A stretch of DNA of 64,000 nucleotides, taken from positions 40,924,191 to 40,988,190 of the forward strand of contig NC_088302.1 of the NCBI RefSeq assembly GCF_032854445.1. Reading direction: 5' to 3'. Below the pieces are notes generated by a model. That model did no database searches. It worked only from the letters and a program-made list of their open reading frames with translations, and was not told where the DNA came from. Source of the DNA: Liolophura sinensis. Lineage: Eukaryota > Mollusca > Polyplacophora > Chitonida > Chitonidae. Position 1 is the first letter of the stretch. Each line of letters starts with the position of its first letter. Position numbers and translations under genes: made by a program. Positions 1 through 64,000 of the stretch are shown piece by piece.

Positions 1-984
1 AAAAACATGGCAGAAATATGATGGAAAATGGGGGTGAGGGTGTGGGAGTTGGTTTATTTGGACATGATATTTACTGCCCCTGACATGAAGCCCTTAGTAC
101 CAGACAATAAGAATTAAGGGTTTATTTATTTATTTATTTTATTGGATTGGTGTTTTAAGTTGCAGGTCTGAGTCATAGCTTCTTTGGAACAATCACTCCA
201 TAAGATGCTTCAACAAGTGTCATCCAATGTTACACTTACATATTAGGTGCATGATCTTATAAAAGTATCTCAAAACATGCATGTACTTTAAATGAAGGAG
301 CAATACCCTAATTCCTCCACCTTTTCACATATGAAAGAGCAACTTACAGTGTAATTTATGACCATTTTGAATTTGATTTTGGAGATTAAAACTATATTGG
401 TTGGATTGGCCAATGTCAGGTCCTCACAAAAAAGTTGATCATTCTACGTGGAATTATGTCTCCAGAATGTGCCTGAACAAACACCTTGCAAACATGTGAT
501 CTGGTTGAAGAATTACAGTATATTACCACTGTCACACTCCTACAAAAATTCTTGTTGGTCATAGCCTTAAAAGCCCAACATCTTTAGGACTGCTAGTTGG
601 GACTGGTCAAAATTTGTGAGCTTAACCTATACGAAAGATACAGTAAATCAATGCAATGTTTTGGAATGGTACTGTTATCATGTGTTGGAAGGGGAAATGT
701 TACTTGGTGGAGATAATGTGAAGGTTTGGGAAAACACATTTTGATCACTTTTCGAATTGAACATCTTAAATAAAGTAAGTACGAGGGGAAAACTAACAAA
801 GTAGGATTTCATTTCACAAAATTGATTATACATGAAGGAATTCCAACACCTCTTTGAATACTTCTCATTTTCATTTACTTTTTTTACTTTTATTTTGTCC
901 TTTCCTTGTGTAAAATGATGTAAAAACCAAATAATTTGGACCAGGCTGTAAGGGTTACCAGAGTACTCCATTTCTCCCTAAAGC
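1..984. other. Intergenic or intronic AT-rich DNA without a recognised gene
   Basis: No exon with coherent protein similarity was found on either strand. A short stretch at about 121-165 resembles the reverse of a SINE tail (TTTATT runs, then attggtgtttt). A MITE-like copy occupies 304-520. The stretch may still be intron or 3' region of the minus-strand LOTUS gene, whose last identified exon is at 2413-2556. Confidence 0.5.
304..520. mobile_element. MITE-like element, copy 1
   Basis: A roughly 217-bp non-coding element whose ends form imperfect terminal inverted repeats. The left end reads TACCCTAATTCCTCCACC and the right end is the reverse complement of TACTGTAATTCTTCAACC. The interior (fragments such as ttggttggattggccaatgt) is shared with the copies at 38855-39078, 39855-40030 and 52298-52546. 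It has no coding capacity. The superfamily is not identified. Confidence 0.6.
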
Positions 985-1705
985 TTATACATGTACCACA
1001 TACTGAGTACGACCATCATAGATGTACCACATACACAGTACCACCATCAAGGATGTACCACATACAGAGTACAACTATCATAGAAGTACCACATATGGAG
1101 TACGACCATCATAGATGTACCACATACACAGTACAACCATCATAGATGTACCACATACACAGTACGACCATCATAGATGTACCACATACACAGTACCACC
1201 ATCAAGGATGTACCACATACAGAGTACAACCATTGCAGATGTACCACATACACAGTACAACCACCATAGATGTACCACATACACAGTACCACCATCAAAG
1301 ATGTACCACATACAGAGTACGACCATCATAGATGTACCACATATACAGTACGACCATCATAGATGTACCACATACACAGTACAACCATCATAGATGTACC
1401 ACATACACAGTACCACCATCATAGATGTACCACACTCACAGTACCACCATCGTAGATGTACCACAGAGTACGACCATTATAGATGTACCACATACACAGT
1501 ACAACCATCACAGATGTACCACACACAGAGTACGACCATCATAGATGTACCACATACACAGTACAACCATCATAGATGTACCACATACAGAGAACCACCA
1601 TCATAGATGTACCACATACACAGTACCACCATCATAGATGTACCACATACACAGTACCACCATCAAAGTTGTACCACCATCATAGATGTACCAAATGCAC
1701 AGTAT
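985..1705. repeat. 31-bp minisatellite, about 23 copies
   Basis: Tandem units of about 31 bp around the core gatgtaccacatacacagta followed by ccaccatcata. Units differ by a few substitutions, and a few are truncated near 1462 and 1670. The period is not a multiple of three and the consensus lacks stops, so short open frames appear in all plus frames. These are artefacts of the repeat. The array sits beyond the last recognised exon of the LOTUS gene. Confidence 0.95.
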
Positions 1706-1850
1706 GATTTATTTATCTATTTGATTAGTGTTTTATGTCACACTCAAGAATATTTCATTTACATGAATACAGCCAGCACTAGGGTTGACAGGAAACCGGA
1801 CAGAGCCTAGGGAAAACCCATAACCATCCATATGTTGCTGACAGACCTCC
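1706..1850 (-). mobile_element. SINE family A fragment
   Basis: Reverse copy of the commonest SINE in the window. It begins with the reversed tail (tttatctatttgattagtg) and runs through the reversed body (ctcaagaatatttcattta, gccagcactagg, aaaccggacagagcc). The tRNA-like head is missing or diverged. It abuts the 31-bp array directly. Confidence 0.75.
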
Positions 1851-2164
1851 CCACATACGGCCAAAGCGGAATGAACAGTATGAAGGGGCTCTATGACACG
1901 TAGAACATTCCGTCAGATGGATCGGAAGCTAAAGACAACATGATCTCTAGAGTAACAAACGGTGTGAGTGAAGAAAACAATCATTCGTTATTGCACAGGA
2001 AAATGCCTATTTTTGAATCTCTGTCAGCGATCTTGTATCAGTTGGATTTGTATATTTTTCAGCTTTCCAGACAGTCTGAGTATTTCTGCAGAGCTTTCAT
2101 GATGTTATTTTGTACAACTAAGCTTTACTGGTCGCTACCAAAGTGGCACATAGTGATCTTTTAA

Positions 2165-2335
2165 CACTGGGCGGCCATTCGACACAAAAGGGTGGAACCT
2201 GCGGATGGTCGTGGGTTTCCCCCGGGCTCTGCCCGGTTTCCTCCCACCATAATGCTGGCCGCCGTCGTATAGGTGAAATATTCTTGAGTACAGCGTAAAA
2301 GACTAATCAAATAAATAAACAAATCAATCAAAAGG
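2165..2335 (+). mobile_element. SINE family A, head-truncated
   Basis: Body and tail of the family A SINE in plus orientation: atggtcgtgggtttccccc, ggtttcctcccaccataat, then tattcttgagtacagcgtaa and aatcaaataaataaac. The tRNA-derived head is absent. It lies 80 bp from the UBA-encoding exon. Confidence 0.85.
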
Positions 2336-2412
2336 TTGATCACATGACCTCCGACTTCTGACCTGTCATACAGAAAACATGTAGTTTCTATCCTTTATGC
2401 GTTTACATGTAC

Positions 2413-2556
2413 CTTGGTCATCTTGATGCTGTGTTATCCAGGTCACTGCCTCCTCCACACCCCTGTCTCCAGAGAAGTATACAGCACGGCGAGACCCCTC
2501 AAGTGGGAACCCCATTTTCACCAGGCATGTTACAGTCTCCAATGTGACTCTAGGAA
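2413..2556 (-). CDS. UBA-domain exon, tentatively last seen exon of the LOTUS-RRM gene
   Basis: A 144-nt exon between a ttccag acceptor and a GTACAT donor. It encodes a typical UBA fold: LVKMGFPLEGSRRAVYFSG, then EEAVTWITQHQDD. The MGFP motif and the Trp-x3-His-x-Asp-Asp ending are most like UBA domains of USP5/USP13 and UBXN1. Its entry phase (two bases completing a codon) exactly fits the donor after 3992, which is why it is joined to the LOTUS gene. The alternative is an exon of a separate minus-strand gene that continues off the left edge, for example a USP5/13-type deubiquitinase. Confidence 0.72.
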
Positions 2557-5500
2557 CTGGAATACAAAATTGGGTTCAAAGAAATGTTCAGATTTGTCAA
2601 TTGTTTCATGAGTAATGTTTATGCAAAAGATGGAAATTTTACAAGAAATCCTTAAACGAGAAGACTGCAAAGGGGATGAAGTTTATCCTAAAACACATAT
2701 ATTCTACAACAACGAGCTAGACTGTGGGCATGGAAAACGACTGCCATGGCATACAAAAAAAAAATGCCAAATATGTTAGTGTTTTCTGAACATACAAAAT
2801 CTTCCAATCACTAGTCCCTGTATTACGGGGTATTAACAGGGTTCGTACACTTTAAGGGTTTCAAATTTCCAGGCTTTTTAAGGATTAAACCACACATTTT
2901 TCAGGCTACCAGGAATAATCATTCTACAATGGTACAAGCTTTAAGTGAACATCAAGTCTGCCACTACATATACATAGAAAAAAGAACACAGGACACATTT
3001 ATCACAGAAAAATGTGTAAAAAATTGTAATAACGTTTTGAAAGCCGAGAAGATGAAGTTCAGTATTGGGGATATGGCACTGACGAAAAATTCACTCAGAG
3101 TAGTCATGTTGTAGATGCCCTCATGAACTTGGTCAATCACCAGCGCTGAAAGCGTCACGTGATAATAGGATGTCACATCAAAAAACCTATTAGCTCTCAA
3201 TTGTCAGTGTGGTTTCTTATAGTGGATAGACAGACAAATTGGAGTTTGCAGTCAGTTTATGTGTTAAACTTGTGCATTTTGGATCACATAATTACGAACA
3301 GGGAACTGAGAACACCTGCCCATGTCACAATGCATGCACGTTGGGTAGGAGTAACTTGTCAGTAACTTGTTAGGGTGAGCTAGCAAGAAAACCGCCTCGG
3401 GGGAGTCACTGCTTGAAGAAAAATATTATTTTTCCTACACAAATTTAGATTTATTACAAAAGTATCTTCCCAAAATCTGAATGAAAGAGCCTGTTATGAA
3501 TCAGAAGGTCCTGCTATGTTCGGTAAATTCACTGAAGTCGGTAAAGCCAGCTGGGCCAAATGCTTACACCCATGCAGGACGAGGATGAGCAGGACTGGTA
3601 AAACACGATGCTTGTGTCCACGAACACTGCCTTGACCGAGCACTAAACCAAAAGAAACATCGGCCCTCTTAAACACGGAATAGAGCTGATACTCTTTGGT
3701 TGGGTATGAGGCGTTTTTGTTTGTATTTTCTCATTGTCACATAGATACGAGGAAGGCTCCATGGTTTTGTGATGTCACTCTAGATAGCTATAACCTGGAA
3801 AGATGGCGTCACCAAATGAGTGGGTAGGTACTGACGATTATTTGGTATTTATTTTGTTGATAAGCGGTGTAGATTGATTAAAATATTTTTTGAACATTTC
3901 TGGAGAACTAGTTTATTAATTAATTCAGATTTAGTGGCTGTTTTTCTCTGTTTTTCAAGGGTTTCAAGGCTCTGTACAATGCCTTCATTACCTGTCTGCC
4001 CTGGGCCAGCCTTTTCTGGATCTGGGTGAGAAAGCCGGCACCTCAACCGTCTATTATCAACATAAATCCTGTCTAATTTCTTCACAGCTACAATGGCATC
4101 ATCACGAGGGAGAGTGCCAAACGCAAACCTAGTACAAAATACAAATATAAAATAGCATTTTCCTGAAAGAATGTCAATTGAAGACCTATACAAATAAAAG
4201 GGATCAAGTGATCTATATTCTCCTTCCCATGCCAAGTAAAACCACAATCCTTCAATACAAAATTTGTTGCTAATCAACTAGTGTCAAAACATGAGCCAAT
4301 AGCTAATTTGAGCAGCTCATCACAAACGAATGATTATGGCTTAACGCCATTTGGAAATAGTACACCCATATCATGGCAATCGTCCTAGAAGAATGGCATA
4401 CATACCCTGATACAATCTTCCTGTCAGGGTGGGGTACATATCCTGATACAATCTTCCTGTCAGGATGGGGTACATATCCTGATACAATCTTCCTGTCAGG
4501 ATGGGGTACATATCCTGATAAAATCTTCCTGTCAGGATGGGGTACATATCCTGATACAATCTTCCTGTCAGGATGGCATACATATCCTGATACAGTTTTC
4601 CTATCAGGATGGGGTACATATCCTGATAAAATCTTCCTATCAGGATGGGGTACATATCCTGATACAATCTTCCTATCAGGATGGGGTACATATCCTGATA
4701 CAATCTTCCTGTCAGGATGGGGTACATATCCTGATACAATCTTCCTATCAGGATGGGGTACATATCCTGATACAATCTTCCTGTCAGGATGGGGTACATA
4801 TCCTGATACAATCTTCCTGTCAGGATGGGGTACATATCCTGATACAGTTTTCCTATCAGGATGGGGTACATATCCTGATAAAATCTTCCTATCAGGATGG
4901 GGTACATATCCTGATACAATCTTCCTGTCAGGGTGGGGTACATATCCTGATACAATCTTCCTATCAGGATGGGGTACATATCCTGATACAGTTTTCCTAT
5001 CAGGACGGGGTGCATATCCTGATACAATCTTCCTGTCAGGGTGGGGTACATATCCTGATACAATCTTCCTATCAGGATGGGGTACATATCCTGATACAAT
5101 CTTCCTATCAGAGTAGGGTACATATCCTGATACAATCTTCCTATCAGGATGGGGTAAATATCCTGATACAATCTTCCTGTCAGGATGGGGTACATATCCT
5201 GATACAGTTTTCCTATCAGGATGGGGTACATATCCTGATAAAATCTTCCTGTCAGGGTGGGGTACATATCCTGATACAGTTTTCCTATCAGGATGGGGTG
5301 CATATCCTGATACAATCTTCCTGTCAGGGTGGGGTACATATCCTGATACAATCTTCCTATCAGGATGGGGTACATATCCTGATACAGTTTTCCTATCAGG
5401 ACGGGGTGCATATCCTGATACAATCTTCCTGTCAGGGTGGGGTACATATCCTGATACAGTTTTCCTATCAGGACGGGGTGCATATCCTGATGAAATCTTC

Positions 5501-8500
5501 CTGTCAGGGTGGGGTACATATCCTGATACAATCTTCCTGTCAGGGTGGGGTACATATCCTGATAAAATCTTCCTGTCAGGGTGGGGTACATATCCTGATA
5601 CAATCTTCCTGTCAGGATGGGGTACATATCCTGATACAATCTTCCTGTCAGGATGGGGTACATATCCTGATAAAATCTTCCAATCAGGATGGGGTACATA
5701 TCCTGATACAGTTTTCCTATCAGGACGGGGTACATATCCTGATACAGTTTTCCTATCAGGACGGGGTGCATATCCTGATACAATCTTCCTATCAGGATGG
5801 GGTACATATCCTGATACAGTTTTCCTATCAGGACGGGGTACATATCCTGATACAATCTTCCTATCAGGATGGGGTACATATCCTGATACAGTTTTCCTAT
5901 CAGGACGGGGTACATATCCTGATACAGTTTTCCTATCAGGACGGGGTGCATATCCTGATACAATCTTCCTATCAGGACGGGGTACATATCCTGATACAGT
6001 TTTCCTATCAGGACGGGGTGCATATCCTGATACAATCTTCCTATCAGGACGGGGTACATATCCTGATACAGTTTTCCTATCAGGACAGGGTGCATATCCT
6101 GATACAATCTTCCTATCAGGATGGGGTACATATCCTGATACAGTTTTCCTATCAGGATGGGGTACATATCCTGATACAGTTTTCCTATCAGGACGGGGTG
6201 CATATCCTGATACAATCTTCCTGTCAGGGTGGGGTACATATCCTGATACAATCTTCCTGTCAGGGTGGGGTACATATCCTGATACAATCTTCCTATCAGG
6301 ATGGGGTACATATCCTGATACAGTTTTCCTATCAGGACGGGGTGCATATCCTGATACAATCTTCCTGTCAGGGTGGGGTACATATCCTGATACAATCTTC
6401 CTATCAAGATGGGGTACATATCCTGATACAATCTTCCTATCTGGATGGGGTACATATCCTGATACAATTTTCCTATCAGGATGGCGTACATACCCTGATA
6501 CAATCTTCCAGTCAGGATGGGGTACATATCCTGATACAGTTTTCCTATCAGGATGGCGTACATATCCTGATACAATCTTCCTATCAGGATGGGGTACATA
6601 TCCTGATACAATTTTCCTATCAGGATGGGGTACATATCCTGATACAATCTTCCAATCAGGATAGGGTACATATCCTGATACAATCTTCCTATCAGGATGG
6701 CGTACATATCCTGATACAATCTTCCAATCAGGATGGGGTACATATCCTGATACAATCTTCCAATCAGGATGGGGTACATATCCTGATACAATCTTCCAAT
6801 CAGGATGGGGTAAATATCCTGATACAATCTTCCTATCAGGATGGGGTACATATCCTGATACAATCTTCCTGTCAGGATGGGGTACATATCCTGATACAAT
6901 GATTCTATCAGGATGGGGTACATATCCTGATACAATGATCCTATCAGGATGGCATACATATCCTGATACAATCTTTCTGTCAGGATGGGGTACATATCCT
7001 GATACAATCTTCCTGTCAGGATGGGGTACATATCCTGATACAATGATCCTATCAGGATGGGGTAGATATCCTGATACAATGATCCTATCAGGATGGCATA
7101 CATATCCTGATACAATCTTCCAATCAGGATGGGGTACATATCCTGATACAATTTTCCTATCAGGATGGGGTACATATCCTGATACAATGATCCTATCAGG
7201 ATGGGGAACATATCCTGACACAATCTTCCTGTCAGGATGGGGAACATATCCTGATACAATCTTCCAATCAGGATGGGGTACATATCCTGATACAATCTTC
7301 CTATCAGGATGGGGTACATATCCTGATATAATGATCCTATCAGGATGGCATACATATCCTGATAGAATGATCCTATCAGGATGGGGTACATATCCTGATA
7401 CAATGATCCTATCAGGATGGGGTACATATCCTGATACAATCTTCCAATCAGGATGGGGTACATATCCTGATACAATCTTCCTATCAGGATGAGGTACATA
7501 TCCTGATACAATTTTCCAATCAGGATGGGGTACATATCCTGATACAATTTTCCTATCAGGATGGCATACATATCCTGATACAATCATCCAATCAGTATGG
7601 CGTACATATCCTGATAAAATCTTCCAATCAGAACATATCCTGATACAATTTTCCTATCAGGATGGGGTACACATCCTGATACAATCTTCCTGTCAGGATA
7701 GGGTACATATCCTGATACATATCCTGATACAATCTTCCTGTTAGGATAGGGTACATATCCTGATACAATCTTCCTATCAGGATGGGGTACATATCCTGAT
7801 ACAATCTTCCTATCAGGATGGGGTACATATCCTGATACAATTTTCCTATCAGGACGGGGTACATATCCTGATACAATCATCCTATCAGGATGGGGTACAT
7901 ATCCTGAAACAGTCTTCCTGTCAGGGTGGGGTACTAAAGTGGTTCACAAACCTTCTGAATCACATCCACAGTAAAGGTAGCCAGAGCCGGATCAGAACTT
8001 GTTACCTCATTCATCAAGAATATGGTCCCAAAATTATTCATATTTCATCTGATTGTTTTATAACACCATACTCAACAACTGTTCACTTACATGACGGCAG
8101 TCAGTTGTATTGGTGGAGGAAACTGGGGTAAACCACCAACCTTAAGGACAAACTTTTCCTCCTAAGCCACATTTTTGGAAGACAAGTGGTTTTCAAAAAG
8201 CTTTAATCTGCACAAACAGTCATTTGCTTATTGTCAATAAGAACAACAAGCAGTGAGAGGATGGCAATCTACAAATTCTCTGCCCAAGGCTCGGGTTGAA
8301 CCTGCTTCAAAGTATGAGATTTTAAGCCCACAGAAAGACAAGGAAATTTGGGGTTCTAAAGTGACTGCTCTCACCTCTTATCCTCGCCCTTGCTCCTGAT
8401 CCTTAAATCTCTCACCAGCAGCCCATCTAACTGGTACAGTATGTCTGCCTGTGAAAAGAGGTCAGCTCAAACTGGTCAAGTTAACATTAATTTATTTGAT

Positions 8501-11500
8501 TAGTGTTTCATGCTGTACTCTAGAATATTTCACATACTTCAGTGGACAGAATTATGGTGGGAGAAAACCAGAGAAAATCCACAGGCAGACCTTCCCATTA
8601 TCGACTGGGGAGGAAGCCTGCATGAGCTGGACTTTAACTCACAGTAATCGGATTGGTAAGAGGCTCTTGAGTTATTGAACTGCACGGTGTGAACAGTCTG
8701 TTGACTCACAAGTTCATCATATTATATATTTTTTGGATTGTGTTTCATTTATTTGTAGCTGAATGTCAAACTATATCAGTTTTTAAGACAGAGGTCAATT
8801 TTATGGGGGGGGGGGGGGGGGGGGAATCCGGAAAGTCTGAGGAAGAGGAGTAACTGAACATTCCCACATGGCCCCCTTGATTTGGTTATTTTATAAATCC
8901 ACATGTGGCCAAATCAGCACACAGATTCAAACTTATGATGCTCATGTAAATGAGACTGGCTGTACAATATATGACAGTGACAACAGTCTTTCTGTTACTT
9001 TTGTCAATACCTTCAACATTACAGGAGAAAAAGAACTCTGGTTTCTTTATTTATTTATTTGATTGATGTTTTATGCCATACTGAAGAATATTTCACATAT
9101 ACGACGGCAGCCAGCATTATGGAACTATGAAACCAAGCACAGCCTGGCAGAAACCCATCATGTTCGACAGGAGAGAAAGCCAGCATTCGCTGGAATTGAA
9201 CTCATAGCAACCGTATTGGTGAGAGGCTCCGGTGTAATTGCACTGTGCTGGCATGCTAACCACTCAGCCATGGAGGACCCAAATTAGGATGCTGTACAAG
9301 GCATATAACAACAGCATCATGACAAAATCCATAAACATAGCTGTACACAAAAGGTTTTTTTGTTTTGTTACCTCCGTCCAAGTCTTTGGGATATTTCCTA
9401 TGTAGATTTCCACTCCATCAACTATGTTGACTTTTGCTTGTGCAGGGGATTTACCTGTAAAAGTACCTGGGGTACATATATAAGACCACAATAATTATTA
9501 CATACTTTAAGCTTTATATACATGAACATGCAGTTTGCATTTTTTCTAATTCAGCAGCCCATCACTGACTTTTTGACAGCTCATCAGTAACCTGGTCACA
9601 TTTCCAGTTCGCGCTGTGGCTTTAAGTAGGGGAATTTGTTAGGTAAAAGGTAAAGGGCAGTGAATTCATGTATCCATAAATCTGACCGCCATTGTGCATA
9701 TGTTGCATTATTCTGATTGTTGTTCAGTTCCAGCAAACTTCATGCAAAACCACACCAGGGAGCACCACTGCCTTCTTATTGCCATCAAGGCACTGCCTGC
9801 TTATTGCCATCAAGGCACTGCCTTCTTATTGCCATCAAGGCACTGCCTGCTCATTGCCATCAAGGCACTGCCTGCTTATTGCCATCAAGGCACTGCCTGC
9901 TCATTGCCATCAAGGCACTGCCTGCTTATTGCCATCAAGGCACTGCCTTCTTATTGCCATCAAGGCACTGCCTGCTCATTGCCATCAAGGCACTGCCTTC
10001 TTATTGCCATCAAGGCACTGCCTGCTTATTGCCATCAAGGCACTGCCTGCTTATTGCCATCAAGGCACTGCCTTCTTATTGCCATCAAGGCACTGCCTGC
10101 TTATTGCCATCAAGGCACTGCCTGCTTATTGCCATCAAGGCACTGCCTGCTTATTGCCATCAAGGCACTGCCTGCTTATTGCCATCAAGGCACTGCCTGC
10201 TCATTGCCATCAAGGCACTGCCTGCTTATTGCCATCAAGGCACTGCCTGCTCATTGCCATCAAGGCACTGTCTGCTTATTGCCATCAAGGTACTGAGAAC
10301 AATGGAAGCAGGGAAATCTTGAAAATTTACATGAATGGGATTTAAGGCCGGCACAAAAAAACAAACAAACAAACCAAAAATGGAATAAACATAACACTGA
10401 AAATATATGAGTTTCTAGTTTTTAAAAGCTTTCTTTATTTTTTTTATTGGTGCTTTACGTCCTACTCAAAAATATTTCACTTATGCATGGGAGAAAATTG
10501 GGCAGAGCTCAGGGGGAAACCCACAACTCTCATAATACCTCACTTTACTTCATCTAGCCAAGCTAAAAGCCATAACATGTGGATTATTGTGACAGGCCTA
10601 CCAGCTGGGGATTTGAGCCAGCGATCTCTGGGTTTTGAGTCCACATTTCTACTTATATATCACCCTGTTACATTATCATTATTATTTCTTTTTGGACAAA
10701 TCAATTTACCTGACAGCACATGTCAGGGATTTTGATGATAACTTCATAGACAGAAAGGTTACCTAGTTCCACGCCCTGTCTAATGCCCGTGTCCATCATT
10801 GTTGACAACTGTGTTCTGTCTCTCTTTTGTCTCATTTTGTCCATGGCAGGTTGCACCAAATATTTAGTCTTAAAAGTGTTAATGATCCGCAGCGCGTCAT
10901 CTTTTGTAGAGTAACGAGTAAACAGGTAACTGTAACAGAAGAAATGGTGTGAAACAGGTAAAGACACCCATCACCACAGACATTGTTAAAATCGGTGATA
11001 AATGTCAAATTTATCACATTTAATTGAGCAGTGGCTTCTTTGTGTCAAGCTTTATCAATGAGATTTACTCAAACAAAGGAGATAAGTTTTTTTTTTTGAT
11101 TTTTTCTTAGGAGACAAATTAGAGAAAAACAGGACTTGAAGGCTGTCACGCTATATACTGGTCTTAAACAAACGCAAGATACACATAAAAGAACAGAACA
11201 GCTATCTGTCACCAAGGCCTCCGCAAAACAATGAAAGCTGCCAGCCTTTCATTCAAAAACCTATTTTTAATCTTAACATCAGGATTTTAAAAATAGTCAA
11301 CCACACCTACTATACACCCAGTAAAATTTGGATTTGCCTTTTGATGTCTGCTACATGTACGCACCAAAGAAGGTTTATGGGAACATTTTATAAACAATTT
11401 TTTACCTCTTAAAAACACGTGATTCCACAACTGTAGCCACACTTTCAAAGTCTTTCAAAATATCCTGCAAAAATCAGTCCAAAAGCATTTACTTTATTTA

Positions 11501-14500
11501 TTTACTTGATCAAAGCATTCTGAGAAAAGCCAAAAAATAAGAATAAGATGATGTGTGCATCTTCCACATTTACACCGTCTTAGACAAAAAAAGTGTAAAA
11601 AGAAAATGCATTTTATTTTACAAATATTATTGTTCCACTCTTTTAAAGTTGCAATACCATGCAAAAATTATTTATAATATGATCCATACTTTTGCACAAA
11701 AAACAGACAATTGTTAGAGGTAATTAAATATCATAAAATATAACTTTTGGTGCTAAAACTTACAGCTACAATATCAGCTTACTCTCCAAAGAAACTTAAA
11801 AACACCTTTTAGATCAGCAGAACTCTCAGAGTCAGGCAAAATGAGGAAATTAGTCATGGATAAAATTTAAAGAAGATCCTATAAATTAAACGATTTTGAC
11901 CAAAACTCAACTCCATTTTCTTATTAAAGGAAATGCAATAACAGTGTTGGTGCATCTATCATTAAAGCACAGCTGGCTTCCTCTCCAGCTGTACACAGGA
12001 AGGTCTGCCAGCAACCTGTGGATGCTCGTGGGTTCCCCCTGGGGTCTACCTCATTTCCTCCCACCATAATCCTGGCCGCCAAGTCAATATCAAAAATATT
12101 CCTGAGTACGGTGTAAAATACCAATCAAATAAATAACCAAATAAACAAATTATTAAAACTAAGTTCTCAGTTTTGCTGCCAGTCTCACCTCCTTCACATT
12201 CTTCATAATTGGGCAGCATAGAGAGTAAAGGCCATGATGTCCTGGTATCAGCATCTGATCTCCACCCTCCTCCATCCCCTGTCCGTTAGGCTTGACTCCA
12301 CCTCTGGAGGACCCTACTCCATGACTAGCACCACGCCCATGATAACCTTTAAATTGCCTTCGACATCTTTTCCTTGGCTTGTCCAGTTTGTCCACGTCTT
12401 GTCCAGGTTTACCTACAGACAAAGCAAACTCTATCAATAATCACTGGCAACCATCTTTATGGGATGAAGAATTACCACGACATCACAGGTGAGTTATTGC
12501 AGGTAACATAAGACCGCACATCAGTTACTCTGCTTAATAGGAGATCACAAATCAATTATTGCAGGTAACATCACAGATCTGTCATTATGAGTAACATGAG
12601 ACCACCGGTCAGTTATTGTGGGTAACATGAGACCACTGGTCAGTTATTGTGCGTAATATGAGACTACAGGTCAGTTACTGTGATTAAAATGAGACCACAG
12701 GTCAGTAACTGTGGGTAACAGGAGACCACAGATCAGTTATTGTGGGTAACATGAGATCACAGGTCAGTTATTGTGAAAAAGGTGGGATCACAGGGTAGTT
12801 ATTGTGGGTAACATGAGAGCACTGGTCAATTATTGTGGGTAAGATGAGACGATATGTCTGTTACTGTGGGTAACATGAGATAACAGGGCAGTTATTGTGG
12901 GTAACAGGAGATTACAGGGCAGGTATTGTGGGTAACAGGAGATGACAGGTCAGCTATTGTGGGTAACAGGAGATGACAGGTCAGCTATTGTGGGTAACAG
13001 GAGATGACAGGTAGCTATTGTGGGTAACAGGAGAGCACTGGTCAATTCTTGTGGGTAACATGAGATCACAGGTCAGTTATTGTTAGAAAGGTTAGATAAC
13101 AGGGTAGTTATTGTGGGTAACATGAGAGCACTGGTCAATTCTTGTGGGTAACATGAGATCACAGGTCAGTTATTGTGAGAAAGGTGAGATAACAGGGTAG
13201 TTATTGTGGGTAACAGGAGATTACAGGGCAGGTATTGTGGGTAACAGGAGATGACAGGTCAGCTATTGTGGGTAACAGGAGATGACAGGTAGCTAGTGTG
13301 GGTAACATGAGACCACTGATCAGTTATTGTGGGTAACACAAGATCACAGGTCAGTTCTTGTGATTGAGATGATATCACTGGTCAGTTATTATGGGAAACA
13401 GAAGATGACTTATACATGGCCAGTATTGAGATGTCACAACAGGTAACAAATGTCTTAGTAAAAACAAAAACAAACCTTGAGCCTTTATGGCATGTGCAGA
13501 CATGTAAGAGTTTGGGTCTCCAATTCCATACAGCCGCCAGTCATTGTTAAGCTCAGAGTACTCAAACCTAAAACAACACAACGCTATTTCATAAACATTG
13601 TTACCTACCCTGTCTTTAAATATTGTACTATATTTTTTTTATTTGTTCTTGAGGTTACCTGATCAGTATCTGACCTACATTTTTCCCTTTGTGTACATTA
13701 CAGCCTGCACTCTAATTCAATCAAGCATTCTTGAGATTTTGATATTTATGAGTTTAGTGTCAGTGTACATAGAGTCCACATTCTGGAAATATGTATCGGT
13801 GTTGTAAATATGCTTTACGATCAAATCTTCCAGAATTTTCTTTACATTACTGTTTAAATATGAGCAACGGAGTTGTGAAGCTCGCAGTCATTTACTCAAG
13901 TCCACTTGAGAGCAGTCATATTTACTTCATATTTCCACTTGAAGGATTTTACGGGGTTTGGAGATATCAGCTTTCACATTTGACATTTGTCATTTGTACT
14001 CCATTAAGCACTTTGTGAGCTAGTGTTTTGCCAATAGTTAATTTTTTGAGACATTTATTTTGGAGATTGTCTAGCTCCTTGTCTATATGTGTCATTACTT
14101 CCTTTTCATCCCAGTTTACCCTGAAAACGACTTTGTGTACATTTACGAGGAGTGAAACATACATTGCCAGCTCAGCATCACGAACTGTCACATTACTGTC
14201 AACCCGTCCGCCCTGAGAAGTTACACATTCACAGGCAGTTGGGGATCAACCATCATCAGCGTGCCGTGACCTGCAGCTTGTCACTTATCGGACTCTCATC
14301 CTTCGACTGGAGAATCCCTCTTAACTGTGGATTCTACATTTACGTGGACTGATTCCCCTTTGGAAGCTGGAATACTGCCATTAGTAAGAGACCATATATT
14401 TTGTAATTATTTGTATTGTTTTGTGTATTATTGTCAGTTGTATTATTTGTCTATTTTGTTCAAGTGTGGAACTTCAAACATCTTTGTGTTTCTTTGCATG

Positions 14501-15297
14501 ATCTTGTTTAAGGCCTATTTCTGATCTGAGAGTTAAACAAGTCAGTTGTTTCTCATCTTTACTCTCCGATAGTGGTACCCATACAACATCAACATAATTA
14601 TGTAAGCCTGATCTGATATATGAATCTGTCCTTGTTGTACCTTACAGGATATGTCATACTGAAAACTGCAACCCTGTAAATGTTGTGCAGATCAATAAAG
14701 CCCCTCACTCCCCCTCTCATATATACACTCACATATACAATGTTGGCTCAGTATGCAATACATTTATACATGTATATACAGTATGAGATTAGACTGTGAA
14801 CCTTCTCCATTCTCTCCTGATTCCAACTTCCTTCCCGGTCTATTATTGAACTAATAATTTACACTTCGCAGTTTGTTCATTTTCTTGGAGATGCTACATT
14901 GACTCGTATCAACATTTTCAAATCACCATGAAATTTACAATGCTAACTGTCAATTTCAAAGGTGCTTCTGTCTGACCCAACAAATTATAAAGCTACTTTA
15001 AAATCAACAAAGTATACATAAAGGTATTGTAGTATTAAGGTACTTTGACAGTCAAAACAACTGAGAAATCAAACCTAACATCATAATGATAGGCTACCTG
15101 ACAACATCACGCATAGACCGTAAGAATTCCTCGACAGATGTGAACCCATGTGCGCGGTAGGGCACAGGCTCCTCCAACAGGCACTTGTAATCATGTGGGA
15201 ATTTGGACAACAGTACCCCATCAATCTTAGACAGGAGTACGGCTCTCACAGATTTCTTCACTGCTGTGGGCACCTCTTTATCACCAGTCTGCGCCAT
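2413..15297 (-). CDS. LOTUS-RRM-RRM(-UBA) RNA-binding protein, partial
   Basis: Nine minus-strand exons with canonical splice sites keep one frame: 15297-15098, 13567-13476, 12412-12189, 11464-11406, 10929-10763, 9466-9372, 8448-8375, 4128-3992 and 2556-2413, about 397 codons. Residues ~12-75 match a LOTUS/OST-HTH domain of the TDRD5/TDRD7 kind (core KKSVRAVLLSKIDGV, ending EEFLRSMRDVVRF). Residues ~98-135 are basic and Gly/Arg-rich. Residues ~158-213 are a degenerate RRM (YLFTRYSTKDDALRII). Residues ~266-341 are a clear RRM (RNP2-like IYIGNI 268-273, RNP1-like RFAFGTLP). Residues ~351-397 are a UBA domain. LOTUS proteins usually act in germline RNA granules, so a role in RNA regulation is inferred. 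Exon 5 could also use a donor after 10710, but only the donor after 10763 keeps frame. Exon 8 reads through to a stop at 3849 if its donor is not used. The start codon has a good context (AAGATGG). No stop was found after exon 9, so the 3' end is unknown. Confidence 0.78.
2557..3991 (-). other. Proposed intron 8 of the LOTUS gene
   Basis: No repeat array or recognised exon. On the plus strand at 3803 an ATG in strong context (GGAAAGATGGCG) opens seven codons followed by a GTAGGT donor-like site, which could be a nested first exon. If the upstream donor is not used, the coding frame of exon 8 continues to a stop at 3849 with a 48-residue tail that has no recognised domain. Confidence 0.4.
4390..7932. 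repeat. 36-bp hairpin satellite, about 98 copies
   Basis: Near-perfect 36-bp units around tatcaggatggggtacatat, cctgatacaatcttcc. Each unit contains the inverted repeat TATCAGGAT / ATCCTGATA separated by nine bases. The array lies in intron 7 of the LOTUS gene. Because 36 is divisible by three and the consensus has no stop, very long frames (1094 and 1070 codons on minus, 630 on plus) coexist in several registers. I read these as a consequence of the period, not as proteins. Common variants are a/g at the third base after the poly-pyrimidine (ctatca/ctgtca), gggtgggg for ggatgggg, and gatacagttt for gatacaatct. Some variants occur in higher-order groups near 5170-6110. Confidence 0.97.
7933..8374 (-). 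other. Intron 7 remainder, no gene seen
   Basis: Lies between the 36-bp array and exon 7 of the LOTUS gene. A piece at about 8086-8150 (gacggcagtcagttgtattg, gaggaaactggggtaaacca) resembles a diverged dispersed element also seen near 34935 and 48770. A frame at about 7960-8010 on minus looks exon-like but lacks a usable acceptor in phase. Confidence 0.4.
8488..8690 (-). mobile_element. SINE family A, reverse copy
   Basis: Reversed tail (tttatttgattagtgtttca), body (attatggtgggagaaaacca) and part of the tRNA-like head with a reversed B-box-like segment (gagctggactttaactcaca). It lies in intron 6, just upstream of LOTUS-gene exon 7. Confidence 0.8.
8806..8824 (+). repeat. Poly-G tract
   Basis: An uninterrupted run of about 19 G on the plus strand in intron 6. 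Other, shorter G runs occur near 27687 and 43910. Such runs can form G-quadruplexes and are prone to length errors. Confidence 0.95.
9045..9285 (-). mobile_element. SINE family A, full-length reverse copy
   Basis: Contains the tRNA-like head on the minus strand: A-box-like tggctgagtggttagcatg and B-box-like gagttcaattcc. The body and tail (reversed tttatttgattgatgtttta) follow. It lies in intron 6 of the LOTUS gene. Confidence 0.85.
9765..10292. repeat. 25-bp minisatellite, about 21 copies
   Basis: Units cactgcctgcttattgccat + caagg, with tt/tc variation (cttcttattg, ctgctcattg). The array lies in intron 5 of the LOTUS gene. The last unit runs into gagaacaatggaagcaggga, and a single unit with the same flank occurs at about 42350-42410. 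This suggests the array expanded from a dispersed element. Three overlapping ~200-codon frames on plus are artefacts of a stop-free unit. Confidence 0.96.
10435..10640 (-). mobile_element. SINE family A, reverse copy
   Basis: Reversed tail and body: attggtgctttacgtcctac, tcaaaaatatttcacttatg, gagctcagggggaaaccca, followed by a diverged head with gatttgagccagcgatctc. It lies in intron 5 of the LOTUS gene. Confidence 0.75.
11950..12150 (+). mobile_element. SINE family A, head-truncated
   Basis: Body ctggcttcctctccagctgt and cctcccaccataatcctggc, then tail tattcctgagtacggtgtaa and ccaatcaaataaataacc. It lies in intron 3 of the LOTUS gene, about 40 bp beyond exon 3. Confidence 0.85.
12480..13405. 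repeat. About 31-bp degenerate minisatellite, about 30 copies
   Basis: Units built on cagttattgtgggtaacatg + agaccacaggt, with many substitutions and small indels. Sub-blocks are re-duplicated (the 13020-13130 and 13130-13260 blocks resemble each other). The array fills most of intron 2 of the LOTUS gene, between exons 12412 and 13476. Confidence 0.93.
13568..15097 (-). other. Intron 1 of the LOTUS gene coding region
   Basis: About 1.5 kb with no recognised exon, repeat array or transposon. Short open frames on both strands have no coherent similarity. Confidence 0.4.
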
Positions 15298-15343
15298 CTT
15301 CACGTCTGTAGTCTCATGTCAACATTCTTCTTGTCAAACATAA
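15298..15343 (-). promoter_or_regulatory. 5' leader of the LOTUS gene with a 13-codon upstream ORF
   Basis: The first coding exon is preceded by a good acceptor (tttcttttgcag, exon beginning at 15343), so the transcript probably has an upstream non-coding exon. The 46-nt leader contains an ATG at 15341 opening a 13-residue frame. Its TGA (15302-15300) ends two bases before the main ATG at 15297. That arrangement could reduce or time initiation at the main start. The uORF role is inference. Confidence 0.55.
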
Positions 15344-16649
15344 CTGCAAAAGAAACAAGCAGGTAGTATCTGAGCATCATGGGAAATTTATGAAATTATT
15401 ACTTAATCTAAATGGAGTTTTCATGCCAAAGAGAATCATCTACTAACTGTGTAGAAAGCTGCATTAATCAATCAATTCTGACAATCACATGAAATCTATG
15501 CTTATTAATACGGCAATAATTTAGCCTTGCTGCAATTAAAACATCTAGTAATTTCGTATTTTGGAGCTGAACTGATTTGTGGCAAGCACATGACAGTGTT
15601 TTCACCTAGCTTCTGATAACAAAAGTTAATGTAATGACTTGGGGAAATGGGGAGTATCTGTGGTGACCGAATGCGGCCTACATGTATTTCCTAGACACTA
15701 ACCAGTGCATATTCCAACTTTATTAACACAAAATAGTAACTATTCCTGATTTCTTAAATGATCAGTGAAATGGCTGCATTTTCAGATATGACTGATAGGC
15801 TGAAAATATGAAGACGGTTTCTTCATACTAATGTCCGGTGATGTTTGAGTTACGATATTTAGATATTTTGAGTTTTAAATTTACCAGAAAACTTTGGTCT
15901 TGGCAGCCAATGATCAACTGCTTTGATTTATCAGGTAAATGAATGTACAATTTGTTCAAGTTTAAGCCAATAAGCCAAATAGACAGATACCAACTTTGTT
16001 ATTTTATTTTATTCATGTTTTGAGACTGTCACATGCTTCGTGAGGTGGATCTTAGTTCCAGGTGGGCAAATCGCTAAACGTTACATTGCTGTCCTATGGC
16101 AGCTGAACAGCAGTGGAGCAATGACTTGGTGAACTAAACTGAAGTGATAACATGTTAATCAGTAGTTCATCCAGATGGATAAAATTCTGACATTCATCGT
16201 CACACTGAGTTCATCACCTCCTCGGGAACAAACTGCACATTCTAACTCGAAGGGGCTGATTTCAATGCAGTCTGTACTGACAGAACCCAAACTTAGCTGC
16301 ACTAAAAATACATGTCAATTTTTATGCCTTTCTGTTTTAAATTACGAAGACTGAAGTTGTTCTTGCAAACGGCAATGAAAATATAATAGCTTTATTGAGG
16401 ATTTCAATGCCAATACTAAGTTGCATTTTAAATGCAGAAGTAGATCATGTGACACTTCAAAATTGCTGTCTACGGCGAGGCACTCAGTACAGCCCAAGTT
16501 CTAGAAGTTAGTGTGGCCACAAGTCAGCCAGTGAATTCGCTCCCCTGGTGTGTATAATGAATCAAGAGGACACCTGCAATAAGTTGGAAGGAGATGGGAG
16601 TATTGCACTATGCCTCATATTTTTTGAGAGGCGTTGATGGACTCAGTGT
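15344..16649. other. No gene seen; possible upstream intron of the LOTUS gene
   Basis: Sequence between the acceptor of the first coding exon and the 48-bp array. No open frame of interest and no transposon recognised. A non-coding first exon of the LOTUS gene would lie here or further right; I could not place it. Confidence 0.4.
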
Positions 16650-17335
16650 TATCATCCCAGAAGGACAGTTTCCCAATAGGTCACTATCCCAGGGCCATTA
16701 TCCCATTAGGACATAATCTCAGGAGGACATTAACCCAGAGGCTTACTATCCCAGTAAGACATTAACCCAGGGGGTCACTATTCCAGTAGGACATAATCCC
16801 AGGGAGGACATAATCCCAGGACAATAACCCAGGGGAGCACTATCCCAGTAGGACATAATCCCTGGAAGGCATTAACCCAGGGGGTCACTATCCCAGTAGG
16901 ACATAATCCCCGGGGGACATTAACCCAGGGGGTCACTATCCCAGTAGGACATAATCCCAGGAGGACAGTAACCCAGGGGGTCACTATCCCAGTAGGACAT
17001 AATCCCAGGGGGACATAATCCCAGGGGGACATTAACCCAGAGGCTCACTATCCCGGTAGGACATAATCCCAGGAGGACATTAACCCAGGGGGTCACTATC
17101 CCGGTAGGACATAATCCCAGTAGGACATAATCCCAGTAGGACTTAATCCCAGGAGGACATTAACCCAGGGGGGTCACTATCCCCGTAGGACATAATCCCA
17201 GGAGGACATTCTCAGAGGCTCACTATCCCAGTAGGACATAATCCCGGGAGGACAAAAACCCTGGGGGTCACTATCCCAGTAGGACATATTCCTGGGAGGA
17301 CATTAACCCAGGGGGTCATTATTTCAGTCCAGTGT
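16650..17335. repeat. About 48-bp minisatellite, about 14 copies
   Basis: Units alternate cccaggaggacattaaccca, gggggtcactatcccagtag and gacataat. Some sub-units (cataatcccagtagga) are themselves repeated near 17105-17145, so the period is partly nested. No credible protein is encoded. Confidence 0.94.
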
Positions 17336-17567
17336 TTTAACAAATGATCATGTATGAAACTGTTCCCCTGGTGTAATGATCTACATCCATATTAACTGAT
17401 AAAAGATCAAGAATAAGACAACGATATACAGTTGTTTTACATTTATTCTGGTCTTGTAAAATTGCTGTGAAGAGAAAATCAGCACATATTTTGTGCAAAT
17501 ATTATCGTCATGATACATCATAAAAGAAAGCACTGTCGCTAGAAAAATAGATTAAATGTCAATGTCT

Positions 17568-18350
17568 TCATGTCAATATAAATTCAAATCTAAGCCCATA
17601 GGCATTGTAAAATACAGCATTTAGTGTTTCAGCAATGGTCCACATCCCATCTCTGCACTCAGAACAAACCCGATGAAGTCGCCCCTGTAAAACTCTGGCT
17701 GATCGTTTTACTCTTTTTCTGAGCAAATGTCCTACAGAGTGTTGCATGATCGCAGTCAGTGCCAATGCCACATCCCTCCTTTGGGAAACTATTGAAGTCC
17801 AAATGGAGGGATGTGCATGTCCCACATGTGGTGAAAATACAAAATTCCATGCTTCACATACATGTAGAATGTTCGTCCTGGACTCTCCATCCAATGTTCT
17901 ATCACTGACATTCCCCTACTAGGGGGAAAGATGGAGGGACATGGTGGAATATCACCTCTTAACTGTTCCATTCCTTGCTGGGCCTCATCTTGTGGAAGGA
18001 AGGCCACAGAAACACTCCTCTTCTCACCTGTCTAACATTTCTCTTCATGGCAGAGATATTTCCCATCCTTGTTCTGACAGTGTCAGGCGCTGTCCTGATG
18101 GCCTTGACAACAATTCCTATTGGTTTCCCCATGGAAGTCTTTGATTTTTTTTCGGATTTTGCTTTTCATTTTTTCCACTTGTACTCGAGGGGGATCTGGG
18201 TCGTGATTATGGTCAGTTATGACTGTCACTTCTGTTATATTTGGTTCAGTTGTAGCTGTGCCCTGCTTAATAATGCCTTTCGTTTGCTGCATTCCCATCT
18301 AATCTTGCTAGTTTCTTGCAGTTTTTTTAGTGTCAGTGAAACCATGGTTA
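17568..18350 (-). pseudogene. FLYWCH/MULE-type transposase remnant, internally deleted
   Basis: The N-terminal part (18350-18083) carries a FLYWCH-like zinc-finger trace: RWECSKRK, then VITDHNHDPDPPRVQVEKMK. The reading frame breaks inside the finger near 18270. The C-terminal part (about 18007-17568) carries the tail typical of FLYWCH-associated MULE transposases: AFLPQDEAQQGMEQLRG, then EAWNFVFSPHVGHAHPSIWT and RSARVLQGRL. The central DDE catalytic region is absent, and the C-terminal piece needs at least one frame change near 17880. I infer a dead DNA transposon derivative. Terminal inverted repeats were not identified. Confidence 0.72.
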
Positions 18351-18459
18351 CACAATTCCTCACCTCCATAGTTGTTATAACCTCCATAATGCAGACACAA
18401 TTAATGCATCTCAAATTTACAACGATATATATACATTGGTAGAAGATGGCACATTTCAC

Positions 18460-20319
18460 TCACCCCTCACTCATGATTATTTTGATGCTGACAATTTTTT
18501 CTCAATATGGCATCTCTTTGTTATCAACCTCTTTATTATCCATCTCTTAAGAAAGTGTGAAGATAACCCCTCTTACAAGTGCTCAGAATGTTCAGTTAAC
18601 TCTTATTCAATATTAATTTATATTTTAACTTCTCCTCATCTCTATTGATCTTTAATCAACCTATAAACTGCTAACTGGTCTGAACCTGCTCTCTGGCTAG
18701 TCACCTTCTTGGGAGATGGGGTAAGGATAGGAAGTGGGTAAAACACCTGTGATGTGTTAGCAAAAAAACAGCAAAGGCCTTTAAATAACAGAACTGGATA
18801 ATTTCAAAGCATTGAGTTAATGTCAAATAACAATATTTGCAACCATTTACTTTACAAAATGTATATTCAGGTTTATTAAGTTCAGTTTAATAAGATTTTG
18901 TTTTATATAAAGTGTTTAAAATAAAATCAAATAAAACACAAACGATTTTAAACAATATTTTGGTTCAAAAGTATAACAGTATCCCATTATTATAAAATGT
19001 CTAAATATATCTATATAAATACGTTCAGATTAAATCAAATCAGAAATACTGTAAACGCCTTTTTATGCGAGTGGTATTAACATTCGCGGATTTCACGGAA
19101 ATGAAAATAAGTGCCATCAAATATAAAACCCATGTAAGTAATTTATTAATGTAGCATGCGTTACAGTTATAAATTCGTTAACAAGCACTACAGTTCTAAT
19201 ACTTTTTCAAACTCGTTAATTAGAGATACCTAATTAGAATGTATTCCGGCTTTCACAAGTCCTGCTTAATTGATTGTCAGTTAATCTTGCTTTCAAGGAG
19301 GCTTAGCTCCGTCTAAGTATCGCCACATTGCGACGTTGTTGTTGTTGTTGATTTATTACGGTATACTGGGAAGATGTCCACCTGGGATATTGACATACTG
19401 GGATAATGACCAGGTAGTGTAGTGAAGCAATAACTTAAGCGAAATAACCAACAAAAAATTAAAAATCACAGCACGTGTGCAACTTACTGAAATGAAGGAC
19501 AGTAACTTATGGTGTGCGTAAATCTGCAGGACACCGCAAAATACATTTTTAAAAACTGAGACTTTCAATTTCATTTTGACCACTTGTCGAACCACAGTCC
19601 ACAGTGACACGGTGTAGAATAAATAGCCTGTGCCTTTTTCCAGGTTTAAAAAGTAAACAAATTATAAATGCTAGGGATACTGTCTGTTTTAAATGTCTTT
19701 CGATATAACTTATGCTGAGCTTGAACGCGTATGCGCGCCTGCACAAATAAACCTCGAAACAACAAGAACAACAACAACACATTGTTGTCAACATCGCAAG
19801 GTAGAATGTAGAAGTGCATCTAGAACGCATTAATGAGACAGACAGTGCGGTGCAAGCAAGATATATCTAAAACATCCAAGAGCACATTACCTTCAACTTA
19901 AACCGCGAAACATGTCTTTACTTTAGGTAATCACCCTACCCTGCCGTCGGTTTTCTGTATCAAGAGTTATTCACCCTTAGCATGAACCAATCAAAATACA
20001 GCAGTAGAGAACGAGAAGTTTGTTGGACTACCTGGTAGGCGTACACATGTTTATGTGAACGGCACGGATACCAATGTTCCTTTATTTACTTGGCCACAGA
20101 CCACATTAAAGACTTACAAATTGTCGTTCAGAACCACTTATCAGCTAAAAAATCCTATTTGACCAAATCGATAAAACAGGCCTTTAATGGGCAAGAATCT
20201 TTTTTTTTATACATATTTGATATTTTTATTGATCATTTTTTTTTTACAGATTTTCAACCTGATTCATTTGTACAGACAGAAGTACATATTTAAATGAGAG
20301 ATTGTTAGATACAATCTAC
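18460..20319. other. Intergenic DNA, no gene seen
   Basis: AT-rich, with no exon recognised. At 19048-19125 lies a short motif (tactgtaaacgccttttta, tattaacattcgcggatttc) resembling a dispersed element. 19320-20060 is richer in CpG and could hold the promoter of the minus-strand LOTUS gene, but nothing proves it. Confidence 0.4.
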
Positions 20320-22680
20320 TCACAAAGTCTTCAGTAACTGTTGAAACAGACTATCACACACAAAAGCACAATGATGTGTAAAGTTTTCACTAACTAAACT
20401 TAACTATTGAATTGCAGATGATAGGATGACCAAAAATTTATAAATCTGTCTTGTTCCTCTCTTAGAAAACTAATGTGCCTTTCATTTTCATACACACTTT
20501 GCATTTCTTTCTTTACGACTTCCATTGTCGGCAGCTGACCTCTAACTTTCAACGTGTACATTGCGTTTTTTACACACATAATAAGTACATTTAAAGGCCG
20601 ATAACTTATCTGTTTGAAACCAAGTAGGCCTAACACATTCGAACAATCTAGTATTGCAACTTCCTTCAACCAAACTTGGAATTCTTTCCATACGTTGTAA
20701 ACATATTTACAGTCCCATAAAAGATGGCAAAATCACCAGTACATCTAAAAACCATATTGATGAGGCTTCACCAATCTTCTTTTGATAAACTAACATTCAA
20801 TTCCTCCTCCCACTTTCGATTTGCTCTGTTCTTAACAAAACTATACTTAGTAATGTATGGGTAATAGAGTTTACAGCCCTTAGAAACGTTAGCAAACAGG
20901 GCTGTTTTAGTTGGTATAAGAGGCAACGGCAAAGGAGAGGAGATACTGTTCCAATCCACAGTATTACTAGCAGATTTGATTGCAGAAATGACACTTTGAT
21001 ATTCTAAATAGTTTGTACTGCATTCATATTTTTCATTAAATTCTGTAACATTTAGGAATTTCCCGTTACTGTTCAATAGGTCGTTGACATGCTTATTGGG
21101 TTAATAAATAATGATGTAAATTGGATTTTATACCTTTAATATTATTGTATTCTCGAAGCATGTAACTTTAGAATTTGTGCACAGATGATGAAAACATACG
21201 GAGAGAGGGGGTCCCCCTAGCGACAGCCCCGTCCTTCATAAAAGAATCCAGTGGAGAATCCATTGACCAGCACGCATGATCTACTCTGTGAATATGGGTT
21301 CTACCGAATAAAGGACTCCCTACAATTAAAAAACCTGAACACTTTCAGTATATCATTCCAATCTAATGTATCAAAAGCTTTTTCAAAATCTATTGTTACT
21401 AACATTCCAGGGGGATTATTAACCCCTGCAAAATGGATGATATCATATACTAATTGGGTGCTTTCGCCTATACTGCGTCCAGCCCTAAAGCCTTTCTGAT
21501 TTTCATTAATTAAAGTTGACAACAGTGGTTTTAAACGATCCGTGATCGCCGCAGAAGCAATTTTGTAAGACTCATTTAACAAAGTTATAGGGCGCCAGTT
21601 TGATAAGATGTATCTATTTTTCCCTTCTTTTGGAATACAGTTGATTATGCCCTGCTGCTGTGTTTCGGATAGTCTGCCATGTGTATATGCATGATTTAAT
21701 GAGTTTAAAAGGTGAAAATGTAAATCATTCAAAAAAAAAAATTGTAAAATTCATCTGTAAATCCATCAGGGCCTGGATTTTTGTTATCCTTTATCCTTGT
21801 AATGATCTGAGTAATTCCTCCCTCGTACGTTCCCCTTCCATACTGAGCTTCTGAGTATCTCATACATGTAGTTTCCTTACATTTTCTACATCTAGTATGC
21901 TTTCCAAGTCTACAGAAATTATATCAGCCTCTGTGTATAACTTCCTGTAGTACTGCCTAAAGCTATTTAATATTTCTTTTTGGTCTGTCAAAATTGTTCC
22001 ATCCTTGTCTTGAATTTTTTGTTATTGATTTATTTAAGAATTTCTTTTGTTCTAATTTTAAAAAAATATTTATTTGGCTTTTCCCCATGTAAAGTCCAAT
22101 CTATTTTAGCTCTTTTCATTATTCCTTCCATCTTTATTTTATTTAATTGTGATAAACCTTCTTTCGTCAAATTAATTTTTTGTATAAGTTTCCTTTTTTC
22201 CTCTTCCTTGTTGAGTATGCAACTGTTTGCCCCTTATGTTTAATAATATCATCTCAAATAAAAACTGTGCATTTAATGTTGTATCATATTGGTTTACTGT
22301 GTTCTTTATTGTGTCTTTTATTTCTGTTACGAAATTTGTGTCCTTCAGTAATGAATTCTTGAATTTCCAATATCCCCTTTCCCGTTCAAGATTTGAGAAT
22401 TTCATCTTTACAGTAATCATTGAGTGATCTGACCTGTAACTCATATTTATATCAGACTTTTGAACAGAATGTAGCATATTTCGTGAGATGAAAAAGAAAT
22501 CTAAACCCGCCTGTTAAATAGGAGTGGGCTGTCTCCAGGTATATCTCCTCAACTACATATTGGCATCTCTGCAAGGATCTACCAAGTTAAATCGTTTAGA
22601 TCTATTATTTAGCCCCTGACAGTTTACTGAGGCAATGATTATTGTATCACTCGCCATAATGGCTTATATTATAGTTTTCA
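20320..22680 (-). mobile_element. Defective Tx1/L1-like LINE (ORF2 remnant)
   Basis: A minus-strand non-LTR retrotransposon, read from high to low coordinates. An endonuclease start at about 22655 (IIIASVNCQGLNNRSKR) is followed by a large internal deletion. The endonuclease end lies at about 22540-22370 (YTWRQP, QAGLDFFFISRNM, SYRSDHSMITVKM). A reverse-transcriptase block lies at 21732-21301 (GIINCIPKEGKN, NWRPITLLNESYK, QKGFRAGRSIGES, TIDFEKAFDTLDW), then a broken RQGDPLSPY-like region at about 21215. The catalytic DD region is missing. A C-terminal region lies at 21076-20400 (NRKWEEELNVSLSKEDW). Stops and frameshifts separate the blocks, so the copy is inactive. A/T-rich sequence near 20200-20240 may be the 3' tail. 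Confidence 0.85.
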
Positions 22681-23604
22681 GATCTCATGTAACATGGATA
22701 TTTATATCTTAGTATAATAGCTGTTGCTAGGTTACATTCTCTCATATCAAATTTGGAAAATGGTTGAATATCTGATCCATACAAAAATGTTATAAAACAA
22801 CTGAGTAAAATAGAGTGGGCTACTTGAATAAAAAATTAGTAAAACACCAGGCAGGGGTATTATCAATAGATGTTGCCTGTAACTTAAACAGAGACGGTCC
22901 GGGCTCCGGCCTTGTACATTTCATTACCAAAAAAAATAAATAAATACAAAAATAAATAAATAAAAAGAAAAAACTAACATATAATATTCTAGCATCACTC
23001 AGAAAATATGTACAGATTATTATTTTTGTTATTTCATATATAGAGTGTGTATGTGTATATGTTTATTGGAACGGCTATGCCGACGCGTCTCTAATGCCGT
23101 TGTGCTAGTTGTTCGGTTTTTTTTTGTTGCTGTTGTTTTTCTTTTTTTTTTTAATCTTTGAAAATGATTCCAAAATGCTTTCAAGCCTTTGAAAATTCCG
23201 TTAACTAAAATACATTATCCAAGTAAATTGCATGTCATGGTATATACGAGAGATAACATTGAAACCTTGGCAACCCGATGTTATCCTTTATAACGTTGCA
23301 TGCTTGAATAAAAGGAAAGGAACTTAATTTGTTACTATTTTACTTAATTAGCCAAACTATATATAATAAAGGAAAACTAGCAATAATTTTCAATTTTTTT
23401 TTATTTAAATTATATTTTAGATACGTATTGAAGGTTGCAATGCGTTAAATGATGTTAACCACAGTTTTATGCAATCTCCTTTTAATACTGTGTTGAGAGG
23501 ATCCCATTTTTTCTTATAGAACCGTATCCCAGGTTTAATGAAGCTGATTGCAGTGATTTTCTTGACGAAATAAATTTTTGTATGTATATATGCTTTGTGT
23601 TTTA
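22681..23604. other. AT-rich DNA upstream of the LINE, no gene seen
   Basis: May include the 5' region of the LINE. A-rich and T-rich tracts lie near 22930-22980 and 23118-23155. No ORF1-like protein or zinc knuckle was recognised. Confidence 0.35.
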
Positions 23605-23990
23605 CTTCGTTCTAAACAATTTTCAGGCATATGACGAATGTACATACATATATACTATGTCTTCTTGTGGCAGGGCGAGTCCATACCTTCACAGAGCTGC
23701 CGCCACTGAAGTATCATGCCGAAGACACCAGACATTTGACAGCCCACCCTAGCACATTATACTGACACCGAGCCAACCAGTCCTGTTTCTTTGCTCTAAC
23801 GTTTCAGTGCCGAGCGCCAAGCAAGACAGCAACAAGTACCATTTTTAATATCTTTGGCACGATCCCATCCGGGTTTGATCACCGGGTTTCCTGACTCTTT
23901 TTCCGAACAAGATTTGGAGCCTAGAATCTCATTTATTTACGATTTTCGGTTATTCCGTAGTCTTTGGACAATTCATTCCGAAGTGAACGG
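23605..23990 (-). mobile_element. SINE family C, diverged reverse copy
   Basis: Shares tgtggcagggcgagtccata, tgccgaagacaccagacat and ttatactgacaccgagccaa with the copy at 24148-24440. The ordering matches the reverse of the plus-strand copy at 36308-36600. The head end is degraded. Exact limits are uncertain. Confidence 0.65.
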
Positions 23991-24124
23991 GTAAAAAGTA
24001 AACACCTGCATTTATTGTCGGCGATCTTCATCAAGAATTCCAGCATTATACGAAATACAGTTTTTTGTAACTGTGATGTGATAAACGGATCACATAATTT
24101 AACTCAAGAAATTTAGGAAAGCTG

Positions 24125-24152
24125 TGGGATGAATGAATGAATGAATGAATGC
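24125..24152 (+). repeat. (GAAT)n microsatellite
   Basis: Six tandem GAAT units directly at the tail end of the reversed SINE that follows. Such a microsatellite is commonly seeded by a SINE 3' end. Confidence 0.9.
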
Positions 24153-24440
24153 TTGGAGTTAATCGTCATACTTAACAATTTTTCAGTCATGTGACGACGA
24201 GGACTCATTAGGTGTAGGGCGAGTCAATATGCCGCCAAAGTGCTGCCGCCTCTCAAGTACCGTGCCGAAGACACCAGACATGACACCCTACCCAATCATA
24301 TTATACTGACACCGGGCCAACCAGTCCTGTTAACAGGAACAAGTATCATTTCTAAAAAAAATTTGTATGACCCGACCCAGGTTTTATCTCTGGTCTCCCT
24401 ACTTTCAGGCAGAGGCTCTAACCATTAGGCTGCCGACGCA
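24148..24440 (-). mobile_element. SINE family C, reverse copy
   Basis: Reversed tail (atttttcagtcatgtgacga, cgaggactcattaggtgta), body (tgccgaagacaccagacatg), and a head that on the minus strand reads ggcagcctaatggttagagc, typical of a tRNA-derived A box. The full length is about 290 bp. Confidence 0.8.
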
Positions 24441-25139
24441 GTCGGGAAAGGTGTGGAGATGATGACATGCCAATCAGGTGAAAATGTCCAAGATACTTGA
24501 TGGGGTGCTTTATTCATCTTACTACATATCAACCATGGTCATTTTTATAGTCCATGCAGCTAATGCGTTGATTTGATAGGAAGGCATTCTCTCATTATCC
24601 TGAAGAACAATTCATCATGCATTTCTTCATAGTTTAATTTCTCTCAATTTTATTGTTCTGTTAGGTTATGTTTTTACTCCAGTCACTCAGTGTTGGGCAA
24701 GTGTGGGTCGTACCGTGTTTCTCCTCCATCAATCACTCATTCAATCCAGTCACTCGGTCACTCAGTGTTGGGCAAGTGTGGGTCGTACGGTACCTGGACA
24801 TTTCCCTGGATAGCGACGCCATTTTCTGTAAAATATGTACATAAGACAACATAAATCGATATATACCGGTTCGTTGTAAGACTACGTGACGATACTATAG
24901 GCATGGCACATTAGACCAACGAAACCGTTTAAAAATATCTAAGTATGCTCAAACATTGGATTATTTCACTCGTTATCATGGCTATACGTGTAACCATTTG
25001 ATATTTGAAACATTTTCAAATGTTATCTCACAACCTTACCAATGGGCTCCATCCGACACGTTAACGATACTCTTATCTAACTGCCATAATCGTTATAACG
25101 ACAATGGTCGTTGATCAAAACTCGATGCAATTATATACT
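24441..25139. other. Intergenic DNA with a local duplication
   Basis: The segment cagtgttgggcaagtgtggg with its flank (cagtcactc... tcgta) occurs twice, near 24690 and 24765. No gene is visible. Confidence 0.45.
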
Positions 25140-25690
25140 AGGTCTGCCAGAAGAAGTGCCTATAGGCCAATTATGGACATGAGTTTCAAAGTCGTCAGTT
25201 CAGAACCCATCCAACTATCCAACTTGTTGCATCAATGTGTAGGTTAATTCTTGACACGAACTATGTTGTCTTTAATTTAAACTCCCATGCAACTAGGCTC
25301 ATTGTCGTCAATTCAAACCCTCAGACTGCTGACAGATCTCCTGGTAAAAGTGTGTCCAAGCTAACTATACAGAAGTGAACTTCAAGGTCGTTACCTTCCT
25401 ACGCCCCATGGAACTAAATGTACCAAATCTGATAGAAGAAGCGTGTATATGGGCTAAATAAGCACGCAAACTTCAAAGTCATCGATGTAGACTCCAAACA
25501 ACTAGCGGGTATCCTGCATATAGAAATGCATAGGCTAATAACGTACACGAACTTCAAGGTCGTCAATGTAGACCCCATGCAACTAGCGGGTATCCTGTTT
25601 GTAGAAGTGCATAGGCTAATTATGGGCTCGAAATTCAAGCTCTTTATAAACTCATTCTATGTATTGAAGCCGACATTCGTATACCAGACG
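25140..25690. repeat. Decayed tandem repeat, period near 80 bp
   Basis: Successive units share gaacttcaaggtcgtcaatg, gaccccatgcaactagcggg and gaagtgcataggctaatta. About six or seven units are recognisable. The last two are the most similar and the older ones on the left are strongly diverged. This age gradient suggests growth toward the right end. Confidence 0.8.
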
Positions 25691-25904
25691 TCAAACAATA
25701 TGGACGTTCCACGTCAATAATGGCAAGGCCAATTCCCAAAACGACGCTTAACACAAACTACCAAAGAACGAAGAAAGTGTATTAAGTTCTCAAGCCCCAT
25801 GCTAGACCCAATACGAATATACCCCTGTCCCTGATGGTCAGCTGGTGCCAATATAATATAATTTATGTCATCAGTGCTACAAACACCACATTCGGCAATC
25901 CATG

Positions 25905-26165
25905 ACCGAGGTGGTTAGCGCGCCAGAGATGCACAATGGCCCAGGAGCTTCTTACCAGTGCGGTAGCTGCGAGTTCAAGTCCAGCTCACACTGGCTTCCT
26001 CTCCGGCTGTACATGTGAAGGTCTGACAGCAGCCTGCAGATGGTCGTGGGTTTCCCCTGGGCTATGCCCGATTTCCTCCCACCATAATGCAGGCCTCCAC
26101 CGCATGCAGAGTGAAATATTCTTGAGGACATCGTAAAGCACCAATCAAATCAAATAAATAAATCG
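25905..26165 (+). mobile_element. SINE family A, full-length
   Basis: A full copy. The tRNA-like head has an A-box-like ccgaggtggttagcgcgcc and a B box gagttcaagtcc. The body follows (gtcgtgggtttcccctgg, tttcctcccaccataatgc), and the tail is attcttgaggacatcgtaa and ccaatcaaatcaaataaat. It is a good reference copy for the family in this window. Confidence 0.88.
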
Positions 26166-26389
26166 AACACCACATACAGCCTATCAGCAGCCGTAGATCA
26201 CTCATGTGTTGTTAACTCTGAGTTGAGGTTCATAATCTTCCGGTATCACGTTTGTAAGTACATTTTCCTGTCACAAAATTTAAAATAATCAGCAATAAAT
26301 CGCATATATCTACATGTATACAGTCGACGGCAGACAAAAAGTATGTGGTGTGCATACTTCAACACTATACTTCGTCTAAAACAACATGT

Positions 26390-26580
26390 ATCTGAGCTCA
26401 TTTTATTCATCGTCCAGAATGTGTCCTATATATCTACATATATACCTTTCTTAAGGTTCCAGAAGAACCCTCGTGAGCTCATTTTACTCATCGTCCAGAA
26501 TGTGTCCTATATATCTACATATATACCTTTCTTAAGGTTCCAGAAGAACCCTCGTGAGCTCATTTTATTCATTTTATTCA
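26390..26580 (+). repeat. 81-bp tandem duplication, 2.3 copies
   Basis: The unit starting gagctcattttattcatcgt repeats at 26394 and 26475, with a partial third at 26556. The first two units are almost identical. It lies just beyond the 3' end of the expansin-like gene. Confidence 0.92.
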
Positions 26581-26738
26581 CCCTCGTCCTTCCTTTCATT
26601 GTGTAATAAAGTTTGAATGATTGTTTATTTTATAATTATACGATAAATACCCTCATTTTATTTACAGCAAATAATTTGTTTTATACGGGTGTTGCCAGCT
26701 TGCACAATAACCTATCTATTTTAGGTACAGAACAGTTG

Positions 26739-29700
26739 TTACGGAAATTCCAGAGTACACAGTGACCTACCTATTTTAGGTATGCTATCTTTTAGGACAA
26801 CGCCATTGGCTGCCACCAGCTGCACCTTCAATGGCGCCACTAAGGGTTTGTCCCATTCATGAGTCGGATCCAACTCCCAGTACCCATCCGCTGTGTGTTT
26901 TAATGGCGTCCACTCTTGGCGCTTGCTCTGGTACAGTCTTAAGCCTGTGATCGGAATCCTAATTGGTAAAATTAAAATGTCATATCAGTCATGGTTCATG
27001 CACACTGAATCATTTGCAAAGGGGATCCTTCCTAACACATATCGACTACCGACAGATTGCGCGCATTTTGTTACAATTCATGCATGGCGCAAAGAGATCC
27101 GCACTGAAAAGAGAGCTCCTTATATATGTACATGCATTTTAGTATAACTTTTTCTTTAGCTATAATTATGTGTAAGATAAATTTCGGGCCGTTTTGTTCG
27201 TTATGTCCTCATCCTCTGTTATATTGTGACAAACCAATGTTTTCCGTTCAAAATGCAGAATTGACAAAATAAATATGGTCCCATGTATTCATCTCACATT
27301 TTCAACGTGCAACCAATTTTTCTGTCAACGTTAAAATGCCGAATTTGCAGATATGTCTTAATTAGACCTTTACAGGTCTGCGAGCAAACTGCGAATAGTA
27401 TAGTGAGTTTAAGCTGGTTTCCTCTCACCATATAATGCTGGCCAACCTAGTATAAGTGAAATATTCTTGAAGACGGCGTAGAACGCCAATGAGATAAATA
27501 AATTAGAGACCATATTTTATGCATGTAATACACTCTATTATTAAAGGTTGTTGAGAAATAAAATCAGCATTTCGCATGAACCACAAAGTGTTATACATGA
27601 TGGTAACCCACATGATGTACTGAATTTATATCAAGCTCTCGACTTGGGTTACGTGCCCTTGGATATGACTTGGGGGTGGGTGATGGGGGGGGGGGGTATA
27701 GTGACACTGGCATATACCTGTGATTGCGTATCTGAAGCTTGATATACCATTGGTGACTTCCCTGAAAGCTGTACTGTATCTTCGTGTTTCCCACGGGGCA
27801 TTGTACAGCCTGGACCTCTATAGCCCACCTGCCGTCCCCATCCTGGCCAAAGTCCAAGGAACCTGTATAGCAATGATTGATTGATTTACTGACTATCTGA
27901 TTGATTGATTGATTGATTCGTTACATTGTAGTATTTCACTTGTACCCTAGTCATGTGACTGTAATTACCAAGGTGACGGTAATTTATGGGAATCCCAAAA
28001 CAGACTGAAAATTAAGAGCAAGTTGATTGAGTTGCCAATAGTCAACTTAATTTGTTTTTATGATCATTTGTTCCATTCACTATGACAAGGTAACTGGCAT
28101 ATGCACCGATGTAGTGTGAAGTTGTTAAAAAAGTCAAAAAAAAAAAAGAACTAAAAATATTAAAAAATTAACCAAGGAAAATCTAACATTGGATACAATT
28201 TGTTACACTACATACAGATACATGGAACACAAGGCAATGTGTGAAAAAAAACCCTTAACAAATCTCTATTATGTAGATGTAAGTTATATAGCAATTTGTA
28301 TATATGTATATATATATATATATGCTTACCTTCTAGGCACTCTGGGCAAAGGTTGTCCACAAACACGTAGAAGTCTCCTGTGATCGGGGTGTTGCCAGCG
28401 CCCTTCCCTGATCCCTTCACCTGGAAGGGTGAATACAGAAACTATGACATTTGTACATCGGAATAAAGAGTGAAATTGTAACATTTGTACACGTACGTGA
28501 ACACGGAAATTGTGACATTTGTACATATGGGTTAATGCGGAAACTGACATTTGCAAACACACCAAGCTCGGGATCAATTACGACGTTATTATACGAGGTT
28601 TAAAAGCTGAAATATTTCAATTAAATATTATTGGAGCAGGAAATTATAACGCCTTAAATCCTGTTTTAGACAGTTTGAGGGCATTTATTTTTTTCAAACC
28701 CTATTCAAAGACGGTAATAACTGGATAACAGGATACTTCCTTGTTTGAATTTTGGACGGATATATTTATCAAATTACTGTTTGATTTAACAATTTTAAAT
28801 GAAACACATTGCTATTAACATCACAGCACTTTGTTAACTATATCTGCCGTGGAACTTAGGTCTTGTAACTTAAATGCTACTATTTAAACATTTACAAGGT
28901 CAGCTAGAATAAAACCCTAACTGATGTAGAAGTTGACATGATATTGGATTTCACTGGTTACATGTGTCCAATTGGCCAACTATCACACTGTCCTGGCTGC
29001 TCTGGCTTTTTACTCTTCGGGCTGTCATCTTTTAGGGGATATATTGTCTAATACCTTAAAGCACATTCCGCATCCCAGCGATCCATGCATCTGTGGTTTG
29101 TTTAAAGCTACGGTGTTTCGGATGAGGGAACTTCTTCCAGCTGGCGGTAGTCCGGGGGGATAATACTGACATAGACCTTTGAGACCGCCACCTTCACCGT
29201 AAAACGTCCCCTGCAGAAATTACAGCACGGTCAATAAACATTAAAAACGGGGAGAGAAAAAAGAAACAAGATCCCATACGCTTCTCCCGAAACCTTGGGG
29301 AATTGTTTATTTTTCATATTTTTTCTTGAACCGCTGAATTTGGACAGCATGGACAAATCTGGTGTGGAAAAGTTGACCTTGTCTATCGTCAATCAAGGTT
29401 GTCATTGTATAGGTACAGTCACTACTGTATAGACCAAGGTTAGCCGCCAGGTATAGAGGCTTAACTAAAAACCAGACATTACGTGTATATATGCACCGCA
29501 AAATCAGGTTTACCTTGAGTTCCATATATATTCAGATGTAAATGTATAGCTATTGAATACGTTATGGAGTATGGCGTTAAACGACAATGAATCAGAAGTA
29601 AAAAATAACGAAATGGGCATTAAATTAACACCAATCCAATCAATAAATTACTAATCACATCATCCAGACTTGGCTTTAAAGCCTCATCTGGAGCCAGTTC

Positions 29701-30299
29701 CAGATAGTTTTGACTTGGGACAAAATTTTGTATGATCGATGCTTTTCAACATGACGGCTACATACCTGCGAATGGTCGTGGGTTTCCCTTGGGCTCTGCC
29801 CGGCTTTCTTTAACCATGATGTTACATGGCCGCCGTTGTATAAGTGAGCTTGGCATAAAACACGAATCAAGTATATCAAGTAAGTCAGTATGACGCATGT
29901 ATAGTTACGGCCTGAAAGGCTGAGATTTTAATATTTGGTCACGTATTTAATACTTTAATAGGCCTACAAAGATACCAAAAATAAGCGCTAAAACAGGCCC
30001 ATTGGAATTGTCCCTGGTTTATTTGAAAAAAAAAAGTCCTGCAGGCTCCTCACAGACTTATGAAACAAGCCTGCATAAACACAAAAAAACGGTATTATAA
30101 ATTGGGCGTGCAAACGGTAAACATTGAATGGCGGGATGAATAGAATGAATGCCATTTGAAGCAAGACGTGCACTTGCATGCATATAAGTCTACTCACGTC
30201 ACCATGGAATGTCTTCTTGTATATCGACAATATATCGCGGTTGACAACCTGCTGAGTTGGCAAAATCATGCAGCAGAAAATCAAGCCTAATATTAGCAT
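26739..30299 (-). CDS. Secreted expansin-like protein
   Basis: Five exons with GT-AG sites give one uninterrupted 237-residue frame: 30299-30198, 29210-29055, 28420-28330, 27862-27718 and 26958-26739 (TAA). Residues 1-17 are a hydrophobic signal peptide. The double-psi beta-barrel follows: GTFYGEGGG 35-43, GSLGCGMCFK 77-86, then VFVDNLCPECLEGSLDF from 105, with Asp108 and Cys111/Cys114 at the conserved expansin positions, and VQCPVGN at 136-142. Residues ~147-237 match the expansin C-terminal carbohydrate-binding module (WYIKLQIRNHR 155-165, then a Trp-containing strand and VVLKDSIPKIG). Total length and domain order fit bacterial, fungal and plant expansins, which loosen cellulose or chitin without hydrolysis. 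The role here (digestion or wall loosening) is inference. Four introns and the AT-rich setting show it is a resident animal gene, not contamination. A donor-like site follows the IPKIG codons, so another C-terminus is possible. Confidence 0.88.
27410..27505 (+). mobile_element. SINE family A tail fragment
   Basis: Only the end of the element: ggtttcctctcaccatataa, gaaatattcttgaagacggc, gccaatgagataaataaa. It lies in intron 4 of the expansin-like gene. Confidence 0.75.
27870..27920 (+). repeat. (GATT)n microsatellite
   Basis: Imperfect tandem tgatt/gatt units immediately upstream of expansin exon 4 (27862), within intron 3. Confidence 0.85.
29750..29880 (+). mobile_element. SINE family A fragment
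   Basis: Shows gcgaatggtcgtgggtttcc, gctctgcccggctttc, and a shortened tail (ggcataaaacacgaatcaag). It lies in intron 1 of the expansin-like gene. Confidence 0.75.
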
Positions 30300-32685
30300 G
30301 ATTCCTATAGCTCTGTGACTGTCAAGGTCCGACGTAACAAGACTGGTCAGTTCTCAGTAGGGCACACACCTTTGAAGTAGACTGCAAGGGCTCAGAGAAT
30401 CCCAGCCTGTTTACAAGCGAATTTGTAAGGTAGTTCACAGCAGGTGTATTTCTCGACCAAATCTTTATATACAGATAAGACGCTTTTTTCTGATGTCATA
30501 TAGATAGTCGCCTCCGAGTAAAGGATAATGACCGCTGAAGTATAAGCGGCAGGAAAGAGAGGGTAAGTCAGTAAATACATAAACATGGAAGTAAACAAAA
30601 CCCCACAAAACAAATAAACGAACAGAAAATGCCTTTGTATAATACACGCTATAAGCAAGTTAACACAACCGAGTGTGAAGAACCTTGGGTGGCTAGAACC
30701 GTGACGTATCATTATAATTCAGGCCTATGTTTTTACATAGGTCTAGTTATACCGTATATAATAACAACTACATGTGATGAAATGACACTCGGATTCCTCC
30801 ATACAGAAACGTTATCTCCGCAATATTTACATGGGGAAACTGCGGAAACGGATTAAAACCATTAAAAATTAAAGATTGCAATAAGTTATACAAAATAAAC
30901 GCTGGCTTGCGGTGTGCGACTGACAGGCCCTTGACAAATGAGGTTACGTGACGAAGGTACTTTGGCTGTGGCTTTAAGTCAGGAGGTTTACAAATACAGT
31001 GATTCACTCTGGCACTCTAGTTTCTTCCGTCCTTGTATAGACGTGACCACCGTCATGCATTCTGGTTTAGAAAATCTGTGAGTCATAATAGACTTTGTCA
31101 CACCAATCGTCCTCACGATGGACTGGTTTCCAAAACAACGTTCAACTAAAAACCACCAAAATACTAACGACGCAGTTGAGGAATGTGGTGGGCGCTTAAT
31201 GTAGATTCTGGGATTATCTTAATCCTGGGTAGATTTAATCAGTTTCAAAATCGTGTACCATGCAGGGTAGTTTATATGTTGATGATATAAGTATACACAA
31301 TTTACTCCACGTAAAATTTAAGAAACGTAGGCTGAAGGCTGAAGGCTGAAGATAGAACGCTGAAAATAGAATATCCGTTGTCGTCCCTGAAAAGGACCTG
31401 GTACGGTAAGGCCGAGAAACGGCCACAAAGAGGTACGGTAAGAAAATGCAAATTTCAAAATCCCAGCAAAATTCTGTAAATTTCCAAATCAGGAGTATAA
31501 AACTTCACCCATAAAACTTCAAGAATCACCCATAAAAGTTATATGGTCATAAAGAGACCGCTTTACCACACCAGGTCCTTGTACTCGAAGCGCGACTGAA
31601 TATATATTTGCATCCCACCTGGATATTATTCACCCACTATGAGTTTGATATTTGCACTGTACGACTGCCTCCCACCAGAATATCGACGTCTTCCCGGCAC
31701 CACTAAAAACTGTTGGCAGCTTCTCTCTTACATTTTACCAGCTTTCTTTAGTATCCATATACCGTTTCTTACGTATTACTTTTGAGATCTGGTGGAAATG
31801 ATTCTTGCGTCTATCTAATTGGAACGTCCGTTAACGGTTTACGTATTAGCGCTTTATGATTTAACGGTATACGAACGTCGTGTTAAATTAAACAGCTATT
31901 TGGTGAATAATTTTCCTTTCATTTTGTAAATTCATATCAACGGCTTAAAAGTTAAATGTGACGTATTGATAAGAAACTGGCAAGATTTGCTACGACTTTC
32001 TATGACACATCAGGACATCGCGACATCCCCAGCAGTTTAGTACATTTTAATGACGAACAAGAATCAAGATTTCTCTCGAATAATCGCCATATTGGCAAGA
32101 AGCCAATATGACATAGTGAGCACGCTAAGAATTACCAGACAGCCGCCAAGAATTGCCAAGGTACGTAAGATACCGTTACAAAGTCCTGATCGCAAATACA
32201 TGTAGCCTAGCAGCCAGAATTGTTGCGATACTCCACGATGTAAAGCCCATGTATCACAGCGTGTAGAAGCCGTCGCGATAATGCAACGGTAATGCTACCA
32301 CAAGATTCGTGTCACATGCCTTTCCTGCGTCTGTTACGGCCTATCATGACAGTTCTTGGCTCTGTGGCTCTTTGGCTGCAATTAAATATTACAAGATGCC
32401 ACAACGCAGCGGAAAATCCATACACCCGCATCCTTGCAATTCGTTATGGAAGTGTCACTGGATTGGGAAGGGGCGTTACCCATTACTTTATTTGTGAAAC
32501 AGCTTTAGCAAAATGCTAATCGACTAAGCTGTTTAGCCCTTGAACTTTTAGCGAAACCTGCCACTTAATTTCCTATAAAGAATGTTTCCTGCTTCTCACT
32601 CAGGGGTTCAACATGTTGCAGCCATTCTTTCAATAACTCTGGATTCTTGTGTTCTCCCGACAACTCTACCAACAACAATACTCAC
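30300..32685. other. Upstream region of the expansin gene, no further gene seen
   Basis: The first few hundred bases should hold the expansin promoter. I could not single out a TATA box. A 106-codon minus frame at 30392-30712 has no similarity, and two hydrophobic stretches alone do not support a gene. A small (ggctgaa) repeat lies at about 31330-31350. The rest of the stretch shows nothing recognisable. Confidence 0.4.
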
Positions 32686-32880
32686 ATCAGATACAGCCTT
32701 CGCATGAGCTATCCTGTGGTCCTGTGGTTCAAGTCCAGCTAACTTCCTCTCCGATCGTTCGTGGGAAGTTCTGCCACTTGCTGATGGTCGTGCGATTCCT
32801 CCGGGCTCAACCCGGTTTCCTCCCACCACAATGCTTTCCACCGACGTATAAGTGAAATGTTCTTGGTTAAAGCGTAAAAC
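32686..32880 (+). mobile_element. SINE family A, diverged
   Basis: Shows ggttcaagtccagctaact (B-box region), atggtcgtgcgattcct, ggtttcctcccaccacaatg and the tail start gaaatgttcttggttaaagc. The poly(ATAAA)-type end is missing. Confidence 0.8.
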
Positions 32881-34611
32881 TATACATATTTATAGATTAA
32901 TAATTCTACACTAAAAATTAACAATAACCACAAAACACAAGCTCAAAGTAGAGAGTTTGACATCACCTGGAATTCATCATTTATTTTGGAGATAACATTT
33001 ACATGCAATCATTTTCACTTTCACAGTCATGTATCACAGTTATTTTGTGTTGCAGAGATTTCAGCAAATTTACATGTCTTATAAACTGATTACAGAGATA
33101 ATAATCCACACGCTGGTAAATACATATATCTGTGATTCACTCACACGAACATCTTCGCGCAACCAAATATTTACTGTTATTTAGTATTCCAAAACACTCA
33201 AACACGGCATATTTCAACAAAGAAAACATTTATCTGCCTTTCCGAAGATAACTTTAAGCGGGTCTAACAAGAAGCGAGTTTCGACTAGAGATCGCAGATT
33301 TTTTGGCCCTACCCAAAACATTTGCGACCGTTGTAGAGTGGAAACGACTGTCTGCTACAGACTGATACCAACTGCGAGTGTTGTTCTCACGCCATACCAG
33401 TCTGTACGTAGCAATATGCTCGCCAGCAGAAACTTGCTTCGTGACACTACACATGTCGCTTATAATTTCAACAAGATGGAACACTGTTCCCATCATATGG
33501 GACTATAGAACTACATTTAAGACTACATCAAGGCATGTAAAACACTGAACAATGGTCATAAAAGCTGCAATGCTCTAGAAAACAACAGCAGGGGCCAGGG
33601 CATCAACAAGCAGGACAAAGCTGAAGGGCTTCAACCACTTCCTTACTTGAGATGTCATTTTTTTTTATGTTGCAGGATGAAGGAATTCATGATACTTCTC
33701 CAACCACAGCACTACATTTATTTAAATCTTTGTTAATATTTAGGTGTCGAATATTTAAGCACGTGGATCTCAAGCTGGGGACTGGTAAACGGCAATATAT
33801 GTAAGTGTGCTGCCGCACTAACTCGGGGATCTCAATCACTTCCGGGCCTAGCTGGTCCCTGAACTCTGACCTATTCCAGTAGTTAGAATACTTCTCCCTA
33901 CCCAGTTCATTCCGAGGTCCAAGCAACATACTGCAAAAAGCGTACACACAAGTCCCCAAAACAAATGTGATTAGAGTAGCGGACATCACACAAATTTTCT
34001 TTGAGCTAATTTCCTAGCTTACATAAAAAAGGTTGTCAAAAATCAAGATTGTGACCATGATTAAAAATATTAAACTTCATACATGCTTATAAAGAAAGCC
34101 TGGTAAGTTTGCATAATTTTCAGCTTCATGACAGTATAGTTGTGGGAGACAAGTTTTTTAATGTTAATATTTACACTAAAATATGAATACACACCAAGCA
34201 ATCATTACGCCTGTAAGCCCATACCTGTAAGCTAAGCAAATACATAGTTTTTATGAGACAGTTATGACATTCATCAGTTTTCTAAGCATTAACACATTAA
34301 ACTCTCAATGTGCATTATATACACCATGTATTGAGGAGTTTATACATGCACTAAATTTAAAATGTAAAAAAAAAACAAAACAAAAAAAAAAAACAAATAC
34401 AAAAAAACTCTTGTATATGAAAGTAATTTTAAAAAAACAAAATCTTTACAAAAAAGTCACTGAGCTCAAATTAGTTGAATGTTCTTAGAGACAGATTCTA
34501 TACACGTATAAATTATAGATTAAAACTTATACACTTATTCAGGTGTGTGGGTTTACCTAATGATGTACAATAAAACCATATGAGAGTGAAAACGCCTACT
34601 ATCCTATTATT
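32881..34611. other. No confident gene; two minus-strand frames of unknown status
   Basis: Minus frames at 33496-33254 (80 codons) and 33989-33687 (100 codons, with a hydrophobic segment near its N-terminus) are longer and less biased than chance shadows nearby. They show no family motif, and no splice-linked exons were found. They could be terminal exons of an unrecognised gene or nothing. An A-rich tract lies at 34366-34410. Confidence 0.3.
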
Positions 34612-34725
34612 CTATTTATTTGATTGATGTTTTACGCCGTACTCAAGAATATTTCACTTATACAACGGCGGCCAGCATTATGGTGGGTGGAAACCGGCAC
34701 AGCTCACAGGGAAACCCACCTACTA
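34612..34725 (-). mobile_element. SINE family A, reverse fragment
   Basis: Very well preserved tail and body (atttgattgatgttttacgc, gtactcaagaatatttcac, cggcggccagcattatggtg), so this is a relatively young copy, truncated before the tRNA head. Confidence 0.88.
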
Positions 34726-36214
34726 TCCTATTAGCACAATCATCTAAATGCATGTACTGGAATTAAACAACAGGCTAAAGTATTTTGTGTTTAGAGTTAG
34801 TACTAGACAGTGTTCACCCATATATGTCCATCGTAATTTATCCTAACATCGCTGTAATAATGATGCATTCTTCTTGTTGATAATGGTTCAAGTTCATAAA
34901 TATTTACTTGATTGGGGTTAAACTTAGAAAAGTTCACTTATAAAACAGCAGCCAGCTTTTATGGTCGAAAGGAACTGGAAAGGCTGGAGTAAACCACCAA
35001 CATTTAGCAAGTAAATGACCAACTTTGCCTCATTTGTAGATTTTCACCTGAAGAACGAGCTGGGAACTTCACGCAAAACATCCCCTTGAGGACACGTAAA
35101 ATAAGGATAATGAAAATGGGGGAATCAGGAGGATTTCTCTGAGTGAGGCGTGGATAAAGTTAACACTTGTGAAATTGACAGACAAGCACTGTAACTGCCA
35201 TAAGAATCCCCTGGTCACTGTTTATGCAATACCATAATTCATCAACCTTTATGATTGCCTCTGCAACCAATATTTTGCAACATTCTCAGAGAACCATAGG
35301 GTGTAGAGAAATACTTTGCACAGTTTTACAAAGTTTGTATCTTTAAGGACACCAACAAATCATTTCTGGCATCATTATCATAATAATATACAATACAATT
35401 AATATATATAAATTCCACTGAAAAAAGTGCTTTAGCGATTGAAAAATTGAGGATTTACAGTATACACGTGTAGACATGTAGATCTTTATAATGAAACTTT
35501 AAACATCATCATTTCAAGTCTCTTGCTTTGCAGTAGTTTATGCAACACAGTATTAAACAGTGGCTGATGTATACTGTTTTACCATGATTACAGTGTGAAT
35601 AACTAACGATACAAGGGAGTTCTCAAAAATGCTACCCCACGGGTTGCTTTCTTCTAACTTCAAAATTCATATGCCAGTATTAGACAATGTGGCTGATGTA
35701 TTCGTTCTGTTTTGTCTTGGTTACGGCTTATACAACGTATGTATACTGAAGCTTCACTGAAGTCACTGCCATCCCAGAAACTTAGCTTTACTGTGACTCA
35801 TCAATGTGACACTGGCTGATGTAAACATACTAAGGACAAAATTAAGTGAATTTCATATCTGGACATGCATATCCCATGAATATCCCTGGACTACATCAGT
35901 TATACAATGTTCATGTCTTATAATCTATATGTTCCAGTAATCCTTGTAACATGTATTCCCTTCCATTTATGTCTTTTAAGTACATGTATATATATAACAG
36001 CACAAGACTTTCACATCTGGAGGGACATACTAAGCAGGCCAATTTCCATATAATCCCCATGTCTTATATGCACAACCCTCAAGTTACTGTAACCCTCGCT
36101 GATGTACTCCACCCTTCTTTTGTCTTTAAGTACATGTATATAGGCCTATGTTGTAAGCACAAAACAGTACAAGATCTGAACATGTAACATCTTTGAGCTA
36201 CTACTTCATTATAC
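34726..36214. other. Downstream region of the PARP gene, no gene seen
   Basis: A diverged element at 34890-34990 resembles a SINE reverse copy. From about 35555 to 36110 the phrase ggctgatgta recurs at irregular spacing with similar flanks, probably an old, much decayed tandem repeat. Confidence 0.4.
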
Positions 36215-36985
36215 ATGTAATCCTCACGTCTTGTCATGATCTTTATGTCTTGTCATGATCTTTATGTCTTGTCATGATCTTCATGTCTTATTATGATCCT
36301 TGTATTACAATGACCGTTTTGGTGGTCTAGTGGTTAGAGTGTCTGCCTTGAAGTTGGGAGACATGGCATCAAACCAGAGTTAGGTCATACCAAAGACTTT
36401 CAAAATGGTTCTTGCAGCTGCCTCCCTTAGCACTCAGTACTGACGGCTTAGAGCCAGAAAGCAAGATTGGTTGGCTCAGTGTCAAGTCTGGTGTCCTCGT
36501 CATGATATTTCAGTGGCAGTGACACTTTGGTGGCCCTGCCACAATATATAGACACACACTGAATTAATTTTCAGGGACTGTAAAATTGATAAGTATGACA
36601 TAAAACCCAAGCATACATAGATGTACATACATACATATGTCTTATAATGCTCCTCATGTCTTACAACAATTGTGATGTCTTACAAACATCACCAAGTTCT
36701 ATAATGATCCTCATGTCTTACAATAATCCTCATATCATATAATGAGCCTCATGTTTTACATGTACAACGATCTTTGTGTCCTGCAATGATCCTCATGTCC
36801 TATAATAATACTTATATCTTATAACAATCTTCACGTCCTATAATGATCTTCATGTCCTATAATGATCCTCATGTCTTACAGTGATCCCCATGTCCCATAA
36901 ATATCCTCATGTCTTGCAATGAACCTTTGATGATCCTCTGTCTTACAATAACCCTCACATCCTACAATGGTCCTCATATAACCGT
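36215..36985. repeat. Short-period (19-20 bp) minisatellite, split by a SINE
   Basis: Degenerate units of the type tcatgtcttataatgatcc. The left block (36215-36305) uses tcttgtcatgatctttatg and the right block (36635-36985) is more variable. A SINE inserted between them at 36308-36600. The array ends only about 30 bp beyond the stop codon of the PARP6/8-like gene, so it is probably transcribed in its 3' UTR. Confidence 0.9.
36308..36600 (+). mobile_element. SINE family C, full-length, inserted in minisatellite
   Basis: The tRNA-like head starts ttggtggtctagtggttaga and continues gtgtctgccttgaagttggg, followed by a B-box-like segment. The body includes gacggcttagagccagaaag and gtgtcctcgtcatgatattt. 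The tail ends aattttcagggactgtaaaa. The minisatellite continues on both sides, so insertion post-dates array growth. Confidence 0.82.
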
Positions 36986-37012
36986 TGGTGCTCCTTTCCT
37001 ATCCTCTCAGTA

Positions 37013-40000
37013 CTACTGACCTCCAGACAGATAGCAAGCCTTATAGCCACAGGCTAGGAGAATGTCTTTCTTAAACTGTTCCTGTTGTGTGTCTACATTG
37101 GCGTTCCCAACCTGTCCATCCTCATACCTGAAATACAGAGAAAACAATAACATCAGATATCATAGATATTCCACAAAATATTCAGTGCAATGTACAACCA
37201 TAAGCACGTGATTCTTGGCTTCCATTGGTCAATACATGGTCACATGATATTCAGCAAAATATGATATACAAAGATCTTGCGCTCAAGCAATGCAGTGTAA
37301 TATCCATGACGCAATAACTCTTTTTTGGTAAAATAAAACATATCCTGCATGCTGTGGGATGGGATATCAGTAATTGTCAGCTGGAGAAAAGTGATATTCA
37401 ACCCAATCTTCGCACTCTTCGAACATCACTTTTATCCACCTAACACCTAACAATTCTGGCTATCCCACAACTGCATGCACTACATATATCTGTATATCAA
37501 CTGCAGCACATCATCCTAAAATTTCAACTTTTCTACATCTACTGTGCTAAAATGAACAACAAAGACTAGAAAATAAATCATTATTTCTATTCTACTATTA
37601 AACTTGTACTGATTTACAGGCAGGAAAAGTGTGCAAAAACAGCACAAATTAAACAACCTTCTTCCCCTTTGCAGCTACAATCACTTGTCCACTATCAACA
37701 GCTGTACAAGCCTATGGAAAGACCAACATTCCACTCAAAGCGCATGAAGGATGTTGGCAGAACACTTGTTTCTCAAATTTCTTATTGATTTTAGTATAAC
37801 TTTATCTGTATGGCACAAGTTATCTTGTTTATTTCTTGCATGATGTTATTGCCATCTACACTAAAGGAAGTGATTGACAAGTGGTATGAACACCTGTGAG
37901 AACCCCTTACTGTGAAATGGTGCAGTACATCAACTCCTCTTGCATGTAGCATGTTCAATGTGGAATGTTTTAGGAAAGTTCAAAGTATAATTGCATTTTT
38001 GCTTCACTTACAGAAAGAAGAATCTGGTACAGACATGATTACTGTTGGGACAGACCCACACATCACCGCTCTTCCTCAACTCTTTGGTGATCACTGAGCA
38101 AAAAGGAAAAAAGACAGCATAAAAAGCTATTTATACTGTAACATATACCATCAAGTACATGAGACAAATCCTTGCACTGCTTAAAAGTCTTAAACGAGAG
38201 GCCAATACTCGTTCACGTTCAGTTTTAAGTCCCACTCTGTTGTATTATACGGCTTCACCTTCAAAGCCTTTGTTTTCTTTAACACGTTTATGTGTCACAT
38301 AATAATACCATCACATATTAAAAGCCATACATACTGTATACTATTTCACCCTAAGTTTAGCAGTTTTCAAGTGACACGTCTTGCTTGACTAATTCATCCA
38401 CCTAATTTGGTTACACATGACTTTCTTAAACAATTTTTTTTATGAGAAAAGGTGCTGGCCTGAGAATAAAATTTTAAGGCATCAAAGTGCTTCAAAAAGT
38501 GCATTTTTACATGCCAAAGTTTAGGTGAAATACAGTAGGTCAACATTAGAAATCTGCGACTTACCCAGTATCTACATATATGTTATATTTTACAATGAAG
38601 CCACAACATGAAACCTAAGATACATGTATGACTTTATACCAGGTAAGCAACATTAACCGTTAAACAAAGTCACACTGTATACTTCACCTTTTTGAGAGGA
38701 CATTACCTTCACATAGCGCTATACAGTTGATATTCTTGCCTTTGAGGAATCGACTTTGAACAGCAGGCTGCAAACACATACAAACAAAGGTACAAACATG
38801 ACACATTGGTTAAAGAACTCTGACAAGATAATTCCAAAATATAATGATTAAACTTACGGCATTTCTTCAACCTTTTCGCATGTTTGCAAGTTCTTTGATC
38901 AAGCATATTCTGAAGGCATTTTTATTCTGTGTTGACTGATAAAATTATACTTTTTGTGAAGCTTTGAAATTGGCCGATCCAACCAATGTAGTTTTGTTCC
39001 CATAATCCAACTAAAAATGTGCATAAATTGCGCTAAAAGGAGCTCTTTCATATGCGAAAAATATGATGAATTATGGTATACATACTGAGGTACTATAGAC
39101 TGAACTGCATTTAAGAAGACGTGTCAAGTCACAAAAGCTGTAACGTATGTTAAGTCAATGACAGGGTGTCAAAAATTTTACCCATGAACCAACAGTCTGT
39201 CAGAACTACACAAATACAGAAATATATTCACTTCTAGAAATTCTTATCACAACTTACAATCAACATTCACAAAAAAAACTATGTCGATATTATCTGGAAT
39301 ATACAGATATGTTATATAAGATGTCTCTGTGGTATATAAACGTAACTATATTACTGTTAGACAGGTGTAAGATTAATTATTTCCTTTATTATACTTACCT
39401 GGGCATCCTCTGCCTCCTTCTTCTTGGTATCCTTAGGTAGAGCTTTGTGACCCATGTACATTCCTGAGTACCCAAAAGACACGCAGGCTGTGGGACTGAG
39501 GTAAATCCCCTTCCCAAAGGCCGCACCGTTCATCTGGCCACAACAAATGAGGAAACATGGTTTGAGAGACTTCAGAAAGAAATTGTGATGTCAGGTATGA
39601 GATGAAAAACCCTTGTCAAGTGTTAAGAATGGGGTATGTATACTTAACAAAGACAGCATCATGGCAGACAGATAGGCAGACAAAAATAGTAAGGTAGAGG
39701 ATTCCTGGGTAATGCAACCATATACAAAAACTCCAATGAGTCATTCATGTCTGAGTGAAGATACTGTGTAACAACCATATTCTAAATGAACAGACAGACA
39801 AATGACAAGACGGCTGAAGGTAAAAAAAATCCAGAGTAAGGGGCAATCAACAAGTATAATCCTTCAGCCTTTTCACCAGTTTGCAAGGGGTTTATTCAAG
39901 CATATTCTGAAGGCATTATTCTGTGCAGACTGATAAAATTGGCCAATCCAACCAATGTAGTTTTGTCTCCAAAATTTAATCATAAGTGTGCTCAAATTGC

Positions 40001-43000
40001 TATGAAAGATAAAGATTGAGGAACTTGGGTAAAGTTATTGTGGGCAACCAGGGCAAACGGAAAGCTGGACAAACAAGCAGTAACAAAAAAGCCGTTGACT
40101 CTGTTTCTTTACATCATGCTGTTCCATGTTTTATACGATGATGTCTGTGACACCGTATCCCTTTAAGCTCAACGGCTTCTTGTCTTTGACTCACCACATA
40201 CCTGGAATTTGGTTCCTGATGCATTCATCAAACCATTTCTAAGAATTGAGTGCCAGTTTTCAATGTGTGATCCACTGGAACAGAAAGTTAAACAAAAAAA
40301 AAACAGCTCAAATAAATGACACTTATGACCCGAGGCCTCTTACACTAAGACTAGTCATATATTATTATTTGTGACAACAAGTCGTGCACCTCTGAATACA
40401 GTCTGAAAGGACAAGCTACACTTGATGAAAGGGCGATTTGATTGATTGATTTCTCAACTTGAATGCAGTTTTATGGTGAATCTTACACAGTGTGCATGTA
40501 TTAGACTGGGAGAGCGTTTTGTTTATATTTCCGTAATGCTGAAAGACACGTTCGGTGCAATTTGGATGCTGTACAGTGTGGAGATTGAAAGTTATCTTAA
40601 TAACTACATGCAGAGACATCAAAGCTGTATAACTATTTATATGTTTGTTTTATTCTAAGAGAATTATGATTTTTGTTTTTTATAAAGAAAGAATGCTTCA
40701 GTATAGAAATCGTTGTGAGGCATACAAAATGGAGTAAACATGGTTGCAGGATCTGAAACCACATAACCGTATCTGTTACTTGATTTATTATTTCATGGCC
40801 AATCCAGACATAACTGATATCCTAACTTGTAACCTCAATGGTCAGAGACTAGTTGTATAAACTGAAACAATCTGGGGCCATTTTCACTGAGCTTTCTCGC
40901 AGTTTTATACAGCACCTCTAGGCAACATTGCAAAAAAATGATTTACAGTTTTGTTAAGTGGACCTGGGATGGCTCAGTTAGTAATACAAGCTTCTAAAGA
41001 TATCTTATCAATTCTGTTCACTTACTGGAATGCAAAAGTACTTCCAAACTTCAGTTTCTCCGCCCTGAACACAGCTTCCTTGGCGGGTGGGCTACTCAGC
41101 AGCAGGAACTGATGGGGGGTATTCATAAAACTCAATTGCTGAAATTTGAGGCGACAAAAATATTACACGAATACATACATGTAAATGTACAAAAGCCTCT
41201 ATAGCTTTCAGAAAGTCTACTTTACAATAGTGAGAGGCATTAATTATTTTAATGTAAGTATTTAATGCTACTTAAGCCTCATAAGGTCTGTTAAATAGCC
41301 ATTCAGCTATTAAAATGTACTTCACATCTCTCTAACTCATCATGTCATGATAGTGAGAGTTTACTTAATAGCTATTTAAGTGTGCTTCATGAAACTTGTC
41401 CCTGGCCTTTTGTTCACCTTATTTTTGTTTCCTGCCAGTAAGAACTTACATGTATCTATGGAACATGAGAACATTTTTTTCCCATTTTATTTTCTATATA
41501 AATGCAAAGGGCAAGCTAATTTAAGCTAACAAAAATCATTCAATTATTATTTAAACTAACAGATTTTTCAATTAATCACAAAAACATTTATATTTCTCTT
41601 CCAAGAAGCTTCGAGCATCTTCTCCCTCAATGCAGTGCATGTGTTTATTATGGTAACACCACCCTAAAAGTGCCGACTGCATTGGGCAGATATGGGCATT
41701 CCCCAATGCTACCTGTCTCAAACGATTCAAGTCTAGATTGAAAATAACATATGTTACCACGTTAAGCTTCAGGTTTATTCAACCTCACACCAACAAGAGA
41801 CTCAAACCTATCTAGATACCTACCCTCTCTAGGGGTATCTTGACAATATGAGATCTGTTACTGGTTATAATCCTAAAACAAAAACATATGTACCTGATGT
41901 TTTATGATACAAAAAACATAACATTTAATACTATGAAGTCTATGTTCTTCTTCATTATATGCTGGGGGCCTCCGTCACTCAGTTGGTTAGCACGCTAGGG
42001 CAGCGTAATGATCCAGGAGCCTCTCACCAATGCAGTGGCTGTGAGTTCAAGTCCAGCTCATGCTGGCTTCCTCTCCTGCTGTACGCGAGAAGGTCTGACA
42101 TCAACCAACGGATGGTTGTGGGTTTCCCTGGGCTGTAGACGGTTTCCTCCCACCATACTGCTGGCCGCTATTGTGTAAGTGACTTTTTAACTTAAAAAAT
42201 GGCAACCAGTTTCATGGGTGAAGAAAACTCAAGTGACAAGAAGAAAACCAGAGGCTTTGGGCAAGCTACAGGGGGAACTTTCCCATGTGTAACACTGATG
42301 ATTAGTTGACTTGTAGCTCACTTCATCTAAGAACACACCACAAAGAAGCGTTAACTGCTTACTGCCACCAAAGCCTCAATAACAATGGACGCAGGGGAAT
42401 CTTGAAATCTCCCTGTCACAGTAGGAAAGAAGCCATATATGGTGTGACCTAGCAACTAAAAAGTAAGAAAATTAATATTACACCTCTGACCTATTCCGTA
42501 TATAGGCTCATTCAATTGATAGCTTTTTAATGTCATTCTAAAGAATTTTCAACTTACACAACTACAGTCAGGTTTACAGTTTTAAGAAAACCAGGCATCT
42601 GTCACACCTTGATGTTTCATAATTAATTTCAATTTCTCATGACATCTTCACACCTAAAATTTGAGATGAGCTAATTATAATACATGTGGGATAAGCCATT
42701 AAAATATGATTTCCTCCATATGCACTTTTTCAGTAAATGAATAATCACTAATTAGTAATTACTGCTCCCAGAGTGTCTATAATGATAATAATAACAGAGT
42801 CCTAAGCGGCAGCTGACCCAGCAAGAGCTGAATCCATCTCCGCGAGCAGCACTAATACTGGAATGAGCAAGGAAAAGTGCCCAATGTGTATTGCTTCACT
42901 ACAAATATACAACAGATTCTCACAAGCATACCACTCAAAATGAAGTCCATTAAATTTCAGCAGAAAATACATGTAGCCTATATACTACACTAAAAGAAAA

Positions 43001-46000
43001 ACATACCACTGTAACAATGGGTAACAGAGGCTGTCACGGGCATCCATCTCTCTCTTAAGCTCAGTGGCTCGGAACTGGGTCATCTTATGCATGGATAGGA
43101 AGTTTTCAAGAGATTGGGAAACTCTCACAAAATCCTTTTTCTGAAATCAGAACATGCTTTGAAGATAGGCCTCTCGTTTGACATACATGTACACGAATAT
43201 AGAAACCGATCCTAAATCATAAATAATTTTGCAATGCCCATAAATATTGTGATATTTGTCTTACATCTTTCAATACCGGTTTTATCAAAAGAAATTTAGG
43301 TATGACATCTTCTTACCTACAATTCCCTACAATCTTACCCTGTTGCAGCTTTTCTAAAGCAGCCTAGCCTTAGCCACCAGCTTGGATTTGTTTGCTTTCC
43401 TGAGAAATATATATATATATTTATAGCGCCAATATTTTTATGGTGCTGCCTCACTAGGGCATAATGCTGAAGACAACTGAGATAAAGTTTCACCAACTTT
43501 AAGTATTCTCACACTGGGCAAACCATTAAATGGCCTGATCACTCATGCCAGATATGCTGAGTGTCAATCAAGAAAATACCAACATTAACAATTCTGAAGT
43601 CTTTGACAGTACTGTAAGGTGGACGTTTGGCTCCACAATGAAGGTACCTTTGGATGGAGGGCCAATTCATTCGGGTTTTTGGGGTCCACCACAGTAGGGT
43701 AGGGGTCAAAGATGAGGTCTTTCCTGGGGGATCTACATGCAGCAGTTGCCATGGCTATCAGTAAGTCCACCACCTGTTTGGGTAAAGGAATAATTACAGT
43801 ACCAGTTTCTCTCAAAAAAGGAATGAGACTGTAAAGCATCAACCAGGTTACATTGTAGAATTTCTCTCCTATACTTGAATGATGTTGTAGGCTTGAGTGG
43901 TTGACGGATGGGGGGGGGGGGGGTGTTATCTACATAACCCTTTGTTGAAGTTCTCAGGCTTGACCCCGTGCTGCTCTGGGATTTTCAACACTCAGAAACA
44001 ACCCAAATGAAGGATGAATCGATGCTTGCTGAATCAGTGCAGCGGAGACCAAAGTTGTAACAAGTCTGAGCATACACACATTTCTGAGCGTATCACATTT
44101 ATTGTATTACCACTATCAATATCATGACCATTGTCTTCAAACTTCATCCATTATCTGATCACCAGCAATAGAAACTTTACTTCCAATCCATTCTCAGCTA
44201 TACACATACATATATGATCAATACAACACTGAGCAGTTCAATTAACAAAGTGTATTCCTATGGTCTCAATACAACCTCCTTGACTAATATCACTTTACCT
44301 GTTTATTCTAACGCACAAGGCCTTGGACACTATGTCTCAAATTATTTATATTTCACTAACCCATGGTCATCGGCTGGTCAGTATTTTCTCTGTGATCAGT
44401 ACATAACCCCTCTCTTAACTGACCTATGCCCTGTTTCCTCCCACTATAATGCTGGCTGCCGTCATATAAGTGAAGTATTCTTGAGTAAATCAAATTTCCA
44501 ATTTGATTTTCCAATCAAATAAATAAATAAATAAACCTTAACTGACAGTTAATATGATACTTTTGACCAGAAGTCACTTTAGATAAACGCTCTTTTAAGA
44601 CATACAACGAAACTACATGGTATAATACATGTACTCTTCATGAATTTCACAATGTGAGGTCGGTAACAGGTCTGTGACAAGCCAGCCACCAACTGCTGAG
44701 GTCAATAACAGGTCTGTGACAAGCCAGCCACCAACTGCTGAGGTCAATAACAGGTCTGTGACAAGCCAGCCACCAACTGCTGTGGTCGGTAACAAGTGTG
44801 TGACAAGCCAGCCACCAACTGCTGAGGTCAATAACCGGTCTGTGACAAGCCAGCCACCAACTGCTGAGGTCGGTGACAGGTCTGTGACAAGCCAGCCACC
44901 AAATGCTGAGGTCGGTGACAGGTCTGTGACAAGCCAGACACCAACTGCTGAGGTCGGTGACAGGTCTGTGACAAGCCAGCCACCAACTGCTGAGGTTGGT
45001 GACAAGCCAGCCACCAAATGCTGAGGTCAATAACAGGTGTGTGACAAGCCAGCCACCAACTGCTGAGGTCAATAACATGTGTGTGACAAGCCAGCCACCA
45101 ACTGCTGAGGTCAATAACATGTGTGTGACAAGCCAGCCACCAACTGCTGAGGTCAGTAACAGGTGTGTGACAAGCCAGCCACCAACTGCTGAGGTCAATA
45201 ACAGACCACAGGTTTGTGACAAGCCAGCCACCAACTGCTGAGGTCGGTGACAAGTCAGCCACCAAATGCTGAGGTCAATAACAGGTGTGTGACAAGCCAG
45301 CCACCAACTGCTGAGGTCAATAACATGTGTGTGACAAGCCAGCCACCAACTGCTGAGGTCAGTAACAGGTCTGTGACAAGCCAGCCACCAAGTGCTGAGG
45401 TCAGTAACAGGTCTGTGACAAGCCAGCTACCAACTGCTGAGGTCGGTGACAGGTCTGTGACAAGCCAGCCACCAACTGCTGAGGTCGGTAACAGGTCAAA
45501 ATACTTAAAGGATACAACACATAGAGCTATGAAACAAAGATTATCTTTCTATGCCAAATGAAGAAAATTATGCCCCAGAATTTTTGCCCCAAAAATTTCA
45601 TTTTGGGAGTATTTTTATACCTTTAATTACCTTTCTATAGTTTGCATATATTCTGCCAATGGTCAAATTTTTTCAGGAATTACCCCATCTTGCTCGGAAC
45701 TCGGTGAACACCCTGATGTGCCCCCAGCCCAGTGAACCGTGTCGTTACAGTGTGGGCAAGGTGACATGTACACAGATACTCCATGGCTTCTTCGGACCAG
45801 CTTAATGCCCTCTCCGTGCCACCTACACCTGCCCCATTCGGTCTGTTCCCCACATCCCCGCCCCAATCAAGTGAGTCAGTGCTTGGGGTTTAACGTCGTA
45901 CTCAACAATTTTTCAGTCATATGACGCGAAGGAATCCTTAGGTTGTATGTAATGTGCCTCCTTGTCGCAGGGCGGATTTCCATCGCTCTTTTATCTAGTG

Positions 46001-49000
46001 CTGCTTCACTGAGACAACTTACCGAAGGCAATTAAGCTGCCCAGCCCGAGCCATTATACTGATACGGGTCAACCAGTCATTGCACTATCCCCTTCATGCT
46101 GAATGCCTAGTGAGGAAGTTACAACTTCCTCTTTTAAAGTCTTAGGTGTGACTCGACCCAGGATTGATCCTGGATCTACCGCTCCCAAAGCGGACGTTCT
46201 ACCAACTGTGCTATCTGGGCTGGTCCGCCCCAATTGACCACACTTGTTTGGGTCTGTCCCCTACAGAGTATTTTTTAACCATTGATCATTATTGATGTCA
46301 CCACTGTAAGCTACTTAATTACTTTTTTTACCCTGCAAAGTGAAAATTGAAAAATTTGTTTGTACTGTTATATGATACTACACAAGCTAATCTGCACATT
46401 AAGAAATAAAAGCGAGGTGTTTCATGTATCCTTTAAGACTGGCTTCAAACACCCCTGGAAGGTTTCATGTATCCTTTAAGACTGGCTTCAAACACCCCTG
46501 GAAGGTTTCATGTATCCTTTAAGACTGGCTTCAAACACTCCTGAAAGGTTTCATGTATCCTTTAAGACTGGCTTCAAACACTCCTGGAAGGTTTCATGTA
46601 TCCTTTAAGACTGGCTTCAAACACCCCTGGAAGGTTTCATGTATCCTTTAAGACTGGCTTCAAACACTCCTGGAAGGTTTCATGTATCCTTTAAGACTGG
46701 CTTCATACACTCCTGGAAGCCTTGCTCAGGCTCTGGTATTTCCTGTGAACTTTAATTCTCCTGTGACCATGCATGTTCGAAAACATTTGAACAGATATCA
46801 TAGTATAAAAATTTACCACACTATCTCTAAAAAAGATTCCCCCTGGCTCTGTCCTGATTCTTCTCATCATAAAGCTGGCTATCATCATATAAATGAAATA
46901 TTCTTAAGTACAGTGTAAAACATCAATCAAATAAATAAACAAACAAAAAAATCTAAAACCCAGATCACATCAACAGTGAAGTGGCCTTTGTACCATAACA
47001 ATCCATCTCAAATTTACTCACTTGAGGTGAAAACAAAAACAGTTCAAAAAAATCCAATGAAGACAAAATTCTGTAGGCATCATTCCTATCATTTATCCAA
47101 GTGTGAGCGATGTAACTAACTGTACAAACCTCAGGGCCAGCAGCAATGTCCTCAGCTGCGTCTGCCATGACTCCCAGAGTCTGATATGCAAACACACATA
47201 GTTCCCGTGAACAGACGGCTGGCTGCAAGGAATCAGGGAACAAGGGCTTAATACATGACTTATAATATTACTTAAAAATAAGGGATACTCTACATAAATC
47301 AGCCTTAGCTTGTTAATATTCAATATGTTTAATTAGATATATTTAGCAGTTTATCAACAGCCTTCTGAGACACCTGATGTAAGAATCGATGTATACACAC
47401 GTTGTAGTCATGACAGTTTATAAACAGTGTTCTGAGACACCTGATGTAAGAACTGCTGTATAGACACGTTGTGGTCATGATGGTTTATCAACAGCCTTCT
47501 GAGACACCTGATGTAAGAACTGCTGTATAGACATGTTGTAGTCATTACAGTTTATCAACAGCCTTCTGAGACACCTGATGTAAGAACTGCTGTATAGACA
47601 CGTTGTAGTCATTACAGTTAATCAACAGCCTTATGAGACACCTGATGTAAGAACTGCTGTATAGACACGTTGTAGTCATTACAGTTTATCAACAGCCTTA
47701 TGAGACACCTGATGTAAGAATTGCTGTATAGACATGTTGTAGTCAAATGTGTAAAAACTGACTGGCAACATTTAAGTCAAATTCTGAAATGGCCCCCAGG
47801 CCAACTGTATGCATGTAATGCAAAATGCCTGCAGGGAACTTGTATGTTTTGCCAATAGTCATGACCCACTATGAACAGCCGACTGCTTTGCTTATACATA
47901 CACATTTATGCAATCATATATTTCAGAAATATCAACATGAACTGGAATATCCCTTACTTCCTTATTTTACTATAAACAAGTTATACGTGCAGTTGGTTTT
48001 CATCCAATTCAGTCCAAGAAACTACTCATCTGTCACCTTCGCTCAAAAGTCATGTAATAGACATCTAATAGCATTTAACATGGTTGGGGGAGAAATCTGC
48101 ACATAACTACTTATAATCTGATGTTTCTGCCTAACCAAACACAAAAAAAATGAACTCCAGTAACAACAGAAGTCTCCTGATAAGATGTCCATCAATGCCA
48201 AAGATAATTAAACCAGAATTGGTGTATAGCTAATCCAGCAGCAACAAAGACTAATAAGTCCAAGTTTTCACTAGTGAGCTGTACAACATTTAAGTTTTAC
48301 TTATTTCTCTGATATGAAACCTCACCTACCTTCAACATGGCATCATTCTTGAAGACATGTGGTTCATCACAGACCACACAGTATTCATTTAATGTGGGAA
48401 TTCTCTGACGAGCATACTGATAAACCTGAAGTCCAGAAGAAAAGGATGGACTAGAGCTGTTGTCTTACAGTGATGATATGAATACACAGGTTAAGTCTTG
48501 ACGTGACAGGAAATACGGTGTTTGACCAGTAAAAATGCACTTTCAGAAGAACATAAAGGTTTTAAAATGACACTTTTGAAGCTATTACTTAAGTTTTTCT
48601 GAAAAGCAACTGATCAAACTTCATCAAAGAAATCACAAAAAAAAACTTAAGATGGATGAATTAACTTAGCAAACGTGTCACTTACAACAACTAATCTTTA
48701 TGTAAAATATATTACTTGAGAACGACTTAATGCCTGTACTCAAGATAGATTCACTTACACAACATTGGTAAGTTTTAAGGGTGGAGGAAACCGAAGTGGC
48801 TGACGTAAACCTTCAGGCTTATTCATCAGAAACTGATGAAAGTTTCTCACACGACAGGATTTTCACCGGAGCAAGCTCAAAGTGTATACCATAACGGAGG
48901 AAGGCAAGTAATCTTTAGTCAAACTTCATGTAAGACCAACTAAACAGCTGTCAACACTTCGGTTTACTACCATGAAGTCCCCAAAAGCACTGGAGTTGAA

Positions 49001-52000
49001 GGAAACTTTGTGGATCCCTTTCGGAAATCTTAAGTGATAAACAAAATGGAATAACAATTTTGCTCTAGCTTTTACTTTCTGGCAGTACACCATGGAAATC
49101 ATCACAACTGTGGACTGACATGACGTGTTTGTAATACCACATTTTCATAGCATGCAACAGTTTTTCTCTTACTTTTTATCTGCAACAGGCCACTCGTAAA
49201 GTGGCTCTGTCAGATTTTTTAAAATCCTGTGTTTTAACACGCCATTGACTTGACAAGTCTCTGAGTGCAAGCGTACATTGAATTTTTCTGGAATGTCAGA
49301 GCTACTTTTAATTTGCACTTCCTTATTTTTTGATTCCTTGCTAATTTTGAGAATACATGCAAATGGAACACTTAAGACACACCTGCACAAGGAAACCGTG
49401 TTCTAATGATGGAAGACTTTTGGTTTCCTTCCTGCTAAAGGCATCAGTGGAGAGAGAGTTGGTGGAAAAGGAGGCTTGGAGGTCTGGGGCCGTGTTAGAG
49501 TTCACCATACTCGACTGGCGCTTTGTAAACTTGGGCTTCAGCTTCATAAACTTCTTCACTGATGGATTAGACATCTGTTGACGAGGGGGGAGAGGAGGAG
49601 GTTTGTTAACCGGAACAGCAGGAGCATTCTGCGCAACCCTGTTGACTGATTTGTCTTTCACATTCTTGGATGTATTTGCAATATTTACATTTTCACACCT
49701 ACAAATATATCAAGTCAAAAGACACATGTGGCAGATGTAATACAAAGATGTATGTTCCAAGTCTACATTAATCTTATAAAGACATCTGAACAGATCAAAC
49801 TGTTTTGGAATTGTCAATCATGAATCAATATGGCTGTCAGTGTCCTACTTTGCCGCACTGTCAACAAAAGATTCAGTGACTGTTCACCAACGGAAAAACG
49901 CAAGTGCACAAAGTATTGTCTTTAAATCAAATTTCGGGTTGAGAAAAAATGAATATGTTACATCTTACATCTAACCTGGTCCACTAAAAAATAACCGCCC
50001 TCACTTGCACCTACATGTGGCTAACAATTTCATTTGAAGTAATAAATTCAAGTACACAGGAATGCGCTTTGATTCAGGAAGTAAAATAAAAATTAAAACC
50101 CTTAAGTACATGCACACAGCCATGAAAGTAATAAAATAGCAACCTGACTGATTTTGACGTTTTGTTAGTCTTGATGCTAATGCACCAATTTAACAATGAA
50201 GTTTGTCTTCCATGTGTTGATGTATATGTATAGCTGTATGTTAAGTGAATACTATGTACAGCTGACTCTTGAGTAAAGCAATGCAATTGAGTAAATCATA
50301 AACAATACTTGAGTAAACCGCAAAATAATACTTGAACAAAGTGTAAAAAAAAAATACTAGAGTAAAGCATAAAATAATACTCTTGAGTACAGAATAAAAC
50401 AAATACTCATAACTGAGGCATAAAACAAATACTCATGAATGAGGCATAAAACAATGCAATAGAGTAAAGCTTATAGCAATACTCCAGTAAGGCATAAGCA
50501 ATACTGGACTAAAGCATAAAGCTCAAATAAAGAATAAAACAACAAACTTGAGTACCGTAAAAACCAATATTATTGAGCACGTGATAAAACGATATTCTTT
50601 GAGTACGGCACAACAGTGAAAAACTACACTTTATTAACTGTGATGAGACTCAACATCTCGCCCACTCCTCATCCCAGGACATACCTGTCTGGGTTACTCA
50701 GCAGCAGGTCTGTGGCCTCGCTCACTTCTCCACGAGTGATAATCAGAGCATTTCTGGATGCCTCCATAGAGAACCCCATGTCAACTAGGTGGGCCAGGGA
50801 TGCATCGTCAATGGTGGAGTAATCTATGCAACTGGAAGAACAATAATAAGTACACTAGGGTATGCCAGGTTTGTCAGCTTAGTTCCAAGCTTACCAAGGT
50901 TAGATCTACTAGTTAGCCATTAATAGGTTTCGTATTAAATTATAAAGCTCACACATTGTTCTAACTACAGTCTTGCTGTACCTCAAATGAGGGAAGCCGC
51001 TGTAACTGGAGAAAAAGAATGCCATTACAACTGCCATGTAAACATCTATAATATGTATGATTTTTTTTTTATTTATTTGATTTGTGTTTTACATTGTACT
51101 CAAGAATATTTAACTTGTATGACGGCGGGCATCATTATGGTGGGAGAAAACCTAGCAGAGCCCAGGGGAAACCAACGACCATCGGCAGGTTGCTGACATG
51201 CCCTCTCACGTAAATATAAATGAAGTGTGAACAATACATAAATACATGTATCGGGAAGACGCACCTAAAAAAGAAAATTTATTTTTTACTTCCACTGAAA
51301 CTTACTGTCTTATCTGACACTTAACTAACACACAAAGATGACCCCTGCTCACTGTGACATATTTAGCTGACACTAAAGCTTATCTCGAGTCTGGGTTCAC
51401 AATGCTCTCTGTGTCATGTGTAGCTGACACGACAGCTTACCATGAAGCTGGGTTGACCCTTGCTCTCGCTCTGACATGTTTACCTGACACTGCAGCTTAC
51501 CCTGAAGCTGGGTTTACCCATGCTTTCAGTGACATGTTTGGCTGCCACTACAGCTTACCTTGAGCCTGGGTCTACCTCTACTCTCTGACATTTTATGCTG
51601 AAACTACACCTTACCCTGAGGCTTGGTTTACCTGTGTTCTCAGTGACATGTTTGGCTGCCACTACAGCTTACTATAGGCCTGAGGCTGGGTTTACCCTGC
51701 TCTCTGACATGTTTAGCTGACACTACAGCTTACCCTGAGTGGGTTTACCCCTGCTATCTGACATATTTAGCCAACACCACACCTTACCCTGTGGCTGGGT
51801 TTACCCGTGCTCGCACTGACATGTTTGGCTGCCACTACAGTTTACCCTAGGCCTGTGACAGGTTTAGCTGACACTTCAGCTTCTCCTGAGTCAGAGTTTT
51901 CCCCTGCTCTCTGTGACATGTTTAGCTGACAATACAGCTTACCCTTAGGCTGCGTTTACTCCTGCTCTCTGAGACATATGTCTACTTTACACTACAGCTT

Positions 52001-55000
52001 ACCCTGAGGCTGGGTTGGCCCCTGCAATCTCGGACATTGTGAAGCTGTGTTTTGGTCTGCCAAGCACGTGCACAGATGAGCTCAATGACTTCACTTTCTC
52101 ATTAGTCAGAGATTTCCAGTGCTGGTTTATAAATGTCTCCATGATCCTGTAAAGTAAAAAACAAACAAACACAAAAAATTACTGATAAAGCCAATAGTTA
52201 TATGCAATACAGATCTGAGACCCTTTTACAAACAGTATGCGAAGCTATTTAGATACTTGTATAACCTGAAACTTGAGGACTCCTATGCTTTACAGAGTAC
52301 CCTAATTCCTCAACCTTTTTGCATATGAACTTTCAGTGAAATTTATGCATATTTTATTTATTTATTTGATTTTGGAGACAAAGCTACACTGGTTGGGTGC
52401 TTAATTTCCGGGCTTCAAAAGAAAGTATAATTTGATCAGTGGAAACAGAATAATGCCTTCCGAATCTGCTTGAATATACATATATATAATATATATATAT
52501 ATATATATACCTTTCAAACATACGAAAAGGCTGAAGAATTATAGTAATAGCAGAGTACAAAGAAGCCTTTCACCAATGTGGTCGCTGTGTGTTTGAGGGA
52601 GCCAGCAGCCAGCAAATGGTTGTGGGTGTCGCCCAGACTGCCCACCACTTTTCTCTTTACAGAATGCTTGCTCCTGTTGTATAAGTGAAATATTCTTGAG
52701 TACGGCTTAAAACACACATCAAATAAATACATGTAATAGATAATACATACATGTAACCTAAAACACTGAATGTGCAAGGAACATTATATTTAATTTATGA
52801 AACAACCAAAATTGTTTGGTAAGAGAGTCAGACTTTGGCTGATGTCTATGGTGTTTACTCACGCCCTCATCTGACTGGCCACCCCACACTTGGCCTGTCT
52901 CGTTGGTTGGAACACCTCCAGTTTGGGGGCATCTAAAAAATATTTACAGACATACATAGTGTACACTTACTGCAGACAGTAGAAAAACCTCTTCATTGGC
53001 AGCAAGCATTATTAGTTTGGTCCATAGAGCCCACCACAGAATTTAAGCCATGGACTGCAATTAATTAAATAAAAGTATGAGTTTCTGCTCATGCTTAAAA
53101 AAGACTTGCGTGATTCTCAAAGATCCCGTTCTTCTCGATCTGATGTTAGCTCGCCAGAAAATGTGTAAGTTTAGGTTTAATTAGAGGTCAGAGTTAACAT
53201 GCCTGAAAAATGAGTTCTGACTTACTTGTTGAGTCCAGATACATGGTGACTGACATGTGAAGGCGTATCACTAAAGGTTCATCGGTTGTAACTCCCCAGG
53301 CATTGGCTACCTCACCCTGCAAATAACATACACAAAGTAATGTCATTAAAGTAAAGAAGCTTTACATTTTCTTCAAATTAAATTTTAAAATTATCCCACT
53401 TTCAAAGCAAAGTCAGATAATGCTGCATTTCAATAAAAACATAAAAAGCAAACAGTTAAAAGTGAAGGATTCAATGAATAGTAGTTATCAAAGATGAAAT
53501 GTCCACATACCTGAAGAAATGAAAAAGGGATATGTAATTCCACATCAATATCATCTATGGACCTGAATAACCTGGAAAAGAAAGGAATGACAAATTACAT
53601 TTTCAATCCTGAAGACAGTCATTTTTTAAAGACCTGGTGATGTTTTTGTGTTACTGGACCTTCATTCCCCCACATATTACAGCTATTCCTGTTTGACCCC
53701 AAATGGAGGTTGATAATTACCGATACTGCAATGAGCGATCGCTGTACAGTAGTCGACAGTTTTCAATATCCTCCTCCAATAAAGGGTGCATAGCACAGCT
53801 CGCATCACAGTCATCCTGTAAGTAAATGTAGGTAAAACCAGACATCACTGTCACAAGTACAATTTACTTCCTAAACAATTTCAAACTGATACACACACTG
53901 GTACTTTGAATAAATCTGATTTTCCTCTGCAAACATTCGTAGAGCATTAAGCTCAACAGCAAAGGTTTCAAACATTTCTCATATCTTCTCTTTCTAAGTT
54001 TTAATAAGGATTCTGAAAGTATTGCTTTACAATACATGTTCTCTATTTCATGAATCGTCAGAAAAGTATTTGCTTTCAACAATGCACTTTATTGGGCCAA
54101 AAAAAAAGTCCAAAACTGTCATAGTCAAAAATAGATTAAATGGCCCAAAATCTTTTCCTTATTCGTAACTCATCATAATGACAATAGTTAATCCAGTACC
54201 ATGAACCATCTGAAAAAAAAAAAAAAAAAGAACAGAAAACTGTCTTGTTATGTGCTGACATGTGGAGTTAGGGCCAGTAGGGAACCAATAATGCAGGTAG
54301 CCTTTGGGGTACAGATATTCTTCAATACCCAGCACTGATAATACGGATGTTGTGGCTGGACACGTAGACTTACATCGTAGTCCTGATCATGATAATACTC
54401 TGCACAGTCTTCCTCGGAGCTGAGGTCAGACACACAGTCTGCGTAGCTTGATGCTGCAGAGTCCTGGCTGATCATCCTATGTAAGCAGGCGTTAGAGCTT
54501 CCTGCAGAATTGCCCATCTCACTGGATGTGTACGGTAACGCTGTGTTCTCCCCACCTTCCTCTGAAAAACAAAACACCAACCCCAGTCAACACCAAGGTT
54601 ACAGCGCAGACCTGGGTAAATACAGTACATTACAGATAACAAGTGGCATTCTCTGTTAATGTCAATCAACCCTAAGTTAGTCCCGCGTTCTAAGTATGTT
54701 CATCGCTGCTCATTCCAAACATTTATCATCACTGTTGGAAAATATGCATTAAATAGAGGAGTTATTAAGAAATATAAAATATACTTCAAGAATGAAAAAA
54801 ATAAAAAAAATACAAATTTTATTTAAATATCTTTTTCCATTTTCCTTAAACCATACTCTTTGCTTTATAGTATCTTTCCATGTATCCTTGAATCCCTCCG
54901 AAACATGGAAGCAGGGCGATCTTGACAGCCCAAAGTCAATATACATAGATGATATAGCCTTAGATGTACATGTATTTAGTGGTGGTAAATTCATTTGAGA

Positions 55001-57819
55001 CATCAACAGCACTCAATTTGATTACAGAATGCATCTGAATTACTAGAAGGGCCTATACTCTAATGTAGAGAACAACCCAGAATAGAAACTTGACAGCCTT
55101 CCATTCTGCAAACCAATGTAAGAGCATGCACTGTACATGTAAAATGTAAAATTTTACACCCTCTCACCAATGCCATGGTTGTGAGTTAAGTCCTGCTTAT
55201 GCTGGTTTGCTCTCCAGCCGTACATGCTAAGGCCGGGCCGCAACCTGCAGATGGTCATGGGGTTCCCTATCCTCTGCCCGGTTTCCTGCCATCATAATGC
55301 TGGCTGCCGTTGCATAATTGAAACATTCATGAGAACGGCGTAAAACACCAATCAAATAAATAAATAAAGAAACAAATTCTTACCTAGTGATAGATTAAGC
55401 TGAGCCATGATATTATGAAGTCCAACATTGTACGTCGTGTTCATTGAAGGTTCATCTAGGCAGGATAGGAATGTGTTTTCTGAAAGTCATATCACAAACG
55501 ACAATTCACTGTTTGCACATTGTACGAGTAAGACATAATGCAGAGTCTTACTATAACACAGGGCAGTATATGCCATACATTATGTATTAATCTGATTGTT
55601 GTTTAACATCATCTTCAAGAAGTTTTCCTAGGTGGAAGGAACCAGAGTGCCTGGCGTAATCCACAGACATTTGGCAAGTTACTGGCGTAAATATACAGCC
55701 CCTGACAGGGTTCTCAAACCCTGTCCAAAACCGGGTTTGAACCCGCATCTCATATTAAAGACTAGCAACTGAACAACATGCACCTTTAACCGCTAGTCTC
55801 CACTGTATATAAGCACTAATAATATGCAGATCTGTGTACAAATGCACATACATGTGCATACCTTGTTCAGACACACTGTGTGCACCAGCATGTATTGCAT
55901 AAGTAAGTATATCAATATTTAAATGACCAAATCTGTGCTTACATGTACTTCCTTGTTCACTTCCTTGTCAAATGTCATACAGTCTTTGAATATATTAACC
56001 TCACCATTGTGCTAGCTATCAGCAGCTGAATGACTTGTGTGCCCTGATTTCACTCATGTATAACAAATCTACTTGATATATAATTATTAAAAAAATAATT
56101 CCATGAGGGTCAAAAGAGATATTGCACTCTTTACATCATAAAATTTAAAACTGTAGTGCAGGTTATATGAAAAAAATGGCCTTTAGGCATGAATGATCAT
56201 TCTTGCTTAAAAACAAGTCAACAAATTTACAAACTGCTCACAGGCATAAATAATAATTCCTGTAAAAGAAAAAAAAATTGAAAATGAATGGGGACTCACC
56301 TGGATAATCCTCAGAGGCATAGCAAACATATCTTGTCTGTCTATCTAGTGACTTGTGAGTGAAGGAAAAACACTGATCCCCAACTTCCAATTCTACAGAA
56401 AGATATCAACACCTTCATTAAAAAACCATGCTGAATTATGAAATCACCTGCTAAGCACACTACATACACATGTACATGTAGCAGTAACAAGAAAATTATC
56501 ACAGTGATTATAAAACAACGATGTCTTCATGTAGGAAAAGATATAAAATAATTATATGCATGCATGGGTTTTACACCTTTGTTTCCTGAAAATAATAAAA
56601 TCAAATCTACACACATGTATGATTATATATAAAATTTATGGACATTTATGCTTAATGATTTATTTGAGCAGACTTTCATTATCGTTTTTTTTTTAAGATA
56701 TTCTAAAAACCATGTCCAACCTACATATATTTTGTAAGCAACTCTACATTTCTTTAAATTTTCACATCACCCAACCGCAATGTTCCTATCCTATTCATAC
56801 ATGTCTTATTTAAATATATACTCATCTGAAAAGTGCTTTTTATTGAAGTCCATGCAAAAAATTTCAAAACTTCTGTCTCATGAAGTCAAGCCAGGTGCTT
56901 GAATTAAACTCATGTTCTCACAGAAAATGTCAAACTACAGGTCCTTATGGATTACAGATTTTTGTTGAAAAAGTGATGTTTCGGTGTTTCTAAGGACTCA
57001 TATTTATCTCATTTTATTTTTATTTATTTCATAGCAAATTTTAAACTGTACTCAAGAATATTTCCATAATATAAAGGTGGCCAGGATGACTATGTGGGGG
57101 GAAACTGAGCAGAGCATGGAGGAAATCCACAAATACATGTACTAGGATGAGTTGACAGTTCACCTAAATGGTCTCAAAATTTTCCAAGCTGATAATAATT
57201 GTCCACACCCCAAATCATATGATCTGAAATGTCATTGACTTATGCCATACAATCTGGTCAGTTGATTGATACACAAACTTGACTAGCTCAAATTGAATTT
57301 CCATCTCATTCTTAGAACATATCTCCAAGCCATGAGGACTGGCCCTGATAGCTCAGTGGGTAGAGCGTCTGCTTCGAAGGGTGGTAGATCTAGGGTCAAT
57401 CCTGGGTTTGGTCACACCTAACAACTTAAAAGAGGAAGTTGTAACTTCCTTGCTTGGCCTCGTTTAGCATTAAGGGGATAGTGCAACGACTGGTTGACCC
57501 GTATCAGTATAATGGCTTAGGCGAGACGGCTTACTTGCCTTCGGTAAGTCATCGCGGTGAAGCAGTGCTTGATGGAGCAGCGCTAGATAAAAGAGCGATA
57601 TAAATCCCTCCTGCAACAAGAAGGCACTATGTGCATGACAAATTTCAAAAAAGATAATTTATCAGTAAATATAAGCCATCTTTAGACCGGATTTCGGGCC
57701 ATGGTTGCGACATTGTTTTGACATTTCGATTTGTTACCTTGAAACGGGCTACAGCTCTGTGAGTATTTCTCCAAGGCTTGATTTGCGTCTGAACGAAAAG
57801 TTTCCAGTCTAGACTGCAT
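37013..57819 (-). CDS. PARP6/PARP8-type mono-ADP-ribosyltransferase with UBA domain
   Basis: 22 exons, all GT-AG, give one 819-residue frame: 57819-57738, 56392-56300, 55479-55384, 54561-54374, 53815-53721, 53571-53511, 53316-53226, 52932-52863, 52146-52003, 50831-50685, 49698-49383, 48425-48330, 47222-47130, 43773-43648, 43140-43007, 41872-41824, 41138-41026, 40274-40202, 39533-39399, 38767-38707, 38093-38012 and 37127-37013 (TAG). Residues 28-260 follow the N-terminal PARP6/8 region (SIDDIDVELHIPFSFL, NAWGVTTDEPLVIRLH, LEVFQPT). Residues ~316-354 form a UBA domain (MGF at 325-327). Residues ~360-450 are a linker with PPPLPPR. Residues 462-566 match the Cys-rich PARP6/8 module (C477, C480, C497, C502). 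The catalytic domain spans ~611-819: ITSNRSHIVK, FHGSHIENWHSILRNGL (His665), GKGIYLSP (Tyr700), CTRFFFLYEDGQVGNAN. Family members transfer single ADP-riboses to proteins. Length is close to human PARP8 (about 850). Confidence 0.95.
38855..39078. mobile_element. MITE-like element, copy 2
   Basis: Lies in intron 19 of the PARP gene. The left end is TACGGCATTTCTTCAACC and the right end is the reverse complement of TACCATAATTCATCATA. The interior contains caagcatattctgaaggcat and gatccaaccaatgtagtttt, shared with the copy at 39855-40030. Confidence 0.7.
39855..40030. mobile_element. MITE-like element, copy 3
   Basis: Lies in intron 18 of the PARP gene, under 1 kb from copy 2 and in the same orientation. 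It shares caagcatattctgaaggcat and atccaaccaatgtagttttg. The left end tataatccttcagccttttc is recognisable and the right end is degraded. Confidence 0.65.
41965..42185 (+). mobile_element. SINE family A, complete head, tail lost
   Basis: The head is well preserved (gtcactcagttggttagcac, then B box gagttcaagtcc). The body continues through ggtttcctcccaccatact and stops at attgtgtaagtgactttt, before the usual tail. It lies in intron 15 of the PARP gene. Confidence 0.85.
42195..42425. mobile_element. Diverged dispersed element containing a single 25-bp unit
   Basis: The right part (tgcttactgccaccaaagcc, then aataacaatggacgcagggg, aatcttgaaat) matches one unit of the 25-bp array at 9765-10292 together with its right flank. 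It seems to be an older dispersed repeat. Limits and class are unknown. Confidence 0.5.
43908..43923 (+). repeat. Poly-G tract
   Basis: A run of G (about 13 in a row within atgggggggggg) in intron 13 of the PARP gene. Confidence 0.9.
44400..44535 (+). mobile_element. SINE family A tail fragment
   Basis: Shows cctatgccctgtttcctccc, ataatgctggctgccgtcat and gaagtattcttgagtaaat, ending ccaatcaaataaataaata. It lies in intron 13 of the PARP gene. Confidence 0.82.
44660..45500. repeat. 42-bp minisatellite, about 20 copies
   Basis: Units gtctgtgacaagccagccac + caactgctgaggtcaataacag. Main variants are gtcggtgacagg for gtcaataacagg and gtgtgtgac for gtctgtgac. A few units are shortened, for example near 45000 and 45205. 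The period is 14 codons without a stop, so long frames appear on both strands; none is credible as a gene. It lies in intron 13 of the PARP gene. Confidence 0.96.
45870..46235 (-). mobile_element. SINE family B, full-length reverse copy
   Basis: The reversed tail (gggtttaacgtcgtactcaa, tttttcagtcatatgacgcg) comes first. The body follows (gcagggcggatttccatcgc, ctgatacgggtcaaccagtc, gaagttacaacttcctcttt). The tRNA-like head, on minus, reads gcccagatagcacagttggt and agaacgtccgctttgg. It lies in intron 13 of the PARP gene. Confidence 0.85.
46420..46722. repeat. 42-bp minisatellite, 7 copies
   Basis: Units ttcatgtatcctttaagact + ggcttcaaacacccctggaagg, with c/t and a/g changes. It has the same period as the array at 44660-45500 but an unrelated sequence. 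It lies in intron 13 of the PARP gene. Confidence 0.96.
46830..46948 (+). mobile_element. SINE family A tail fragment
   Basis: Shows ctggctctgtcctgattctt, ataaagctggctatcatcat, gaaatattcttaagtacagt and ccaatcaaataaataaac-like tail (atcaatcaaataaataaac). It lies in intron 13 of the PARP gene. Confidence 0.78.
47340..47745. repeat. 66-bp minisatellite, about 6 copies
   Basis: Units cagtttatcaacagccttct, gagacacctgatgtaagaac, tgctgtatagacacgttgta, gtcatta. It lies in intron 12 of the PARP gene. Confidence 0.94.
50260..50610. repeat. Degenerate 20-28 bp tandem repeat resembling a SINE tail
   Basis: Variable units of the form cttgagtaaagcataaaaca + atact. The phrase cttgagta...gcataaaaca resembles the conserved family A SINE tail (cttgagtacggcgtaaaaca), so the array may be an amplified SINE tail. 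It lies in intron 10 of the PARP gene. Confidence 0.75.
50685..50831 (-). CDS. Exon 10 of the PARP6/8-like gene: UBA domain
   Basis: One 147-nt exon, in frame with both neighbours, encodes nearly the whole domain: DDASLAHLVDMGFSMEASRN, then ALIITRGEVSEATDLLLSNP. The hydrophobic pattern, MGF loop and C-terminal LL are those of UBA three-helix bundles that bind ubiquitin. From memory, human PARP6 and PARP8 have no such segment at this place. The exon boundaries coincide with the domain boundaries, which fits gain or loss as a module. Confidence 0.88.
51065..51205 (-). mobile_element. SINE family A, reverse fragment
   Basis: Shows tttatttgatttgtgtttta, gtactcaagaatatttaact, cattatggtgggagaaaacc and cagagcccaggggaaacc. 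It lies in intron 9 of the PARP gene, left of the splice-junction array. Confidence 0.82.
51340..52025 (-). repeat. 55-60 bp minisatellite amplified from the exon 9/intron 9 junction
   Basis: About 12 units of tttagctgacactacagctt, accctgaggctgggtttacc, cctgctctctgacatg. The rightmost unit (about 51985-52025) contains the real end of exon 9 (last exon base 52003) and its 5' splice site. Read on the minus strand, most other units keep the same CAG(G)GTAAG-type donor: cttacc or cttact is present in most units. The array lies wholly in intron 9 except for that last unit. Confidence 0.9.
52298..52546. mobile_element. MITE-like element, copy 4
   Basis: The left end TACCCTAATTCCTCAACC and the right end (reverse complement TACTATAATTCTTCAGCC) form good terminal inverted repeats. 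An AT microsatellite lies inside at about 52477-52510. It lies in intron 8 of the PARP gene. The flanks agagtac and cagagtac are similar and may be a target duplication, but the exact boundary is unsure. Confidence 0.75.
52477..52510 (+). repeat. (TA)n microsatellite
   Basis: About 30 bp of alternating T and A inside the MITE-like element. A shorter one is at about 28303-28322. Confidence 0.9.
52550..52735 (+). mobile_element. SINE family A, diverged
   Basis: Shows aatggttgtgggtgtcgcc, gtataagtgaaatattcttg and agtacggcttaaaacacaca, ending catcaaataaatac. The middle is diverged. It lies in intron 8 of the PARP gene. Confidence 0.75.
54213..54230 (+). repeat. Poly-A tract
   Basis: A run of about 17 A in intron 4 of the PARP gene. 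Confidence 0.9.
55165..55378 (+). mobile_element. SINE family A, head-truncated
   Basis: Starts in the B-box region (atggttgtgagttaagtcct) and continues through the body (gcagatggtcatggggttcc, cataatgctggctgccgttg). It ends in the tail gagaacggcgtaaaacacca, atcaaataaataaataaag. It lies in intron 3 of the PARP gene and stops 6 bp before exon 3. Confidence 0.85.
55595..55802 (-). mobile_element. tRNA-derived SINE of another family (D), reverse copy
   Basis: The right end on the minus strand reads like a tRNA head: ggagactagcggttaaaggt, and the B-box region gggttcaaacccggttttgg (reverse of the plus text). The left part is gattgttgtttaacatcatc. Elements near 34920, 42200 and 48700 share parts of the body. 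It lies in intron 2 of the PARP gene. Confidence 0.65.
57010..57135 (-). mobile_element. SINE family A, diverged reverse fragment
   Basis: Shows actgtactcaagaatatttc, ggtggccaggatgactatg and gagcagagcatggaggaaat. It lies in intron 1 of the PARP gene. Confidence 0.65.
57335..57625 (+). mobile_element. SINE family B, plus copy with intact tRNA-like head
   Basis: The head is ctgatagctcagtgggtaga + gcgtctgcttcgaaggg, with B-box-like gggtcaatcc. The body (aaagaggaagttgtaacttc, gactggttgacccgtatcag) matches the reverse copy at 45870-46235. The tail is truncated after aagaaggcac. It lies in intron 1 of the PARP gene. The head is a SINE module rather than a functional tRNA gene, because it runs straight into the SINE body. 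Confidence 0.85.
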
Positions 57820-58414
57820 AGTAAAACACCACTGACTCAAGGGATAAGCACTAAACAACGATTTGTCTCAAGAATGCTCAAACAAGCATCAATATTTGGC
57901 GTCATGTTGTTGTTGTTGACATGCTGCTTTCCCTTGCATGCTTATTGCGCACTTCCGGTCTCGCGGTGAAGTTATTTCGCGAGACAAGGAGTGAAACCAT
58001 TTTTCGAGAAGAACTATCAAGAGAGGTGAACAATCTCTGTGGTTGCCAGGCGGTGTTTCGGCAACAACGTAAAAGCTACCGTTGTTTGCTGGATGTACAA
58101 TGATGAGTAGAAACAAAATGAGACCGACATTTGTAGTAACTGACTGTGGGAATTTCGCTGCCTGCTCGTTTCCCTGACAGATAGCTGTATAACTCGCGAG
58201 ACTGATAATAGTGCTTGCAGGCTTGGGCTGTCACTTGACTCGAAACTCTGCTTGATCAGGAAATAAGGAAGTTTCAGCTTAACTGGAAAATTAACTATTT
58301 GTGGGACAAGTCATATGTTACGCTATTAATACTCCTGCTACAATGATTTACTTCCACCTGAAACTGAAAGCAAAACAGATAGCAATATAAGGCCTTAATT
58401 AGTCACTGATTACT
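57820..58414. promoter_or_regulatory. Probable bidirectional promoter of the PARP6/8-like and BTBD1/2 genes
   Basis: Start codons of two divergent genes lie 595 bp apart. The stretch 57920-58210 is clearly richer in G+C and CpG than its surroundings (tcgcggtgaagttatttcgc, ggcggtgtttcggcaacaac), as expected for a housekeeping CpG promoter. No TATA box was recognised. The right third (about 58250-58414) is probably BTBD leader sequence. Actual transcription starts are unknown. Confidence 0.6.
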
Positions 58415-61400
58415 ATGGAACCCGACAAAATGAGTGAGGAAGGTGCAAAAAATTTACGAAGCTCACATCAAGCCAGTAATCAAGCACGTCCAAATGTAAC
58501 CTCAAGTCCTGCCAGTGACAGCACTGTGGCACAGTGTCAAAATAACACCTCGGTGAGTGTCACAAGTAACATGGGAGCAAGTTCAAGCAATCAAAGGGAT
58601 CGAGATGTGGGTGACATGGCATTTAACTCTAACCCAAGGCCAATTTCCAGCATTACATCGGGATCCAACCCAGTGGCAGGCGCTTCAATCCCTGTGCATA
58701 ACCATGTGAATATCCCAGCTATTGGCAGTGCCAGTTACAGTGGAATTAACCCCCTTGTCCCTCTTCAGCCGTCTGTCAAGAAATTATGTTCAGGTTCCGG
58801 CCAGCAAGGACAGCAGTTGGAAGGGGCACCCTATAACTGGCAGAGTGGAAAGACATCGGTGAAAGAACGTCTAGCTTATTTATTTAACACAGATGTCATG
58901 AGTGATGTGAAGTTTCAGGTTGGAAAGCCTCCGAACACGCAAGTGATTCCAGCACACAAATTTGTTTTGTCGGTTGGAAGCGCGGTTTTCGATGCTCTAT
59001 TTAACGGGGGAATGGCAACCACAGAGAGCATGATCGAAATCCCGGACGTAGAGCCTGCAGCTTTTCTCGCTTTGCTGCGCTTCCTGTACTCAGATGAGGT
59101 TCAAATCGGACCAGAAACTGTAATGACGACTCTTTACACAGCAAAGAAGTATGCTGTTCCAGCGTTGGAGAAAGCTTGCGTGGAATTCTTGAAGAGAAAT
59201 CTCAGTAGTGATAATGCATTTATGCTCCTTACTCAGGCACGTCTCTTCGATGAACCACAACTGGCTGCTCTGTGTCTTGAGACCATCGACAAGAACACCT
59301 CGGATGCAATAGGCGCCGACGGTTTTACGGATATAGACCACGAGACTTTATGCGTTGTGCTGGAACGTGACACCTTGGGAATTCGTGAATGTAAACTGTT
59401 CTCGGCAGTGTGTAGGTGGGCTGAGGCTGAGTGTGTGAGGCAGAACAAAGGCACAACCTCCGAGAATCAGAGGCGGGTCCTGGGGCGATCTCTGAGGTTG
59501 ATACGCTTTCCATTGATGAGCGTTGAGGAGTTTGCCATGGGAGCTGCTCAGAGCGGAATTCTAGAAGACAGAGAAGTCGTTCAGCTTTTTTCTGCATTTT
59601 ACAGTAAATCCCAAACCTGCTATCAGTTTTTCTGATGTGCCTCGGTGCTGCCTGACTGGAAAGGAGCAAGTTGTATCTCGCTTTTGTCAGATTGAAAGTC
59701 GCTGGGGTTATAGTGGTACAAGTGATCGTATTAGGTAGGCATTGATTCTATTAAAAATCGTATCATATTTCATCACATCCTGAGTATATGCCAGTCTGTC
59801 AGTTTCATTGATAGATCGGTTGTACACCTCATGGTGACGTTCTTGAGATTAAGATTTATGAATAGTTACGTTGTAAATAGTTGTTGTAAAAAAAAACTCA
59901 GTGAAGTTGTGAAAGGAGCATAATTTCTGCCTTTGTAGATTGGACTGGATCACAGGTTTAGTCAGGTTGGGGTAGTGGGGTGCCTGAGTGTCTGTAAAAA
60001 AGAACTAAAGGAATGGTGTCATTGAACTGTAAAGAAGTTTGATGTGTTGGCATCGCTCATTACAGTGTCATTCTGAATATCCTGATGAAAAACTTGAAGC
60101 AGATATTTTGATAGGCCTGATGGCAAGCTGCAAAGTGAGAGTCAGAAGTCCTTCTATGTGAAAAAAAAATGAGTTTCCAAACCAACATTGCTGACCCTAA
60201 TTACTCACCTTGTCCTCTTGTTTTAGCTACATTCGAGCACGTATAATCCTTCTCTACTCGTCTACAGTATTATTTTTCTCTTGTTTGTCCATTGTCAACA
60301 ATATTTTGACGAACAGAGTTTCCCACACCTCTTTGCCGTTCATACTTTCACTCTTACCGTGACGTCTGGCAACTCATGAACTGCTTACGTCAAATGCTTT
60401 GTAGACATCGCCCTGGGAAACATCCGGAAGAACACAAATCTTCCCCGCTTTATCTTTCTTGGAGTTGTTGGTGGTGATTTGTTATTCTTCGGTAGTATCT
60501 CTTTATTTATCAGCAGTCTTTTGTCAGCAGTGCTTGTGTTTGTCCTGTCACAGTATCTGCTGCAAGGTTTAATCAGAATATTCAAACTTAGCCTCACCTC
60601 CGCTCCTCGTGCAAAACTGTTTAAGAAGCATTCATCAATAAAATTAATTCAGGTCTAAATTAGAATGATGTTTGCATAGTTTAGATAAAGAGAATGCATG
60701 CGTTATAGAGTGACCTTGGCCTTGTTCTAGATTTCTGGTACAAAATTTGCTAGTAGTGGCAGTGATGTGAGCTGTGAAGTGAACATAAAAGAGCATGGTC
60801 TGGGCTGTAAGGACTGTGAAGTGGTGGCGTTTGGTCATGAACCAGTGTGACAGGGTGGTTCGATGGTTGCAGTGAAACTTAGATCCTCACTTGAACGTGA
60901 CTGATGTTTCCTGCAAATGAACAATTTTCTGATGTGAAGTAATGAAGTTCAGTGACTTTGAAATTGGACGGATTGTAGCAACATGGTTCTCATGCCTAGT
61001 TTTTTTCTCCCCCCCATCAATCCTGTTTGTCAGTTTTTAAAGTGTGGTATCAGTTTGATGTGCCCCTTATATTAACCATATAACCATTAAAATCATATAC
61101 ATGTACATGTAGCTAGTCTGTTTGCAACCTGCAGATGGTCGTGGATTTCCCCCCGGGCCCTGCCCTGTTTCCTCCACCATAATGCTGGCCGCCGTCGTAT
61201 AAGTGAGATATTCTTGAGTACAGCGTAAAACACCAATCAAATAAATAAAATACATGTAGCTTTTCTTGAGATCATTAGAAATACCACAAAATTTTAACTT
61301 TTTTCCCACAGATTTATGGTGAATAGGCGCATTTTCGTTGTTGGATTTGGACTCTATGGCAGTATCCATGGGCCAACAGAGTATTCCGTCAACATACAGG

Positions 61401-63641
61401 TATGTTATAATTTAAAGAGGGCACTAACAGTGTAAACCACCAGGAAAAACAGAGCAGACACTTGGAAAATGAGTCACATTGTTTTACCCCTATTTATAAT
61501 ATATAGGTATATTGGTTTTTCATCTTAATTTTATATCAAGAACTGCTTCACTTCAAGTTGGAAATAGGATAATCCTGAAAGCGTATTTCAATCAACATTA
61601 TGTCTGGTAGCATTCTTTGTTATTCACCGTGCCACAAGTTGGAAATAGGATAATACGGAAAAGGTATTGCAATCAACATTATGTCTGGTAGCATTCTTTG
61701 TCATTCCCCGTGCCACATTCACTGTGCCACAAGTTGGAAATAGGATAATCCTGAAAACGTATTCCAGTCAGCATTATGTCTGGTAGCATTCTTTGTCATT
61801 CACCATGGTACATACGACGGACATACCTTAAGGTTCTGAAACCCTTGTTTTGCAAAATTGTTTCCTATATTTGTTCTCTCATTGTTAATTTCACTTAAGT
61901 CCATGTCATTTGCATTAACAGGGGCAAGAAAAGCCTTCCCCTGGCAAACTTTAATAATGTACCCTATTTTAGGTGGGGGTTGAACTCCCGTCTATAAAAT
62001 TTTTTTTGGTCTGATCAGACTTCTAGAGAAAGTTGCAGCATGTATATACATATCAAAATAGGACAGCTTTCCCCTTGGATGGTACATATGCAACATTTAT
62101 GATTTTCATGATTTTTATCAGTTTTATAGATTAGAACTTTGATGGACACTAAAACTGTAACTTACATGTATCCTTATTAAATAGTGTCCTTTAAAACATA
62201 CAAGTACATACATGTAGTAACATAGCTGCATTAAAAGATAACTCAATAAGTGTTCCTGCATTAAAGAGGCGTAAATCTGTATTTGTTTTTCTAATTAGAA
62301 TTTCTGTTTTTTACCAAGAATAGGTCAAATTTTGCCTGTTGATAAGCACTGAACAACCATCTGTGCTATTTCTAGTGGTAAAATCATTCTAGTGTTTGAA
62401 AAAGTTATAATGCGACCCACTATACAAAGTTTAGCAACTTTATTATAGATTTTAAACATGTGATCAGAAAAGGCTGATATTTTGCTGGAAGTAATTATTT
62501 TGGCTAGACTAATACCAAAACTTTGATGGATTTGTGGTGATTTTTTTGCCCAAAGACCCTTGTTTGACCCAGGCTTTTAATTTTATGGTTTTCTGAGTTT
62601 GTCCTTTTGTTGAGTACATGGCAACATTACTTGCTTTACATCATGTACACTGAGACACAGTTTGTTTACATGATGCTAGTTTTTGCAGTACAGTACATAT
62701 GTACTTAATCTGTTGTTTTGATACATTGCAGATAATTCACAGTGATACTGGTAAAGTGATGGGCCAGAATGACACTAGCTTTCAATGCGATGGCTCTAAT
62801 TCCACTTTCCGTGTGATGTTCAAAGAGCCTGTGGAAATCATGCCAAATACAAGTTACACAGCCTGCTCTACCTTGAAGGTTTGTATTTTGTCCTGTGAAA
62901 TATATTATCTTAATATTAACATACTGTTGTCTTCTCTTCCACCTGAGCAATCTGTTACCCTCCACCATTAGACACGGCTGCTGTCGTACAAGAGAAAAGG
63001 TCTTTAGTATGATGTTAAACATCAGTCAAATTGAATTGAATGTTCTCTTCCATCTAATTACAATTCTTCCTTTTATGAAATGGGACTCTTTCTGGCTCTG
63101 GTGGTGAAAGTGCTGACCTACTGCAATTGTTTATTCCTTGACCAGTACGGTGGCATATTTGAAGCAGTCTCTTGTATGTTGGTCAAGCTGTGCTTTTAAG
63201 TCAGGAGGTTTGTCAACTGGTGAAGCGTGGTTGCTTACACTAGACACTCTGTTTTTCTTCACCCATGAACCTTACTGGTGTCATATATGTGTAAAATTTG
63301 GCGTTACATAAATAAATCCGGCACTGAAACAAAACACAAAACAAGACACATATTATTTATGCAAAGGTGAAATGTCAGTCTTCTGGTCAATGAGACTGGC
63401 CACAAGGTGTCATGGTGATATGGCTGAAACATAACTGGAAGTGGCATAAAATGTTTTTTTTTTCACTAAATCTGTTTTGCAGGGTCCTGACTCCTATTAC
63501 GGCTCCAAAGGGCTACGAAAGGTTACCCACGAGTCAGTCTCCAGTGGGAAGGTGACATTTCAGTTCACATATGCCGCAGGCAACAACAACGGTACATCCG
63601 TAGAGGACGGACAAATCCCAGAAATTATATTCTACACCTAG
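58415..63641 (+). CDS. BTBD1/BTBD2 orthologue (BTB-BACK-PHR protein)
   Basis: Four exons: 58415-59734, 61312-61399, 62732-62878 and 63483-63641 (TAG), about 570 residues. Residues 1-145 are a low-complexity Ser/Asn-rich leader. [18 protein letters not shown] opens the conserved part. The BTB domain follows ([48 protein letters not shown]), then BACK ([40 protein letters not shown]). The PHR domain spans the end of exon 1 and exons 2-4 ([73 protein letters not shown]). Human BTBD1/2 bind topoisomerase I and are cullin-3 substrate-adaptor-like proteins. In the given sequence the frame breaks in a T6 run at 59586-59591. With five T the family sequence [11 protein letters not shown] is restored and all downstream phases fit. 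As written, the frame ends at 59635. Confidence 0.94.
59586..59591 (+). other. Single-base frameshift in BTBD1/2 exon 1
   Basis: Six T where family conservation needs five. Before it the frame reads DREVVQLF. After it the conserved continuation LHFTVNPKP is in the next frame, followed by 44 further conserved residues to the exon end. It is most simply a homopolymer miscall; a true frameshift allele cannot be excluded from the sequence alone. Confidence 0.9.
59735..61311 (+). other. Intron 1 of the BTBD1/2 gene
   Basis: A good donor (ATTAG, gtaggc) and acceptor (cttttttcccacag). Apart from the SINE at 61110-61250, no repeat array or nested exon is recognised. Confidence 0.8.
61110..61252 (+). 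mobile_element. SINE family A, head-truncated
   Basis: Shows cctgcagatggtcgtggatt, ccataatgctggccgccgtc, tattcttgagtacagcgtaa and caccaatcaaataaataaa. It lies in intron 1 of the BTBD1/2 gene, 60 bp before exon 2. Confidence 0.87.
61550..61815 (+). repeat. 80-98 bp tandem triplication
   Basis: Three units starting cacaagttggaaataggata and including cattatgtctggtagcattc, at about 61553, 61630 and 61729. The second unit carries a short internal duplication (ccccgtgccacattcactgt). It lies in intron 2 of the BTBD1/2 gene. Confidence 0.9.
62930..63035 (+). mobile_element. Diverged SINE tail fragment
   Basis: Weak similarity to SINE A bodies (ccaccattagacacggctgc, tcgtacaag), but with a different tail (agtatgatgttaaacatcag). 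It lies in intron 3 of the BTBD1/2 gene. Confidence 0.45.
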
Positions 63642-64000
63642 TCATAGAGCCTATCCAAAGAAATTACTAATAGTATTAGAATAGGGCTTTGTTTTGTTAA
63701 TGTGCAACGGTGAAGAACAAATCGTAGAGAGAAAGTAAAGTATTGGTGACAATGTTAATGCAAAATAATGCTCAACTTTTGTTTTCATTAATTCTGTTAC
63801 AGATCAGTTGTCTAGTCATGAGAGTATTGTTTGTTTGTAGAATCCATGTCACTGTTGTGGTAACATTTTTCTTAACATCTTTATAAAGTGGACAATTGTG
63901 TTTGTTGTGCCCATTAATCTGGCCTCAATGTTGTATTATTGCTATTGTGTTTTGACCTCTGAACCCATCTGTGAATGGACCAGACAGGAAAAAAACTGTA
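63642..64000 (+). other. 3' UTR and downstream region of the BTBD1/2 gene
   Basis: Follows the TAG at 63639-63641. No canonical AATAAA was found in the visible 359 bases, so the transcript probably extends beyond the right edge. Confidence 0.6.

Follow-up and report, generated by a model that had tools for sequence, protein, structure and literature searches.

Human PARP6 and PARP8 are described as consisting of a C4 zinc finger, a split RWD domain whose long insertion is mostly disordered, a helical extension and an ART domain (PMC10450202). In the text of this 2023 re-annotation that was consulted, the zinc finger is "followed by" the split RWD, no residue limits accompany the RWD, and the sequence match of the RWD in human PARP6 reaches only E 180. 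A 2025 review, in the part consulted, calls the E2-like folds of the two enzymes "enigmatic" and their roles yet to be described (PMC12687431). Ubiquitin-related domains on PARP6/8 homologues were reported in a 2014 survey, which lists a UBA domain for Acanthamoeba castellanii and Trichomonas vaginalis, a UBCc domain for fungi, moss and Chlamydomonas and an RWD for R. filosa, and whose authors suggest an ancestral link of the family to ubiquitin (PMC4245714). A term search of its main text shows that neither Lottia nor any other mollusc is named there. An earlier survey from 2010, as far as its consulted text goes, gives a PARP6/8-clade protein of the mollusc Lottia without additional known domains (PMC2964712); this silence on a Lottia UBA is weak, because the UBA of Trichomonas is likewise unnamed there. 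Outside this clade, human PARP10 has a split KH domain whose insertion contains ubiquitin-interacting motifs (UIMs) (PMC10450202).

The locus described here lies in a 64-kb window of the genome of the chiton Liolophura sinensis, by which we mean the whole stretch of DNA that was analysed. It holds a minus-strand gene that starts with an ATG at 57819 and reaches its stop codon at 37013, with 22 coding exons that are in phase throughout and a product of 819 aa:

37013..57819, minus strand: gene for an 819-aa ADP-ribosyltransferase of the PARP6/8 type, in 22 coding exons (GT-AG exon chain with one terminal stop; genome matches all at the locus)

Exon borders were set approximately by eye and then refined with a script that required GT-AG borders, matching phase and zero internal stops, and the refined chain bears out the original prediction of 22 exons in phase. 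The top-scoring path gives 811 aa by way of an alternative exon 3 acceptor (score 213.4), and the 819-aa path, with its single, terminal stop codon, came second (213.3); either acceptor may be the one used. The codon test was noisy: in 14 of 22 exons the true frame had the top score, and in five its score was at or below zero. A search of the 609-Mb genome with the 819-aa protein scored 21 candidates and gave 20 matches, every one of them at the PARP locus. The gene thus looks single-copy in the chiton genome, a missed copy being possible in this search. Head-to-head with it, a BTB-BACK protein gene occupies 58403-59635 on the plus strand (BTB 92.9 bits, BACK 40.3 bits); the first ATGs of the two genes are about 600 bases apart, and therefore the genes may have a common promoter region.

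The assignment to the PARP6/8 type is carried by the C-terminal half of the gene:

47130..48425, minus strand: exons 12-13, Cys-rich region with CX2CX16CX4C at residues 477-502 (motif match)
37013..43773, minus strand: exons 14-22, ART catalytic domain with a probable helical extension (Pfam PARP, PARP16 match, sub-cut-off ARTD15_N)

The Pfam PARP family (PF00644) matched residues 660-713 at 39.2 bits against a cut-off of 26.7 (E 6.8e-10), and ARTD15_N matched residues 523-613 at 17.4 bits, below its cut-off of 26.3. Among PDB sequences, the whole protein matched PARP16 best (6hxr, E=3.7e-4), another member of clade 6, with H665 and Y700 aligned to its AFHGS and YL positions. The C4 motif falls within the Cys-rich pattern CX2CX9-19CX4C given for PARP6/8 homologues (PMC4245714). 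Together, the motif, the PARP domain and the PARP16 match support the original call of a PARP6/8-type enzyme. The identities to human PARP6 and PARP8 sequences in our alignment are leads: the C-terminal 366 aa are 65% identical to PARP6 and 61% to PARP8, exons 12-22 are 38-88% and exons 5-8 25-50% identical to one or other protein, exons 1-3 align to PARP8 alone (26, 35 and 31%), and exons 4, 9, 10 and 11 are weakly conserved (6-27%). The C4 motifs in these human sequences start at 286 in PARP6 and 509 in PARP8, which fits the published zinc-finger limits of 284-330 and 503-552 (PMC10450202). On balance, we favour the reading that this locus corresponds in the chiton to vertebrate PARP6 and PARP8 and encodes a predicted mono-ADP-ribosyltransferase, a judgement made jointly on this assignment, the coding UBA exon and the recruitment mechanism set out below. 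A whole-genome search with the PARP catalytic family returned 18 exon-level matches at E up to 0.001; the catalytic exons of the PARP6/8-type gene were not among them (none lay in the window), though the protein as assembled scores above the cut-off.

The exon that sets the gene apart lies after the N-terminal region and ahead of this conserved part:

50685..50831, minus strand: exon 10, UBA domain at residues about 314-355, phase 2-2 (Pfam UBA_7 and UBA, PDB neighbours, codon score)

Exon 10 measures 147 nt and has phase 2 at entry and at exit. On the 819-aa protein, Pfam UBA_7 matched residues 315-355 at 32.5 bits (cut-off 27, E 7.9e-8), and the classic UBA model matched residues 314-350 at 22.8 bits, 0.4 bits above its cut-off of 22.4 (E 8.1e-5); searched by itself, extended by one or two residues at its borders, the exon-10 peptide gave 9.7e-10 for UBA_7 and 1.2e-6 for UBA. 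At a loose limit, five Pfam families were reported for the protein: PARP, UBA_7 and UBA above their own cut-offs, and ARTD15_N and a phage lysis family below theirs. In whole-genome searches, whose match lists are lower bounds, exon 10 came third among the 8 UBA_7 matches listed (37.4 bits) and was absent among the 10 places listed for the classic UBA model. A PDB sequence search with the exon-10 peptide returned 13 matches at E up to 10. Six of these had E <0.02, namely TDRD3, USP13, USP14, USP5 (two) and HUWE1; the HUWE1 entry is a piece labelled UBA domain, and we take the other four proteins to be UBA-bearing as well. The in-frame codon score of 0.43 bits/codon is second among the 22 exons (exon 8 is first, 0.52) and compares with 0.04 and -0.02 in the other frames, which contain 5 and 3 stops against none in frame. 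Because UBA profiles, PDB matches and codon score agree, we consider exon 10 to be a genuine coding exon as judged by sequence and predict its use in the transcript. The earlier claim that exon 10 alone encodes a UBA was upheld by the HMM search of the 819-residue translation, which passes the UBA_7 and UBA cut-offs, and the domain layout along the 819 aa places it, as had been proposed, after the N-terminal region and before the Cys-rich and catalytic segments.

Which part of the enzyme houses the UBA depends on how the surrounding exons are assigned:

55384..57819, minus strand: exons 1-3 (57738-57819, 56300-56392, 55384-55479), N-terminal region that appears to resemble that of human PARP8 (alignment)
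52003..53815, minus strand: exons 5-9, taken as the larger part of a split RWD and the start of its insertion (alignment to human PARP6/8 and PMC10450202, consulted in part)
49383..49698, minus strand: exon 11, weakly conserved linker with KPPPLPPRQ (translation)

Exon 11 is 12% identical to PARP6 and 27% to PARP8 in the alignment, and its proline-rich stretch KPPPLPPRQ resembles an SH3-binding motif. Residues 1-99 gave zero Pfam matches, and Pfam did not match an RWD with the insertion kept or removed, nor in the N-terminal pieces alone. Exons 1-3 would cover the region for which a strongly diverged RWD has been predicted (PMC10450202). We place the split RWD ahead of the zinc finger, because the ARTD15_N-like stretch, itself below cut-off, starts at 523, about 20 residues past the C4 motif, and leaves no room for an RWD with a long insertion. 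If so, the variable stretch of exons 9-11 would be the insertion, and the UBA would probably lie inside it. This placement rests on spacing and one sub-threshold match, and it runs against the "followed by" wording for the human proteins (PMC10450202). The UIMs in the split-KH insertion of PARP10 offer a parallel to a UBA in a split-RWD insertion (PMC10450202).

We propose a mechanism in which the UBA would keep the catalytic domain close to ubiquitinated proteins, or to an E2/E3 complex touched by the RWD, with ADP-ribosylation of these targets or of ubiquitin itself as the outcome. UBA domains often bind ubiquitin through an MGF loop and the last helix. Both an MGF loop and a leucine-rich last helix are present in the exon 10 translation, and through them the domain is predicted to bind ubiquitin or a ubiquitin chain. 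That the UBA steers the enzyme to ubiquitinated substrates is a reasonable expectation, and substrate choice and catalysis are predicted with it. Taken as a whole, a PARP6/8 counterpart with a coding exon 10 UBA that acts as a ubiquitin-directed mono-ADP-ribosyltransferase is the explanation we judge best, and we hold it with slightly more belief than doubt.

Two readings concern where the UBA came from, and both are compatible with this explanation. To look for a donor of the exon, we compared the exon-10 UBA with 13 other UBA stretches of the genome, that is, a neighbour in the window at 2411-2533 and 12 other places in the UBA_7 and UBA genome lists, duplicates counted once. The best scored 18.4 bits, against 97.9 for the exon-10 UBA with itself, and all 13 were rejected as donor, being weakly similar. 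The neighbour is a second UBA_7 exon (minus strand, 48.6 bits) that belongs to another gene about 48 kb from exon 10; its likeness to the PARP UBA is weak (12.6 bits), and together with a preceding exon set by eye it matched no Pfam family beyond UBA_7 and UBA (UBA below cut-off). The lack of a close copy among these stretches speaks for a UBA that has belonged to the PARP6/8 family since early times, that molluscs and some protists have retained and that has disappeared or eroded on the way to vertebrates, although the genome lists behind the comparison are lower bounds. The Acanthamoeba and Trichomonas homologues with a UBA, and the ancestral ubiquitin link suggested for the family, point the same way, but the description in the consulted text does not cover the protist domain order (PMC4245714), and the Lottia protein is given without a UBA (PMC2964712, in the part consulted). 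We regard an ancient UBA as a serious possibility that falls somewhat short of an even chance.

If exon shuffling had inserted the UBA exon into a phase-2 intron, in the ancestry of the chiton or of molluscs, this gain would explain that the UBA corresponds to exactly one phase 2-2 exon and that the length of the surrounding linker is far from that of human PARP6/8. No highly similar donor was found among the 13 UBA stretches, including the one at 2411-2533, which speaks against shuffling, with the caveat that an old event would leave none; we view such a gain as possible but doubtful. Beyond both readings, and rather improbable in our estimate, PARP6/8 may have begun as a ubiquitin-reading ADP-ribosyltransferase with a UBA inside a split, E2-like RWD, a form that molluscs would keep while vertebrates would have lost the UBA but kept the RWD. 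On this unlikely combination, the chiton enzyme would show the original job of PARP6 and PARP8, the ADP-ribosylation of ubiquitinated proteins or of ubiquitin. Among viral and prokaryotic contigs, the protein query gave 4 and 7 pattern matches and the alignment query 137 and 28, none of which was confirmed as a homologue.

The mechanism itself could fail at the step of ubiquitin recognition, since some UBA domains do not bind ubiquitin. The domain would then be UBA-like and would pack on the RWD or mediate dimerisation, which would be in line with the narrow margin of 0.4 bits by which the classic UBA model is passed and with the absence of exon 10 among the whole-genome matches listed for that model. 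Against this, the usual contact sites, the MGF loop and the leucine-rich last helix, are in place, and we consider a non-binding domain unlikely, though not negligible.

With regard to splicing, skipping of exon 10 would preserve the reading frame. Equal phase at entry and exit is common to 8 of the 22 exons (2, 3, 9, 10, 12, 13, 14 and 19), and symmetric phase was dropped as a mark of alternative splicing of exon 10. A 58-base minisatellite at 51341-52025 in intron 9 overlaps the 3' end of exon 9, whose donor it thereby repeats, with seven more copies of the exon 9 donor context in the intron between 51441 and 51945. Scored with a simple weight table, intron 9 has four sites that reach >=5, compared with 4.73 for the true donor; introns 10-13 hold 0, 0, 1 and 2 such sites. 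Read-through beyond exon 9 meets an immediate stop at 52001, and therefore use of a decoy donor would cut the protein short ahead of both UBA and ART. That exon 10 is cryptic, rarely used or part of a separate nested gene, as its frame-neutral skipping and the seven extra donor contexts might suggest, is very improbable given its second-ranked codon score, its intact frame and splice sites, and its position on the same strand with matching phase at both borders.

Further minisatellites in the PARP gene have units of 42 bases (44655-45497, intron 13), 43 bases (46419-46719, intron 13) and 67 bases (47347-47745, intron 12). A 36-base minisatellite of about 99 copies at 4377-7934 is open in several frames on both strands, up to 1116 codons, and we regard these long open frames as arising from the repeat. 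Inspection by eye suggests tRNA-like short interspersed elements, in opposite orientation, at 57343-57620 and 46030-46230; ARAGORN called no tRNA genes in the 64-kb window. Eight molluscan haemocyanin beta-sandwich units stand in a row at 37880506-37891931 of the chromosome that carries the window, about 3 Mb away from it (8 of 8 candidates matched).

The original prediction had further held that human PARP6 and PARP8 lack a UBA, which is in accordance with the 2023 re-annotation: a term search of its main text gives no occurrence of UBA (PMC10450202). Its claim of novelty stands in part: the combination of a UBA with a PARP6/8-type enzyme was already known from Acanthamoeba and Trichomonas (PMC4245714, consulted in part), but for an animal we recognised no report in the literature searched, a search whose coverage leaves aside most subscription journals. 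The new features are probably the animal host and the probable place of the UBA inside a split RWD. An animal orthologue with a UBA in the region of the E2-like fold would provide a natural and testable link from the PARP6/8 pair to ubiquitin, and the chiton enzyme offers a construct for a substrate search. Were the UBA ancestral, the scattered protist reports would become a family trait lost in vertebrates.

Compared with known systems, the nearest solved sequences to the exon-10 peptide are the UBA domains of TDRD3, USP13 and USP5, whose host proteins are unrelated to the chiton enzyme. Human PARP10 resembles the proposed chiton layout as a mono-ART with ubiquitin-interacting motifs in the insertion of a split domain (PMC4245714, PMC10450202, each in part); unlike the chiton protein, it carries these motifs in a split KH domain together with an RRM, and as a clade 3 member it is no orthologue. 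Fungal, moss and green-algal homologues share with the chiton a ubiquitin-system domain on a PARP6/8-type ART, but theirs is an E2-type UBCc where the chiton has a UBA (PMC4245714, PMC2964712, each in part), and in the fungal clade 6A proteins the UBCc is C-terminal (PMC2964712). Human PARP6 and PARP8 match the chiton protein in the C4 zinc-finger motif, a probable helical extension and the ART, and its N-terminal region appears to be like that of PARP8. They differ from it in that the consulted text names no UBA for them and describes the split-RWD insertion as mostly disordered (PMC10450202). The Acanthamoeba castellanii and Trichomonas vaginalis homologues have protist rather than animal hosts and are compared by a description that does not cover domain order, and like the chiton enzyme they join a PARP6/8-type ART to a UBA (PMC4245714).
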